Assembly: GCA_033064195.1 (NCBI GenBank) | Contig: JARBJD010000309.1 | Coordinates: 22,577 to 86,576, forward strand | Origin: Blattamonas nauphoetae | Lineage: Eukaryota > Preaxostyla > Oxymonadida | Length of the DNA: 64,000 bases | Reading direction: 5' to 3' | Part shown: positions 1-64,000 of the stretch, one piece after another | Layout of the letters: the number at the start of each line of letters is the position of its first letter | How positions within the stretch are numbered: position 1 is the stretch's first letter | Notes under the pieces: generated by a model | Told to the model about the DNA's origin: nothing | Seen by the model: only the letters and a program-made list of their open reading frames with translations | Database searches by the model: none | Program-made: the position numbers and the translations under genes

Positions 1-307
1 TCCAGTCCAAGTTGAACCTTTCAGATACGATTCGAGCGAGTAACTCTGCAGGAAGATCCACTCGCCCTTCTTTCCCTCTCCACAGCTGATGTCTGCTCCG
101 AAAGTGCTTTGGATGATCAGATTGGCTGGGTCGTGGTCGAGTGAGGAGGAGACGAACAACGCGCCTCCATTCCCAGACGACGAGCAGGACGAGAACGAGC
201 AGCCAACGATCTCCAACTTGTCTTCGGACGAGGAGAGAGAGGAATGTACAACACTTCCATCTCCAATTGTGCGACTCACATTCTCAATCGTCGCAGTGTC
301 CAATTTG
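1..307 (-). pseudogene. Beta-helix surface protein, downstream part (continues past window edge)
   Basis: Read on the minus strand, this stretch continues the large beta-helix protein that is interrupted at 2002. It keeps the family rhythm of Ser/Thr-rich strands and the recurrent SSSGNGGALF-type turn also seen in the upstream part. The frame joins the upstream part exactly if the 1.69-kb insertion at 308-2001 and one copy of its 8-bp target duplication are removed. The gene runs off the left edge, so its C terminus is not seen. I call it part of a broken gene because the insertion brings a stop codon. Splicing out of the insertion is not excluded but has no sequence support. Confidence 0.7.
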
Positions 308-539
308 CAGACCTTTGATACATGAGATCAATCAAGCAGAAACTGAGATCGATCGATCTCAGTTCCGGTTTTTGGGACTGAGATCAATGACTTAATTAGG
401 CGTATCTATATTTGTCTCATTGTTGTGTCAAATGGTCAAAATAAGAATCATGAAAAAGCGAAATGGTTGTAGTGAGATAAAATGAACAGTAGAAAGAGAG
501 TAAAACAACTTTAGATTGAAAGAAACTCCCCTTTCCCTT

Positions 540-784
540 TCTTCTTTCCCTGGCGATGGGTGCTTCAAGCTTCGAAGGACATGGTTTCCGTTCATTCCGA
601 GCATCTCTACATAATCTGGTGAGATGGTCACTGTGAACTCGCCGCCCTCTTCCATGTTCTGCTCGCCTGGGACGAAATCGATGGACTCGCCTTCAAGATC
701 AACTTTGTCTGCCTTCCGTGGATCGTTCGGCCTGCGAACAAGCATCTTCTTTCCGTCCTTCACTCGAACGAGCCTCTCCTCCAT
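540..784 (-). pseudogene. Captured fragment of an unknown host gene
   Basis: An open minus-strand segment inside the hAT-like element encodes a plausible peptide beginning MEERLVRVKDGKKMLVRR, with acidic stretches and no low complexity. It differs in style from the flanking non-coding DNA and has no counterpart elsewhere in the window. I read it as a captured exon piece. I do not recognise its product. Confidence 0.35.
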
Positions 785-1790
785 CCCATCTCCCTGTTCG
801 CCTCACGTCCCACCCAGCCCGCCCATCAGCTCTTTCGGATTTCTTAGAACGATGGAACCAGCAGCTGAGACAGTTGTGAGGTAATTGGGATCGATTATGA
901 GTTCGTATTCCTTCGTCTGGTTGTGTTGGAAGTGATGAACGACCAAAACGCCAGTGCGGAATCCAATTCCAGCAGAGGAACGAGATGGTTGGCCATTCCA
1001 GTTCTGATTGTGCCAGCGGAGTTCTGGAGTCTATTCTGTCGTTTGGAGTGGAATGGACGGCGATCTGAAGAGAGTGACGACAGTGTTGAGAAGAGAGCTC
1101 GTTTGGAGGTGTGTTGGCGTGATGGAGTTCCTCATCGTCTGAAAAGCGATTCAACGCATGCACAGTCCAAAGGACAAGAAATCGTGCGATCATTGAGTCG
1201 TCCAAAAGCGATATCTGGACAGCGCCTCGTTGGTTTCTCCAATCCTTCCTTTCCAGTCAGTGACGATCCAAAGTGGCCATTTTCCATAATCGACATCAGA
1301 TCGGTATTTGCGAGATCTGTTGACCCTCCGTTTCGCTTCGGAATGTGTGCTCGCTGTAGAACGGCCGTTATCAGTTGCGGAACGAGTTGCTCCATCTCTG
1401 ACGATGGAACATGCAGAGCAAACCCCGTGATTATCAATAAGTCGTCCGGAGTTGCTTTGATTCGTCGATTTCTGGATGGTGTTTGCGGTTTGGTTGCAGG
1501 AACGAGAATAAAGATTCAGAGGATAGCCAACTGGCGTGATGATCCTGAATCAAATCGTGGATGACTCCGAACGGCTGAAATGCGGTGCGCATCCCATTTC
1601 GACGAAATAAACGAGATGTGATTCGGAGATGTCAAAAAGTCGAGATTGGGAAAGACAATTTGGTCACAGTGCATCGTTCAGGGATGTAAGGAATAGTGTG
1701 GAGAGAGGACGGTTGACGATGTGAAATAATCGTCGAGAAATGGTAGAGGAGATCATTTGTGGAGGAATTAAGAAATTTTGTGAAGAACAA
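785..1790 (-). repeat. Copy of the family-gene downstream block, inside the hAT-like element
   Basis: Read on the minus strand, this matches the region 24.9-25.9 kb downstream of family gene C over most of its length. For example, the shadow peptide ending PNELSSQHCRHSLQIAV is encoded in both places. It ends near 1565-1790 with the same tttcccaatctcgactttt segment found behind every family gene. The copy shows the element picked up DNA from a family-gene neighbourhood. Confidence 0.7.
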
Positions 1791-1990
1791 GCGTGATTCA
1801 TCCAGTTCTTCAATCGGATCGGGGTGAAGAGTTATTGTGGGACGATTCATCTCAAGATTTCGATGAATGTTCATGTAAACACAATTCAACACGGATAGTG
1901 GGGCTTTTACCTCGTTATTTTGAGTTTTATGATAATGTGAACACTAGTTATTTTCTGAGATCAAAAAAGCTGAGATCGATGAGATCAGTC

Positions 1991-4900
1991 TCAAAGGTCT
2001 GCCAATTTGAGAGTGCCTCCTGTTTGAGTGAGAAGAGCTGAGGACGACGAAAAGCGAACAGTGAAATCTAACACGGTTCCAGACAGTGTGAGCGTCCCAT
2101 CTTCAATTGAGAACAGCGACGCTGAGTGGGTGGCAGACGAAGGGTTCGTGATCGAGACAGAGTCGGAGAGTGACAGCGTGCTACCTTTCACAACAAACAG
2201 TGGATGCGTGAGCGATGAGGGATGTGTGACGCCGATCGACGACAAAGTGAGAGAGCCAACTGCTACAACGAACTGGCCATCCGATCCAAAAATGAGTGAT
2301 TGTGGAGATGATGAAGATGACGAGATCCACGCACCTGTGGTCGGAGGGGAGAGAGCAGTTGAGAGAGTGATCTCAGAGCTGAGAGTGAGTGTTGTCTTTA
2401 CATCTGTGAGCAGAGACCAGCTGAAATCGAGTGACGAACAAGGAAGACGCTCCTGACCACACTTTCCATGATCCCAGAACCCTTCCGACACAAACAGCGC
2501 TCCACACGTGTGACCATACAAATGATACCCAAACGGCCCGATGTTCGTCGCGTTTGTCGAATCTGACCCAAACACCTGTTCCAACTTCGATTTCGTCAGC
2601 GACACGTCGTTCGTTCCAATCAGACTCGCCCAGTCATTTGTCACAACTGCTCCCGCATTCTCTCCCTCCAGATACACTTCATGACTTCCAGTCGTCCCAG
2701 CTGTGATGATCGACACACTCTTCATCACAACATCCCCAGATGAGAACGATGGGCGAGAGATGAACACACTTCTTCCCTTTCCAGACGAGTCACAGTTGCT
2801 CGATGTGAACGAAACTGATGACAGGGAAAGTGTCCCAGTCGTTGTCGAGTGGATCACCGATCCTGATCCTCCATTTGAGATCGAATCGAATGACATCGAC
2901 GAGAGAGACAGCGCAGCGGTTTTCGTGACAGAGAACACACTGCTCGCGGAGTCGAGTGCGAGAGATGGGACGGCAAGCGATGTGATCACTGTCGATCCGC
3001 CACTCAGAACGAACAGAGAAGCCGAACGCTCTGTGGCTGAGTGTGTCAGAGTCGTTCCTGATTCAATCTTCAGACTCCCAGATGTCACTTCGAACAGTGG
3101 AGAGGAAGGGGACACCAATTTCATCGTGTTTGTTCCACTCAGCTCCAACGACCCTCCACAAACTGATCCAAACGAGACAGGAATGTCGGTTTCTCCATTC
3201 CCGACTGTGCAATCGGACACAACGATCTTTCCGAACGACACAGAAATGGCCTGCTGTGTTTGCATAGAGGCGAAGAGGATGGTCAGTGAGGAAAGTGCTA
3301 AGACAGAATCGGTTGAGGAAGTTGTGAACAGCCCCGTTTTCGAGAGTGTGATTGTGTTTCCAGTGATCGTCGCTTTGTGTCCACCACACGAAAAAAGCGT
3401 CGATTGGTCAAGTGCCGTTTGGAGTTCGAGCGTGATCGGATTCAGCTTTCCTTCTGTTTTCGAGCCATTCGCTGCCAGTCGGGTCTGAACTGTGCTCAGT
3501 GATGAACAGGGATACACAGAGAAGCCACACAGCTCCCCATCTGTTCCACTCGAATTCACATATCCAGTCGAACCCACTTCAGCCAGGAACAGCACAAGAG
3601 GAACAGAATCCGATTTGTTCCCGGTGTTCCAGCCTCGATGCTTGTCCACCAGCGTTGCTGTTGGAGTCAGTGGGAATGGCGAGAGAAAGGCCATGCTTGT
3701 TTCGGTGATGGCAGCAGCCTGCGACGGTGTTTCCACAAACACTGCAGATCCACTCCCAGTCGCTGAACATGACTCGAATGACGTCCCTGCTTCCAGAGCG
3801 AATGAACCTGTCGAAGAGAGCACAATCGACAGAGCTCCTCCCTTCCCAGACGACGAGCACAATTTGAACGTCGTGGATGCAACAGTCAGTTTCGATCCTG
3901 CTCCCAGCTGAGCCACAATCACTCCACCATCTCCTGAAGACGACATTGACTCGAACGAGCTGCTTGTGATCGACACAATCTGGTCGCTGTCTCCACTCGT
4001 CCTCAGAAACGCTCCTCCTCCGCATCCTGTCTGCGAGATCGTTTTGAACGAACTCTCAGACACAGACAGCGTCGATGCTCCTTCCATGTTGATCACACTC
4101 GCTACAGTCAATGTGAGTGACGACAAAGACACAGTGTGCAATTTGAGTGTGGCTGAAGTGACTTTCATGAAATCTTTCGTCAACGCTGTTGTCGACACTG
4201 TGAAATCGACTTCAATCAACACGATCTCCCCACTCGACACTTCCACGAAACTGATCGGAGTGGAAGACATGTCAATGGCGAGCCGTCTGATCAACACATT
4301 CCTCGAAACAGAGCACGAAAAGAAGGGCGAGGTCGAGTCAGCTGGTGCTGTAAGTTTTTGATGAACATTCTCGAAATCAATTGGAGCGAGAAAGATCAAG
4401 TTCGTATTGTCATCTTTCGTCGAAGAAACGCTATTCTTGGCTGAAGGAGGAAGGAAGCATCCTGTGGAGTCGATGAGAGGGAGGGGGGTTGTAAAAGAAC
4501 CGAACATCCAGACACCGACGTCGGGAGTGTGACCCCAAAACGTGGGCTGATGAAGATCATGAGTCCACTCGAATTTATTCGCATAAATTGTGGTGGACGT
4601 CACTGCATAAATGAATAGCAAGATTGAAGCAGTGTAATCGGGAACCAGGCTCGTTTGATGGTTCTGGATGAGATTGTTTGACACATGAGTTGTTCCAAGT
4701 ACAATGATCAGACAATCGCAGCGATTGCAGGAATCGAACGTGGTAAAAGTGTTGTTGTTCACAATCTGGCTTGAACGAGCGTTGTTCGTATGACAATTTG
4801 AATCTTTCCCATCAGCCTTGCACGAAGTGCAGGTATTTTCATAAAACTGCAGCTCCTCCTGAAATGGTTGAGAACAGAACGCTCCACCAAAACCACCTGC

Positions 4901-5986
4901 TTGACAACCCGTAAACGAATTGTGGTGGACGTACGTGGCTGTATTCTCAGTATAAATTGTCCCTCCATTCCCGACGCAAAAACAGGATTGAAACTGACAG
5001 TTTTGAATTGTGCATTGTCCCGGGGTTGGAGGTCGGCAAAATATTGCGCCCCCAAAGGAATTCGACTGGTCTTCTTGTCTGCATCCCGAGAAGAGGCTGT
5101 TTTGGATGGTGATATCTGATGAACCGGTGCGATATGAAGTGGTGCAGCCCTCATCGGGGCATGTGTAATCAGCGTTGGAGTGTGTTGTGTTGAGGAAGGT
5201 GTTGTTGGAGAAGAGGAAGGACCCGCCGAGGTTGATGTCGTTCGTCACTGTCCCGTAGAACACTCCATCCACATGCTCGGTCTTTGTGTTCAGCAATCTC
5301 GTCGTTCCTGTTGCAGTCGCCAGATGTGGGTGCATGGCGGGCGAATTCGAGGTGATGTTGCCGAAAGAGCACGATTGCACCAAAACTGATTCTGTTTGTC
5401 GGTTTGCCACAATCGGGGAAGTATCTGAATGGTGTCCATCTTCAAGAACTGTTGATACCAGACTCACAGTTCCGCTTGAGTGTTGATTGTCCACAAGAAG
5501 AGGAAGAATCGTCACTTCTGAAGATCGACGAAGAATCAGCTTTTCCAACACAATCTCCGAATTCCACGAAAAGATCAAGTGGGCAGTGGAATTGACTTCG
5601 ATGGCTGTCCCAGAGAGGTGAACTGACGAATCTGAAGCGTGCATCGCTTGGTGAATCGGGAAAAGTGTCGTCGATGTCAGCTCAAAGGTGGTGTTCACAA
5701 CTGAGAATATGAACAGATCATTCTCGTTTGCACACATGATATGTGTTTGTGGAGATCCTAACAGGCTTATCTGACCTCTTAGTGACTCTTTTGAGGCAAT
5801 ATATGGAATGGCATCAAGCACGATGGGACGGGTATCGTTAGACCTTTTGTCAGATGCAAGAACAGAACTGAGGGAGATAGGTGAGGTGGATCGACAGGTG
5901 GTGCCGAGTAAAATCAAGAATGTGATCATTGCTCGATCAGAAATGATGTGCCCTTTCTTTATCCAATTCACTCTTGATTCAGTCAT
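1991..5986 (-). pseudogene. Large secreted right-handed beta-helix surface protein, N-terminal 1.3 kb of residues, truncated by insertion
   Basis: The frame encodes 1331 residues. The start ATG at 5986 is followed within 20 residues by a hydrophobic stretch (AMITFLILLG), a likely signal peptide. Residues ~190-430 hold Asn/Cys-rich turns such as NGGTIYTENTATYVHHN and FGGAFC, typical of parallel beta-helix (pectate-lyase-like) repeats. From ~600 on, the protein becomes Ser/Thr-rich with recurrent SxSLSSxSF strands. Two modules near residues ~805 and ~1135 share a Gly-Tyr start, paired cysteines and a PCSSL motif, suggesting internal duplication. Such proteins are usually cell-surface, and no enzyme residues are evident. 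The last codons and the TGA stop come from the hAT-like inverted repeat. The true frame resumes at 307, so the gene is broken rather than complete. Confidence 0.8.
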
Positions 5987-6547
5987 TTCACCTTTTTGAT
6001 TGAAAGACGAAGGATCATTGGATAGAAGTTAACACCAGCATTCATGATATATACTGGCCTGACCGAGCCTTTCGGCTCGGTCAGTGTCACCTCTGAATAG
6101 TTCTAAGGGTTAGATCAACATGTCACTCATCAATGAGGTTGAAGACCTTTAGATTGTCTCAATACCGACAGCGCTGTAAAAAAATAGTCTTGGAATGTGT
6201 GGAAAGACTAACTGAAGAGCGAATAGTTGTACTGTGAATTTATGAGGAAAAATCAGGTCCTAGACACTTCTTGACTCAAAAAGGCAGCGGGCCTGCAAAC
6301 CAGTTCCTCGTTGTTCATTCTCGATTGCCCATTTTGATCAACTTGTTTGTCTTGTCCTCTCCCATGGCCTCTCTGTCCTCCACATCATCAAGGATCCTTC
6401 TTCGGTTAATATGTTGCGAACAGCGTGAATTGGTCAAACATACTCACATTCGAATTTGTCAGTGAGTGTGAGGAGTGTTATGAAGGAGTGGAGGGTGAGC
6501 TGTGTTCTCGTATCGTGCTTCTTCGTCTCCTGGTCCGCAGCCTCACC
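5987..6547. other. Intergenic region with hairpin and inverted-repeat end
   Basis: No convincing coding sequence is visible. The region holds the left copy of an inverted repeat (6042-6065) whose partner is at 12051-12072, and a perfect 11-bp stem with a TTTC loop at 6059-6084. The rest shows nothing I can name. Confidence 0.5.
6042..6084. repeat. Left inverted-repeat end with perfect hairpin
   Basis: Positions 6042-6065 match the reverse complement of 12051-12072 apart from a 2-bp TA difference. Immediately inside, CTGACCGAGCC pairs perfectly with GGCTCGGTCAG around a TTTC loop (6059-6084). It may be the end of a ~6-kb element or simply one member of a dispersed repeat. Confidence 0.55.
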
Positions 6548-7351
6548 TCATCTCTTCATCTCTTCGCCCATCCACGTTACTCGGAAATAGGTCATCAAAA
6601 GCATCCAAGCCTTTCCCTTCACCTCGTCCAGCATCCACCCCTCGCATGTCAACCCCAGCTCCTTCATGATTGTCCCTGTTCCCCCTTCCAACCGGTAGAG
6701 CACATCAGCCACGGCAAGATTGGGGCAGAACGAGCACATCGAGTGCAGTAAGTCCCACTTTTGGGCCGGAAGTGTGGAGATTTGAAGACGTACAGCGCAT
6801 GATGGCACAAGGTGGAAAGTGTGGTGGGACTCGCGCAAAATTGTTTTCAAGAAGCCCAAAAGAACATGCAGCTGCTGTTTATACAACTCCAAATCTCATT
6901 TCTTCTGGTACTTCCCTCGCAGCTCGTCGATCGTCGCTTTCGGTGGTGAGAGTCGAAAAATACCCTCTTGCAAGAATTTCTCTTGTACGTCCAGTTATTT
7001 GATCAGTTGTGACACTGTGTCATTCACAGTCGTTGGAATATTCGTTTTTGAGTTTGCCATCTCCTCCAAAACCCATATGTCGGAGAGGAAGCTGTGGTCA
7101 TACGCTATCCCTCCTGAAATCACAAAACGAACCATCGGCGTCCCCACATCAATCGAGGCCACTTTTGGAATCGCTGCAGGTGCGACAAGGTGGAATTCGG
7201 AGCTCATGAACGGAGTGAAGAGATTTCCTGTCACAGCTGGGATGGACAGAGGAAATGCTGTGAACGAGATCGCTTGAAGTGCAGAGGGGATGAATTGTGT
7301 GCACGCTGAGTGGAAATGGCGGGGTTGGGGAGTCGACGATTCCGTTGTCAC
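6548..7351 (-). pseudogene. RhoGAP-domain protein with two in-frame stop codons
   Basis: One minus-strand frame reads across the whole interval with a TAA near 6993 and a TGA near 6893. Between them lies FLQEGIFRLSPPKATIDELR, which fits the RhoGAP signature around the catalytic arginine finger (EGIFR-S-G), followed by HVLLGFLKTILRE, matching the HVVAGLLKLFLRELP helix. RhoGAP domains stimulate GTP hydrolysis by Rho-family GTPases at membranes and the actin cortex. The C-terminal part ends at a TGA at 6548. The stops fall in conserved coding sequence, so I favour a decaying gene. Introns covering the stops are not obvious. The start is unresolved. A coiled-coil gene on the same strand lies upstream and is also frameshifted. 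Confidence 0.6.
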
Positions 7352-8924
7352 AATCGACCAAGAATGCTGGGTGAAGGAGTGAGCTCACAGCTTGTTCTCT
7401 GCCCTTTCCGATGTCCGACCTCCAAAAAGCAATCATCGAGCGAGACACAGACGAATATACAGCCACATGCGAGCAGATCGGCGGTGTTGGTTCTTTCCAG
7501 GTGTCAGGAAGGTCCAGGTTGGCTTCGCGATATCCGGTGAAGATAAATCATTCAGTCTGTTCCGATTCATCCCTCAAACACACATATTGTTGCGTTCTCC
7601 ACAACCGGGTGAAGAAAATGTGATGTTGACTGTGATCCCTCTGTATTCACAAATTGTCACACAAGCGTCTCCGAATCCAAAATAAACAAGTCGTCTGTGG
7701 GGACTGTTTCACCGGCTTGGAGGGACATGTCACCGAAAATGAACCTGACAATGACAAGAAGAAGAAAAGCAGAGAAATTATCAGAATAAGAAAGGAAAAG
7801 ATGAGAATGAATAGTGAAACGGTACAAATGGAATACTACAGACGTAATCATCCATCTTTTTGTCCCAGGTCTGACCCGTATGCCACACGATGGGTGGAGG
7901 GATGTCTCCACTCGTTTTCTGTTCTCTCGATTCCAACTTATCCAAATCAAGTGTGAAGAGTGTGTTTGTCACCTCCTGGTCAAAAGATACGCATTGCCAT
8001 CCAAAAAATGATTCCCTCACTTTTGATTGCGCTTGAACCGATTATGGAAAACTGAATCATCAAACACAATTCATAACAATCAAATGGGAATGGTTGGGAA
8101 CATAAAAAGAATGAGTTCACACCTGGGAAGGGAGAGAGGAAGATGTTTCGGGACTGCTTTGGTGATTTGGTGAGGAGTTGGATATGAACGACGATGGTGG
8201 ATAGAGACGACATGGGAAATCGAAACAATGTTGAGAGGTGTCTTGATAACATCCAAAAGAGCAAGAGGAGCACCAGACATGTAAATGTGAGGAAATGGAT
8301 TCTGTGAGGTTTGATCATCCCATTGAAAACAACATTGTTCATCTTTCTCGAACCTGTGACCTCAATTGTCCGAAACCGTCCAGCTCTGTCATGAAAACAC
8401 CATCAATGATCATTTGAGAAAATATTGTGACTTTGTGACATGGAAAATGGTGAAGATCATCCTGTGATCTCACCCATATTTCGAATTTCCCCGGTCACTG
8501 ACCGTCAGTACTTTTTGGAAAAAAGTGACCGGTCACCCCCGGTTAGGGAGGAGCAATTGTCCGGACAAGGTGAGGCGCTGTCCGTCCTCGGACAGCGCCT
8601 AATTAGGAGACCCCCACTGGTAAGTTTTGAAGAAGGGCATGATCTACGTTGACAGGTGAGAATTGACTCAACTCAAGAATTTAATCTCTTAACATGAATA
8701 ATATGTTGTTCTTCAGACAGTACTGTAATGTGTTTCTTCTGTAAACAGTTCGAAATCGACCTGTGCTCATGACTCGAAGTTGAAAGAGAAAATGATGATG
8801 GAAGACTTGAACAGGATGTGAATGATGAGAGAGAGGAAAGGAAGGAAGAGAAAGAAGATGGGATCCAACGTCTTGCAGTCTTTGATCAAAGAATTGACAT
8901 TTCCAAACAACTATCTTTGAGAGC
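7352..8924. other. No confident gene; G+C hairpins at 8.5-8.6 kb
   Basis: Short frames exist on both strands but none has convincing composition or motifs. A plus-strand frame at 7411-7500 beginning MSDLQKAIIERDTDEYTA could be an exon, but I cannot connect it to anything. The right part holds palindromes described separately. Confidence 0.4.
8525..8600. repeat. Palindrome and perfect 12-bp hairpin with GTCCG motifs
   Basis: GTGACCGGTCAC (8525-8536) is a perfect 12-bp palindrome. At 8573-8600, AGGCGCTGTCCG pairs perfectly with CGGACAGCGCCT around a TCCT loop. Related GTCCG/CGGAC words cluster at 11.69-12.03 kb, near the right inverted-repeat end. Placement suggests transposon-type subterminal structure rather than a gene terminator. 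Confidence 0.5.
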
Positions 8925-9476
8925 CTATTCGCAATATGAAATTCTGAAGAAGCGAGACATTGACATGGCAGACACGAAGGATTGGGGAGAGGACAAGGCA
9001 GACTGGATGACATTCGCGTCGAACTGGTTGGGGTCGGAGAGAGAAGTCAAGTTGAGGACGATTTGAACGAGCGAGGAGACTCCAGCGCTCTGCACGAACA
9101 AGTTGAGAGCAGATGGTCGTGGAATGAGTGTGAGTGAAGTGTGGTCCAGAATGTGTGTGGATCGGCTGTGGAGAAGGGAAGTATGGACTGGAATGATCTG
9201 ACATTCCACCAACTGCGAGACGTACGGCGAGTCGAAGATTGTGTCGTTCAACTTGGCTGTGTCGAGTGTTGGGAAGGTGTTCGCAGTGAACGATTGGATG
9301 AGCGAGGGCGGGAGGAGGAGGACGAAGAAGGACGAGAGGAGGTTGATCATCACGTCATGTTCCGTCTGCGACAGATTTGGGAATCTCTGTTTGTTTTTGT
9401 TGATTTGGTTGATCAGCGAATGAAACTCCGACGCGTACGGCCTCACAAGCTCGTTCTTTGCTGGTCTAAGAGCCAT
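8925..9476 (-). CDS. Hypothetical protein, helical, function unknown
   Basis: An open minus-strand frame of 183 codons starts at an ATG at 9476 (MALRPAKNELVRPYASEF). It reads as ordinary soluble, largely helical protein with hydrophobic patches and no low complexity. It ends at a TAG near 8925, where the composition changes abruptly, so a further exon is possible. It starts about 50 bp downstream of the stop of the coiled-coil gene and could be a continuation of that gene after another frame change. I do not recognise the family. Confidence 0.45.
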   Translation of the reverse strand: MALRPAKNELVRPYASEFHSLINQINKNKQRFPNLSQTEHDVMINLLSSFFVLLLPPSLIQSFTANTFPTLDTAKLNDTIFDSPYVSQLVECQIIPVHTSLLHSRSTHILDHTSLTLIPRPSALNLFVQSAGVSSLVQIVLNLTSLSDPNQFDANVIQSALSSPQSFVSAMSMSRFFRISYCE

Positions 9477-9526
9477 CGGTGGCTCGTGTGCCTGAGGGAC
9501 AGATGGAGTGGGCTGTTGAGGGGTTG

Positions 9527-11293
9527 TCAAGATGCACCTTCGGCAACACTTGACTCGAGCTGGTCGTTCGTGACGATGTTTCTTTGCCGCTGAATGTTGA
9601 TGTCTTCGATCTTGTCCTGCTTCTCACGCAGAGTGAGGAGGGTCTCTTGTTGGATGGCCGCGTGAATATCGTCCTTCTCTTTCAACTCTCTGTCCCGCTC
9701 TGAAAGGAGGAGATCCTGCTGCTTCTGCCACGTTTGGATGACCGAGTTCTGTTGGCAGATCTGAGCGAGTGGGTGAGATGAGCACTGTGCGAGAGTGTTC
9801 TTGATCGTCCAAACTTTCTTCCTGACGTCTCAAGATACGCTTCGTTCCGCTGCTGTGTCTCTTCCACAATCTGACTGTGATTCTTGTCCAGTAGGTTGGT
9901 CAGAACTGTCGTCTCCGCGTAGTCCAAATCACCCAAATCCAGATCGTCCGAATGGATTTCACGGATGTCCTCGTCCTTCGAGATCCAGACAGCTTTCTTC
10001 TGCTTCTTCCTCTTCTTTCTGTCTCGCGAATTCAGACTCGACGAGTGCGAATCGTCATCGAACAACAATCTATCCTCAAACAACCCTTTCTCGTCGGCAT
10101 CCTGTCGCATGATGGTCGACAGCTTGAGGATTGTCTCCTGAATGATGTCGTCCTGCTTCTGCAGCGCGTCTTGTTGTTTCGTCAGCTTGTTCACTTTCTC
10201 CTGCAGTCCTTCGTTGTTCTCTTCAAGATCTCTGTTTGTTTCTTCAAGTTGTTGGATGGTCTGCTTCAGAGCGCTATTCGTGTTGTGCAGAGTGACCAAG
10301 TGTTGTCCTGTTTCTGGTGTGACCTTGTTCCTGTCAAAAGCACGAGCTTTCTCCTTCAGCTCTCTCTTCTCTTTCTTCACCATCTCAAACTCCGTCTCTA
10401 GTTCCGCCTTCTTCTGTTGAGCGTTCTCGCCCTGCATGGACAGGATCTGCGTCTCCTGATGCGAGTTTGTTTTCTTCAGATTTGCTTTCTCTCGCTGCCC
10501 TTTCTCGTTCTTTTCGACAAGCTGACTGATTTCTGTTCTGGCTCTGTGGAGTTGTTGTGATGTCCGCTCCAAATCTTCGACGAGCATCCCAAATTGAGCA
10601 TTGGTTTGTGATTCTTTCTTCTGGTTCGATTCCTGATCAGCACTGAGCTTGCCTGTTCGAGAGGAGAGAGGCGACGAACGGTGTGACCTGTTCTCATTCT
10701 TCAACTTCTCCAATTCCTTCCTCCCTCAGCCATTGTCTTCTCTTTCTGCTTCATCTGATGATCTCGCTCTCGCATCCGCTCCTCTTTCGTTGGCTTCTCG
10801 TCGAAATCCTCTTTCACTGCGACTCGTTCAGTTTTCGCAATGCGAGCTTCATGTTTCAATTGCTCGATCTCCATTCTGAGATCAGCAACAGTCTCTTCAA
10901 TATTCATGTTATCCTCCTTCTGGTTCTGGTTTTCGAAGCAGATTGAAACGATCAGCTCTTTCTGCCGTTTAGTGAGAGGGTCCTGCGAAGAGAATACATC
11001 GGATTGTTCAGCTGATCCAACATCGAGTCCTCATTCTCGAAAGATGGTGAGGGCACAGTCCCATCCGACGACAGATCCCGCCTTCGATGCGACGAGTCCG
11101 GGTGTGGTGTTGGCCGTCGTTTACGGCGAGCGAAGGTCATTTCGAATCTCGAGTCGTCTTCTTTGAAGGGTATGGGACAATAATGTTCGGCCACTTCTTC
11201 ACGGAACGTAACACAGTCTACAAGATCGAAAGAGACGATCAGAGAAAAACTTTCGTGTGATTCGTCCGTCGGAGTGAGGTAGAAAAGAGACAT
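9527..11293 (-). pseudogene. Long coiled-coil protein gene with several frame breaks
   Basis: Minus-strand coding signal runs almost continuously but changes frame at about 11030, 10730 and 9830. The N-terminal part (MSLFYLTPTDESHESFSLIV) is globular and is followed by a basic region. From ~10.9 kb to 9.5 kb the peptides are Glu/Lys/Gln-rich heptads typical of a coiled coil, for example NIEETVADLRMEIEQLKHE and LKQTIQQLEETNRDLEENN. After the 9830 break the heptads continue in another frame to a TGA at 9527. The breaks could be single-base errors in the assembly or true decay. Introns do not repair the phases I tried. The role is unknown; structural or trafficking functions are common for such proteins. 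Confidence 0.6.
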
Positions 11294-12050
11294 GATTAAA
11301 TCGTTGAGAGAGGATGTGTAATCAAGGTTCTAAGGCAAAACAGTCATCAGATTCCTCATGATCTTTGATAAATCGGAATTCCGGCTTGTTTGGAGGAGTG
11401 GAGCAGTATTTATCGACTAAAGAAGAGAAATATGCGATTAAGATGTCAAAACAATGGAGAGGCAAACCTATTGTGTGAATTTTTCAGGTTTCAATGCAAT
11501 TGAATGTCAAAGATAGCATGGAGAAGAGTGAATATTGAATCGAGAAGATCTCCGCTTATTTTCATTCAATGCAAATAAAAAATGATTGAGAGCAAGACAA
11601 AAGAGGTTTTGACCGATCATCGACATTCAAATTGTGATGGAATTGGCTCTGAGAGAAAATGTACGACGAAGACAAATTGAGATGGGGAGGACGATCCGGA
11701 CATGTCCAGGACAGGACAGTTTTGTCCGTTTTCAACTGATCATCATTCGATGGTGAAGAAATTTAGATGATTCCGTTTTTCAACAAAAGAGCGGATGTCC
11801 AAGATCGGACAAGCTTGGACATTTCTGCAATTAATGGGTCATTTTGTCCGAATTCTCAGTACGTGTTTTTTTCTCAGTTTAAATCACAAAATCTGAATAA
11901 TTACATCATTTTAGACGCATTGATGATATAAATTTGAGGATTGAACAGCTCTTTGGGTCACATGAAACACTTCTTTTTTGCTTGGACTTGTGCTCTGTCC
12001 GATGTCCGAGGAGAACGACGTTTTGTCCGTCCGTTGCTCATCATTACCCC
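11294..12050. other. A+T-rich intergenic region with GTCCGGAC-type repeats
   Basis: I see no gene. Between 11.69 and 12.03 kb, words such as tccggacatgtcc, tcggacaagcttggaca and gtccgatgtccgagg recur, forming several short imperfect palindromes. They resemble subterminal repeats of a DNA transposon leading to the inverted-repeat end at 12051. Confidence 0.4.
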
Positions 12051-12072
12051 CGGTCAGGCCAGTATATCATGA
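12051..12072. repeat. Right inverted-repeat end paired with 6042-6065
   Basis: The sequence here, cggtcaggccagtatatcat and two further bases, is the reverse complement of 6042-6065 except for a 2-bp gap. The pair brackets about 6 kb holding the decayed RhoGAP and coiled-coil genes. No target duplication is evident. Confidence 0.55.
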
Positions 12073-12094
12073 TACGAAGTGGGACTAAAGAGTA

Positions 12095-12447
12095 TCATTT
12101 ATAAGTCTTCACTATCGACTGCTCTTTGTTTCGCGTCTCCAGAAGCTGAACAAAAAACTCTATCTGCGCTTTCACCGATTCCACCTCTTTCCGACGCGTC
12201 AGGTGCTCCTGACGCTCCGCTCGCTGCTTTCTCACCTCGTCCTCCAGTGTCGCCACGGGCGTCAGCAGATAATCAACAACTCGTGTGTTCGGCATGTGCT
12301 CGGCCACAAGATCGGGGAAGGACGAAGGAGAGATGGTGGAGAGGGAGATGGCTGGAGGAGAGGGAGAGTGAGGAAGAAAGGAAGGCAGACTGGGTGGCGT
12401 GTTGGGTGGGGGCGGAGGGAGCACTGAGTGGCGTGGTTCGAGTGAAC
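12095..12447 (-). pseudogene. Fragment of an unknown coiled-coil protein gene
   Basis: The minus-strand frame gives a proline-rich segment followed by charged helix (for example VATLEDEVRKQRAERQEHL and FFVQLLETRNKEQ) and a TAA at its 3' end. The 5' side is cut at about 12448, where the sequence switches abruptly to the 3' part of family gene A. It is therefore a fragment, moved here by insertion or rearrangement. Product not recognised. Confidence 0.45.
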
Positions 12448-12543
12448 AAGTCTTCATTGAGGATGTACCGATTTGAGATCAGAAATGTCACAAATTGAGA
12501 CGATGGGAGCACGACCTTCTGGAAATCATTTCACGGTGGTTGT
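12448..12543 (-). pseudogene. Family gene A, part 3 (C-terminal side, truncated)
   Basis: Minus-strand sequence matches the block NHREM-FQKVV-PSSQFVTFL found near residue 230 of the intact family members, with a small frame slip, and stops abruptly at ~12448. Its upstream half lies at 17202-17681. Removing 12544-17201 gives a perfect in-frame join reading VDIFNHRE, the sequence seen in family gene G. Confidence 0.7.
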
Positions 12544-12884
12544 TGTAACAAACCGAGGTTCCTCTGATATTGAGAAGTGGTCCGAAGTAAGGGATTCGGT
12601 CCAAATAGGACCAATGAGAACAAGAACACTTCAAAACTTAGAAGATTCTGGTCACCTTACATTTTCCAATCATCAGGGCGAACCCATGAAGAAAGGGTCA
12701 GTCGCGATGCGACGAAAGAGGAAACAAAAACTATTATATGCTTGCAACAGAAAATCCCCAACGGAGAGCAAAAAACTGTTGCAAGTCTTTGTAAAGAGAG
12801 TTCCAAAGGGAACTGGTAAACTGGCCCCCTGCCCCTCGCGGCTTGTGGTAGCAGGTCATCAAGAGGAACCTCGGTTTGTTACAA
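12544..12884. mobile_element. MITE with TTGTAACAAACCGAGG ends (341 bp)
   Basis: The ends are perfect inverted repeats, GTAACAAACCGAGGTTCC on the left and its reverse complement on the right. It abuts the larger element at 12885, so its own target duplication cannot be seen. The subterminal words CTCTGATATTGAGAAGTGG are shared with the neighbouring element, so the two are related. No coding capacity. Confidence 0.65.
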
Positions 12885-15800
12885 GCACCGCCCTTCCAGT
12901 AGGTGCTGTTCAAACCTCGGTCCCTCTGATATTGAGACTTGAAAGGAACAGAAAGAAAATAAGTGATAGATGAGCTGAAAAGAAAAAGCATCCATTATCT
13001 TGGGTTTCACTCTTTGGACCATGCTCGTCAGAGAGACCGTGACTCCCTTCGAAAGGGCTGCCACAGGCCGCAGAGTAGTCTTGATTACGTGGTTGACGAG
13101 AAATGTATGGCGGTATCGCAGTTCTGACATCTGTAGCCTTCTGATCAGACTCATTCTGGTCGGTGTACTGTCGCCGTGAAGCATCGAGAAGAGACGATTC
13201 ATCGCAGGTTGATGTTTATCCAACATATTTCTCGGTGTGTACTCGATGAGTGTGGGTGAAAGCGTTTGGAGGCTTGGTCCCATTCGGACTCGAGTCTCGA
13301 GTCAGCAGCTGTTGGAGCGAGAGAGTCGTTCAGTACTCATTGCATGAGGTGCGATATATTGCAGGTAATCCGATAGATGTGACCATGCAAGCCCTTTCTC
13401 GTTGTTTCCAGGTTCGGTTGCTAAGTCGATGGTTGGATCCGTTGTTTTCAGGACTGTCCCTTCAGAGTGATGTCGTTTCCTTGTTCCCAATCTGTCGCGA
13501 CTTCAGTGAGTGAATTCAGGAAAAAAACTGACGCGGCCGCTCGTTTGGATGCCCAAGATCGTCGTCCGTTGACTGTGAGATTGGTGAAGTTTGTGTTCGT
13601 CATTTGAACGAAACAGATCGCTGTTTGTCTTCTTCCGATAACCTTAGAGGTGATGAATACATCTCCCCTTCAATGGAGGTTCTTTCCCTGTCCGTTGATT
13701 GTATGGGGAGTACTTGTGGTCGAGTCCTTCTTCCCGAATTTCAGCTGCAGTGGAACGGCTTCGAATAGTGACAAGTCGCCAACCATTGTGATTTTCACAG
13801 TTCACCCGTTTCCATCGAATTGGTAGAGTCAGCATTTATTGACAACAGGTGAGACACTGTGCCTTCGCAAAGGTGACGGGCGAATTCGCTGCTAGTTCGT
13901 CGTGGTGGACGAGAAATTCTTCTTCTATCATCTGACCGTCCAGTTATTCGAACCGAGATCACGCGTGTGTTCTTCGAAGGCGTAATGATCTTTGTGGACG
14001 AGTACGTCTTCCCCAAGTTTAGTCGAATAGACTTTGTTGTTGAATGATGCGTCGTGGTGATTGGACAAGCTTGGTCTGTCCACTGCGATCGTCAAAGTGG
14101 ACTCAGTCATAATACTAGACACCATTTCTTCCCTCGAATGAAGCTGAGCAAGACGGTGAGCGAACGATCATGTCTCGGATAATTACTGTCCATACATGAT
14201 CAAGTCGAATGCTTCATGAGTCTGCTTGATACCCCCGATGTGTTCAGTGCCAAACAATATGATGACAGTTCGCCTATTGTCACTGCGACTAACCGCAGTC
14301 TTTGACAAGGATATCGTTCACTACTCTCTCAAACGACCATGATAATGCCACGGAGATATTTGTCCTGACATGTACAAGGTTCCACAGATGAGAGCGGTGA
14401 GATGATATGGGCGAGAGGGTGAGGGCGATTGATAGTTCGTCGGGCTTGAACAGAAATGGTTTGTGACGGAACGAGAGTTCTTTTAGATCCGAGTAATTAC
14501 CGGTGCGGCGAGTTGGAGTTCTCTTTGGAGCAGAGAAGCCCCTTTGGGTCAGAAAGGAGTCTCACTGCTGTGAACCGTTGAACGCAGATGAGCAGACGTC
14601 CTTCACATGAACCCCTCAGAAGTACCTCTTATTGAATAAGAGTTCAGTTGAATGACTCTGTCGAAATCAGAGAGTCCTTGGCAAACACCTTGTCATCTTT
14701 CTGAATCGAAACGTCGACTGATTTGTTGTTGATGGTTACGCAATGTATTTATTTGGTTCCTTCGTTCCCTGTCAGATTGGGAGATCTTTCGTGATGAAGA
14801 TGGATGAATTGCTTTTCCCTCCATGTTCAGACGCTGCCATAACACTTCATTGAAGCACGACTGGAGAATTCTCACTGCACTGTGGAGAACAGCTGCCACT
14901 GCCGTCTCCATGCTGCCATCATCGATGACGGGGAACACTGATCGAGCTTCGAGATGGAGAGGTCAAAGATGGGTGACAACTTCGCTCGCTACATCTTTGT
15001 CCTCCATCGATAGTCTGAATCGCGGCAACTGGAACTTGAGTTGCGTGGCGACCTGCTTCCAGATCTGTCCGACCTTGACTGGCTCAGAGGGACGCCATTG
15101 GAACTGTTTTGTTTAACTCAGCCAGATTTGATTGGGATTGGTACAGGAGTCTCCCCGTTGGAGCGAATGCAATTTGGTTGTCTGAGGTCGGCTCCTCAAG
15201 TGAGGCAGTCAGATTGTGAAATAGGACGAGCGGTTGGTCAGTCGTTGATGTGAAGTCTGAGTCTGGTATCGGCTTCAACGATGGAAAAATCTCCAGATCT
15301 TGTCAGAGTCAGCCATTCTGACCGCGATTTAGGTCCTCGAGAACAAGCCAGCGCTGAAAATCAGGGAGGGGTATCAATTCGTCTATTCGCCCAGTGAATG
15401 TTTTCGTGGAGCAACGCTACTTCGTGCTCTTCCTCCTTTGACGATGATGCATCTGCGGGGTCAAAAATGCTGGGAGGGTAATGATGTTCTTTAGTTGTAC
15501 CGAATGAGGACTGCTCATTGAGTCTGGTTGGTCGTAAGAGACTCTTCGTGACGAAAGGCGACCGATCTGTGTCCTAGAAGCGCTTGATGTCCAGTCGAGT
15601 CCGGGATTCTCTAAAACGAGGATCCCTTTTGCTTTAAGCTCCCTGCCAACAATTGATGCCAGATATTGCTGCCTTTGTCGGATTGAGGGAATTTTTCCTC
15701 ACGAGGTGCGGCTCAAGGGCGCGAAATGAATCTGTTTGTAACTTGGTTGATCTGGGTGTTATTTTTCCGGAAAGAGTGTTCGCATCGGTGAAACACCATG

Positions 15801-17201
15801 CCGACGAAGTGGAATTGGTTATTAGGAAGGTTCTAGCGTGACCGGAACGTGAGCTTTGAACATCTCCGATTCGTCGAAGATGACCTGTCCACTCCACATA
15901 AAAGACTCTCTATTTGCTGAACAATCATCAATGTTTCGCATGTTTCCTCCATTGCTGAGGATCTTGTTTGTTCCCATGGCAGCTCAGACCACTTTGATGC
16001 TGAATCACGCATGATATGTGTGGGCACTTCTGGAGTCCTAGCCAATCGAATTCCTGACCGTGTGTGGAGTCAAATAGTATAGAGGTTGTAAAAGTCGATA
16101 TCTGCCGCACAATTGTTTGGGAATCAATGTCTTGATTCCATGGTTCGGATGATGACCCTCGACGTGTGACGCGGCTGTATACACCCCGCTTTCATTTCAT
16201 AGGTTATGGAGATCGACCCCTAGTCGTTGCTTTCTTGCTGTATACGGTTAATCTCTCCTCAGATTGAGTCGACATGCGTCTAGGCGTCTCGAATGGTCTA
16301 ACTCAATATTGTTCTGGCTTGAACGTGTTAAGTGACCCAGCAGGTGTTTCTGGACACCTCGTACACTGTCAGAGGTGTTGCTTGAGTGAAGGTCTTGGTT
16401 TGGAAACTCCGGACCGTTGGAAAAGTTGGGCTGTGCTGATGTCGCGAATAAAGGATTGGTCAAGCATAGATCCAACAAAAGGCTAATATTTCAATATCTT
16501 AGAAACATTTTTCCTCCTCTACTCATTCATATCAGCAGGTTTTTCCGCATGTTCGTCATGCCTGGAATCGGACGTTGCGTCCGATAGATAAGTGAACTCC
16601 GAAGTGCCGGAGTTGAATGTAAACTTGTTGTTCTTTTCGTATCTTCAACCCTTCCTCCTTCAAAATGAATCTGAACGCATTTGAGATGAATTGGATGATC
16701 ATCTTTGTCTTCATCATTTTCACTGCAAGTCCGTCAAAGAAGGGAGGTTTCGCCCAGGAAGGAGGACTATCCTGGTGAAAGGAGGCATATACATCGTCAG
16801 AAGGGAGACTTGTTGATTCTGAAGAATTTTGTGATCAAGTCTTTGGAAAGCCGCCTGGAAGGTTGTTACTTCGAGCTTTTGCCTCATTGGGGCGAAATAG
16901 TGGATTGATAATGAGTGCGAGATAATTGGAGGGCTGGAGAAACGAGAAACGAGGATTGAACCGGTTGAATCCTCGATTCGTTTGTCATAAAAATGTGAAT
17001 CGATTCTACGTCTCGTAGGTCACCTACATCTTGTCGGAGAGCTTCTTGCGGAATTTCGACAAAGAGTAACGTGAAGGAGGAAGGAAATTTCTGAAGTGTT
17101 CATAATCATTGTGTTCATCTTGGACCGAATCCCTTACTTCGGACCACTTCTCAATATCAGAGGGACCGAGGTTTGAACAGCACCTACTGGAAGGGCGGTG
17201 C
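12885..17201. mobile_element. 4.3-kb element with long inverted repeats, no intact gene
   Basis: GCACCGCCCTTCCAGTAGGT at 12885 is repeated inverted at the right end (17182-17201), and the similarity continues inward through AAACCTCGG and CCCTCTGATATTGAG. The right arm also shares AAGTGGTCCGAAGTAAGG with the small MITE. The interior has only short, broken frames. A few minus-strand pieces around 15.6-16.1 kb hint at a former enzyme gene, but I cannot identify it. Together with 12544-12884 it splits family gene A. The gene's two sides join without any extra or missing base when the pair is removed. Confidence 0.6.
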
Positions 17202-17681
17202 AATATGTCGACAGCTGCAGTGATGCCAAGCAGGTTGAGAGATGATGGATCTGCGAGGTAGAGGCTATAGTGAACAGTCGAGATAAGATTTTTGAAGTTC
17301 GCTTCATTTCCAGCGATTGGAAGTGTGTGTGGTTGAACAGTTGCCAAGACGGTGCTGATGAGATCTGTCTCCACGAGATGATGTCGAACAACAAACGACG
17401 AAGACAATGAGATATTCCGGAGAAACGACATCGTTGCCTCAACCACCGTCGAGTGGGGAGATGACAGCAAAACGACGATGCTGTCGATAAAGCCGGAAGG
17501 TGATCCGTTTGAAGAGGGGACGAGGTCGGTCACGAGCTTGTCTGCAAGAGTTTCGTCCCATTTCGGTTCGAGGCCCTTCAAAAATTGGGCAGCTCTGTCT
17601 TGTAGTATGTTGTTAAATGGGTAGTCAGCTTTCACGAGGGCAACAAGCGAATTGTAAATCGCTGATTTGTCAGCAAACAGC
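17202..17681 (-). pseudogene. Family gene A, part 2 (middle)
   Basis: Minus-strand frame carrying the family blocks SAIYNSLVALVKADYPF, LVPSSNGSPSGFIDSI and VQPHTLPIAGNEAN up to TAAVDI. The left end is cut by the element at 17201 and the right end by the Mutator-like element at 17682. It is the central third of one ancestral gene whose other parts lie at 12448-12543 and 20496-20566. Confidence 0.8.
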
Positions 17682-20495
17682 GAGCTGTCCAAAATTTTGG
17701 ACACCTTTGATCTCTTTTCCAGAAAAGTGGACACCTGTCAAAGGTGTCCAAAATTTTGGATCAATTTTTGAAAAAATTCCCAGGATTTGGACACCCCCAG
17801 ATTCTGGACACCTGTCTGCCAAAATAGGAGGTTAGGTGTCCAAAATTCTGGATTTTTGGAAAAGCCTGAAAACCAATCAGAAAAGAGTTCATGAGACACA
17901 AAACCCAATAAACGAGGAAAAATGAACTACAAAAACCGTCCTAGACAGAGGAAGGGAAAGATCATGACGAAAGAAAAAAAGAAAGAATAGAAGAAGAAAA
18001 GAGCAAGATGGTGGAAGAAAGAAAGTAGAAATAGGGAGTGGAATGGTCAAGGCGTTGATGGAAAAGGACAGCACGTAGGTAGAGGTGAAAAGAGAGGGTA
18101 GTCAATAAAAGGTAATGGACAGCATGATTAGAGGGTACATAAGAGAAGGTCAGAACAAAAGTGGAAGAGCAAACTCGTGATAAAGTGATTGCGCGATGAA
18201 GTGGTGACTTTTGCCATATTGCCGGCTCACTTGTCACACTGTCGATCACAACCACAGTCCTACAAACACAACAATCCGCAATCGCAAACAGAACAAAGAA
18301 TAATGAGGGAAGACGTGAACAAAGCGGAGAATGCACACATCACATCATTCTTTCGTGTAAGACGAGAAATCACATTTTCAAACGTATTCCCGATTTCAAC
18401 ACGGATTTAATCCCCCAGCGATGAACAATTCCGCATGAACAGCATCCCTCCATCCTTCAGGAACACGTGCATCAGCTGCCCTGCGTCGGACAGCCATTCC
18501 AGCAGCGACGATATCGTTCGTTCATCAAGTCTTCTTCCTGCAAACCCATTCCGCTCCAGGAACGCCGCCGAAAGCGTGTTCCATTCTGCAAGTATTGCAG
18601 TCAGCTCGTCCGCACAGATCGCTGGTTGTTGAACAAATGCCTCTGAGAAGATCGACTGCACTGAATCACGACATCGAGCAGGTGAAATCACATGGCAGCA
18701 TGAGAAGGGAAAGAAAAGAGAAACGCCTTGCATAAGCCTCCTCAACTGGGTGTGTGAGGGAGAACGAAAATGATCGTCGAAAGTACGAGAATTAGTTGAT
18801 ACCACAGGCATGCATCAAACTACACCCAAACACATAAGCAAGATCAAAGACAAGAGAACAGGTGACAGATGAGAGAGGAGCACACATCCGTTTGAAGAAG
18901 CGCAGAATGGATTGAGCGTGTCTGACAACTCAATTCCTTCAGAAGGAGATTGTATTTTTCCCCAGCAACCAAAGTGTCCGCACGGAACGATCAGGCAGGG
19001 AGCTCACGAGGAAGCGATAAGGCAGTTGGGCTTCGCTTGAGGTGAGCGTTGCAGGTAAAAAGATGAATGGGCTGGGAATCAAGTACGAAGGCGAGAAGGG
19101 CGGTTTCTGTATTCTCCGAGAAGGAGGCAATAGCGGTGAAGGTGCGTGTTAGTTCCTGTAGGCGGGCGAGATCACAGAAGAAAGATAAAACATAAAGTAT
19201 GGTGAACCATGATCTAAGATGATCACAAAGAAAATAACGATGTTCATGAAATTATCCAAGAAACAACAAAAAAACCAAGGCGAACTCAGGCTTAGAAAGG
19301 ACGATTTGACACCCAATCGAAATTTCCGGATGATCAGACTCATTCTCGCATTGGCACATCAACGCACACGGATTTTCTGTATCAAGGCTTCGGACAATAT
19401 TTGCAACAAACAGTACGATCAATGTTTCCATCAAATCACAGATTGATTCAAAATTCTGAAAATAACACGGAATCAAGACAGAAGCACATACTGATTCTTC
19501 TACCGACCCTGGGTGCGGTGCCAATTGGGAGGAGCATCGTGTTTTGATGATTACGTTTACGATAACCAGCTGCCACATAGGATGTTCTCCAACTGTTGAC
19601 TGTCTCTGAACTTCTATTGGTGTGTCGATCAGCCACTGCCCACATCTCTGGTTGTATTGGATCGTGTTGGTGAGAATATAAAGCCATTTTCGATTCAACC
19701 CTTCAGCTGTCGTTCGATAAGTTGCATTCTCGAGTTTAGTCCTTCACGCCCCCAGTCCCATGCACTTCTTCCTTCATGTCCATTTCGGCGATCTGGCATA
19801 AACAAGAATGGATTGGCAGTATGTCTGTCGTCTGATCGGAACCAGTAGCTTAAATTTTTCTGAGATTGAGCTGTAATTTTTGGTCGGCCGCGAAGAAATG
19901 TGATGGCGAGGAGATTGAAGCTAGAACCTGAGATTTGGGGGAGAGAATGGAGAGAGATTGAGACGAAAGCGGAGAATGCGATTGTTCACGTACTCACTTT
20001 ATCACGAGTTTGCTCTTCCACTTTTGTTCTGACCTTCTCTTATGTACCCTCTAATCATGCTGTCCATTACCTTTTATTGACTACCCTCTCTTTCACCTCT
20101 ACCTACGTGCTGTCCTTTTCCATCAACGCCTTGACCATTCCACTCCCTATTTCTACTTTCTTTCTTCCACCATCTTGCTCTTTTCTTCTTCTATTCTTTC
20201 TTTTTCTTTCGTCATGATCTTTCCCTTCCTCTGTCTAGGACGGTTTTGTAGTTCATTTTCCTCGTTTATTGGGTTTTGTGTCTCATGAACTCTTTTCTGA
20301 TTGGTTTTCAGGCTTTTCCAAAAATCCAGAATTTTGGACACCTAACCTCCTATTTTGGCAGACAGGTGTCCAGAATCTGGGGGTGTCCAAATCCTGGGAA
20401 TTTTTTAAATTACAGGTGTCCATTTCTGCGTTTTTTCGACAAGTGTCCACTTTTCTGGAAAAGAGATCAAAGGTGTCCAAAATTTTGGACAGCTC
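17682..20495. mobile_element. Mutator-like element with ~500-bp inverted repeats and 9-bp target duplication
   Basis: A perfect 9-bp duplication, gcaaacagc, lies at 17673-17681 and 20496-20504. The 2814-bp element starts GAGCTGTCCAAAATTTTGG and ends with its reverse complement. Similarity of the arms extends about 500 bp (17682-18190 against 19990-20495). Long inverted repeats plus 9-bp duplications are the hallmark of Mutator-like elements. There is no MULE transposase inside, only host-like fragments. Excision would restore the family-gene reading LLFADKSAIY exactly. Confidence 0.85.
18411..18811 (-). pseudogene. Host gene fragment captured inside the Mutator-like element
   Basis: A 134-codon minus-strand frame reads as helical protein with ordinary amino-acid use (for example AEWNTLSAAFLERNGFAGR and LLEWLSDAGQLMHVFLKDGG) and stops at a TAA. 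Its surroundings within the element are non-coding A+T-rich DNA. A second weaker piece lies at 18939-19130. Both look like captured exons (Pack-MULE). The parent gene is not in this window and I do not recognise it. Confidence 0.45.
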
Positions 20496-20566
20496 GCAAA
20501 CAGCAATGTCAACTTTGGATCGAACATTAGGAAATGTTCTTGTTCCGGGATGACCATCCGCGATAA
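20496..20566 (-). pseudogene. Family gene A, part 1 (N-terminal end)
   Basis: Minus-strand codons EQEHFLMFDPKLTLLFA match the N-terminal block EHEPFLNFDPKSKLSF of family gene G. The frame is interrupted by the Mutator-like element immediately downstream. The start is probably near 20560 but upstream sequence has diverged. Confidence 0.65.
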
Positions 20567-20699
20567 GTCGCTACCATGGGATACACTATTGATATGAGAG
20601 AGTTCTACTTGACTATACAAGGTTTCCATGGTTTTATGAGTTCGATCATGCCCTTTGAATGGATGAAACGAAATAATCGTTGCATGATACACGAACCAT

Positions 20700-21420
20700 T
20701 CCACGAAATGTTATCAATACGAATAGATTAAACGATCCAATCATCAATGACAACAAATAAGTGCCTATCTGGCAAGTTGTTCTTTCTTCGATTGTTTCTG
20801 AGTCGACGTTCACACATCCAGTCTGTTCTCCTTTCAACAGCAGACAGCAAAGCAGGTGAATCCAGATCCTTCAAAATGTGGACGAGAGACACTTCGGAGT
20901 CTGAATGACAGAAGAAGAGAGGCGAAGATTCGCAACCATTTCGACGACATCAGAACAGCATGTGTGTTCGGAAATGGCATGCTGAAACAATAAAATAGAA
21001 ATTGTGATTCATTTAAGTGTGATATCGTTCAGTTCAGTGGATGAGAAGGTGTGATGTGAGAGGCCAGAAGAAGTATCACCAAAACAGGGGACGGGCAAAA
21101 TGAATCAATTGTTGGCCACCAGACATTGACTGAACATCAACGAATGATGGAGTGGGGATGACAAACTCGTGGTTTCGTCATGAGGTGATGATCAACGATT
21201 CTTCATCACGAATGAACCAGTTTGCACAACAAGGACCAAAATCCTGTTGGTATGCTGTTAAGAAGAGAATGAGATAAAATGATGATGGAAAGATGAGGCA
21301 AATGAAGAGGAAGATGGAGAAAGACCAAAACATTGAAAAGGCCGATGGAAGGAAAATAAAATGATCGAAATAGCAGAATACACCTCAAACAGATCGTGTC
21401 TGGCTGTGGAAGGGTTGAAA
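20700..21420. repeat. Segmental duplication, copy 1 (with 49545-50270)
   Basis: This intergenic segment is closely similar to 49545-50270 in the same orientation, for example cttcgattgtttctgag and tgtgttcggaaatggcat. In both places it lies between the 5' end of one minus-strand family gene and the downstream block of another. No coding sequence is evident. Confidence 0.75.
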
Positions 21421-21739
21421 TGTGGACTACATCCCATTTCGACGAGATAAACGAGAAATGGTTCAGAGATGGCCAAAAGTCGAGATTGGGAAAGATAATC
21501 TGGTCACAATGCATCGGTGAGGGACGCAAGGAATTGTTTGGAGAGAGGACGGTTGACGATGCGACAGTCAAAGACAGCCGCGTTGAGAACGACCAACCCA
21601 AAACAGCAATCAATGTCTGGACGATTGGAGGCGATCTCAGAATCTGTTCGTCTGCACCAGCAATCAAAGCATTCCCAACATCCGAGGAGAGTCCACAGAA
21701 AGCATTGTGGAGTCATTCGAGAGAGGCAACTTCGACGCG
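21421..21739. repeat. Conserved downstream block of family gene B
   Basis: About 320 bp immediately 3' of gene B, near-identical to blocks behind genes C, D, E, F, H and I. In the orientation antisense to the gene it contains an open frame with GERTVDDATVKDSRVEND. See the block behind gene C for the fullest version. Confidence 0.7.
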
Positions 21740-22429
21740 TCAATGAAATTGCCACCATTCTAGCCTTTTCGCGTTCGATCCCAGTATTTGGGAGATCGAG
21801 GGGCAATAATTGACAATGACGGGGCCCCAATTTCCGCCCTTGTCGTATTTCATCATCTGTTCGAGTGTGTCTTCGAAGCATTCCGAAAACAGAGCTTGTA
21901 TCATCCGTTTTGCTGATTGTGCCACTTCTGGGCCTTCGTTCTTCCATTCACTCAGTGAACTATTGATGGCGCTGAGAGTATCCATGAGACGACAATCGTC
22001 TTCGACAAAGGATAGATAACTTGAGAATGCCATCGCAATCGGAGAAGTGACAACAAACTCCAATGTTGGATGATGAAATGGACTGATTTCAAGGAGTTTC
22101 CACAGAAGAATCGTGAAAGAGCGAAATAAGTCTTCATTGAGGACGGGTCGATTTGAGATCAGAAATGTCTGAAAAGGAGACGACGGGATCACGACCTTCT
22201 GAAAGATCATTTCACGATGGTTGTATTTGTCCATAGATGCAATGATGCCAAGCTCTCTGAGATAATACGAATCTGCGAGTCTGAGGCAATAGAAAACAGT
22301 CGAGATGAGATTGTCGATGATCGTTTCATTTTCTGAAATTGGCAGTGTGTGAGGTTGAAAAAATGCGATCATTTTGATGACGAGATCTGACTCCACGAGA
22401 CGACATCGAATTGCAGGTGATGCATGTAT
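21740..22429 (-). pseudogene. Family gene B, C-terminal two thirds
   Basis: Minus-strand frame with blocks RCRLVESDLV, FQPHTLPISENETI, NHREMIFQKVVIPSS, QTFLISNR and FSECFEDTLEQMMKYDK, ending SNAKRLEWWQFH. The 5' third lies at 23321-23723. The two are separated by the foldback element at 22430-23320. Apart from the insertion no stop or frameshift is seen, so the insertion is probably recent. Confidence 0.8.
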
Positions 22430-23320
22430 TCAGCCATGGACAAAAGTTTACGGGCACCCTTGTTCGCGTTTATGAACAATCACTTTTTTCTAGTTTTTTA
22501 ACAAACACTTCAAAACAATGAAAGAATGTTATTTCTCTAATATATTGCAATAATAGTCTGTTGAAGTGAAAAACATGGTGAGAGATTGAAGAGACCTGGG
22601 ATGAAAATTATGTGGCGGCAACCTACACTGCTCTCCTCTTTCAGGGAGAGGAGAAGTGATCAGTGGAGTGAGTTTCTCCCATGAAAACGATCAGTCTCCT
22701 CTCCTCATAGAGATACAGTTGGAGATGTGATGAAAATGAGTGAAAATTTGTTTCGTGATCTCCCCTCTACTAGACTTGTCGACACACCAAACACTCCCTC
22801 TGATCATCAGAGTGTGGATTCCGTCTCCACCCAATGGATTCCAGTCATTAGCTGTTCGTACGAAGGTTGACGAACATGACACGATCGAAGTCTCTCTACA
22901 ACTCATCACAAATAAGCAAATGAAATCATTATCTTCGTTCGCAAGAGCATTGGGAGTGTTTGGTGTGTCGACAAGGCTAGTAGAGGGGAGATCACGAAAC
23001 AAATTTTCACTCATTTTCATCACATCTCCAACTGTATCTCTATGAGGAGAGGAGACTGATCGTTTTCATGGGAGAAACTCACTCCACTGATCACTTCTCC
23101 TCTCCCTGAAAGAGGAGAGCAGTGTAGGTTGCCGCCACATAATTTTCATCCCAGGTCTCTTCAATCTCTCACCATGTTTTTCACTTCAACAGACTATTAT
23201 TGCAATATATTAGAGAAATAACATTCTTTCATTGTTTTGAAGTGTTTGTTAAAAAACTAGAAAAAAGTGATTGTTCATAAACGCGAACAAGGGTGCCCGT
23301 AAACTTTTGTCCGTGACTGA
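22430..23320. mobile_element. Foldback element with ~400-bp inverted arms
   Basis: The left arm begins TCAGCCATGGACAAAAG and the right arm, inverted, TCAGTCACGGACAAAAG. The arms stay near-identical for about 350-400 bp and meet around a ~170-bp unique centre (22790-22960). The outer GGACAAAAGTTTACGGGC end looks Tc1-like. No clear target duplication and no transposase are seen. It interrupts family gene B in a loop between two helical blocks. Confidence 0.7.
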
Positions 23321-23723
23321 TTGTGGTTTTGTAGAGGAACGACAGCGCTGCTGCAACCATCGTCGAGTGGGGAGTTGACAGTAGTGTGAGAATGCTCCCA
23401 ACAAAGCCAGAAGGTGATCCATCTGAAGAGTGAACGAGGTCTGTGACGAGTTTCGTCGTATATTCACGGTCGCAAAATGGTTCGAGGATCTTCAAGAATT
23501 GGACGGCTCTGTCTTGAAGTTCGAGGTCGAATGGATATTCCACTTCCACAAGGGCAACAAGCGAGCGGTAAATGGTTGATTTGTTCTCAAACGACAATCT
23601 CGAGTATAGACCGAATGACAGGAAAGGTTCACATTCTGGGACGAATGTCCGTTCGGAATCGGGAGAGAGTTGAGAAAGGAGAGTTCCAGCTCTCATCTGG
23701 ATCACACGGGGCTTGATTGTCAT
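23321..23723 (-). pseudogene. Family gene B, N-terminal third
   Basis: Starts at an ATG in a TTCAATG context like other members and carries FENKSTIYRSLVALVEVEYP, LVTDLVHSSDGSPSGFVGSI and MVAAALSFLYKTTIS before the foldback element. It is head-to-head with gene C on the plus strand; the two 5' ends lie within ~45 bp, so they must share a promoter region. Confidence 0.8.
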
Positions 23724-23764
23724 TGAATCTCAATAACAATGGGAAGATCCTCATCGCAGAATCG

Positions 23765-24826
23765 ATGGCAACAACAACACATTCAATGAACACATCCACT
23801 GATGCCCCTCTGAATTGTCCACAAGAATCAACTTCAATTGTCATCCATTTGCATGAACCATTCCTCAAATTCGATCCCACTTCAGATTTGTCATTCGAAG
23901 ACCAATCAAAGATTTACTGCTCGCTTGTTGCCCTCGTGAAAGCCAAGTGCCCACTTGACGATGCCCTTCAAGAAAGAGCCGTCCGATTTCTGAAGAGCCT
24001 CCGACCGGAGTGGGGCGAAGATCTTGCAGCGAAACTCATCACTGAACTCGTTCCCTCAACAGCCGGATCGCCTTCTGGCTTTATTGATAGTATTATCACT
24101 CTTCTGTCGTCTCCACATTCGATATTGAGGGCAGCAGCGTTGTCGTTCGTTCGACAAGCAACAGTAGTCTCATCAACAGAAATTCGATGTCTTCTTATGG
24201 AATCAGATCTCGTCAGCAAAGTATTAACGTCTGTTCATCTTCACACCCCGCCTATCGCAGGAACTGAAACAATATTCAACAATCTCATCAGAATCGTCTG
24301 AAATTGTGTCGATCCCGCATTTCCATTCTCTGTGCGTGCACTTGGAATCACTACTGCTGTTGACGAATCCAACCATCGTGAAATGATTTTTCAGAAGGTC
24401 GTCCTTCCATCGTCTCAATTTGTGACATTTCTGATCTCAAATCGATATACTCTCGATGAAAAGTTGTTCGATTCCTTCATGTTTCTGTTGACCACACAAA
24501 TTCGAATAAGCTCATTTCATCGTCCAACATTGGATTTTGTTCTCGCATCTCCGATTGCGATGGCTTTCTCAAGTTGTCTCTCGATCGTCGACAATGATTA
24601 TCGCCTCGGCGCGAATATCTCCAAAATCAACCGTTCACTCAGAGAATGGACTGAAGAAGGACAAGAAGTGGTCCAATCTTCGAAACAGATGCTGCAAGCA
24701 CTGTTTTCGGAAGGCTTCAAAGACACACTCGAACAAATGATGAAACATGACAAAAGTGCATATTATGGTCTCCGTGTTGTTGAAGAGTGTTACCTTCTCT
24801 CACAGGAACTGGGATCGAATGTGTGA
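23765..24826 (+). pseudogene. Family gene C, full length with one in-frame TGA
   Basis: A 353-codon frame carries all family blocks (SKIYCSLVALVKAKCPL, GSPSGFIDSIITLLSSPHS, NHREMIFQKVVLPSSQF, SFHRPTLDFVLASPIAMAF, FKDTLEQMMKHDK). A TGA sits at 24299-24301 between NNLIRIV and NCVDPAF, where other members have variable residues. The rest is undamaged. Either the gene is newly dead, the base is an error, or the stop is read through. The leader has the family motif tgggaagatcctc upstream of the chosen ATG. Confidence 0.75.
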
Positions 24827-26230
24827 GAATATCACAAGTTGCTCCTCAAATGACACATCGAAGCCGCCTCTCTCGAATGACTCCAAAATGATTTCTGCGG
24901 ACTCTCCTCGGATGTTGGGAATGCGATGATTGCTGGTGCAGATGAACAGATTCTGGGATCGCCTCCAATCGTCCAGAAATGGTTCGCTCTTTTGGGTTGG
25001 TCGTTCTCGACGCGGCTGTCTTTGACTGTCACATCGTCAACCGTCCTCTCTCCACACAATTCCTTGCGTCCCTGAACGATGCATTATGACCTGATTATCT
25101 TTCCCAATCTCGACTTTTGGACCATCTCTAAAACTCGTCTCGTTTATCTCGTCGAAATGGGATGTGCCCCACATTCCCGCCCTCCTACAGCCATCCCCGT
25201 TTTCTTCTGTGATCATCACGCCGGTTGACTATCCCCTCACTCGTTATTCTCGTTCCTGAAACCGATCCCAGACAGCCATCCAAAATCAAAGAATACACAC
25301 AACTCCCGACGACTCTATTTCTCAACACCATGTTTTCTCTGCATTGTTCGTCGTCAGAGATGGAACAACTTGTTGCGCAACTGGTTCCTGCCGTTCAACC
25401 GTAATCTCACATTCAGAGGCGACGAAGCTTGTCAACAGAGCCCAAAATCCGCTCTGATGTCGATTCTGGACAACATCCAAGTTGGTTTGCCAATCAACGG
25501 ATAAGAAGGAATGGCTCAACCCACAAAGCGCTGTTCAGATGTCGCTTTTGGAAGGCTGAATGATCGCCCGATTTCTCGCCCTTTGGACTGTGCATGCGTT
25601 GAATCGCTTTTCCGACGATGCGGAACTCCATCACGCCAACACTCCTCCAAACGAGCTCTCTTCTCAACACTGTCGTCACTCTCTTCAGATCGCCGTCAAT
25701 TCCACTCCAAACGACAGGATGGACTCCACAACGCCGCTGGCACAATCCAAACTGGAATTCTCAGCCATCTCGTTCCTCTGCTGGAATTGGATTCTGCGCT
25801 GGTGTTTTCGTCGTTCATCACTTCCAACACAGTCAGACGAGTTTGGAGTTGCACTGTTGTCATTTTCTGATGTTGATCCATTCTTCGATGGAACACGGTT
25901 GGATTGGCCTGCCCTTCTTCTGTCCTGCTGACTCAATTTCTTGCTTTTCTGAGCACGAATTCTTTTTCACTGAACTGGGCGGTATCGATCTTGATCAAAA
26001 CCCAACTCGCGCCCAACTGTTTCAATATGCCATTTTCGGACGAATTTTGCCCTTGTCATGTCTTTGCCATGAACGAGAATCGTCACCTCTTTTTGTCCAT
26101 CCATCGCGCTCGCATCTCTCCACCATCCACAATTCGAAAGTATTGGCTTCACCTGCGTTGATTGTTGGTTTGGGAATTGATTCTTGTTCGGATGCGGACA
26201 TTGAATGAGAACTACTCGACGAAAGTCCAA
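24827..26230. repeat. Downstream block of family gene C (longest copy)
   Basis: The first ~320 bp match the blocks 3' of the other family genes; the remainder matches the interior of the hAT-like element (785-1565). On the strand antisense to gene C a frame with GERTVDDVTVKDSRVEND and HFWTIGGDPRICSSAPA is open. On the sense strand no frame is preserved in all copies. The far part (25.5-26.2 kb) shows overlapping shadow frames but no gene I can support. Confidence 0.6.
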
Positions 26231-26384
26231 CATGCCAGGCCGAAAGATATTCGTTGCCAGTGATGGCTCATTTCATTCTTCTCTCAATCTTCATTTTATT
26301 TCTTCAAACAATGCGATAATTGTGCGTGAAGTTTCCTGAGAATGAGTGATTATCGACCAATGGGATGATCCTCTCCTCTTTTCA

Positions 26385-27789
26385 ATGGAAAATGAAACAG
26401 TTTCTTTCAAAGCTTCTAACGATACCTTATCGACTGACTCTCAGAAATCACCTTTGATTATCAAGTTTAAGGAGGAACCTTTCCTGTCCTTCGACGAAAA
26501 CTCAGAATTGTCGTTCTCTGAGAAATCAACCATTTACCGTTCTCTTGTTGCTCTTGTGAAAGCTGATTACCCGTTGAACAATGCCCTTGAAGACAAAGCT
26601 GCCAAATTTTTGAAGATCCTCGAACCAAAATGGAGGGATGAACAGTTTGCGAACATACAGGGTGAGCCAAAAGTAACCTTCTCTAGGGGCCGATCAAAGC
26701 CTTTTTCGACAAAAGTTAAAAAAGAGAGTTTCAAGACGTGAAATATGAAGAGAGTGATCATTAAAGCTTAACTGAATTCTCGTTCGTTTTTTGTCAGAAA
26801 TCGGGACATGCGAACGATCTGACTTCATTCGTACACTGCACTGAAGTTGATTAGAAAGAAATCAGTGAATGAGGTGGTGAGCAAACAGTATAGCGACAAC
26901 GATCTCTATTTGATGTTTGTTTTCGAAAAGATGACATAAAAACACAATTGTGGGATGAAGGTTACTTTTGGCTCACCCTGTACTCGTCACTGACCTCGTT
27001 CACTCTTCAGACGGATCGTGTGCTGGCTTTATTTCGAGCATTCTGACTCTGGTGTCATCTCCCCACTCGATGATAGTCATGGCAGCGTTGTCGTTCCTCA
27101 ACAAAACAATGAAAGTTGTGTCACCTGCAATTCGATGTCCTCTCGCGGAATCGGATCTCATTTCCAATGTCTTAGAAACCATTCAACCTCACACACTACC
27201 CATTTCACAAAAAGAAACCATTATCGCCCATCTCATCCAAATCATCGACGATTGTATCCTGCTTGCGCTTCCATTTTCTCTCGAACAACTTGGCATCACT
27301 GATACAGTCGACGAATACAACCATCGTGAAATGATCTTTCAGAAGATCGTTCTTCCATCATCTCAATTTTTCATCTTTCTGATCTCAAATCGGTATAGTC
27401 TCAGACAGGCCTTGTTGGACTCATTCATGGAGCTATTAGCCGTACTCCTTCGAATGTGCCCATTTCATCGTCCAACGTTGGAATATGTTCTCGCATCTCC
27501 GATTGCGATGGCATTCTCAAGTTGTCTTTCGATCGTCGAAAATGATGAACATATTGTTGTTTCTCTCCTCCACATCCACTGTTTGGTGGGAGCTTGCTTG
27601 ACAGAAGGTGTTGAATTTGTCAAATGTGGGAAACGGATGATGCAAGCTCTGTTTTCGGAAGGCTTCGAAGACACACTCGAACAGATGATCAAATTCGACA
27701 AAGATACAAATTGTGGTCATGGTGTTGAAAAATCTTGTCGCTCCATCTCGAAATTGCTGGGATCGAATATGGAATTCACTGGCTGGTGA
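26385..27789 (+). pseudogene. Family gene D, interrupted by a mariner-derived MITE
   Basis: N-terminal blocks (EKSTIYRSLVALVKADYPL, LEDKAAKFLKILEPKW) run to residue ~91, where the 323-bp MITE enters. The frame resumes at 26981 with LVTDLVHSSDG and continues to the C terminus (FEDTLEQMIKFDKDTN, TGA after GW). Removing the MITE and one TA gives uninterrupted FANILVTDLVHSS. The start is the ATG in ttttcaatgg used by other members; the leader motif tgggatgatcctc lies ~25 nt upstream. Confidence 0.85.
26658..26980. mobile_element. Mariner-derived MITE (323 bp) in family gene D
   Basis: TA is duplicated at 26656-26657 and 26981-26982. Inverted ends read CAGGGTGAGCCAAAAGTAAC. The interior aligns at both ends with the complete mariner at 39864-41180: gagagtttcaaga-gtgaaat and the ctgaattctcgttc region near the transposase stop on one side, atgcgaacgatc at the transposase start and acaattgtggg on the other. 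It is an internal-deletion derivative of a sister mariner. Confidence 0.85.
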
Positions 27790-28130
27790 GATCTCAAATG
27801 ACGCTTCGACACTACCTCTCTCGAATGACTCCACAATCATTTCTGCAGACTCTCCTCGGATGTTGGGAATGCAGTGATTGCTGGTGCCGACGAACAGATT
27901 CTGGGATCGCCTCCAATCGTCCAGAAATGGATTGCTCTTTTGGGTTCGTTGTTCTCAACGCGACTGTCTTTGACTGTCACATCGTCAACCGTCCTCTCTT
28001 CAATCAATTCCTTGCGTCCCTGAACGGCACATTGTGACCTGGTTATCTTTCCCATTCTCGACTTTTAACCCTGTCAGAAACGCTTCTCGTTTATCTCGCC
28101 GAAATGGAATGTGCCCCACATTCCCACCAT
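27790..28130. repeat. Conserved downstream block of family gene D
   Basis: Near-identical to the blocks behind genes C, E and F. Antisense frame with IEERTVDDVTVKDSRVEN is open. The region 28131-28500 beyond it shows no gene. Confidence 0.65.
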
Positions 28131-28521
28131 TCTCCAGCCATCCACAATCTGTTTGAGGTGTGTTCTGATGTTTTATTCTTTTTCTGTTGATGCCCTCGGC
28201 TGGTTCATCACTCTTTGTTCTCACCCCATTGGTCTGTTCGATCATCGCAGTGTTTTTCGATAAAACTCTCACGATACTGTTTAGGAATTCCTCTTAATGC
28301 ATATATTTCCATGTCTCAACAGTTGTTTGGGCTCCATATTTGGCACGCTTCGTCACGTGCGAGTTCTCTGCAAGTCCATCGAACTTGCTCGTTATATCGA
28401 ATGACTCATTTGATTCTGTTCTTCTTTGATTCTTTTCACTGACCAATTCATGTTTGGTGCAATTTGATTGTTCCGACTCAGTTCGTGACCCAAAATGGGA
28501 TGATCCTCCTACGTTTGTTCA

Positions 28522-29595
28522 ATGCAAGCAGAACTTTCTCGTTCGAAAACATCTTCTGATGCCTCTTTGAATCATTCACCGAATTCATCTCCGATTGTTA
28601 AGCCTGAAGAAGAGCCTTTCCTGAATATCGTTCACAAATCAGAATTATCGTTTGAGGAGAAATCAGCAATTTACTGTTCGCTTGTTTCCCTCGTTAAAGA
28701 GGAATATCCATTCGACAAAACTCTCCAAGACAGAGCTGCCCAGTTTTTGAAAATCCTCGAGCCGAAATTGGGCGAATTCCATTTTCCAGCAAAACTCGTC
28801 ACAGACCTCGTTCCCTCTTCAGCCGGATCACCTTCTGGCTTTGTTGAGAGTATTTTCATTCTGCTGTCGTCTCACCACTCGACTGTAGTCGTAGCAGCGT
28901 TGTCATTCCTCCACCAAACAGCAGTAGAATCATCACGCCACCTTCTATGTCGTCTCGTGGAATCAGATCTCGTCACCAACGTCTTCACGTCTATTCAACC
29001 ACACACCCTGATAATTCCAGGAAACGAAACGATGTTCAACCGTCAAGTCGACATCATCAACTTTCTCGCAAATCTAGCACTTCCGAGATCTCTCGAAGAA
29101 CTTGGCATTACTGCCACAGTCGACACACTCAACCATCGTGAAATGATCTTTCGGAAGGTCGTCCTTCCATCGTCTGAATTTGTGACATTTCTGATCTCAA
29201 ATCGATGTTTCCTCAATGGAGATGTGTTGAGCTCCTTCATGTCTCTATTAGCAACACTCCTTCGAATCGGCCCATTTCATCGTCCAACATTGGAAATTGT
29301 TCTCACATCTCCGATTGTGATGGCATTTTCATGTTGTCTCTCGTGCGTCGAAGATGATTCATTCAAATGGCGTCGTTTCACCATCTTCTACTTTGCGCTT
29401 CAAGAATGGAAAAGAGCAGGCCCAGAAGTGTCCCAATCTGGAATACGGATGATGCAAGCTCTGTTTTCGGAAGGCTTCGAAGACACTCTCGAACTGATGG
29501 TAATCCGCAATGAAAGCGGAAATTATGGCCGCGTTCTTGTCAATGACTACCTGAATATCTCACAACAGCTGGGATTGAATGCGAAAAGACTGTGA
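28522..29595 (+). CDS. Intact member of the 357-residue helical family (gene E)
   Basis: This is a 357-residue open frame, the same length as members F and H. Conserved blocks in order: EEPFL at ~35, EKSAIYCSLVSLVKEEYPF at ~53, LVTDLVPSSAGSPSGFVESI at ~95, SSHHSTVVVAALSFLHQTA at ~120, CRLVESDLV at ~142, NHREMIFRKVVLPSSEF at ~205, PFHRPTLEIVLTSPIVMAF at ~252, QALFSEGFEDTLELM at ~315. There is no signal peptide, membrane segment or catalytic motif. The alternating helices suggest an ARM/HEAT-like scaffold (inference). The family is many-copy in this genome; its function is unknown. The ATG lies in the context ttcaatg, with the leader motif tgggatgatcctc ~22 nt upstream. Confidence 0.85.
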   Translation: MQAELSRSKTSSDASLNHSPNSSPIVKPEEEPFLNIVHKSELSFEEKSAIYCSLVSLVKEEYPFDKTLQDRAAQFLKILEPKLGEFHFPAKLVTDLVPSSAGSPSGFVESIFILLSSHHSTVVVAALSFLHQTAVESSRHLLCRLVESDLVTNVFTSIQPHTLIIPGNETMFNRQVDIINFLANLALPRSLEELGITATVDTLNHREMIFRKVVLPSSEFVTFLISNRCFLNGDVLSSFMSLLATLLRIGPFHRPTLEIVLTSPIVMAFSCCLSCVEDDSFKWRRFTIFYFALQEWKRAGPEVSQSGIRMMQALFSEGFEDTLELMVIRNESGNYGRVLVNDYLNISQQLGLNAKRL

Positions 29596-29940
29596 CCGAT
29601 TGAGATCTGAAGCGACACTTCGAAGCCGCCTCTCTCGAACGGCTAACACTGATTTCTGCGGGCTCTCCTCGGATGTTGGGAATGCTGTTATTGCTGGTGC
29701 GGAAGAACAGATTGTGGGATGGCCTCCAATCGTCCAGAAATTGTTTGCTCTTTTGGGTTGGTCGTTCTCGACGCGGCTGTCTTTGACTGTCACATCGTCA
29801 ACCGTCCTCTCTCCAAACAATTCCTTGTGTCCCTGAACGATGCATTGTGACCTGATTATCTTTCCCAATCTCGACTTTTGAACATCTCCAAAACAATTCT
29901 CGTTTATCTCGTTGAAATGGGATGCACCCATCATTCAATC
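29596..29940. repeat. Conserved downstream block of family gene E
   Basis: Copy of the ~320-bp block found behind the other family genes. Antisense frame GERTVDDVTVKDSRVEND is open for over 100 codons here. From 29941 to 30131 the sequence still resembles the extended block at 25.2-25.4 kb. Confidence 0.65.
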
Positions 29941-30131
29941 CGTTCCACAGCCATCCACTATTGGTTCTCTGATCATCAAGCCAGTTGAATATCCTCTCAC
30001 TCATTATTCTCGTTCCTTCAACCGATCCCAAACAGCCATCCAAAATCAAAGAACACAATCGACTCCAGCCGACTCTGTTTGTCCTCACCTGGTTTGTTCT
30101 GCCTGGTCCATCGTCAGAGATGGAACAACTT

Positions 30132-30530
30132 CAGTCATTCCGGCTTCCGGTATTTGGTTCTCATTTTTTTCAAAGAAAGGGTTGATCTCAATTTGTCCGC
30201 GAATTTTAGAAAAATAAACAATTAGAGCAGTGAGTGACATTGATATGATCACACGAGATGGTTGTTTGTTCCTCAATTTCAATTTCTTCCTGCTGAAGAC
30301 GGTGTGGAGACTGGTCAACCGGACTCAAGTTGAAATTATGGATTGAACTCAATCTGAACTCATTAACGATTGCTTTATTTTCATTTTAGCATCACTTGTT
30401 CAATAATTACTGGCCTTTCCTGCTGTTTGATTGAAGAATGATAAATAGAAATGGAATTGAAAGCTCGTTCTCATTGATCACCCCTTTCTTGTTTTTTTTA
30501 AGAACCAAATACCGGAAGCCGGAATGACTG
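30132..30530. mobile_element. MITE with CAGTCATTCCGGCTTCCGG ends (399 bp)
   Basis: Perfect inverted ends CAGTCATTCCGGCTTCCGG (30132 onward) and the reverse complement up to 30530, continuing through TATTTGGTTCT. The empty site can be read from 25.36 kb, where gatggaacaacttgttg is uninterrupted; here aactt and ttgttg flank the element, so the duplication is TT (2 bp). No coding capacity. Confidence 0.75.
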
Positions 30531-30789
30531 TTGTTGATCAACAGGTTGCAGTCGTTCAACAGCGCGCTCACATTCTGAAGCGAAAGGGAACATTTTTTAT
30601 TTTCACTTCACAGTGAGCCTTTCTTCCACAGTTTCTTTTGATAATTCATTTTGATGTTCATTTCATGTAAAGGTGAAGATCTTCCCCACAACGTCTGTAT
30701 CTCTCTGAACTGTTCATTCAAGAAATGGCGACACATTCAGTCTCCCTCATTATTCATATCATTTTTCCTGTAATATATCCTTTCTTCAG

Positions 30790-31711
30790 GAATTGGAGCA
30801 CAACCGAATGTACGGTTCTCGAAAGCATATTGATCGAGATTTCACACCATCTGGAAACTAGTGTGGCTTCTCTCATTTTCGTAAGTTCCAATATCTCAGT
30901 CCTGTTGGTTCAATCCGGACGTATGATCCCCAGAGACACCGCGAAGCCACATGGCCAACAATTCGAACATTCCCCCAAGCAAATCGTCTGTTTAACAATT
31001 ATCTGCCTTTTTTTAGCACTCCTCGATGTGTCACTCATCATTATTTCTATTTTTTTCAAACTTTCGCTCCTTTTTACCTCTTCATATGCTCTCCTTTTCT
31101 CTCCTCACAGGAACCAGTAATCACACTGATTCTGTCGAACGTGAGCTGGGACCCAAAATTCGAGCACCAGCGCCAGTTGCAAAAGCGGTTGATTTGGAAA
31201 GAGAGATGGGAGCAAAGCGGGGAGGTGTGCTTATTCTTTCTTTCAACGATCAAAGTCACGAATGCTCGAAACGGCATCCCGTGCCGACGAGGCGGAGACA
31301 AAGCATATGGAACAGTGGAATACTCTCCCGGGTTTTATCAACAGCCCTCTCTTCCTTCGAGAGTTCCAGTTTTCGAGTTTGATCTTGTCGCTTTTGGCAA
31401 TTAAGGCATTTTCTCTCTGTTTCAGCAAAACTATGAATATGACATCTTCACTACATCCATCTTCTGCACTTGCAACGGCTGTTATTTCGGCCCCAAACCG
31501 AAATTGGGTCGAAGAAGAAAAAGAACGACAAAAACAGGAAGAATTGGAGAAAGCTCGGAAAGAAGTTGAAGAATTGAATAAATGGGCCTTTGATGAGAAA
31601 AGGAAGGAAGAATCGAAGAAATTGAAAGAAGCTGCAAAGAAGGACGAGACTGAAGGAAAAGAACGCGTCCAAAGTGCCACAAAGAAAGGCAAGAAGGCTA
31701 AAGCCAAGTGA
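30790..31711 (+). CDS. Intron-containing host gene, lysine-rich C terminus, product unknown
   Basis: Exon 30790-30860 (ELEHNRMYGSRKHIDRDF) joins in frame to an exon at 30900 (NYPVGSIRTYDPQRHREATW) across a 39-bp GT-AG intron. Further exons follow after the acceptor ending ctcctcacag at ~31110 (VERELGPKIRAPAPVAKAV) and after ctgtttcag at ~31427. The last gives a charged coiled coil (KQEELEKARKEVEELNKWAF) and ends KKGKKAKAK, TGA at 31711. The exact donors between 30990 and 31430 are not settled, nor is the 5' exon. An upstream ATG at 30524 is rejected because it lies in a MITE end. I do not recognise the family; it could be a cytoskeletal or RNA-processing protein. Confidence 0.55.
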
Positions 31712-31867
31712 GACAGCTCCTCTTTGTTGTGTTCATCTGAAATTTAGTATTTGAGTCTTGTTTTCATCATTTCCATTTCATACCCTTCTTGATTGTCTGA
31801 GCAGTCGTGTCATCTTTTCTCTGCTATCGCATTCTTATCTCCCGTCAATGCTCTACACACAGTGACG

Positions 31868-34800
31868 ATGAGAGAGGGAGAAGTGAGTTTCGAAGTAACG
31901 AATCAGACTCAGGTCATTTCAAAGAATGATTTTTGATCCACCCAAAAATTACTTTTTCTATTTGAATGAACGCAGCATTTCAAGCGATTGCGGTATGATT
32001 TCACATTCCAGATCATATAAAATTCTCTTTAAATCGAATTCACCTCCTTGATTTTAGACACCAACGTGTCATAGAACGTACAAAGAGAATCTTCCAGATT
32101 CAACTCCCAATCGTCTTTTCACTGATCAAAAGGATAATATTCTTGAAAATGATAACCAGCTTTCTGCAACTCCAAAACCTAGCAGTGATGATATCCAAGT
32201 TCTCGATTTCACAACAAGATTAGAGCAGACAGTCGTCAGAAAGTTCAATTCAATCCTCTCCCCATTTTCTCCCGATTCATGGACAAAAGTCATTTCTCCC
32301 TCACTTCTTCCGCCAAATTCAGCTGGTCTCTGGAGTCCTATTATCTCCGAACCTTTCATCTCACTGAGAAACGAATACGACAAATTCATGACGCTTTTTG
32401 ATCGGAACAGACTGAAGCTATCAAACACTCTAAGCATTCCAACAAACGCCCAACTGAAAAACCGACTTAGCTCGCTTTTCGGTTCAAATTATGATCCTCT
32501 CTGGCTCTCAATCGGGATGATCTGGATTCTGCAAAAGCCGATCGGTCAGAAGAAGAAATCTGGATGTGTAAAGATCCCTGATAAAGCTACTCTTCAGAGC
32601 ATACTAAAAGAGGCATTCCCGTCTCAAGAAAAAGCTATCACTCCATATCTGAAGAAACTCTTGTTCTTGCCAGTATTTCTTGATCACCTCCACGCTATGC
32701 AACAATCTCACCCAACATCCTCGGAAAATGGGGAGATCTCGCCTTCAACAGAACTCGGCGTCAACAGACCACTCTTATTTCAGGCCTCTTCCACTCAAAA
32801 ATCATCTCGCGAAATTTTGGATATTCTAGGCCAAAATTTGCTGGTCGGGACGGCTTCTCTTTCCCGGCAATTGAAGACAGACAGATTGGAAGTGAAATAT
32901 GGGCAAACAGCGCATGATGAATATGATTGTTGCGTGCGGTTGGCTAGCCTCGACTTTTGCGACGGTGCGCGATTAGCAAAGCTTGTCGACACACTCCGAA
33001 GTGAGCTCCGATCAGAAAATGTCCAACACACGCCGCTATTTCCAACATTAACCCTTCCAGCGACATCACAAGCACAAAAAAAGCGAAACATCCAGATTGT
33101 TCTGGACAGCCTCCAGAAAGACGAATCTCGCCCGTATTCTTCTGAGTTCGAGACCACTCTCGTTGACGAGCTTCAGTCACTTTTTGAGGCAACGACACCG
33201 TCTGAACAGACCATAACGAGAGGACCTGCGGACAGGATGGATCTGTCGTGGGTGCAAACCGACGAGATCGTTGTTGGGCATCGTCAAAAAACGCTTGCTC
33301 TATGCATCCGAATCATGTTTTATTTTGATCGAGAAATATCGTGGTTTGCACATGCTGAAGACACGACGGATGGATCGGCCCCGATCATGCCCAAAAACAA
33401 CAAGGAAGCAGCTTCCCTGGTCGCGTCATGGGTAAGAAACCATATTTCATCTCTTCTCGCACCATCGCCTGCACAAACGCCCCTCCTTGACATTCTGCAT
33501 TCTGGGCAGCTGGTTTGTCAGCTCATCCATATCCACCTTCCAGAGCTCATCCCTCTGTACAAAATGAACTCGATATGGCTTCAAGAAGGATCGTCTGCAT
33601 TCAATTCCCTCGATTCTCTCTCGTATTCGGAGAAATTGAAGATAAGACAAATTGAGGGACGGATCACAAAAGTCGGATGGTGGGAAATGGCCCGCAATAG
33701 TCTTCGTCGAATGGGCGGTGTTGGAGACGTAGTTGATGAATGTGCCCTCCTCTGGGCCCACCACGATCCATCCGCAAACACTCCATTTCGTCTCCCTCCA
33801 GCTCTCCTCTCGTCATCCATTCTGTACACCTTCAACCGACTCTCGTCGCTGTCTCGCACTGTCTGCCAAACACATCACGCCGCAGTTGTTATTCAGTCCG
33901 CGTGGCGAGGGTGGAGGGAGCGACATGCGGCGGGAGAGAGGAGAGAAGGGATGATGGGAGGAGTTGAGAAGCGTGTCTGGTTGGATGCATCCAAAGTTGC
34001 AGTCCGAGTTCCAAAAGTGAGTGAAGAGGAAGAGGAGGATGATGAATGCGATTCAGAACACGATGAATGCGATTCAGAGCACGATGAACGCATGCTGAAG
34101 GATGAAATCACAGAACAACACGATGTCGGTTCTGATTTGGAAGCTGACCATGAACAGAACACGCAGAGAGATGAAGAAAGAATTACGAACGAACAGATCG
34201 ACACTGTAGTCAATGAACAAGACATAAGAGAGGAAGAACATGAACAGATCATGCAAAGAGATGAGACAAAAGAAGACAAAGAGGACATCTGGCAATGCGA
34301 AGGAGAACATGGCACTGAACAACAGAAACAGATATCTTTCGAAGGAGAAGATGCCACTTGCGAAGGTCGTCTCGAAGATGAGGAGGAACTGACACCAAGC
34401 GAGACAAACGTGTGTTCTGACGATGGAAACAATGATCCCAAAATGAAAGAGGAAGAAAATGAACAGATTTTGGATCGGAAGGAAATGTCGGACACGAAAA
34501 TCGAATCAGATGCCGTTTCAGCCTCCCATCTCCTTTCACAACCTGTCGAGACGTGTTCGCTCCATCCATCACACTCGAACACATCCCAATCACCCGAATC
34601 CACTCCCACTCGCCTCCCCACCACACCATCCACTCCAACCCAATCTCCAATCAACTCAGCCATCTCCGAACTTCTCTCAGCCCTCTCCCAGCCTTCCTCT
34701 CCAACCGACCCAACCGACGGAAACATCGACAGCGACGATGAATCAGACGACTCTGAATCATCGACATCCAAACCACAACACCAACACTCTCACCAACCAT

Positions 34801-37133
34801 CGATTCTTGAGAAAGCACAAAGGCCTCCATGCGTGCGAAAGATCCGATTTTCAGAATCGAACAGTTCGGAAGAGAAGGCGTTTGGCGCTCTCCATTCGTC
34901 ACCTTATCCATTTGTGAAGATCGCTGTGCTTGCTGATTCGAATGGGGAAGATGTGAAAGAAGAGAAAAAGAACCGAAAGGAAGGAAATGTGACATTCTCA
35001 CTTCCGACTCGCTCAACACCTGAACATGGATTCCTGCCTCTCCACTCATCACCATATCCATTTTCGAAGAAATCCGAGCTTTCTTCAGAATTTCAGGAGA
35101 AAGCGACAAAACACGAAAATGTGGTCAAATTTGATGTTCCAAAGCCAGCCAAGCAGAACTCGTTTGTCTCGCTTCATTCTTCGCCGTATCCGTTCGCGAA
35201 GAATGCGTCGATTGTGAGGGATGGAGAGGAAGACCAAGACAGCAGCGGATATGTGTTGGAACAGAATCCAAGTTTTATTCTGGGAACACCACAGAAACCC
35301 ATAAGAGAGGCAGAACTGGTCCAAGCTCAACCAGATGAACACGAATCGCGAAAGGAAGAAAATAAAGAGAAGAAGAAGCGAGTTCGATTTGCGATGGACA
35401 CCGAAGAGAAGAGGGAAGAGATTGAACAGAGCAAGAAGCACTCGTCTCCATATCCATTCGCACGTCAGGCAGAAAAGAAGGAGAGATTGGAAGACGATCT
35501 GGTTGACGAGGAACTTGACGTGAAGAACGAACGAAGCGAATGGAAGAGACAGAAAAATGGAAAAACGAAACAGAACAAGACACAGACGAGTTCGCTTCCA
35601 CTCACTCCTTCTTCTCCGTTCCTTCTCGCATCTCCACAACAAGACGATTCTCAACTGCCTTCACAAACACCAGCCCATCCGGACAACACCGTTGACGACA
35701 CTTTCTTCGTTCTTTCGCCAGAAAGCGAGATCGATGCGGATGGAAAATGGATGTTGAAGAGGCTGAAGGGGAATAAAGAGGAAAGCGAAGAATGGGGAAG
35801 AGGGGGACGACGGGTGACGTATCTGGAGAGTCCGACGAGATGGTTGGATGAGGAGGAGGGAGAGGGGAAGGAGGAAGATGGTGGATTGTGTGATGGGGAG
35901 GGGTTGGCGAGAGGCACATGGAAGAATGAGAAGAATTCTGAGTGTGGGGAGTCTGAGGAGATTGTGGTTGGTCAGAAACGATCACTTTCGGAAGCATTCC
36001 CAGACGAACACACTTCTGCCAAGAAAGAGCGGCGATTGGGTGAAGAGGACGGACACACTCAATCACAATCTGGGCGTCAATTGAAGCAAAGAGCAATCAG
36101 ACCAACTGACAGAAATCCACCGCAGAACACGAAAAAGTTGATTGACGAGAGAGAAGAGGAGCAGAGACACGAACTGGAGATACAAGTGGCTCGTCGAAAG
36201 AAAGAGAGAGAGGAGAGGAAACAGGAACGACAGCGAGCGATCGCAGCCAAACGCGAACAATCGCTTCCTCAACTGACAGCATCAGAAGCACACCAAGTCG
36301 ACCACGATCTCAAACTCGCCATTCCCTCCCTCTCGCCCACCCTCCCCTCCCGCTCCTCACTCCCCTCAGATTCCACACCTCAACACAATCGCTTGTCTGT
36401 TCCTTCGTCAGTGTCAGCGCGTGTGTCGATGATGATTCCGTCAGACTCGCCATCTTCCACACGACGATCGGTCCATCCACTCAGTTACTTGTCACACCCA
36501 TCACTCGCCCTCGCTTTGCGTGGAACAGTCGCGTTGGAGACGCTGTGTCGATTGTCACAAGAATGGCAGCGAGTGGGGATTGAATCGGGATGCTTCAGAT
36601 TGTTGTTGGAGCTGCTTCAGACGTCGAATAATTCGATTGGAAGCTGGGAACTCATTGTACATGGATTGGAGGTGATTGAGATGATTGTCGAGACTGAAAC
36701 ACGGACAGAAATGAGCGATTTGTGGAGAAGAATGGATTTGGAGAGAAAGGAACGAGAAGATGAGATGGCAGACGAGGATGATATCATCGATGAAACGGAA
36801 AAAGGAGAGAAAATGACGAAAACAGAACAATCCAGTCGAAATCTCTTCTTCACTGCTCTCCACGAAGTGCTTCGTGTTAGTTCAACAAAACAGGATGTGA
36901 TGAAGAGAGTTCTGACAGTTTTGGTTCGAGTTCTTCAAAATGAAAAGAGTGACGAGACTGGGAATCGAACAATGGATGCAGACGAGAAGTGGAATCAGCG
37001 AAGACTTGAAAGAACGTTGGACGTGATCGGAAAGAAGGCCAACGGGAAGAAAAATCAAACAGAAATTGAGAAAGCTATTGAAAGACTGTGTCGTCAGGGA
37101 AAAGCACTTTTGAACACGAATGGAACGAAATAG
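31868..37133 (+). CDS. ASPM/Asp-like spindle protein with calponin-homology region and IQ motif
   Basis: A short first exon (MREGE, 31868-31882) is joined in phase across a 175-bp GT-AG intron to a long exon from 32058. Residues ~290-420 match the ASPM calponin-homology region: CVRLASLDFCDGARLAK, then RNIQIVLDSL, then VVGHRQKTLALCIRIMFYF, the counterpart of the DIV-GHREKTLALLW signature. A second CH-like stretch (LLDILHSGQLVCQLIHIHLP) and one IQ motif (VVIQSAWRGWRERH, ~612) follow. A long acidic disordered region holds four copies of HSSPYPF. The C-terminal ~200 residues look armadillo-like, as in ASPM. Animal ASPM has many more IQ motifs. The protein should bind microtubule minus ends at spindle poles, or flagellar roots here (inference). 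Confidence 0.82.
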
Positions 37134-37185
37134 AATGAATTGCAATGAAGAATGGGGACGATTTCTTACTTTTGTTTCCTAATTT

Positions 37186-38043
37186 GGGCGATTCTGAATG
37201 AAAACTTGTTTTACACTAATGTGCGTCACCAAAAATTATTTTTTGCCCAATTACCGTTCACCTGTGTAATAGACAGAAAACAGGAAAATTAGTGGAATTA
37301 AAGTTCGATCGCGTTCGATATCGTCATTTTTTGTTGAAGACAATTGTGCACACTTTTTATCACAGAACAAGTTCAAAAAGAGATAAATGATGGAAAACGA
37401 AGGAAAAAGCTCATTCTGTGTGAAAGAACCAACACAAGGTCATCTATTGGAGAAAAAGTCACAAACTGTTCGAGGAGACATATTCAACAGACTTGATAAG
37501 ATTAGTCTTGGAAATTTCAGAAAGTATCCGGACGATGCGGTTTGTGATAAATTGTGAAGGAAAAACGAGCATGAGAGGAACTGTAGCAGTGGGAGGAAGA
37601 TCGAAAAGAGTGAATCGAATTTGACGGTTTACAACGAGAAATTGCTGAAACAAAAGGAGAAATAGAGCGAAAACAGTCCAAAACGTTCAATCATGCGATT
37701 CTTGAGAGATCCTTATGGCTCCTGAGATTTGATTTGCGACGAGACAAAAAAGTGCTGAGTTTCAGCACATGAGAACAAAAAACAATACATACAGTCTGAT
37801 CTACATCCAATACGCTGGTTGAGACGGGTCGGATCATCTAGATTCATAATCAAATAAAGTTGGATGGTGAGAAGGAGCCTGAACTTTGAATCGGAAAGAT
37901 ATCACGCGAGAATGAAGAAAAGTTGAATATCAAACCTTTATGATGTCGATAGTGGCTGGACCTGTGAACTGGGAGGATTTCTGGGAGATCTTCAACTTCA
38001 AGACGAAAGGGAGACGCATGCAAGTTTTGATTTAGAATCGCCC
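37186..38043. mobile_element. 858-bp inverted-repeat element, member 1, with 4-bp target duplication
   Basis: Ends read GGGCGATTCTGAATGAAAACTTG-like on the left and the inverted counterpart (caagttttgatttagaatcgccc) on the right. They are flanked by attt at 37182-37185 and 38044-38047. Length and sequence match member 2 at 43257-44115, though diverged internally. A minus-strand segment at 37459-37650 (RFTLFDLPPTATVPLMLVF) preceded by a ttttgtttcag acceptor may be remnant coding. It begins 52 bp after the ASPM-like stop codon. Confidence 0.7.
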
Positions 38044-38204
38044 ATTTTGACACTTCACTCATCGAACTTTCTTGCAACTCGATCCTTAACCGAAACAATA
38101 AGAATCATCTCCTCCCACGGACGTGTTTGAAGGAGGATAGTTTAAAAAACAAACGATCGAATCCAATGTGGAAGAGACAATGGGATGATCCTCTTCGCTT
38201 CTCA

Positions 38205-39278
38205 ATGGAAGAGATAACACTTGCAACAAACGCTTCCCTTGATGCCAATCTGAATCATTCACGTGATTATCATTCAACTGTGGAACCATTGCAAGAACCA
38301 TTCCTATATTTCGATGAGTACACAGAATTGTCATTTGAGGACAAATCAACCATCTACTGTTCACTTCTTAATCTTGTGAAAGCTGACTACCCTTTTGACG
38401 ATGCCCTTCAGGACAAAGCTATCCGATTCTTGAAGATCCTCGGACCGCAACGGGGTAGACAAGATCAGGCTAATCAACTGGTCACTGACCTCGTTCCCTC
38501 TTCAGCAGGATCGCATGCTGGCTTTGTTGAGAGCATTCTGACTCTGTTATCTTCTCCACACTCGAATGTGGTTGCAGCAGCGTTGTCATTCCTGTATCGT
38601 ATCACAGCTTCCTCATCAACTGAAATTCGATGTCGTCTCGTGGAGTCTGATCTGATCAGCAAAGTGTTAGCAACTTTTCGACCTCACACAATGTCAATCG
38701 CTAGAAATGAAGCGATCATCGACGACCTAAACATTATCGTCAGAGATTGCCTCTTCCTCGCGGATCCATACTATCTCAGAGAACTTAGCATCACTGCAGC
38801 ATTCAGCCAATTCACCCATCGTGAAATGATCTTTCAGAAGGTCGTGCTCCCATTGTCTCAATATGTGGCATTTCTGATCTCAAATCGACTCTTCCTCAAT
38901 GAAGACTTGCTCGACTCATTCATGTCTCTATTAACCGTACTCTTTCAAATCGGTCCGTTTCATCGTCCAACATTGGATTTTGTTGTCGCATCTCCGATTG
39001 TGATGGCATTCTCAAGTTGTCTCTCGTTCGTCGAAGATGAGAGTACTCTCTGGTTCATTCTCAGGGACATTGCACAATCACTCGGAGAATGTACTGAATA
39101 CGGCCCAGAAGTGGTCCAATCTGCAAAACGGATGATGCAAGCTCTGTTTTCGGAAGGCTTCGAAGACACACTCGAACAGATGCTGATGAACGACAAGGAC
39201 GAATATTCTGGTTTCTGTCTTGTTCGTGATTGTCACGATTTCACACAATTGCTGGGATCGAATGTGGAAAAGCTTTAA
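38205..39278 (+). CDS. Intact member of the 357-residue helical family (gene F)
   Basis: 357 residues from the ATG in ctcaatgg. All family blocks are present: EPFLYFDEYTELSFEDKSTI, LVTDLVPSSAGSHAGFVESI, SSTEIRCRLVESDLISKVL, THREMIFQKVVLPLSQY, PFHRPTLDFVVASPIVMAF, FSEGFEDTLEQMLMNDKDE. An in-frame upstream ATG at 38127 would add 26 residues, but the downstream start fits the family leader (tgggatgatcctc about 25 nt upstream). No damage is seen. Its 3' side carries the conserved block and then a mariner. The function is unknown; the pattern of leucines suggests stacked helices. Confidence 0.85.
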   Translation: MEEITLATNASLDANLNHSRDYHSTVEPLQEPFLYFDEYTELSFEDKSTIYCSLLNLVKADYPFDDALQDKAIRFLKILGPQRGRQDQANQLVTDLVPSSAGSHAGFVESILTLLSSPHSNVVAAALSFLYRITASSSTEIRCRLVESDLISKVLATFRPHTMSIARNEAIIDDLNIIVRDCLFLADPYYLRELSITAAFSQFTHREMIFQKVVLPLSQYVAFLISNRLFLNEDLLDSFMSLLTVLFQIGPFHRPTLDFVVASPIVMAFSSCLSFVEDESTLWFILRDIAQSLGECTEYGPEVVQSAKRMMQALFSEGFEDTLEQMLMNDKDEYSGFCLVRDCHDFTQLLGSNVEKL

Positions 39279-39620
39279 CGAGGCATCTCAAATGACGCTT
39301 CGACACTACCTCTCTCGAATGACTCCAGAATGATTTCTGCGGACACTCCTCGGATGTTGGGAATGCACTGATTGCTGGTGCCGACGAACAGATTCTGGGA
39401 TCGCCTCCAATCGTCCAGAAATGGTCTGCTCTTTTGGGTTGGTCGTTCTCATCGCGACTGTCTTTGACTGTCACATCGTCAACCGTCCTCTCTCCAAACA
39501 ATTCCTTGTGTCCCTGAACGATGCATTGTGACCAGATTATCTTTCCCAATCTCGACTTTGAACCATCTTTAAATCACTTCTCGTTCATCTCGTCCAACTG
39601 GGATGTGCCCCACATTTCAG
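39279..39620. repeat. Conserved downstream block of family gene F
   Basis: Same ~320-bp block as behind genes C, D and E, with the antisense frame GERTVDDVTVKDSRDEND open for ~100 codons. From 39621 to 39861 no gene is seen. Confidence 0.65.
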
Positions 39621-39863
39621 CTCTTCCACAGCCACCCACGATCTGTTTGAGGAGTGTCTCATTGTTTTTGAGATTCCTGGTTTGTGCCATCCACTCATTG
39701 TTCTGTTTTCCTTATTCACGCTCCATCTGTCAGTCCAATCATTTTCTCCCTTTCCTGATCTCTCTAATCTACATTTCAGTGTCTCTGGATGTACTTGATG
39801 CCAATATCGAACGGACAAGTGTTTGATTCATGTTCTGAAGTGGAACAAACTATCGGGGTGATA

Positions 39864-41180
39864 CAGGGTGATTCAGAAGTTATTGCTTCCTGAGGGTCCG
39901 ATCGACATCATTTTTGGAAAATGTGAAAAATGAGAGTTTCAAGAGGTGAAATTGGTATTAAATTACAATTAAACTTCAACGGAATTGCCTTCTCGTTCAA
40001 GACACTTTCTACAGCGGCTGACGACACTTCGACAAACATCTTGGATTTTCTCTTGTGAGAGAGACGCCACAGCCTCTCGAATCATCTGTTCTAGTTCTTG
40101 AAGTGTTCTGGGATCTTGGATGTAAACTTGTTCTGATATCTCGTTCCATAGCCAGAAGTCACAGGGTGTCAAGTCTGGACTTCTGGCTGGCCAAGGGTTT
40201 GCTCCGTTTTTTCCAATCCATCGTCCAGGCAGCTTTTGATTCAGAAACTCGACTGTTTCGTTGGCGGTATGTGCTGGGGCACCGTCCTGCATCAGCCAGG
40301 AGGTGCCTTCTGGGTCGAGTTCTCTGCGGACAGGAAAGAATTCACGCTGCAACATTTGCCGGTATTTATCCTGGGTCATTGTGCCGTCGTAAATAATAGG
40401 TCCAACCAAGCCAAGACTTGAGATCGCGCACCAGATGTTTAAACCACGTCGAGAGTTTGGTATCTCGACGTGGTAGTGGGGATTGGTTCTAGAATAGTAA
40501 TAGCGGTTGTGTCGGTTTACTGTCTGATCGAGGGTAAACCTCGATTCGTCGGAGTACCATACTTGATCGACGAAGAGCGGATCGTTTTCATTCTTGGTAA
40601 GAAACCATTGGCAGAACTGTCTCCGTTGACCATAATCTTGGTCGAATAAAAAATGGGATGATTGGAGCCGATAAGGAGTAAAGCCAAGTGACTGTATGAT
40701 TCGTTGCGTCGATCCGTACGACATGCGAAGATTTGGCATTCTTTGCCTTATTGACTGGGTTGGACTGGTTTGGACGTCACGCTCAACACGCTCACGAATC
40801 GCTGGAGTATTTACTGTCCTTGGTCGACCCGATCTTGCGCGGTCGGCTGTCCCTCCTGTGTCTTGGAATCGTCGGACAAGCGCACGGATCGTCCGACGAT
40901 CTGGACGATGAGGGAGCTCCCATTTCTGTAGAACTAACGTCACATCGTGGTGACGATACCACAAATCGATTGCATGTACCCGTTCGTCTTTAGACAGACG
41001 TCGGGGCATGCGAACGATCGTGTGTCGTTCGCAGACTGTACAGTGTCTGAGGGGAAAGAAAACATTTACAAAGATGGTGGAGAAACCGTTGGGTGATGAT
41101 GATTCACGGTTGTTGTTGCTTGATGGATTGACGGAGAAAAAATACAATTGTGGGGAGACAATTAATTCTGAATCACCCTG
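39864..41180 (-). mobile_element. Complete mariner element (1317 bp)
   Basis: Inverted ends CAGGGTGATTCAGAAGTTAT (left) and CAGGGTGATTCAGAATTAAT (right, inverted), 20 of 22 bases identical, flanked by TA at 39862-39863 and 41181-41182. It holds one intact transposase gene on the minus strand, so it may be active or recently active. It sits in the tail of the gene F downstream block. Confidence 0.92.
39969..41009 (-). CDS. Mariner-type transposase with DD41D spacing
   Basis: 346 residues from the ATG at 41009 (MPRRLSKDERVHAIDLW). The open frame extends beyond the element's right end, but the ATG inside the element is the sensible start. The N-terminal third has helix-turn-helix DNA-binding character, with a GRPRT linker after it. 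The catalytic DDE/D residues are visible: first Asp in VWYSDESRF, second in WLMQDGAPAHTANE, third in SPDLTPCDFWLW. Forty-one residues separate the second and third Asp, so this is DD41D rather than the classic DD34D of mariner. It should cut and paste the element by binding the inverted repeats. No frameshift or stop is present. Confidence 0.92.
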   Translation of the reverse strand: MPRRLSKDERVHAIDLWYRHHDVTLVLQKWELPHRPDRRTIRALVRRFQDTGGTADRARSGRPRTVNTPAIRERVERDVQTSPTQSIRQRMPNLRMSYGSTQRIIQSLGFTPYRLQSSHFLFDQDYGQRRQFCQWFLTKNENDPLFVDQVWYSDESRFTLDQTVNRHNRYYYSRTNPHYHVEIPNSRRGLNIWCAISSLGLVGPIIYDGTMTQDKYRQMLQREFFPVRRELDPEGTSWLMQDGAPAHTANETVEFLNQKLPGRWIGKNGANPWPARSPDLTPCDFWLWNEISEQVYIQDPRTLQELEQMIREAVASLSQEKIQDVCRSVVSRCRKCLEREGNSVEV

Positions 41181-41182
41181 TA

Positions 41183-42579
41183 CTAAAAACTTGCTCTCCA
41201 CCTATAGCCGTATAGAAAGGAGAACGGCGGAATATGAGTCAAGTTGCATTATGTACATATGAAGGACCAGGGATAGCAGTCTAAGGATTGTTAATAGATG
41301 CACAATTCATGCTGATCTCTCCGCCCGGGAAAAGTCAGTGCACTTCCTGAACTTCACTCAGATTTTACTCATCCATCTCACATTTTTTCGTATTTTACTC
41401 ACTTTTTTGGACCGTCTGAGATTATCTTTGAGAACATTCAAGTCCGTGGCGACTCATTTGCGAAGTGTGAAGTTCACGAACATTTTGAAGAAAAGGAAAG
41501 AACAATACATCAATATAAGATGCACCAATGACAAGAAAACAAAACTAACATATTCTGAAGAGGATCGGAGTCATTTCCAGCGCAGGTATCGAGAGAGGAG
41601 TGGTGTGATCTCAGTTCTGCCTCTTCTCCACATCACCGCTGGTTTGTTGTCATCAAATGAGAACGAGCAGCTTCAAAAAAACCCGAGTATGGTCAGAATG
41701 GATAAATAAAGAGTATCTCAGTCACAAGCGGCGAAGCGTTGTTGGGGATCAGAATCCACAGTTATCATCACAATTTCGTTGAATGAGATGGACTGTCTGG
41801 AGTGTGGATGGCTGGAAAGCAGTTCTTCGTGATTTGGCAGTTTTTCTCTTTGTTTCATCTGTGTGTATCAATTTTCCCAAAATCAGTCTTGGTGGAGACT
41901 GAGGATAGGGAAAGATCCAATTAGTCATCTTTTGAATCTTGCTCCTCCAACTCTTCTTCGTTTTCGTCTTTCTGTTCAGTTTCGGAGACAGTGACATGTG
42001 TTTCGCCGTTTGCAAGTTGTGAGGATCTGCAACGACTACGCACTTTCACAAATCATCTCCAAAATTGTCTCATCACTCAATGATGATGAGAAGATCAATA
42101 ATCATTTGTTTGTTTTTCCATTTCATTCCTCCTTGTTGGCAATTGTCTCGCCCATTTTAGAAAATGATCTTGCCCGAGTCCTCTTTTGAGAATGAGTACA
42201 CGATATCTAGCCACAAGTCCACTTCAGGTATTCCAAATACGTCACCTCTCTTTCACAATGTTTCAAAAATCTGCCTTTCTCATTCCATTAAGCAACGGAA
42301 AAAGTTGATGTCCTGAATCTGTCCTGATATCCAACATTTGAAGTAGTGTTCCTACGATTCACCATACTATCAGGTTTCTTGTTTTCTTTCATACTTTCTA
42401 TGACGAAATTTATTCCTCAAAACAGTCCATTCAAAAGCTTGAAGTTTCATCATTCCAATCCATTTGATGAACATGTATATTCCTATCATGACATAATTTT
42501 CATTCATTCATATAAATTAGATCCTTGAAGAAGGGCTTCAGAGTCTATCGGAAGAGAAACACCCTCTTGTCAACAGTTC
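41183..42579. other. No confident gene
   Basis: Short A+T-rich frames only. A minus-strand acidic peptide frame at ~41.94-42.01 kb (VTVSETEQKDENEEELEEQ) could be a C-terminal exon, but I cannot extend it. Confidence 0.35.
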
Positions 42580-43038
42580 ATGTCGATCTCCAGCAAAGCG
42601 ACATCCACTGAATCTGCACATCTTAATTGTGAACCTTCCTATGTATACATCCTTTCCAGTCACGACAGTCCTCTCTCATCTTTCTATCACACTGTGGTCA
42701 CAATCGGAGCGCTGAAGGTCACATCAGAGATCTTTCGACACAAATCAGGTATCGTGCGTGCAAGCAGTAGAAGTACATTCGATAAAGATGATTGACGGTG
42801 GCGTGCAGTGCAGAACGACTTGTATTTCTGTGACAATTGGATCAAGTCAGATGTCTCGATCCTTCAATCTGATCAGTTATCCGAGCTGCAAGGTCAACAA
42901 ATCTACTTTTTTATGAGATTTGACAATCAGGTATCGCTCTTATTTTCATTCTCAAAGATGAACCTTCAACTCAAAGAAAAAAGCAGCTTTCTTACGCCCT
43001 TGGACTCTAAAAATGACAAAACAAGATGTGATTATTGA
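42580..43038 (+). CDS. Short intron-containing host gene, product unknown
   Basis: An ATG at 42580 opens an exon (MSISSKATSTESAHLNCEP) ending at a GTATCG donor near 42751. A GCAG acceptor near 42806 joins in phase to VQNDLYFCDNWIKSDVSILQ. A second short intron starting gtatcg and ending tcaaag leads to LKEKSSFLTPLDSKNDK and a TGA. Three in-phase joins support the model, but more upstream exons are possible. The product is not recognised. The 859-bp inverted-repeat element begins ~220 bp downstream. Confidence 0.45.
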
Positions 43039-43256
43039 TCCCACAGACACATTAGTTTCTTTCTCGAATTTTTATCATGAAATTCGAAAGTGCGTATTCG
43101 TTGCGGATCCGCACAGTTGACAGAGAAAAGTGGACGTCGAAACTGACGTGAAAGAAGGTGAAAACGTGTTTGTTGGATTTGGGAGTGGCATTTGGTTGGT
43201 AAGAATGGGAGGAGCTGGTGGGCAAGAGAGTGATGGAGAGATTTTGGACATCAGAT

Positions 43257-44115
43257 GGGTGATTCTAAATGAAATGTTACTTGTCACTATGGTGCGTCTC
43301 AAAAAATCAAAAATTGCACAATTTGCATTCAGCTGCTTTCAGGACTGAAAAGTGCTAAATTTAGTAGATTTTGCTTTGATCGCGTTCGATTGAGCTCTTT
43401 TTTGATCAGGACATTTTTTCACATTTATTTCTTCGTAACGTTTCAGAAATCAAAGAGGTGGTGGTAAACGACATAAAAAATCGGATTTGTGAGAGAAATG
43501 CGAATTGAAAACATCTATCATCAAAAAAGCCTTGAAAAGCCTCTCTTGTCCATCTCGCTTCAAACATTGAGAATCTCTATGCAATTTCTTGTGTGTGTCG
43601 GAATGGCGTATTTGTGACATGGATGTGAAGGAACGACACGTTTAATGGTTTGCTACAGAGGAGGGAGGCAGATCAGAAAAAGCGAGTTCACTGTGAGAAG
43701 AGAAGAACGGGATCACCAGATCTGAATGAGACACCTGTTGGAAAAGAGTTGAAAAAACTCGAAATCACACTAAAACATTGAGATGTCAAGTGTTGTAGTT
43801 GGATCTGAGTTGTTGGAAAGAATGACCTGGAAATTAAGATGAGAATATATTTACTGTTCAAACGATGGGGGTCGGCTTCAAATGATGTGTAAGAACGAGG
43901 TACTTGTACAATTTTGGGGGAATATGCAAGTTTGAGCGAAGGAGGATAGCTGAAAGAAGAAATCAGAAGAAAAAGATGGGATGAAGACTCAGAAAAACTG
44001 AAAACACCTTAATCATGTCGAAGGAAGGAGAATATGAGCGCTCTGAAAATTACATAGAGTTTCTGCTCGTGTGGCAGAAGAAAATACGCGGGTAACAATT
44101 CATTTAGAATCACCC
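43257..44115. mobile_element. 859-bp inverted-repeat element, member 2, with 4-bp target duplication
   Basis: Ends GGGTGATTCTAAATGAA on both sides (inverted), flanked by agat at 43253-43256 and 44116-44119. It aligns with member 1 (858 bp) from end to end, including the gatcgcgttcgat segment at ~43.38 kb. On the minus strand fragments such as VPRSYTSFEADPHRLNS and AFSDLPPSSVAN correspond to pieces of member 1. No intact gene. Confidence 0.7.
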
Positions 44116-44424
44116 AGATGACTCCGCCTGAATAGGATGCTTGTCGAGGAAGGGTGTCTGACTCCTTGCTCACTGCTCTCATTGTTGTCGATTTCGTCCG
44201 TATAGATCACTTCGATGAAGGGTTTGTCCCTGATTCATGTTGTCTGTGTCGAAATTTAAGGATCATGGGGTGATCTTGCTAGAATTTTCCGATGTTGAAT
44301 GAAAAATCAAAAATGGAGAAAAGTCAGTTCTTCATGTGATTGATTCATGGTTTACCTGAAACATGCTGATTCCTTCTCGTTTTCGAGGAAACCATTGGGC
44401 AAGTATTTTAGTAACACCCCGATA

Positions 44425-44809
44425 CAATTGTTGGACAATTTTGGGAAATTGGAAAATGCCGGAAAAATGACAAACAAAATGCGAACCTTTTCTCCAGCTC
44501 CAAATCATGTCATGTCACAGTACGACCCTTCCATTCGTCGCGATGTTGAGAGTTCTCTGTGAGAACGACAGACCATCAGCTGTTGATCCCACGCCGGAAT
44601 ATGTGTTGGACTGTCAGACCTACCGAATTGGTCCCTCAATCAGATGTTTTTTGGATGGAGCGTGCTGATGACGAGATGGAGAAGAACGAAGTAGATGGGA
44701 GTACTCCGTTTTGGGGAAGGAAGTTGCTGTTGAAAGTGGACATCAATCGGCTTAAGAACGCGCAAGGGATCAACAAAGTTTCCCAATTATCAAAATTGTC
44801 CAACAACTG
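44425..44809. mobile_element. Tc1/mariner-type MITE (385 bp)
   Basis: Inverted ends CAATTGTTGGACAATTTTG (left) and CAGTTGTTGGACAATTTTG (right) are flanked by TA at 44423-44424 and 44810-44811. It contains short frames only. The ends differ from those of the mariner at 39.9 kb, so it belongs to another family. Confidence 0.7.
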
Positions 44810-44811
44810 TA

Positions 44812-45204
44812 AACTCGAAACCTAACACACTCGAAACGCCTCTCCTCGTTCTCCAACATGGAACAACGATTCAACAGCACAATCCCCGGACGCTTCTCTT
44901 TTTCTCAAATTTGTTTGTGTCCTTCCCATCACTCTCCATCCTTCTTCTCTTCTCTCCTTCTCGTTCTCCCCATTCACTCCCAGATTCTGCTGACATCGCC
45001 TCTGAAATATCACCCAACTGACTGACCCTCGCTGTTCCCCACACCCCATCACAATCATCGGGACGAGACAGAACCATTTTTCAAACATCCAAAAAGCGAG
45101 ACAGGAACTTCTTCGTTGTCAATGATGATTGATTTCATTCTTCTCTGCACGGTCATGGCGTTTTGTTGAGCAATTCGTGTTTTGTGCAATGAATCCAACT
45201 TACT
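44812..45204. other. Intergenic, nothing identified
   Basis: No gene or repeat structure that I can support; a pyrimidine-rich tract lies at 44.88-45.0 kb. Confidence 0.4.
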
Positions 45205-45246
45205 GTGAGAATTGACGAACCATGGGAAGATCTTCATTCTGTTTCA

Positions 45247-46700
45247 ATGGGAAACGATTCATCTCGTTCGCAAACGTCTTCTGATGTCGGTTTGAATGCT
45301 TTAGGGGAATCTCATTCAACTATCGACCCAGAACACGAACCATTTCTGAATTTCGATCCAAAGTCGAAATTGTCGTTCACAAAGAAATCGAAGATATATT
45401 GCTCGATTGTTGCCCTCGTGAACGCTGAATACCCTTTTGACAACGCTCTTCAAGACAGAGCCGCCCGGTTTTTAGGGAAGCTCGGATGGAATGTGGGCAA
45501 TGGACAAGACTATGTGATCAAACTCGTCACTAAACTTGTTCCCTCTTCAACTGGATCTCTTTCTGGGTTTGTGGAGAGTATTGCCACTCTCCTGTCATCT
45601 CCCCACTCGACCATAGTTCAAGCAGCGATGTCATTCCTGACAGCAACAACGAGGCGTTCACCTTTGCATATTCAGCTACGTATCATGGAGTCAGATCTCA
45701 TCAGCACTGTTTCTGAGGCTCTTCAAAATCACACACTTTCAATTGCAGGAAATGAAGAGATCATCAACAATCTGAAATTACACATCGACACATTCGCATG
45801 TCTCGCTAGTTCTGATTCTATCAGTATGCTTGACATCACTGATGCAGTAGACATATTCAACCATCGTGAAATGATCCTTCAGAAGGCTTTTATTCCATCG
45901 TCCCAATTTTTGGGATTTCTGATCTCAAATCGAAATCTTCTGAATAGAGACTTGTTCGACTCGTTCATGGCTCTGTTGGACGACCAACTTCGAATATGGG
46001 CAAATACAGAATATAGTGGACCCACTTTTTTCTCACGAATGAACACTTGAAATGACTCCATTAGCTTCGTTTATGTTCAAATAATCTTAAATTACTTAGA
46101 ATTTTTGAGAAAAAAGTTCGGAAAGTGGTTTTACAAATTTATCTACACTTCACCCGATCCTTTTTCCAGTCACTTTTTCACAATGTCTGGTCGTCTTCAC
46201 AGCCCCCCGCTCAAGAGCAGGGGGGGCTGTGAAGACTAGTAGTGAATTCTCAAAAGAAATACAGAAAAAAGGATCTTTGTGAAGTGTTGAAACAAATAAT
46301 GGCCTCGATCGGACCAAAGCGGGCTCTTCTTGTCCGCCCTCAAAATCACTTATTTTTATCATAAATTAATGCTTTATCACAAAATATTATCAGTTTGACG
46401 TTTTTATGTAGGTCCACTATATTCTGTTCTTGCCCGAATATGTCCATTTCATCGTCCAACATTGGAGTTTGTTCTCGCATCTCCGATTGTGATGGCCTTC
46501 ACTAGTTTTCTCACGCTCGTCGAAAAGGAGCATCGTTTCTTCTTAAAAATTGTTTATTATTACTCTATTGTTCACATTTCACAACAATATGTTTTATCAA
46601 CGTGCTCACAGTCTGCCCAAAACACGTGTTTTGATTCTGAACTCTTGGCTCACGATCGTGCTGGTACTTCATCTGAATTCGCTGATGAAAATCAAAGCTG
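45247..46700 (+). pseudogene. Family gene G, interrupted by a hAT-like MITE and degenerate at the 3' end
   Basis: The start is the ATG in gtttcaatgg; the leader motif tgggaagatcttc is upstream. Blocks EHEPFLNFDPKSKLSF, KIYCSIVALVNAEYPF, LVPSSTGSLSGFVESIATLL, DIFNHREMILQKAFIPSS run to residue ~250, where a 436-bp element enters. The frame resumes at 46435 with PFHRPTLEFVLASPIVMAF but loses family similarity after EKEHRFFLK and ends without the usual C terminus or downstream block. Removing the element restores LRICPFHRPTLEF exactly. Confidence 0.8.
45999..46434. mobile_element. 436-bp MITE with 8-bp duplication and a GC-rich central hairpin
   Basis: An 8-bp duplication, cgaatatg, lies at 45991-45998 and 46435-46442. 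Inverted ends read GGCAAATACAGAATATAGTG and GGCAAGAACAGAATATAGTG. A perfect 16-bp stem, GTCTTCACAGCCCCCC with its complement, lies at 46193-46236 around a loop that itself pairs GCTC with GAGC. The 8-bp duplication suggests hAT. No gene. Confidence 0.8.
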
Positions 46701-47010
46701 ATTTTTGTGTATTTCGAAATGGGAGAAAAGAGCTCTTAGCGAACAGAGAACTCGTCTGGTTGTGTTGGAAGTGAGAGACGACGAAACATCAACATGAACG
46801 AATGTGAGGATATGTCGACAAGGCTTAATGCACGCTGTTTGCTGAGACGGGAGAAGGAGAGAAAAGGAGGATGAAGAGATGAAACAAGAAAGGAGAGATG
46901 AAAGTGGAACGATTCACAGAAAGTGTTGGTGGTACGAACACAAGAAGCACAAAAAAGAGAAGACACCTCAAACAAAGCGGAGATGGCTGTGGAATGTCGA
47001 GAGTGTGAGG
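46701..47010. other. Intergenic, nothing identified
   Basis: Contains a short stretch (tctggttgtgttggaagtga) also present near 920 and, inverted, near 25.84 kb, so it is probably a remnant of the extended downstream block. No gene seen. Confidence 0.4.
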
Positions 47011-47018
47011 CGCATCCC

Positions 47019-47539
47019 CAGGCTTCTGATTTGATCCCAGTGATCCCAGTCGGATCTGATCCCACTAAATACCTACAATACCATTTCGTTTCTTTCATTT
47101 CAAAAAAGTCTTCTTATATATGATATTTGAATGGAAAAAAAAGTAAAAAGGAAAATGGTCACTTCATAGATCATGAAAATGCAAACTTTGGGTGCTGCTG
47201 TTTCAGTTTGTTCTACAACAATAATTATTAAAACAAGTCGATAATGCGTTATTATGTCTTCTTTGATGGTTTTTTCTCACTGACTAAAGTCAATGAAGGG
47301 AATACATCGAAAAAAGAAGTGTTGGTGATTGTGATCGTGCGTGTTTTTGGGAAATAAGAGCTGTCTGAAATATTGAAGAGCATTATGTGAAAACAAGAAG
47401 TGAATTGAACATGATTAATGAAGTGATAATGAGAAAATCTCAAAGGAAAAGAGTTGAAATTTGATCTCAGTCCAAATTTAGGCACTGACATCAATTGATC
47501 CCAGTTTTACCTATTTTGATGGGACTACTCAGATGCCTG
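47019..47539. mobile_element. 521-bp hAT-like MITE, copy A
   Basis: An 8-bp duplication, cgcatccc, at 47011-47018 and 47540-47547; ends CAGGCTTCTGA and, inverted, CAGGCATCTGA; tgatcccag words repeat near both ends. It is near-identical, inverted and of the same length, to copy B at 48964-49484. It sits in the downstream block of gene H. Confidence 0.88.
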
Positions 47540-47547
47540 CGCATCCC

Positions 47548-47863
47548 ATTTCGACGAGACAAACGAGAAGTGAGTCTGAGATGGTCCAAAAGTCGAGAAT
47601 GGGAAAGAGAATCCGGTCACAATGAACTGTGCAGGAACACAAGGAATTGTTTGGAGAGAGGACGGTTGACGATGTGACAGTCAAAGACAGTCGCGTTGAG
47701 AACAACCAACCCAAAAGAGCAGACAATTTCTGGACGATTGGAGGCGATCCCTGAATCTTTTCATCTGCACCAGCAATCAGAACATTCCAAACATCCGAGG
47801 AGAGTCCGCAGAAATGAGTTGGAGTCATTCGAGAGAGGGTGTTTCGATGTGTCTTTTGAGATG
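47548..47863. repeat. Conserved downstream block of family gene H
   Basis: Copy of the ~320-bp block, cut by MITE copy A on its far side. Here the antisense frame is broken by two stops, unlike the other copies. Confidence 0.6.
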
Positions 47864-48940
47864 CTACCATCGCGGCTTTTTCACATTCGATCCCAGCATT
47901 TGTGTGATGCAGTGGATATGTTCAACAATCCCGTAGTTACGAAAGCCGTCCAGATTCTTCCGAATCATCTGTTCGAGTGTGTCTTCGAAGCCTTTCGAAA
48001 TCAGAGCTTGAATCATCCGTTTCGCAGATTGGACCACTTCTGGACCTTCTCCATTCCATTCTCTGAGCGAATAGTCGATGTGTTGGAGAGTCATCAAGAG
48101 AGCATGACCATCTTCGATGAACGAGAGACAACTTGTGAATCCCATCGCAATCGGAGATGTGAGCACAAAATCCATTGTTGGACGATGAAATGGGCCGATT
48201 CGAATGAGTGTGCTCACAAAATCCATGAAGTCGTTGAAAACGTCTCCATTGAGGTTGTATCGATTTGTGATCAGAAATGTCACAAATCGTGACGATGGAA
48301 CCACGACCTTCTGAAAGATCAGTTCACGATGGTCGAATACGTCGACTGTATCAGTGATGCCGAGCAGGTTGAGATAGAATGGAGATGCGTGATCGACGAA
48401 TCTGTTGATGTGTCTGAGTAGTTCGCTGAATATATCTTCATTTACTGGAATTGGCAGTGTGTGAGGTTGAACAGTCGTTAACAGTTTGGCGACGAGATCT
48501 GACTCCACAAGACGATCTTGAATTTGGGGTGACGAATACACGAATGTGTTTCGAAGGAACGACAATGTTGCTGTGACCACCGTCGAGTGGGAAGATGACA
48601 ACAGAGTCAGAATACTCGAAACAAAGCTAGAAGGCGATCCAGTTGAAGAGGGAACGAGGCAAGTGACGAATTTTGATGCAAGATCTTGGTCCCACTTCGT
48701 GTTGACGTTCTTCAAGAACTGGGCAGCTCTGTCTTGAAGTGCATTGTCGAATTGGTAGTTGGTTTTCACCAGGGCAACAAGCGAACAATAAATTGCTGAT
48801 TGGTCCTTGAACGACAAGTTTGACTTTGCATCGAAAGTCAGGAAAGGCTCGCTCAATGTGTCCACAGTTGAACGAGATTCCCGTGAATGATTCAAAGAGG
48901 CATCATTGGTCTTGTTCAAATGTTCTGATTCTCTTTCCAT
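47864..48940 (-). CDS. Intact member of the 357-residue helical family (gene H)
   Basis: 358 residues from the ATG at 48940 in a tttcaatgg context. Blocks: EPFLTFDAKSNLSFKDQSAI, LVPSSTGSPSSFVSSILTLL, HSTVVTATLSFLRN, LVESDLVAKLLTTVQPHTLP, DHRELIFQKVVVPSSRF, PFHRPTMDFVLTSPIAMGF, SKGFEDTLEQMIRKN. No stop or frameshift. Its leader motif is cut by MITE copy B, whose 8-bp duplication (atcatccc) lies only 16 bp upstream of the ATG. The natural promoter is thus displaced by 521 bp, and the gene may be silent or driven from the MITE. Function unknown, as for the rest of the family. Confidence 0.85.
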   Translation of the reverse strand: MERESEHLNKTNDASLNHSRESRSTVDTLSEPFLTFDAKSNLSFKDQSAIYCSLVALVKTNYQFDNALQDRAAQFLKNVNTKWDQDLASKFVTCLVPSSTGSPSSFVSSILTLLSSSHSTVVTATLSFLRNTFVYSSPQIQDRLVESDLVAKLLTTVQPHTLPIPVNEDIFSELLRHINRFVDHASPFYLNLLGITDTVDVFDHRELIFQKVVVPSSRFVTFLITNRYNLNGDVFNDFMDFVSTLIRIGPFHRPTMDFVLTSPIAMGFTSCLSFIEDGHALLMTLQHIDYSLREWNGEGPEVVQSAKRMIQALISKGFEDTLEQMIRKNLDGFRNYGIVEHIHCITQMLGSNVKKPRW

Positions 48941-48963
48941 TGAAACTGGACTAGGATCATCCC

Positions 48964-49484
48964 CAGGCATCTGAGTAGTCCCATCAAAATAGGTAAAACT
49001 GGGATCAATTGATGTCAGTGCCTAAATTTGGACTGAGATCAAATTTCAACTCTTTTCCTTTGAGATTTTCTCATTATCACTTCATTAATCATGTTCAATT
49101 CACTTCTTGTTTTCACATAATGCTCTTCAATATTTCAGACAGCTCTTATTTCCCAAAAACACGCACGATCACAATCACCAACACTTCTTTTTTCGATGTA
49201 TTCCCTTCATTGACTTTAGTCAGTGAGAAAAAACCATCAAAGAAGACATAATAACGCATTATCGACTTGGTTTTATAATTATTGTTGTAGAACAAACTGA
49301 AACAGCAGCACCCAAAGTTTGCATTTTCATGATCTATGAAGTGACCATTTTCCTTTTTACTTTTTTTTCCATTCAAATATCATATATAAGAAGACTTTTT
49401 TGAAATGAAAGAAACGAAATGGTATTGTAGGTATTTAGTGGGATCAGATCCGACTGGGATCACTGGGATCAAATCAGAAGCCTG
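48964..49484. mobile_element. 521-bp hAT-like MITE, copy B (inverted relative to A)
   Basis: An 8-bp duplication, atcatccc, at 48956-48963 and 49485-49492; ends CAGGCATCTGA and, inverted, CAGGCTTCTGA. The duplication is part of the family leader motif tgggatgat, so the insertion is in the 5' leader of gene H. Copies A and B differ in their duplications and are therefore separate insertions. Confidence 0.88.
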
Positions 49485-49544
49485 ATCATCCCATTGTTAT
49501 TGATGATTCTATGAAGAAGAAACGAGTTGCACAAGACACGGATC

Positions 49545-50270
49545 ATTCAATGAAATGCTATCAATACGAAGAGACTAAACGATCAAAAAATCAATGACAA
49601 CAAATAAATGCTTGTCTGGCAAGTTGGACATTCTTCGATTGTTTCTGAGCCGACGTCCACACACCCAATTTGTTCTTCTTCAGACAGCAAACAACAAAGC
49701 AGGTGAAGCCAGATCCTTCAAAATGTGGATGAGAGATAGTTCGGAGTCTGAATGACAGAACGAGAGATGGGATGATTAACGCCCTTTTCGAAGACATCAG
49801 ATCCGCATGTGTGTTCGGAAATGGCATGTTGATACAATGGGATGGGAGTTTTGATTCATTTGATGTCGATATCGTTCAGTTCAGTGGATGAGAATGCGAG
49901 ATGTGAGAGGCCAGAAAACTCGTCACCAAAACAGGGAACGGGCAGAAGAAATCAATAATTGTCCACCCCACGAAGGCTAAGCATCAATAAATGATGAACT
50001 TTGAATGACAAACTCGTGGTTTCGTCAGGATGAATGAACAACGATCCTTCATCACGAATGAACCAGTTCGCTGAACAAGGACTCAAATCCAGTTCGTTAG
50101 CTGTTGGGAAGAGAATGAGAGACAATGATGACGAAGGAAAGACACAAATGGAGAGGAAGACAGAGAGAGCCCAAAACACTGAAAATGTCGATTGAAAGAA
50201 AAGAAAATGACAATATAGCAGAAAACACCTCAAACACATTGCGGGTGGCAGTGGAATGGTTGGTCTGTGG
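49545..50270. repeat. Segmental duplication, copy 2 (with 20700-21420)
   Basis: Same order as copy 1: 5' end of a minus-strand family gene, this spacer, then the downstream block and C terminus of another family gene. No coding sequence that I can support. Confidence 0.75.
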
Positions 50271-50603
50271 GGCCCATCTCATTTCGACGAGACAAACGAG
50301 ATATGTTTCTGAGATGGTTCGAAAGTCGAGATTGGGAAAGATAATCTGGTCACAATGCATCGTTCAAGGACGCAAGGAATTGTTTGGAGAGAGGACGGTT
50401 GACGATATGACAGTCAAAGACAGTCGCGTTGAGAACGACGAACCCAAAAGAGCAAACCTATTCTGGACGATTGGAGGCGATCCCAGAATCTGATCATCTG
50501 CACCAGCAGTCACAACATTCCCAACATCCGAGTAGAGTCCACAGAAATGAGTTGGAGTCATTCGAGAGAGACAGTTTCGATGTGTGAATTGTGATGCAAC
50601 CAG
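50271..50603. repeat. Conserved downstream block of family gene I
   Basis: Copy of the ~320-bp block; antisense frame with GERTVDDMTVKDSRVEND open from ~50.13 kb to a TGA at 50.49 kb. Confidence 0.65.
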
Positions 50604-51160
50604 TCACGGCTTCTTCACATTCGATCCCAGTTTCTGTGAGAGGACGTGACACTCTTCAACAATTTTGAATCCATAAGAACCGCTCTTATTGTTTTTCGAA
50701 ATCTGTTCGAGTGTGTCTTCGAAGCCTTCCGAAAACAGAGCTTGCATCATCCGTTGTCCAGATTGGGCCACTTCTGGGCCTTCATTCTTCCATTCACAGA
50801 GTGAATGGTTGATGGTTTCGAGAGGAATCTTTGTATCACCATCATTTTCGATGAACGAGAGATTTCTTGGTATGCTCATCACAATCGGAGATGCGAGAAC
50901 AAAATCCAATGTCGGACGATGGAATGGGCCTATTTGAAGGAGTGTGCCCAAAAGATAGACGAATGAGTTCAACAAGCGTTTATTGATGATGTTTCGATTT
51001 GTGATCAGAAATGTCACAAATTGAGACGACGGGATCACGACTTTTTGAAATATCATTTCACGACGGTTGAATGCATCGACTGCAGTTGTGATGCGTTGGG
51101 TCATGAGAGACCAGAAACTTGCCAGGCTGATGAATCTATCGTGGATTTTGATCATACTTT
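50604..51160 (-). pseudogene. Family gene I, C-terminal half only
   Basis: Minus-strand frame with FNRREMIFQKVVIPSSQF, PFHRPTLDFVLASPIVMSI, EGPEVAQSGQRMMQALFSEG and the C terminus GSNVKKP. The N-terminal half is missing; upstream of ~51.16 kb the sequence is unrelated and contains ACAGATCTG repeats. Truncated copy. Confidence 0.75.
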
Positions 51161-51178
51161 TGATTGGGTAAGTATAGA

Positions 51179-51255
51179 GACAGATCTGATTTTGTATACA
51201 CACAGATCTGTCCGTCGGTATAGGCACAGATCTGAAGGATACACACAGATCTGTC
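51179..51255. repeat. Four spaced copies of ACAGATCTG
   Basis: The palindromic AGATCT core occurs four times in ~75 bp at the broken 5' end of family gene I. It may mark the breakpoint or be a simple microsatellite-like array. Confidence 0.6.
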
Positions 51256-51403
51256 TATATGTTCATAATTTTCGACTATATCACACATTTTTTATCTTAT
51301 CTAGCTTCAAAACAAATTGTATGTCCCTCTACCCCCTGTAAACCAAAAGTCTGTCATTGTGTGAACGATGGAAGTGATCAAGCCAGACTAAGTTCAAAAC
51401 GTA

Positions 51404-52230
51404 TCACAGGTGTGACATGGTGAGGTGAGGGATGACAGCGATCGGATATGAGGGAGGAGTGATGTCATGGCTTTGTTGATGACGCGGTTCTGTGCAGGAA
51501 GCTGGCAGAGGGAAAGATTCAGGGAAAAAGTGAAATGAAGAGGAGAACGGGATACTGGTGCGAGATTCGGGTCGTATCGCATCCAGAAGAGCATCATTCA
51601 GGTACGGTGGAACAGGAGGTGCTATTGGTGGTGAAACAGTGAGGAGCACAGGATCCTCATTTCTGTCGTGTTGGGGCGACCAAGGAGAGATCTGAAAAGG
51701 CACTGTCTGTGCGGGGAAGGTAAGATATCACAGCAGGAGCGCGAGATGGAGTGGTGGCGAAGGCGGGGATTGGAGAAGGGGCGACAGGGGTTGAGAGGGG
51801 AGAAAGAGGGAGTTGCGGGGGTGTCTGAGGTTGTGGAGGGTGTTGGGTGGGGCTGGATGTGTTTCGGCGAGATGCGAGTGCTCTGTGGATGGTCGGAACA
51901 GGCGATGGTTCTTCCTCAGACTGCTCGCCTTCAAAGTCGTCTTCTGCAAGGATTTCAGTTTGTTCTTCTTCTTTGTCCTCCTCATTATCCATCGCTGCTG
52001 CTTTTTGATGTGTGATTCGCTTGATTTCTGCTGTTTCCCACTCTGACCATTCCCCAGCTTGAGTCCTTCGCTCGTTCTCAGCTATGATCGGTAGTAATTC
52101 AGCTATAGGACACAAAACCCGCTAATCGACCAAATCATACCTCTTCACCTGCTGTAGCACCCCAAACAAGACACGGAGAGTGGAGTGATGTCTGAACCGC
52201 TCTCGAACTCCACAATAAGTCCGCTGATGC
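51404..52230 (-). CDS. Intron-containing host gene, 5' end missing, product unknown
   Basis: Minus-strand exons read RTYCGVRERFRHHSTLRVLF (about 52.15-52.23 kb), then AELLPIIAENERRTQAGEW through a Glu-rich and a Pro/Ser/Thr-rich linker, then FQISPWSPQHDRNEDPVLL, ending HLTMSHL at 51404. In-phase joins need GT-AG introns of only about 25-27 bp (for example the one ending ccccgcacag near 51.70 kb). The 5' side runs into repeats at 52.3 kb. The N-terminal part is helical and could be a HEAT-type regulatory subunit, but I do not recognise it. If the introns are wrong, the linker frame extends to 51657 instead. Confidence 0.5.
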
Positions 52231-52379
52231 TCTTCGCAGGTTAATACAAAGTAGAGATATAGGGTGGTGGTTGAGTAGTTGATAAGGATAAGTGTAGGGA
52301 AATAGGTGGCATAGACAAGGGTGATTAGGCATAGGTGAAAAGATAGGTGAGGGGTGAAGGAGGCATTGATGAGTGGGGT

Positions 52380-52715
52380 ATTGATGTGTGATATTGATGA
52401 GTGGCATGGTTGAGGAGACATGATTGTGTGGACATGGTTGAAGAGGCATTGATGTTGAAATACGTGTCATGAGTGAATGTGGGTTGGTGAAGAGACATAA
52501 TTGAGGGGGGGGCATTGTTGAGTGGCATTGTTGAGTGGCATTGTTGTGTGGACATTGTTGAGGTGGCATTGTTGAGGTGGCATTGTTGTTGAGATACGTG
52601 AAATAAGTGTTTATGAGTTGGTGAAGGATATTGTTGTGTGGACATTGATTTATAGGCATTGATTGGTGGACATTGATGGGAGATGCATTGGTGCTGGGAA
52701 TTGATGGATGAACAC
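52380..52715. repeat. GTTGAGTGGCATT-type minisatellite
   Basis: Imperfect short repeats of ggcattgttgagtggcatt-like units, about a dozen copies. The apparent minus-strand proteins here (strings of NNATQQCHSTMPP) are products of the repeat, not genes. Confidence 0.75.
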
Positions 52716-52721
52716 AATGGC

Positions 52722-53570
52722 GATTGACTGGCCTAGGTGGCCTAGGTGGATCGCGAAATTAAATTGGTTTTTATTTTTGGAGGTCCACGGGTCCACAAGT
52801 CCACATGTGCAGAGGCACGGTTCGGATGAATATAAATGATAGGGACATTGATGATGGTGGATTTGGTGGAATTTTCATTGGTGTTGAAATTCATGGGTGT
52901 TTTCCAATGGCGATTGACTGGCCTAGGTGGCCTAGGTGGATCGCGAAATCAAATTGGTTTTTATTTTTGGGAGGTCCACAGGTCCACAGGTCCACGGGTC
53001 CACAGGTCCACATCGTGTAAAAAATAATGGAAATATCAGTTGTTCTAGCTCATTGCTGTTATATTACATGAATCATGTTTGGTGGACTTTTTATTTTGAT
53101 GCAACAATTATCTCTATTTGACCTAGGTCGTTGATAAATGAAAGGAGCATTATTGAAAAAGTCATCTGTGGTTTGTTCTTTTTTGTTCATTGCTGTCATC
53201 TTACATAAATTATATGTATTTCGGAGTTTTCATTGGTGTTGGAATTCATGAGTGTTTTCCAATGACGATTGACTGGACCAGGTGGCCTAGGTGGATCGCG
53301 AAATCAAATTGGTTTTTATTTTTGGAGGTCCACAGGTCCACAAGTCCACATGTCCACATCGAGTAAAAAAATAATGGAAATATCAATTGTTCTAGCTCAT
53401 TGATGCTTTATTACATAGTTTTTATATCAAGCGACTTTTTCATTGGTGTTGGATTTCATGAGTGTATTCCAATGGCGATTGACTGGCCTAGGTGGCCTAG
53501 GTGGATCGCGAAATCAAATTGGTTTTTATTTTTGGAGGTCCACAGGTCCACAAGTCCACATGTCCACGAT
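52722..53570. repeat. Four direct repeat blocks with iterated GTCCACA motifs
   Basis: Blocks at about 52724-52806, 52908-53014, 53266-53357 and 53475-53567 share ggcctaggtggatcgcgaaat, ttggtttttatttttgg and then 3-6 tandem copies of a 9-bp unit GGTCCACA(A/G). Spacers of ~100-260 bp also share ttcattggtgttg words. The structure resembles iterons, or the terminal repeats of a mobile element, and leads directly into the virus-like element. Confidence 0.75.
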
Positions 53571-53650
53571 CTAGTTAGAAATTATGGAACTATCCTGTAT
53601 GGGTTTTCTTTTTTTGCTCATTGCCGTCATATTACATAAATTATATGTAT

Positions 53651-53990
53651 TGTGGACTTTTATATTTTGATGCTACAATTTTCTCCATTTGACTTAGGTC
53701 ATTGATAAAAGAGAATAGCACAATTGCAAAGATCGTCTGTTCTTTGCTCAAAGCAGTCATATTACATTGATATTTATATGTGGACTTTTATATTTTGATG
53801 CTACAATTTTCTCCATTTGACTTAGGTCATTGATAAAAGAGAATAGCACAATTGCAAAGATCGTCTGTTCTTTGCTCAAAGCAGTCATATTACATTGATA
53901 TTTATATGTGGACTTTTATATTTTGATGCTACAATTATCTCTATATGTCTTAGGTCAGTATATAAAAGAAAATGTAAAGACTGTAGATAA
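53651..53990. repeat. 128-bp tandem repeat, 2.6 copies
   Basis: Units 53651-53778 and 53779-53906 are virtually identical, each beginning tgtggacttttatattttga; a third partial unit continues to ~53990. A diverged copy lies near 53.08-53.2 kb. Confidence 0.8.
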
Positions 53991-54021
53991 ACATCAGTAT
54001 AAGGCCATTTCTGAGCTCCTG

Positions 54022-54110
54022 TGGACTTGTGGACTTGTGGACCTGTGGACCTGCCAAAATAAAAACCAATTTAATTTCGCGATCCACCTAGGCCACCTGG
54101 GCCACTTTTG
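54022..54110. repeat. Inverted copy of the GTCCACA repeat block at the element's left edge
   Basis: The same block as at 52.7-53.6 kb in opposite orientation: gtggacttgtggacttgtgg followed by aaaaccaatttaatttcgcg and ccacctaggccacc. It lies 43 bp from the stop codon of the primase-helicase gene, so it may be the left terminus of the virus-like element. Confidence 0.7.
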
Positions 54111-54152
54111 GACAATCAATAGTTCTTCAAAAATATATCTACATTGTTGTGC

Positions 54153-56624
54153 TTATTCTAGACTGTCTTCTTCATCGATTTCTGACTCAAGAGCAGACCT
54201 TCTAAGCAGTTCTGCATACTTTGGATCGATCACGTAGCACCATACTCTTGTTTTATTCACTGTGACTCTCTTTCTGATGCAATGCTCATTTAAATCCATC
54301 TGGAACGTCTTGAGTTTTTTGTAATATTCAGGCATGAGTTCAGCTGCATATGAGCATGGCATTCCTTTCTCCAATTCGTCAATGTGTTCCAGACAAAAGT
54401 CTCCTATTGTTGATCTAGATACTTCTTGGAGTAGACATCTTGCATCAGTGTTTGGCAATTGTCTTGGATTGAATTTAGAAATGTCCCTTTGTCTGAAGTA
54501 GGTCAACAAATGTGAGTAGAATTCAGGAGAGAATGAGCGAATGAGGTTTAGGAAATAGTTGGCATCATCCTTACGTTTATTGGACACTTTGCACACACAG
54601 TAACGTCTATCGTCGACTTCAATCTTCACTGGATATGCGTTGTTTGTACAGAAGATTAGATTGGCTACATTCTCGGCATCACGACGGGCGATTCCTTTCT
54701 CGTTTGCTCTGAAACTTGTATCTGATATTATGGATTTGAGAGCATCAAAATTGGACATTCTTTCCTCACCAGCATTCTTCAGTTCATTGCAGACAATCAG
54801 CATCTTTCCTTCAATCACTGTATTGAATGTACCACATAGTTCCTGAATATCTGTGACGTTTGGAGCAGAGTATCCACGCATTAGTTCACAGAGCACATTG
54901 GTCCACACATTCTTGCCAATTCCTTGCATTCCCTTCAAGATTATGACAGATGCTGTCTTCTGACCTGGATTCTGAATGACAAAAGAAATCCAATTCAAGA
55001 TGAAGTTGTACAATTCGTCACTGTTGTCGGAAATGATCTCTTTGGTGAAATCTAAGAATGGTTGAACAAGCTCATTGTTTACTGCGTCCACAAATGGGTA
55101 TTTGTATCCTTGAAATAGTGAGAACATTTCTGGATTGTCACTGATGAATCGAATGCCATTGACCATGAAACGATTACGATTGTCCTCGAATAGGCTTTGG
55201 CAATTGAATACTTTCACTTTCTTTGGATCCTCGTTTGGTATGGTCACTTTAATTGATTTCAACAATCTTAGGACATTGCTTTCTTTCTGAACATTGACGC
55301 AATAGCAGAGATCAAGGGAACTGTATTCTTTCACAATGCAAAGCAACGATACTTCAATACAGCGAAGAACTTTCAGCAGATCTCTCAGAACTTCCTTTTC
55401 TGATTTGTATTCTTTATTCGTGGCCTTTTTTCTGATCGTAGAGAAGTCAAATGGAGACAGAAGATTAATTTTTTCTTTGTATGGCTCATCATTGCTTTGC
55501 TCAAGGCATTGGTCCTCCTCGGATTCATCAATGCTGTCAAATACATCTGAGACATCGTAGTCTGTGAGAGGAATAACGAGTTCATTATTGTAGTATTTCT
55601 CGTTGTGGATTCGAATGATTTTGACGAGTACTCCTGGATGCGAAATATTTGATGCGTATCTGATTCTTTGAGCATCCCAATTCATTTTTGTATTCTCTGT
55701 TAATGTATTGTGAGCATAGACGTCTTGGTACGTTTGGTCCAGCATCTCGTCAGTGAATCCATCAATTTGTCGCAATGAATTGAGTCCAGCAAACAATGGC
55801 AACAGGGAAACTTCATCCTCGAGTGAACGAGAGCCAGAATCATTGTGGATTGTCAGTCCTGTCAATCCTTTTCTGATTACCTCTGCTTGCTTCAAGGAAT
55901 ACTGTTGAATTGAATCACTATCGAATGTAGGAACTTTTGGACTCTCTGTCTTTGGAGGCTTGACTGCTGGCTTCTTCTCTGATGGAATTGGCTTCAATGC
56001 AATACACAGATTGGACAATACATCCGACAATGATGCCAGTTTAAAGAGCTGATTAAAATCATTCAATGTTGAATATGTATGGATTTTATTCTTGCCTTCG
56101 ACCTTCCTTTGCACTCTTGATTTTGGTTGCACAATCCAGCGCAGATTGGAGTCTACACAAGCGAACAAATCCACATCGTATTGCTCAGTTTTCTTTACCT
56201 TCACCATTGAATTCTTTTCCAGTTTGTATCCGTCAATATCGCAGTAGATGTGAAGGCCACCAGAACCAGTGACGACTAATCCGACATTTTTAGGTAGTAC
56301 ATCAATCACTGATTGTCTGATTTTGGTTTTGGTTTGTTCATTAGCATCCTTATTCAAGATGTCAATGTCCACGACTGCTAGATTGGCCACATGTGCAATA
56401 TTTATCGCTGTTCCAGTCTTTCTGTTTCCAGCAGTATCGATTGAAGCACCTTCGCTATATTTCTTGTAGTCATATATTGGGACTTCATGAGCTCTCAAAC
56501 GATCATTCAAAGATTGTATTTCGACTGGAGTGCCGTTGAACAATGCTTCGAAATGATCGTCGATCAATCCAGGATTAATGGCACAAATGTCATTGACTTT
56601 TTTGTCTTCAACTTTTGTGTTCAT
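54153..56624 (-). CDS. Archaeo-eukaryotic primase fused to superfamily 3 helicase
   Basis: 823 residues. The N-terminal AEP primase has its three motifs: DxD in VVDIDIL (Asp86, Asp88), the histidine motif in SGGLHIYCD (His125) and a third acidic motif YDVDLF (Asp150/152). The C-terminal SF3 helicase has Walker A GMQGIGKN (565-572), Walker B MLIVCNE (Glu614), motif C LIFCTNN (656-662) and an arginine pair DDRR (~674) as likely arginine finger. Such fusions start and drive replication of small DNA viruses and plasmids, making primers and unwinding the origin as a hexamer. The start lacks the T-rich motif of the other genes and has a TTAAAATCTAATATTTTATC leader instead, possibly an early-type promoter. 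No stop or frameshift. Confidence 0.88.
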   Translation of the reverse strand: MNTKVEDKKVNDICAINPGLIDDHFEALFNGTPVEIQSLNDRLRAHEVPIYDYKKYSEGASIDTAGNRKTGTAINIAHVANLAVVDIDILNKDANEQTKTKIRQSVIDVLPKNVGLVVTGSGGLHIYCDIDGYKLEKNSMVKVKKTEQYDVDLFACVDSNLRWIVQPKSRVQRKVEGKNKIHTYSTLNDFNQLFKLASLSDVLSNLCIALKPIPSEKKPAVKPPKTESPKVPTFDSDSIQQYSLKQAEVIRKGLTGLTIHNDSGSRSLEDEVSLLPLFAGLNSLRQIDGFTDEMLDQTYQDVYAHNTLTENTKMNWDAQRIRYASNISHPGVLVKIIRIHNEKYYNNELVIPLTDYDVSDVFDSIDESEEDQCLEQSNDEPYKEKINLLSPFDFSTIRKKATNKEYKSEKEVLRDLLKVLRCIEVSLLCIVKEYSSLDLCYCVNVQKESNVLRLLKSIKVTIPNEDPKKVKVFNCQSLFEDNRNRFMVNGIRFISDNPEMFSLFQGYKYPFVDAVNNELVQPFLDFTKEIISDNSDELYNFILNWISFVIQNPGQKTASVIILKGMQGIGKNVWTNVLCELMRGYSAPNVTDIQELCGTFNTVIEGKMLIVCNELKNAGEERMSNFDALKSIISDTSFRANEKGIARRDAENVANLIFCTNNAYPVKIEVDDRRYCVCKVSNKRKDDANYFLNLIRSFSPEFYSHLLTYFRQRDISKFNPRQLPNTDARCLLQEVSRSTIGDFCLEHIDELEKGMPCSYAAELMPEYYKKLKTFQMDLNEHCIRKRVTVNKTRVWCYVIDPKYAELLRRSALESEIDEEDSLE

Positions 56625-57573
56625 TCTTTCTAAGGAGATAAAATATTAGATTTTAAAAAAAGTTAAGCGTTTGTTTTTTCTGACACGCACAATTCACTGA
56701 TATTTCGATCAGAACGCACCAGAATGACGTGCACACTCTCCCCATGCATCTGTGGCATCGGTGGATTGTTTTGGTCATTTTTGATTTTTTCACTTTTTTT
56801 CACCACCATATGTGAAAATACAGAAATTTATTTTTACAAATTAACCTTATTTTTTGAGACCATCCAAAACTGTTCCAACAAGGTCAATATCGGCCTGGTG
56901 AGCTTATTTATGATGTGTTTCGTGTGATCTGAGAAGTATTTCGGGGGTTATGGGTGATCTCAAAATTAACGCTGATTTATTTTTTATCGATTTTTTTAAT
57001 ATGTATATGAAGAGGAGATCCAGACAAAGTTTGAAAAATACAATTTTGAGCTTCGACCATACAAACCTCTTCCAAGGTCAATCCCGATCTGCTGAGTTCA
57101 TTTCTGATGTTTTCAGAGTGATCTGAGCATTAGTTCGGGAGTTATGGGTGATCCAAAAAACAAACGTTTAACTTTTTTCAATTTCTAATTTTTTAATTTG
57201 GATATGAAGAGGAGTTCCAGAACAAGTTCAAGTATTGAGCCCTCGACGTAATGTTCCAAGATACTCAGGCAAAATGGTGCCCTGGTGACTGATGCGCAGA
57301 TCGAATTGGAGGTTGGATTGGAGACGGATGATCGAAAGATTGTCCCCGGGGTTCATGTTGGCCTCACTTAGATGTGACCGTAAATCATGCCCACCCAAGA
57401 CTTAACCCTTCAAGGACTTCGCCAGCAGCAGTCATTTAGAAGGATCGCGATAGAACGATCCCCAAAGGAGTATCGGGGTGTCTATAGGAAGCTCGTACGA
57501 ACGTGGGAAGGCTCTTCTCGACGGTTATTTTTGCCATCTTCAATGAACAAAAACAAAAATATGCTAACACCAT
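56625..57573. other. Long spacer of the virus-like element with diverged direct repeats
   Basis: Two and a half diverged copies of a ~185-bp unit lie at 56.85-57.29 kb (gttccaacaaggtcaatatc / cttccaaggtcaatcccgat; gttatgggtgatc; atatgaagaggag). The segment at 57.3-57.55 kb is more G+C-rich and has a short plus-strand frame (FRRIAIERSPKEYRGVYRK) of unknown meaning. As the only large gap it is the best place for an origin or control region. Confidence 0.5.
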
Positions 57574-57984
57574 TCAATATTCCAACATCAGATCAACCAG
57601 AAATTCATAATACTCTTTGATTATTTTTCCATTGATTGTCTCTGATGTTTCCATCTCGATTGATTCACCAGAACTGTCTTTGAACCAGATCTTCACAATT
57701 GATTGTCGAGTACTCAGTTCCCACTTCTTTCGCTTCGCAATCTGTTCGTTACAGAAAGCAACATATGAATCATTGTGAGCATCTGTCTGGATCCAATCAG
57801 CGTGAATGGTGTAATTCTGAGGAATATCTTTTGAAATAACCGTAGAAGTCTCACCAATCTCTTCCTTCACATGGATGAGTTTGCAGTCAAGAAAGTGAAC
57901 GTATTTTTGTTTTCTAGAATTGGTAAAATCATGAGGGAATTGAGCAGTGTGAGAATTCTGAATTGAGAAATAGCGTTTGACCAT
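57574..57984 (-). CDS. Hypothetical viral protein, 136 residues
   Basis: Starts at the ATG at 57984 (MVKRYFSIQNSHTAQFPHDF); the T-rich motif lies 13 nt upstream rather than 6. The protein is soluble, mixed alpha/beta by eye, with a charged C-terminal helix (KEYYEFLVDLMLEY). No recognised motif. It lies 42 bp downstream of the second capsid-like gene and before the long spacer, so it is the last gene of the late-type cluster. Confidence 0.7.
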   Translation of the reverse strand: MVKRYFSIQNSHTAQFPHDFTNSRKQKYVHFLDCKLIHVKEEIGETSTVISKDIPQNYTIHADWIQTDAHNDSYVAFCNEQIAKRKKWELSTRQSIVKIWFKDSSGESIEMETSETINGKIIKEYYEFLVDLMLEY

Positions 57985-57997
57985 TGCTGTTTTTAGC

Positions 57998-58010
57998 AAA
58001 AATAAAAAAT
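57998..58010 (-). promoter_or_regulatory. ATTTTTTATTTTT motif, 13 nt before ATG
   Basis: Minus strand ATTTTTTATTTTT, identical to the motif before the two capsid-like genes, but with a longer spacer to the ATG at 57984. Confidence 0.6.
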
Positions 58011-58026
58011 TAAAACTGTTTAATCA

Positions 58027-59703
58027 TTAATATCCTCTCTTCACTTCTTCGAATGCTTCTTGGAGTCGACGATCAATGACATATCGCACTCGTGGTTGTC
58101 CATTCTCGATCCAGAATAGCCAGTATGTTGCTTGATGTAATGCCAAAATCGGTGGAGGCGGACCTTCAGGAGTTGATGTGAAATATGGATCTTGTTCACC
58201 TTGTTTAATTGGTGTTCCTCGGTAGACAATGTTGACAGACTCTGATGTTGAGATTCCTTCTTCTCCACCTGCAATTTCACTTCGATCTGTTGGAACCATG
58301 AATGTGAAAGAAGTCGCATCTGTGACAGCTCTATTCCTCTTGTATTCGATTCCTTTGAAGTCAAACGTACGTGGCATACAAATGGAATTTTCAAATTCTT
58401 CTGTTGCTGAACAACCTATGAAATCACCATTCACCATCATCATTTGATAGAACTCTGGTGAGATTGTTGACATTGGGAAATTGGGAAAGTTGGATCCAAG
58501 CATTTCGAATTGACCAACATAATGAGGATTTCTGAAGACTGTACATTCGTTTGGTCTTTCAGGGAACAAGCACATAAGATTCATGAGATTGTTGAGTTTG
58601 ATACTGATGTTTGACCTCACTCCCATGGCATTTGCTTTTGATTGGAATGATTGTGTGTCAATTCTTTCTGCTTTCAGGACATACAATGTCTTTGAATACG
58701 TGTTGATGAGAGCTTGTTTTGTTGCATCAGTGATTTGATATCCATAGCAAATTGATGTTACTTTGTCCACTGATGAATTCAGAACAGATGAAACGACTGA
58801 TTCGGTACGATACTCGGCAATTGGAGCATCCTCATAAACATCAAATTGTAATATCGGATTTCCCAATTGTGTGAATTCCTGTGTCACATTGGTGTATTCT
58901 CCTTCACGCATAAAATCCATCTGAGGACGATTTGTCATTTCACCCAATAACCTATCTGGCTTTCGATCGCGAGCATTCTCAAGATTTTTTCTAATGACTG
59001 TTGATAATCGAATCGGACAATACACGAGTGAATCAGTAGTCAAATGAAATCTCAAACGCAGATTACCAAAGATGGAATTTGGATACTGATCAAAGGTACT
59101 CAGTGGAAGGAGATTCACAAATGGAATCACCAACGGAATAGTAAATGTGATCGTTGGAGTCTCTGGATCCTCGATTGGAGAGTGATAGTATCCACAGACA
59201 CTCGGATCCATCCTCTGTACATTTTCCCAAAGACTGTAGCAATGCTTCATATTGTTTTTCTCTTCATACGACTTGAAAGTGTGATACAGAAATGATTCGT
59301 GAACATGATTGTTCTGAAGTGAATTGTCAATGATGTTCCCTTGACTGTCGACGAGTCTCATGTCTCGAATGGCATCTGATGATGATTTGTATCCGTAGAA
59401 CATTCCGTAGACTTCAGCTCCTCCTTGAAAATGCATTGTTGGTTGATGAAACGGAACAGTAACGGTGAGATCAATTCGTAAATGACTCTTCGCAAACTCA
59501 GTCACATCATGTCCGTCATAGCACAATGGAACTTCAATCTCGTCTCCAATTCTACATGGCATGGGAGGATTTGTTGGATGCACTTCTTGGATGGAGTAGA
59601 TGTGAGGTTCTGAATCCCACTGTTTTGGCATATATGATTGCACTTCAATTTGTTCAATTAATGTCGATGTTGGTTTGGATTGATTAGATCTGAAACTTCT
59701 CAT
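58027..59703 (-). CDS. Capsid-like protein 2 (558 residues)
   Basis: Paralogous to the 622-residue neighbour. Shared features in order: an IQEVHP segment followed by GDEIEVPLCYDG at ~35-55, SIFGNLRLRFHLTTDSLVYC at ~210-230 (neighbour: CLFGDLKLSVHINEDAFVCC), a cluster of aligned aromatic residues around ~100-190 (MFYGYK, HCYSLWENV), and a C-terminal PPPPILALHQATYWLFWIEN (neighbour: PPAPILATTATTWWVLRFSN). Alternating strand-rich segments of this size fit jelly-roll virion proteins, either a major capsid pair or capsid plus penton (inference; no domain was matched). Intact, with the conserved T-rich motif 6 nt before the ATG. Confidence 0.65.
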   Translation of the reverse strand: MRSFRSNQSKPTSTLIEQIEVQSYMPKQWDSEPHIYSIQEVHPTNPPMPCRIGDEIEVPLCYDGHDVTEFAKSHLRIDLTVTVPFHQPTMHFQGGAEVYGMFYGYKSSSDAIRDMRLVDSQGNIIDNSLQNNHVHESFLYHTFKSYEEKNNMKHCYSLWENVQRMDPSVCGYYHSPIEDPETPTITFTIPLVIPFVNLLPLSTFDQYPNSIFGNLRLRFHLTTDSLVYCPIRLSTVIRKNLENARDRKPDRLLGEMTNRPQMDFMREGEYTNVTQEFTQLGNPILQFDVYEDAPIAEYRTESVVSSVLNSSVDKVTSICYGYQITDATKQALINTYSKTLYVLKAERIDTQSFQSKANAMGVRSNISIKLNNLMNLMCLFPERPNECTVFRNPHYVGQFEMLGSNFPNFPMSTISPEFYQMMMVNGDFIGCSATEEFENSICMPRTFDFKGIEYKRNRAVTDATSFTFMVPTDRSEIAGGEEGISTSESVNIVYRGTPIKQGEQDPYFTSTPEGPPPPILALHQATYWLFWIENGQPRVRYVIDRRLQEAFEEVKRGY

Positions 59704-59709
59704 TTATAG

Positions 59710-59722
59710 AAAAATAAAAAAT
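59710..59722 (-). promoter_or_regulatory. ATTTTTTATTTTT motif, 6 nt before ATG of capsid-like gene 2
   Basis: Minus strand ATTTTTTATTTTT, then CTATAA, then ATG. Same spacing as at 61625, 62283 and 62907. Confidence 0.75.
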
Positions 59723-59749
59723 ACAATATCATTATTTTCTTTCGCTCAT

Positions 59750-61618
59750 TTATGATTTCTGTATTCCGAGTTCATTGTGCAATGCTTTCAATGTATGATT
59801 TGGATAATATTCAACTTTCGGTTCGCCATTGCTGAATCGTAATACCCACCACGTTGTTGCAGTTGTTGCGAGAATCGGTGCTGGTGGATGCGTAAATGTT
59901 GTCATATTACCACCACTTTCACTTGGGTTGTAAACATTATAGTATGTGTCAATATTACCTTGATAGATCGGTTGAGATCTCAAAGTGACTGGAACATTCT
60001 GACCTCTGGAACTGATTGAATCATTACAGTTTGTTGGACATCCACTTCTCTGAGTCGGAAAGCACAAAAGGAAGTCAGTATTGTCATGAATTGGTCGTAC
60101 TCTTGTCATTGTTTCATTTGGATATGTTCCGTCACCAGTGAGTTTTTCTTCAACGAGAGAATCCGTGAGTGATCGCTCCAAATCATCTGGAACAGTGAGG
60201 TATGAATCAAGGTTGAGAGTTGACAATGCAAACTGGTAGAAACGAGCTCCAATAGTTGTAGTCGGTTGTTCAGGATAGTATTTGTTGAGTAGATTCACCT
60301 GGATATTCTTCTGCATTGGATTGTGAAAACAAGTGACTTCATTATCGTATTGACGAAAGAGAAGCATGATATCCTTGGCATTCACGAGAACCATTTGCTG
60401 AGTGCAATCAATACCTGATGGAGTCGGTGTCTTCTGAAATGGATAGAATGAGATCTTTTCTGCTGGAATTGTTCCTGGACGATCCTGATACATCTGCTTC
60501 AGATTCTCTTTCGCAATTTCTTTCATTTTGTATCCAGAACTCATGCAATACACATCATCAATTTGATACTCGGTGATGTTTAGTGAGATGTACTGATCCA
60601 CGTATTCTGGTTCTTTTGTGACAGTTCCAGCTGAATTATACACAATATCTTGAGTTACTGTTGGTTGCAGCAATGATTGGCCAATCTGAACGAAATTCTT
60701 AGTGCATGAGGTAACGAGATTGTTTAAGAAATATTGACGATGCTGAATACAATCCGCAATTGATGCTTTTATCTTAGGCGCTGCAGCGGTCCCAGTAACG
60801 ATTAATGAAAGTGTGTTCTTCAGAGTGAGTTCAGGATTAACAGGACAACAAACGAATGCATCTTCATTGATGTGCACACTCAATTTCAGATCTCCGAAGA
60901 GACACCGAGGATAGTCAGTCATCCCTGAGAATATCAGAAGATCTTCAAGATTGATTGACACACGAATTGGTACATCGATTGTGTCTTGAAACACTCCTGT
61001 TCCAGACGTCGTTGTGAAGTCTGATAAAGGAATGTAGACACCAGCAACAGATTCGTCATGATTCCATGCATTCTGCCAAGGTGTGTGACAATGTTTTCGA
61101 TTCTCCAATTGACTCTTCGGTTTGATCATATTGTAGATGTGCGATTCCATTGATACGTCATTGGTTGTTGTGCTGATGATTCTCTGATTGTTGTGAAGAA
61201 CAGTAAGGTCACGAAAGATTGATGCCGAATGCTTGAGTCCAACAAAGATGAATATCCTTTCATTCATGTACGAGCCAATTTTACCTGCAGTTTGTTTCCA
61301 GTTGTTGACTTTCAATGTAGCTGTCATCGTGAACGTAATGAATGAATCATCAATTTGACAGATGTCCTGATTACCAGTGAGTGGAATGATTATTTCCTGT
61401 CCTTTGTAGAATCTTGAATTCTCAGATGGTTTCAATTCCTGAATAGAAGTACTGTGTGCTCCATCATTCAGAAGGTAATTGATGTGATGCTCAGACATGA
61501 GTTGCTGTTGTATTTGACCAATGTCATCTCGGGTGTATTTGATTGATCCCGTGCTGTTTCCAGTCAAAGATGTCGCTCCAGTTCTTTTGTTTGTCAGATG
61601 TGTAATATGCGAGTTCAT
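59750..61618 (-). CDS. Capsid-like protein 1 (622 residues)
   Basis: The larger of two adjacent paralogues. Landmarks: IQELKP then GQEIIIPLTGNQD at ~60-80, IFVGLKHSASIFRDLTVL at ~125, RKHCHTPWQNAWNHDESVAG at ~175, YPRCLFGDLKLSVHINEDAF at ~240, PAPILATTATTWWVLRFSNG near the C terminus. The large strand-rich protein without enzyme motifs, next to small basic and glycine-rich proteins, suggests a virion major capsid. Jelly-roll fold is inferred, not shown. Two divergent full-length copies side by side suggest both are needed in one capsid, as in viruses with paired hexon or hexon-penton sets. T-rich motif 6 nt before the ATG; 46 bp separates it from the next gene. Confidence 0.65.
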   Translation of the reverse strand: MNSHITHLTNKRTGATSLTGNSTGSIKYTRDDIGQIQQQLMSEHHINYLLNDGAHSTSIQELKPSENSRFYKGQEIIIPLTGNQDICQIDDSFITFTMTATLKVNNWKQTAGKIGSYMNERIFIFVGLKHSASIFRDLTVLHNNQRIISTTTNDVSMESHIYNMIKPKSQLENRKHCHTPWQNAWNHDESVAGVYIPLSDFTTTSGTGVFQDTIDVPIRVSINLEDLLIFSGMTDYPRCLFGDLKLSVHINEDAFVCCPVNPELTLKNTLSLIVTGTAAAPKIKASIADCIQHRQYFLNNLVTSCTKNFVQIGQSLLQPTVTQDIVYNSAGTVTKEPEYVDQYISLNITEYQIDDVYCMSSGYKMKEIAKENLKQMYQDRPGTIPAEKISFYPFQKTPTPSGIDCTQQMVLVNAKDIMLLFRQYDNEVTCFHNPMQKNIQVNLLNKYYPEQPTTTIGARFYQFALSTLNLDSYLTVPDDLERSLTDSLVEEKLTGDGTYPNETMTRVRPIHDNTDFLLCFPTQRSGCPTNCNDSISSRGQNVPVTLRSQPIYQGNIDTYYNVYNPSESGGNMTTFTHPPAPILATTATTWWVLRFSNGEPKVEYYPNHTLKALHNELGIQKS

Positions 61619-61624
61619 TTTATC

Positions 61625-61637
61625 AAAAATAAAAAAT
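61625..61637 (-). promoter_or_regulatory. ATTTTTTATTTTT motif, 6 nt before ATG of capsid-like gene 1
   Basis: Minus strand ATTTTTTATTTTT, then GATAAA, then ATG. Confidence 0.75.
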
Positions 61638-61659
61638 CAAATTAATGTTTTCTGTACAG

Positions 61660-61959
61660 TTACTTTTTCTTTTTTGGTTTCTTCGCTTTTGGTTTCAGCT
61701 TTTCTTCCAGTTTCACAATTTCTCCTCTGAGCTTGTTCGCAACTGCTGTATTTCCTTCATTGATTGCTTGTTCGTATTGTGCCATCTTTTCTGCATGGAT
61801 TTGCTTGTCCGATTTCACGTCTGGAATCATCTCAACACCTGTCTGTGCTACCTTCGAAATCAGTGGTCCAACGAAGGGAATGAGATTCAGAAATGGAGCT
61901 CCAACTCTGAGTATGTTTTTACCGACTGCTGCTAATTTTGATATCCAACCTGGTGCCAT
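61660..61959 (-). CDS. MAPG miniprotein 2 (99 residues), basic C terminus
   Basis: Starts MAPGWISKLAAVGKNILRVG, continues with a hydrophobic Gly/Pro stretch (FLNLIPFVGPLISKVAQTG, ~25-43), a short charged helix and a very basic tail KPKAKKPKKKK. Amphipathic N terminus plus poly-lysine tail resembles small internal virion proteins that touch membrane or DNA (adenovirus pVI/pVII-like in concept only). It shares the MAPG start with the next gene upstream. The leader has CATAAATG but only a weak version of the T-rich motif. Confidence 0.65.
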   Translation of the reverse strand: MAPGWISKLAAVGKNILRVGAPFLNLIPFVGPLISKVAQTGVEMIPDVKSDKQIHAEKMAQYEQAINEGNTAVANKLRGEIVKLEEKLKPKAKKPKKKK

Positions 61960-61994
61960 TTATGAAGAATTAAAATATTTGATTACAACATTTT

Positions 61995-62276
61995 TTATTG
62001 TCTGAATTGTATCATTGGATTTTGTGACATGTTTCCACCACCTCCAAGATATTGATTTACTGCTTGGTTTTCTCCATTCGATCTTCGAGATTGTTGGTAT
62101 TCCCCCATCATTCCGCCTAAGCCACTAAGTATTCCTCCTGCTGTTTGTCCAAATTTGTTGTTTGTCTGTGAAAGTAATCCACCACCGACTTGAAGCAGTG
62201 TTGGAGCAAGAGGTTTGATGAATTGAAAGAATTGCTTGCCGATATTTTTGAGTTTGTTGAAACTTCCTGGTGCCAT
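61995..62276 (-). CDS. MAPG miniprotein 1 (93 residues), glycine-rich
   Basis: Starts MAPGSFNKLKNIGKQFFQFI, then LLQVGGGLLSQ and AGGILSGLGGMMGEY, Gly-rich amphipathic segments, with a Gln/Asn-rich end. The same start and similar hydrophobic pattern as miniprotein 2 suggest duplication and division of labour. A minor virion or membrane-active role is inferred. T-rich motif 6 nt before the ATG. Confidence 0.65.
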   Translation of the reverse strand: MAPGSFNKLKNIGKQFFQFIKPLAPTLLQVGGGLLSQTNNKFGQTAGGILSGLGGMMGEYQQSRRSNGENQAVNQYLGGGGNMSQNPMIQFRQ

Positions 62277-62282
62277 TTATGT

Positions 62283-62295
62283 AAAAATAAAAAAT
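62283..62295 (-). promoter_or_regulatory. ATTTTTTATTTTT motif, 6 nt before ATG of miniprotein 1
   Basis: Minus strand ATTTTTTATTTTT, then ACATAA, then ATG. Confidence 0.75.
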
Positions 62296-62312
62296 ACAAT
62301 TCATTATTATTT

Positions 62313-62900
62313 TTATCTCGGAATTGCTTTCGTCAATGAAATTCCATAATTGAGGATTGTGTTGTAAGCTTCATTGAAGGCAATGCTCATATCTTTTCCA
62401 CCAACAAGGATCTTGAAAATTGTTCGAAAGATTGGTAGTTTATTAAGACATAGGCACTTGTCAGACAAATCATCCAATTCAATCACTACATCGTTGATTC
62501 CAGTGAGTGTAGCGATGAGAGCACATAAATCACTTTGGTTTGTGATCAGTCTCTTCGATGGTTCAATGAGATTATTCAGAAGTTTCTTTTCACAAGCAAA
62601 AGCGTTCTTGTACACTAACAATAGTTGGTCTTTGAATGCTGCAATATTCGAAGTGTATTCTCGAAGTGGTATTGAACGTGTTTGAATTGGTGCTGATGGA
62701 TAGATCTCTAGTGGTGGTGGATCATAAAGACCTGGTTCATTGTTCATTTCAACATTCGCGCTTTGTTCAGTACGATCTTCGAGTTTTGATCTTCCCGAAG
62801 TTGATCCTTTATTGTCGATGATGACATTGTTGGTGATTGATGTTGGAACTGATGAAGAACTTGTGTGTTTTGTAAATTGACAACTGAGAATTGGCTGCAT
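62313..62900 (-). CDS. Hypothetical viral protein, 195 residues
   Basis: Starts MQPILSCQFTKHTSSSSVPT; the first ~90 residues are Ser/Thr/Pro-rich and probably disordered (YDPPPLEIYPSAPIQ contains a PPPLEIY stretch resembling a viral late-domain PPxY-like motif, inference). The rest is helical (DQLLLVYKNAFACEKKLLNN). No recognised family. Position between the 251-residue gene and the miniproteins suggests a structural role. T-rich motif 6 nt upstream. Confidence 0.65.
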   Translation of the reverse strand: MQPILSCQFTKHTSSSSVPTSITNNVIIDNKGSTSGRSKLEDRTEQSANVEMNNEPGLYDPPPLEIYPSAPIQTRSIPLREYTSNIAAFKDQLLLVYKNAFACEKKLLNNLIEPSKRLITNQSDLCALIATLTGINDVVIELDDLSDKCLCLNKLPIFRTIFKILVGGKDMSIAFNEAYNTILNYGISLTKAIPR

Positions 62901-62906
62901 TTTAGT

Positions 62907-62919
62907 AAAAATAAAAAAG
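62907..62919 (-). promoter_or_regulatory. CTTTTTTATTTTT motif, 6 nt before ATG of the 195-residue gene
   Basis: Same 12-base core TTTTTTATTTTT, then ACTAAA, then ATG; only the outermost base differs (C for A). Confidence 0.7.
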
Positions 62920-62942
62920 TCATATATTCATTTTTGTTTTGA

Positions 62943-63560
62943 TCAACTACTGAGATACATGACGTCAGTTTGACCTAGTGTTGCGTTTAAATTCTGTTCA
63001 TTCGGAAGTGTGTCCAACACTCGAGGTCCTTTATAGTCAACTGGAGCAATGAGGTCTTCTGGAGTGATATTATTGAGTTTAAGTAAATCAACACCAGCAG
63101 CTTTTGGAAATGGATAGGAATTCAAGCGTTTTGTTACAATCTTCATGAATGATTTCTTTTTCAGTAAACCATTTGGATCAGCATAGAAATTATAATCCCA
63201 AATGTCACTTAGAAATGGAATTAATACTCCTCGATTCATATGAGTTGTTAATCCTGAACGAATTTTTGCGAAATCACCAAGAGAATACACGTTCATTGCT
63301 TGGTTTGGTTGACCAGCTGTTTGACTTGAACAACGAATATTAAGGTGTTTCATAGCTTCATTCGCAATCAATGATGATACTTGAAAAGTGCTCATTTGCT
63401 CAGGTGGCATATCCGGATTGTCATTCCATATTTGAGTTTTCTTGTACTCTTTCCACTGTGCATCAATTCTTGGACGTTGATTCGGTTTAAATGAAGCATA
63501 TTTTGTTTGTTTTCGTCCTTGTTTTGTTGGATTTGCAGCTGTCCAAGCGTTTCGATATAG
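62943..63560 (-). CDS. Hypothetical viral protein, 5'-truncated
   Basis: The minus-strand frame from about 63548 (AWTAANPTKQGRKQTKYASF) to VMYLSS reads as genuine protein: a basic N-terminal segment, then RIDAQWKEYKKTQIW and VLIPFLSDIWDYNFYADPN. Upstream of ~63560 the frame continues to 63698, but through repetitive G/C-run DNA giving an implausible peptide, and no T-rich motif precedes any ATG. The real start has therefore been lost. Family not recognised; a nucleic-acid-binding or minor virion protein is possible. Confidence 0.6.
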   Translation of the reverse strand, partial: LYRNAWTAANPTKQGRKQTKYASFKPNQRPRIDAQWKEYKKTQIWNDNPDMPPEQMSTFQVSSLIANEAMKHLNIRCSSQTAGQPNQAMNVYSLGDFAKIRSGLTTHMNRGVLIPFLSDIWDYNFYADPNGLLKKKSFMKIVTKRLNSYPFPKAAGVDLLKLNNITPEDLIAPVDYKGPRVLDTLPNEQNLNATLGQTDVMYLSS

Positions 63561-64000
63561 TAGTAAAATAACCCGGCGAGGGTAAAATAACCCGGGGTGA
63601 AAACCCCCTTTTTTGGATCCCTCTTTCCGTCCATCCCATATTTCTCGGAACCAAAATTTTTTTGGGTCCCACTTTTTTTTCCATAATGTTTGTCTCAACT
63701 CCGAGTATCCATCGAGGTAGAAATCGAACCTCCAAAATAGGATTCTGGGCCGGGGGTGCCTATTTCGGAACCATATTTTGGCCTATTTTTGACCCATTTT
63801 TGGCTCCTAAATAGGAGGTCCTTAACATTTAAGCTAAGAGGATCCGAACTTCACGACCACTTTTCTCCACGCTTGTTCAAAATTTTTCTTTCTCGTTTCA
63901 TTTCTGGTTGTTTGGGATGTTTTCTCTCGAAATCACAATTTTTTGAAAATGAAAAATCCTGGGGGACCTGGGTGGAATTCAGGGTCAAAACTGATTTCCC
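63561..64000. other. Flank right of the truncated virus-like element
   Basis: Contains a direct repeat taaaataacccgg (twice within 63567-63597) and short repeated words (cctatttttgacccatttttgg, ctcctaaataggag). No gene is seen. It is probably another repeat into which, or through which, the element was broken. Confidence 0.5.

Follow-up and report, generated by a model that had tools for sequence, protein, structure and literature searches.

Mavirus-type virophages carry an rve integrase and, set against their descriptions, resemble the elements analyzed here in combining a PolB, an SF3 helicase, and such an integrase in one element. The Mavirus PolB is without most of the exonuclease, and S3H is encoded by a gene of its own (available part of PMC11071308), whereas our element, compared with Mavirus as described there, has an exonuclease-type PolB and a helicase fused to an AEP-like half. 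In Polinton-like viruses the AEP-S3H protein replaces the polinton polymerase (excerpts of PMC11071308 and PMC12220804); an AEP-like/SF3 fusion as replication gene is common to those viruses and ours, which, unlike them as those excerpts portray them, keeps a full exonuclease-type PolB beside it. A compensatory relation between exonuclease and helicase has been proposed (PMC11071308, in the portion available), and the element cuts across the relation as worded there because in it an exonuclease-type PolB coexists with a primase-helicase. The Oxyrrhis PLV with an SF1H-PolB fusion, as excerpted from PMC12721341, is alike in its size of ~25 kb, its enlarged PolB, its residence in a protist genome, and in having a minor capsid protein and protease that go unrecognised; it has a tyrosine recombinase and an SF1 helicase fusion, where ours has an rve integrase and an embedded HNH domain.

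The same PolB family (42% to T. vaginalis P0053) links our element to the Maverick/Polinton elements of T. vaginalis and to the Metamonada group of Bellas et al. 2023, to which S. strix belongs (PMC10120064, available part). Many copies in a metamonad genome are a further likeness. In that part of the same paper, the question of whether the T. vaginalis elements are transposons or viruses hinged on a capsid gene hidden until 2023. Our element appears to differ in having two capsid candidates, neither matching DUF4106 (on which control genomes are silent too), and a primase-helicase within its terminal inverted repeats (TIRs). It adds a metamonad case to that of T. vaginalis. The contigs are long, intact copies are numerous, the capsid candidates are under strong purifying selection, and a replication gene has been placed inside the inverted repeats.

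Extent and copy number

The window, a 64,000-nucleotide stretch of DNA, very probably contains the left part, ~11.3 kb, of a Polinton/Maverick-type DNA virus in integrated form (a provirus). Its outer terminus is at 52253, and at 63557 an abundant repeat breaks in; the contig ends at 64000 (Table 1). A reading of the window from sequence alone had placed the element at 54022..63560, short of this terminus, and had taken it for a compact virus unlike Polintons. That interpretation is rejected because in fuller copies the sequence continues with genes for an ATPase, PolB, and an integrase; their inverted repeats are long, and 6-bp target duplications flank two of the three insertions read. PolB and integrase are indeed missing from the window copy, an apparent absence that results from its truncation, and the fuller copies carry both.

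Table 1. Features of the window copy, by position in the window.
Feature	Position	Strand	Remarks
Left TIR (~5.3 kb; repeat array and primase-helicase gene)	52253..57536	.	terminus common to the C433 far arm
Terminal array of tandem and inverted repeats (8-bp, 14-bp, 128-bp, and ~200-bp units)	52253..54104	.	length varies between copies
AEP-like/SF3 primase-helicase, 823 aa	54153..56624	-	early-type start context; AEP motifs by eye
136-aa protein	57574..57984	-	no significant family match
Late-type start motif TTTTTTATTTTTNNNTAAA (136-aa gene)	57991..58009	-	
558-aa capsid candidate	58027..59703	-	paralogue of 622-aa protein
Late-type start motif (558-aa gene)	59703..59721	-	
622-aa capsid candidate	59750..61618	-	paralogue of 558-aa protein
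Late-type start motif (622-aa gene)	61618..61636	-	
99-aa MAPG miniprotein	61660..61959	-	paralogue of 93-aa miniprotein
93-aa MAPG miniprotein	61995..62276	-	like N-terminus of Streblomastix capsid-like protein P0001
Late-type start motif (93-aa gene)	62276..62294	-	
195-aa protein	62313..62900	-	no significant family match
Late-type start motif (195-aa gene)	62900..62918	-	
C-terminal remainder of 342-aa gene	62943..63557	-	listed 251-aa ORF continues into repeat
Abundant interrupting repeat, not element DNA	63556..64000	.	copies at 97-99% identity, often inverted pairs

In fuller copies the left part consists of the TIR (repeat array, primase-helicase) followed by leftward genes for proteins of 136, 558, 622, 99, 93, 195, and 342 aa. 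The right part has rightward genes for the ATPase, a 110-aa protein, PolB, and the integrase, with a 91-aa ORF on the opposite strand to these four, and ends in the other TIR (primase-helicase, repeat array). These copies, which have a primase-helicase on either side, the second inverted, as well as ATPase, PolB, and an integrase of the rve type, therefore identify the element as a Polinton/Maverick-type provirus. The provirus with a matching 6-bp target duplication at both ends measures 24.7 kb (C236, 24,684 bp). Structural modules number at least 191 in the 88.3-Mb genome, on 160 contigs, which is a lower bound, and the genes are thus not ordinary single-copy host genes; copy number, inverted repeats, and target duplications rule out a host gene family. 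The evidence supports the earlier description of a virus-like element in an oxymonad-type genome, here multi-copy and mostly intact, the host being probably a gut flagellate.

Termini and insertion sites

DNA to the left of 52253 is host DNA. The element is A+T-rich, as had been noted, with a GC content of 37.7-40.0% in 2-kb windows from 54001 on vs 39.2-51.9% before 52 kb. Forty terminus sites were found in the genome vs 0 in the reversed control. The TIRs are ~5 kb, each with a primase-helicase gene; in C433 the second of these is inverted and the arms are 94-97% identical over the parts compared. Between the window copy and the C433 far arm, identity is 95-98% across 54280-57536, and the outer part of the TIR matches patchily at 72-87%. 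Target duplications of 6 bp match in two of the three insertions read (GCCATC in C236, whose interior is known through sequence matches alone, and TCCAAT in C36), and the C433 flanks are unlike (AAGGAA vs AAGATC).

Gene content

All eight collinear ORFs described in the sequence-only reading are present on the minus strand where it had located them, and two of its gene models needed revision. The 251-aa ORF represents the final part of the 342-aa gene (complete at L032:1344-2369:-), cut at 63557, and the 141-aa ORF begins with TTG, the ATG at 57984 (136 aa) being the likelier start. The window copy of the 342-aa gene also lacks, in frame, ~21 codons present in the 11 other copies compared.

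In the 823-aa protein, the proposed fusion of an AEP primase to an SF3 helicase is borne out for the helicase half (DUF5906, 2.7e-19; VapE-like, 1.3e-7; PDB primases 6k9c/6k9e, 4.7e-14); for the AEP half, which has no profile match, the assignment comes from motifs read by eye. PolB is exonuclease-type with an embedded HNH domain and matches DNA_pol_B_2 (1.2e-9). It has 78 relatives at E <= 0.001, P0053 and an S. strix protein (40%) among them, and none was found in viral contigs. Such a PolB alongside a TIR-borne primase-helicase is unusual. The integrase matches rve at 1e-5 (26.2 bits, under the Pfam cut-off of 32.6 bits) and IS481 at 3e-6, with a weak match to Ty3 integrase (0.044). The ATPase has Walker motifs by eye and only weak matches (terminase PHROG, 8.6e-4; Zot, 0.0065, below cut-off), and none in PDB.

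The 558- and 622-aa proteins are paralogous end to end, as had been claimed (26% over 569 columns, E 1e-46), and we infer that they are capsid proteins. Neither matches a capsid protein in Pfam, PHROGs, PDB, or Pfam's DJR family; DUF4106, the T. vaginalis capsid family, had no match in the candidates or the genome, and 14 control genomes were equally silent. A Chou-Fasman comparison did not separate the candidates from the enzymes and carries no weight here. Relatives were found only in Streblomastix and one metagenome, with none in the viral contigs or the genome contigs scanned, and a literature search found no paired capsid genes. Two paralogous capsid candidates without any capsid profile match are unusual.

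The two MAPG miniproteins proved to be mutual paralogues (0/1000 shuffles scored as high), and the 93-aa one resembles the N-terminus of S. strix P0001, in which a miniprotein is fused to a capsid-like protein (again 0/1000 shuffles). The 136-, 195-, and 342-aa proteins have no significant family match and no minor (penton) capsid protein was recognised, the 136-aa protein being a possible one, a guess from place and size. No Ulp1-type cysteine protease appeared among the ORFs scanned with Pfam, which a diverged one could escape. Tree building relied on FastTree.

Start motifs

Start motifs differ between structural and replication genes, with the primase-helicase, PolB, and the 91-aa gene forming an early class. 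The late-type motif occurs at five sites in the window vs 0.00 expected and at 792 in the genome vs 0 in the reversed control, a count that does not equal that of elements; among 100 late-type sites listed, 10 pairs lie less than 3.2 kb apart (eye count). On contigs up to C152, 8/11 scored 558-type genes start exactly at a listed site and 3/11 do not.

Proposed life cycle and alternatives

In the proposed cycle, linear viral DNA would be inserted by the integrase. Early-class genes would start copying the linear DNA at its ends, with PolB relying on protein priming and the primase-helicase unwinding and priming. Late-class genes would supply a capsid made up of the two large paralogues together with small proteins; the ATPase would package the DNA, and progeny might infect or re-integrate. 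We tentatively propose, as a reading with somewhat less than even chances, that oxymonad Polintons combine a shell whose two major capsid proteins are diverged members of a family unrecognised in other viruses with two simultaneous replication systems (exonuclease-type PolB with HNH, and TIR-duplicated primase-helicase) and early/late switching via two start motifs.

The silence of the capsid, PDB, and DJR searches, and of DUF4106 (as in the controls), would also suit a Maverick-type transposon that replicates itself but forms no virion, its large paralogues being intracellular and non-capsid. We consider this unlikely, given the size of the paralogues, their place by a packaging-type ATPase, the late-type motif, and strong purifying selection on both; moreover, before Bellas et al. 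2023 (PMC10120064, in the part available) the T. vaginalis elements were likewise deemed capsid-less. Decay is visible in places: the window copy is truncated, the C36 termini are just 1.8 kb apart, and stops are present in 11/71 and 12/78 scored copies of the capsid-candidate genes. That these are dead fossils of a once-active virus, now just decaying, is nevertheless highly improbable, since 60/71 and 66/78 copies are stop-free (the scored copies are best matches and therefore biased toward intact ones) and dN/dS is far below 1, with purifying selection in 10/10 genes tested (median 0.053-0.131). The intact open frames remarked on earlier fit this low dN/dS and the scarcity of stops.

Least probable of all is a separate compact virus lineage without PolB or integrase, to which another, PolB-bearing element has been joined. 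The window copy has only its listed genes, and the differing C433 flanks mean that C433 alone could be composite, but loci L030-L040 and L055-L068 are collinear where the 342-aa gene joins ATPase and PolB, the order from PolB to the far primase-helicase recurs in 16 contigs at 8.9-15.0 kb (eye count), and C236 has its matching duplications 24.7 kb apart (around an interior known via matches). Blattamonas nauphoetae has been cultured (excerpt of PMC10703272), and if it is the host, the transposon-or-virus question becomes directly testable.

Structure of the full element

The virus-like genes in the window belong to a provirus of the Polinton/Maverick type with an unusual set of features. The eight ORFs listed in the window all lie on one strand, at a GC content of 37.7-40.0% in 2-kb windows from 54001. 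The sequence-only reading had described a compact element unlike Polintons, in which no PolB or integrase was seen, a description not supported by other copies, which run on to PolB and an rve-type integrase. Those copies carry a 342-aa gene, of which the 251-aa ORF listed in the window is the tail. The window spans C234:22577-86576 and ends together with this contig (86,576 bases), and the repeat that cuts the provirus there resembles a mobile element bounded by long inverted ends.

Features of the window and of related loci in the same genome
Feature	Position	Remarks
Repeat array at element end	52253-54104
ORFs of the element	54153-63698	eight, minus strand
Abundant repeat	63556-64000	445 bp; copies 97-99% identical, often inverted pairs
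Inverted pairs of this repeat	G000 C35:62140-63530; C138:81582-82986	examples, ~1.4 kb
PolB piece, contig C433	L069:2-3448	1149 aa; HNH domain at residues 545-634
Foreign DNA in PolB, contig C404	L054:630-5336	~4.7 kb
410-aa ORF	39969-41201
DLVPSSxGSxxGF-type ORFs	17024-17734; 26968-27789; 28522-29595; 38127-39278; 45205-46050; 47864-48970	motif by eye

In other copies a 295-aa P-loop protein (the ATPase below; locus L032) is encoded divergently upstream of the 342-aa gene. It carries a Walker A motif, GNRGSGKTY, and a Walker B-like MILLDDC (both read by eye), and matches a terminase PHROG (8.6e-4) and, under the Pfam cut-off, Zot (0.0065); a PDB search gave no match. Past this gene lie a 110-aa ORF, a 91-aa ORF on the opposite strand and a very long ORF. 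In the element on contig C433, pieced together from five loci each read apart (L050, L010, L057, L069 and L070), this last ORF encodes a DNA polymerase of family B (DNA_pol_B_2, 1.2e-9) with the exonuclease motif DIET and polymerase motifs recognized by eye. Between its exonuclease and polymerase parts is embedded an HNH/endonuclease VII-type domain (PHROG 1035, 6.5e-12), conserved in 18 aligned relatives with four cysteines and several other residues invariant. A 430-aa integrase follows, matching IS481 (3e-6) and, below the cut-off of 32.6 bits, rve (1e-5, 26.2 bits), and then a spacer with a 3.8-kb insert that divides the arm into two pieces, and a second, inverted primase-helicase whose frame is broken near its end. 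The PolB gene is interrupted by foreign DNA at one common place in contigs C404 and C603 (L056), an insertion probably shared by descent.

Arms, termini and target duplications

Primase matches in both orientations flank one element in C175, C433 and C236, and on 16 contigs (counted by eye) a same-strand primase match lies 8.9-15.0 kb past the start of PolB. The C433 arms are 94-97% identical to each other over long matches. The arm in the window agrees with the far C433 arm up to ...CCACCCTATATCTCT, beyond which the two diverge. The 25-base terminus occurs at 40 sites genome-wide with at most two mismatches (33 exact), and its reversed control at none. Three insertions had both ends read: the 24,684-bp element in C236 is flanked by GCCATC on both sides, and C36, where termini 1.8 kb apart were read as ends alone, by TCCAAT on both sides, whereas the C433 flanks are unequal (AAGGAA and AAGATC). 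The distance from the primase-side match end to the terminus is a rough measure because match ends fall at differing points; of 29 ends computed, 28 gave 0.6-6.6 kb, and the one in C12 gave 18.5 kb. Repeat arrays at element ends vary in length by copy, over ~0.6-6.6 kb, as in the window, C5, C175 and C628.

Copy number and selection

The genome searched comprised 88,311,006 bases in 837 contigs. Once the match lists were merged, the distinct modules numbered at least 191, spread over 160 contigs. Among best matches, 60 of 71 scored copies of the 622-aa gene and 66 of 78 of the 558-aa gene lack stops, and a listed 558-type gene lies directly downstream in at least 34 of the 71. Median pairwise dN/dS, over 11-24 copies per gene (mostly best matches), was 0.095 (622-aa), 0.075 (558-aa), 0.064 (195-aa), 0.053 (93-aa), 0.074 (99-aa), 0.131 (342-aa), 0.116 (primase part), 0.062 (ATPase), 0.061 (110-aa) and 0.111 (PolB N-terminal part). 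Among the best matches listed, the copy closest to the window's is C397 for the 622-aa gene and C433 for the 558-aa gene, with C590 also involved; this difference suggests recombination between elements.

Start contexts

The sequence TTTTTTATTTTTNNNTAAA stands just ahead of the start in the 195-, 93-, 622-, 558- and 136-aa genes (5 window sites against 0.00 expected). The late-type motif occurs 792 times in the genome and its 558-type form 463 times, with 0 for each reversed control; by extrapolation the genome may hold several hundred modules. The 99-aa, 342-aa, ATPase, 110-aa and integrase genes have a context ending in TAAATG without the full run, and a different context, ...AGAAA(A)GA..ATG, is common to primase-helicase, PolB and the 91-aa ORF. 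Compared within the element's genes alone, these groups may correspond to late and early classes.

Protein relationships

The 558-aa and 622-aa proteins are end-to-end paralogues (26% over 569 columns, E 1e-46) and putative capsid proteins. A search of 5.8 billion proteins, scoring only candidates with short words in common, found two relatives of the 622-aa protein, and a four-member alignment as query found three, of which P0001 and P0003 belong to Streblomastix strix and P0002 to an ENA metagenome. No relative was found in the viral contigs and prokaryote genomes scanned; DUF4106 and the Pfam DJR family gave no match, and control genomes were equally silent. The 93-aa and 99-aa miniproteins are paralogues (0 of 1000 shuffles as high). 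Similarity to the 93-aa miniprotein is also seen in residues 1-74 of P0001 (0 of 1000), and for this stretch against the 99-aa miniprotein 295 of 1000 shuffles scored as high. In P0001 the miniprotein-like stretch is fused ahead of a capsid-like protein.

The helicase half of the 823-aa protein matches DUF5906 (2.7e-19), VapE (1.3e-7) and PDB primases (4.7e-14); its primase motifs were identified by eye and had no profile match. Profile searches gave no significant family match for the remaining ORFs.

The 78 relatives found for PolB include seven proteins of S. strix as well as T. vaginalis P0053 (42%; 350 members). In a FastTree phylogeny of 78 rows, with P0081 left out and the root a drawing convenience, it groups with seven S. 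strix and seven metagenome rows (support 96), T. vaginalis falling on the other side. Bellas et al. 2023 (PMC10120064) place T. vaginalis (DUF4106) and S. strix in a Metamonada group of capsid genes. PMC11071308 describes TP-vOTU-EXO-PALM PolB and AEP-S3H replicases, with exonuclease and helicase in a compensatory relation; Cys and His residues in the PolB N-terminal part are, by eye, reminiscent of the vOTU pattern described there, and many PolB relatives failed a simple search pattern for it. Further literature includes PMC12220804, PMC12721341 and PMC8767320. The B. nauphoetae genome is given as 88,537,989 bp in 879 contigs (PMC10703272), and 'virus', 'viral' and 'transpos' are absent from the main text of that paper. 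A literature search covering mainly open-access papers turned up nothing about elements of this kind in Blattamonas.

Proposed working

The inverted repeats, the 6-bp duplications at two insertions, the gene set, copy number and selection are established. The element would insert by rve-type integration and be replicated from its ends by PolB, aided by the primase-helicase. The two large paralogues would form the capsid, into which the ATPase may package DNA. Lying within the inverted repeats, the primase-helicase is present in two copies, which gene conversion could keep alike.

Elsewhere in the window, we take the 410-aa ORF, from its resemblance by eye, to be mariner-type transposase-like. 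Six further ORFs have a DLVPSSxGSxxGF-like motif in common and appear to form a local gene family.
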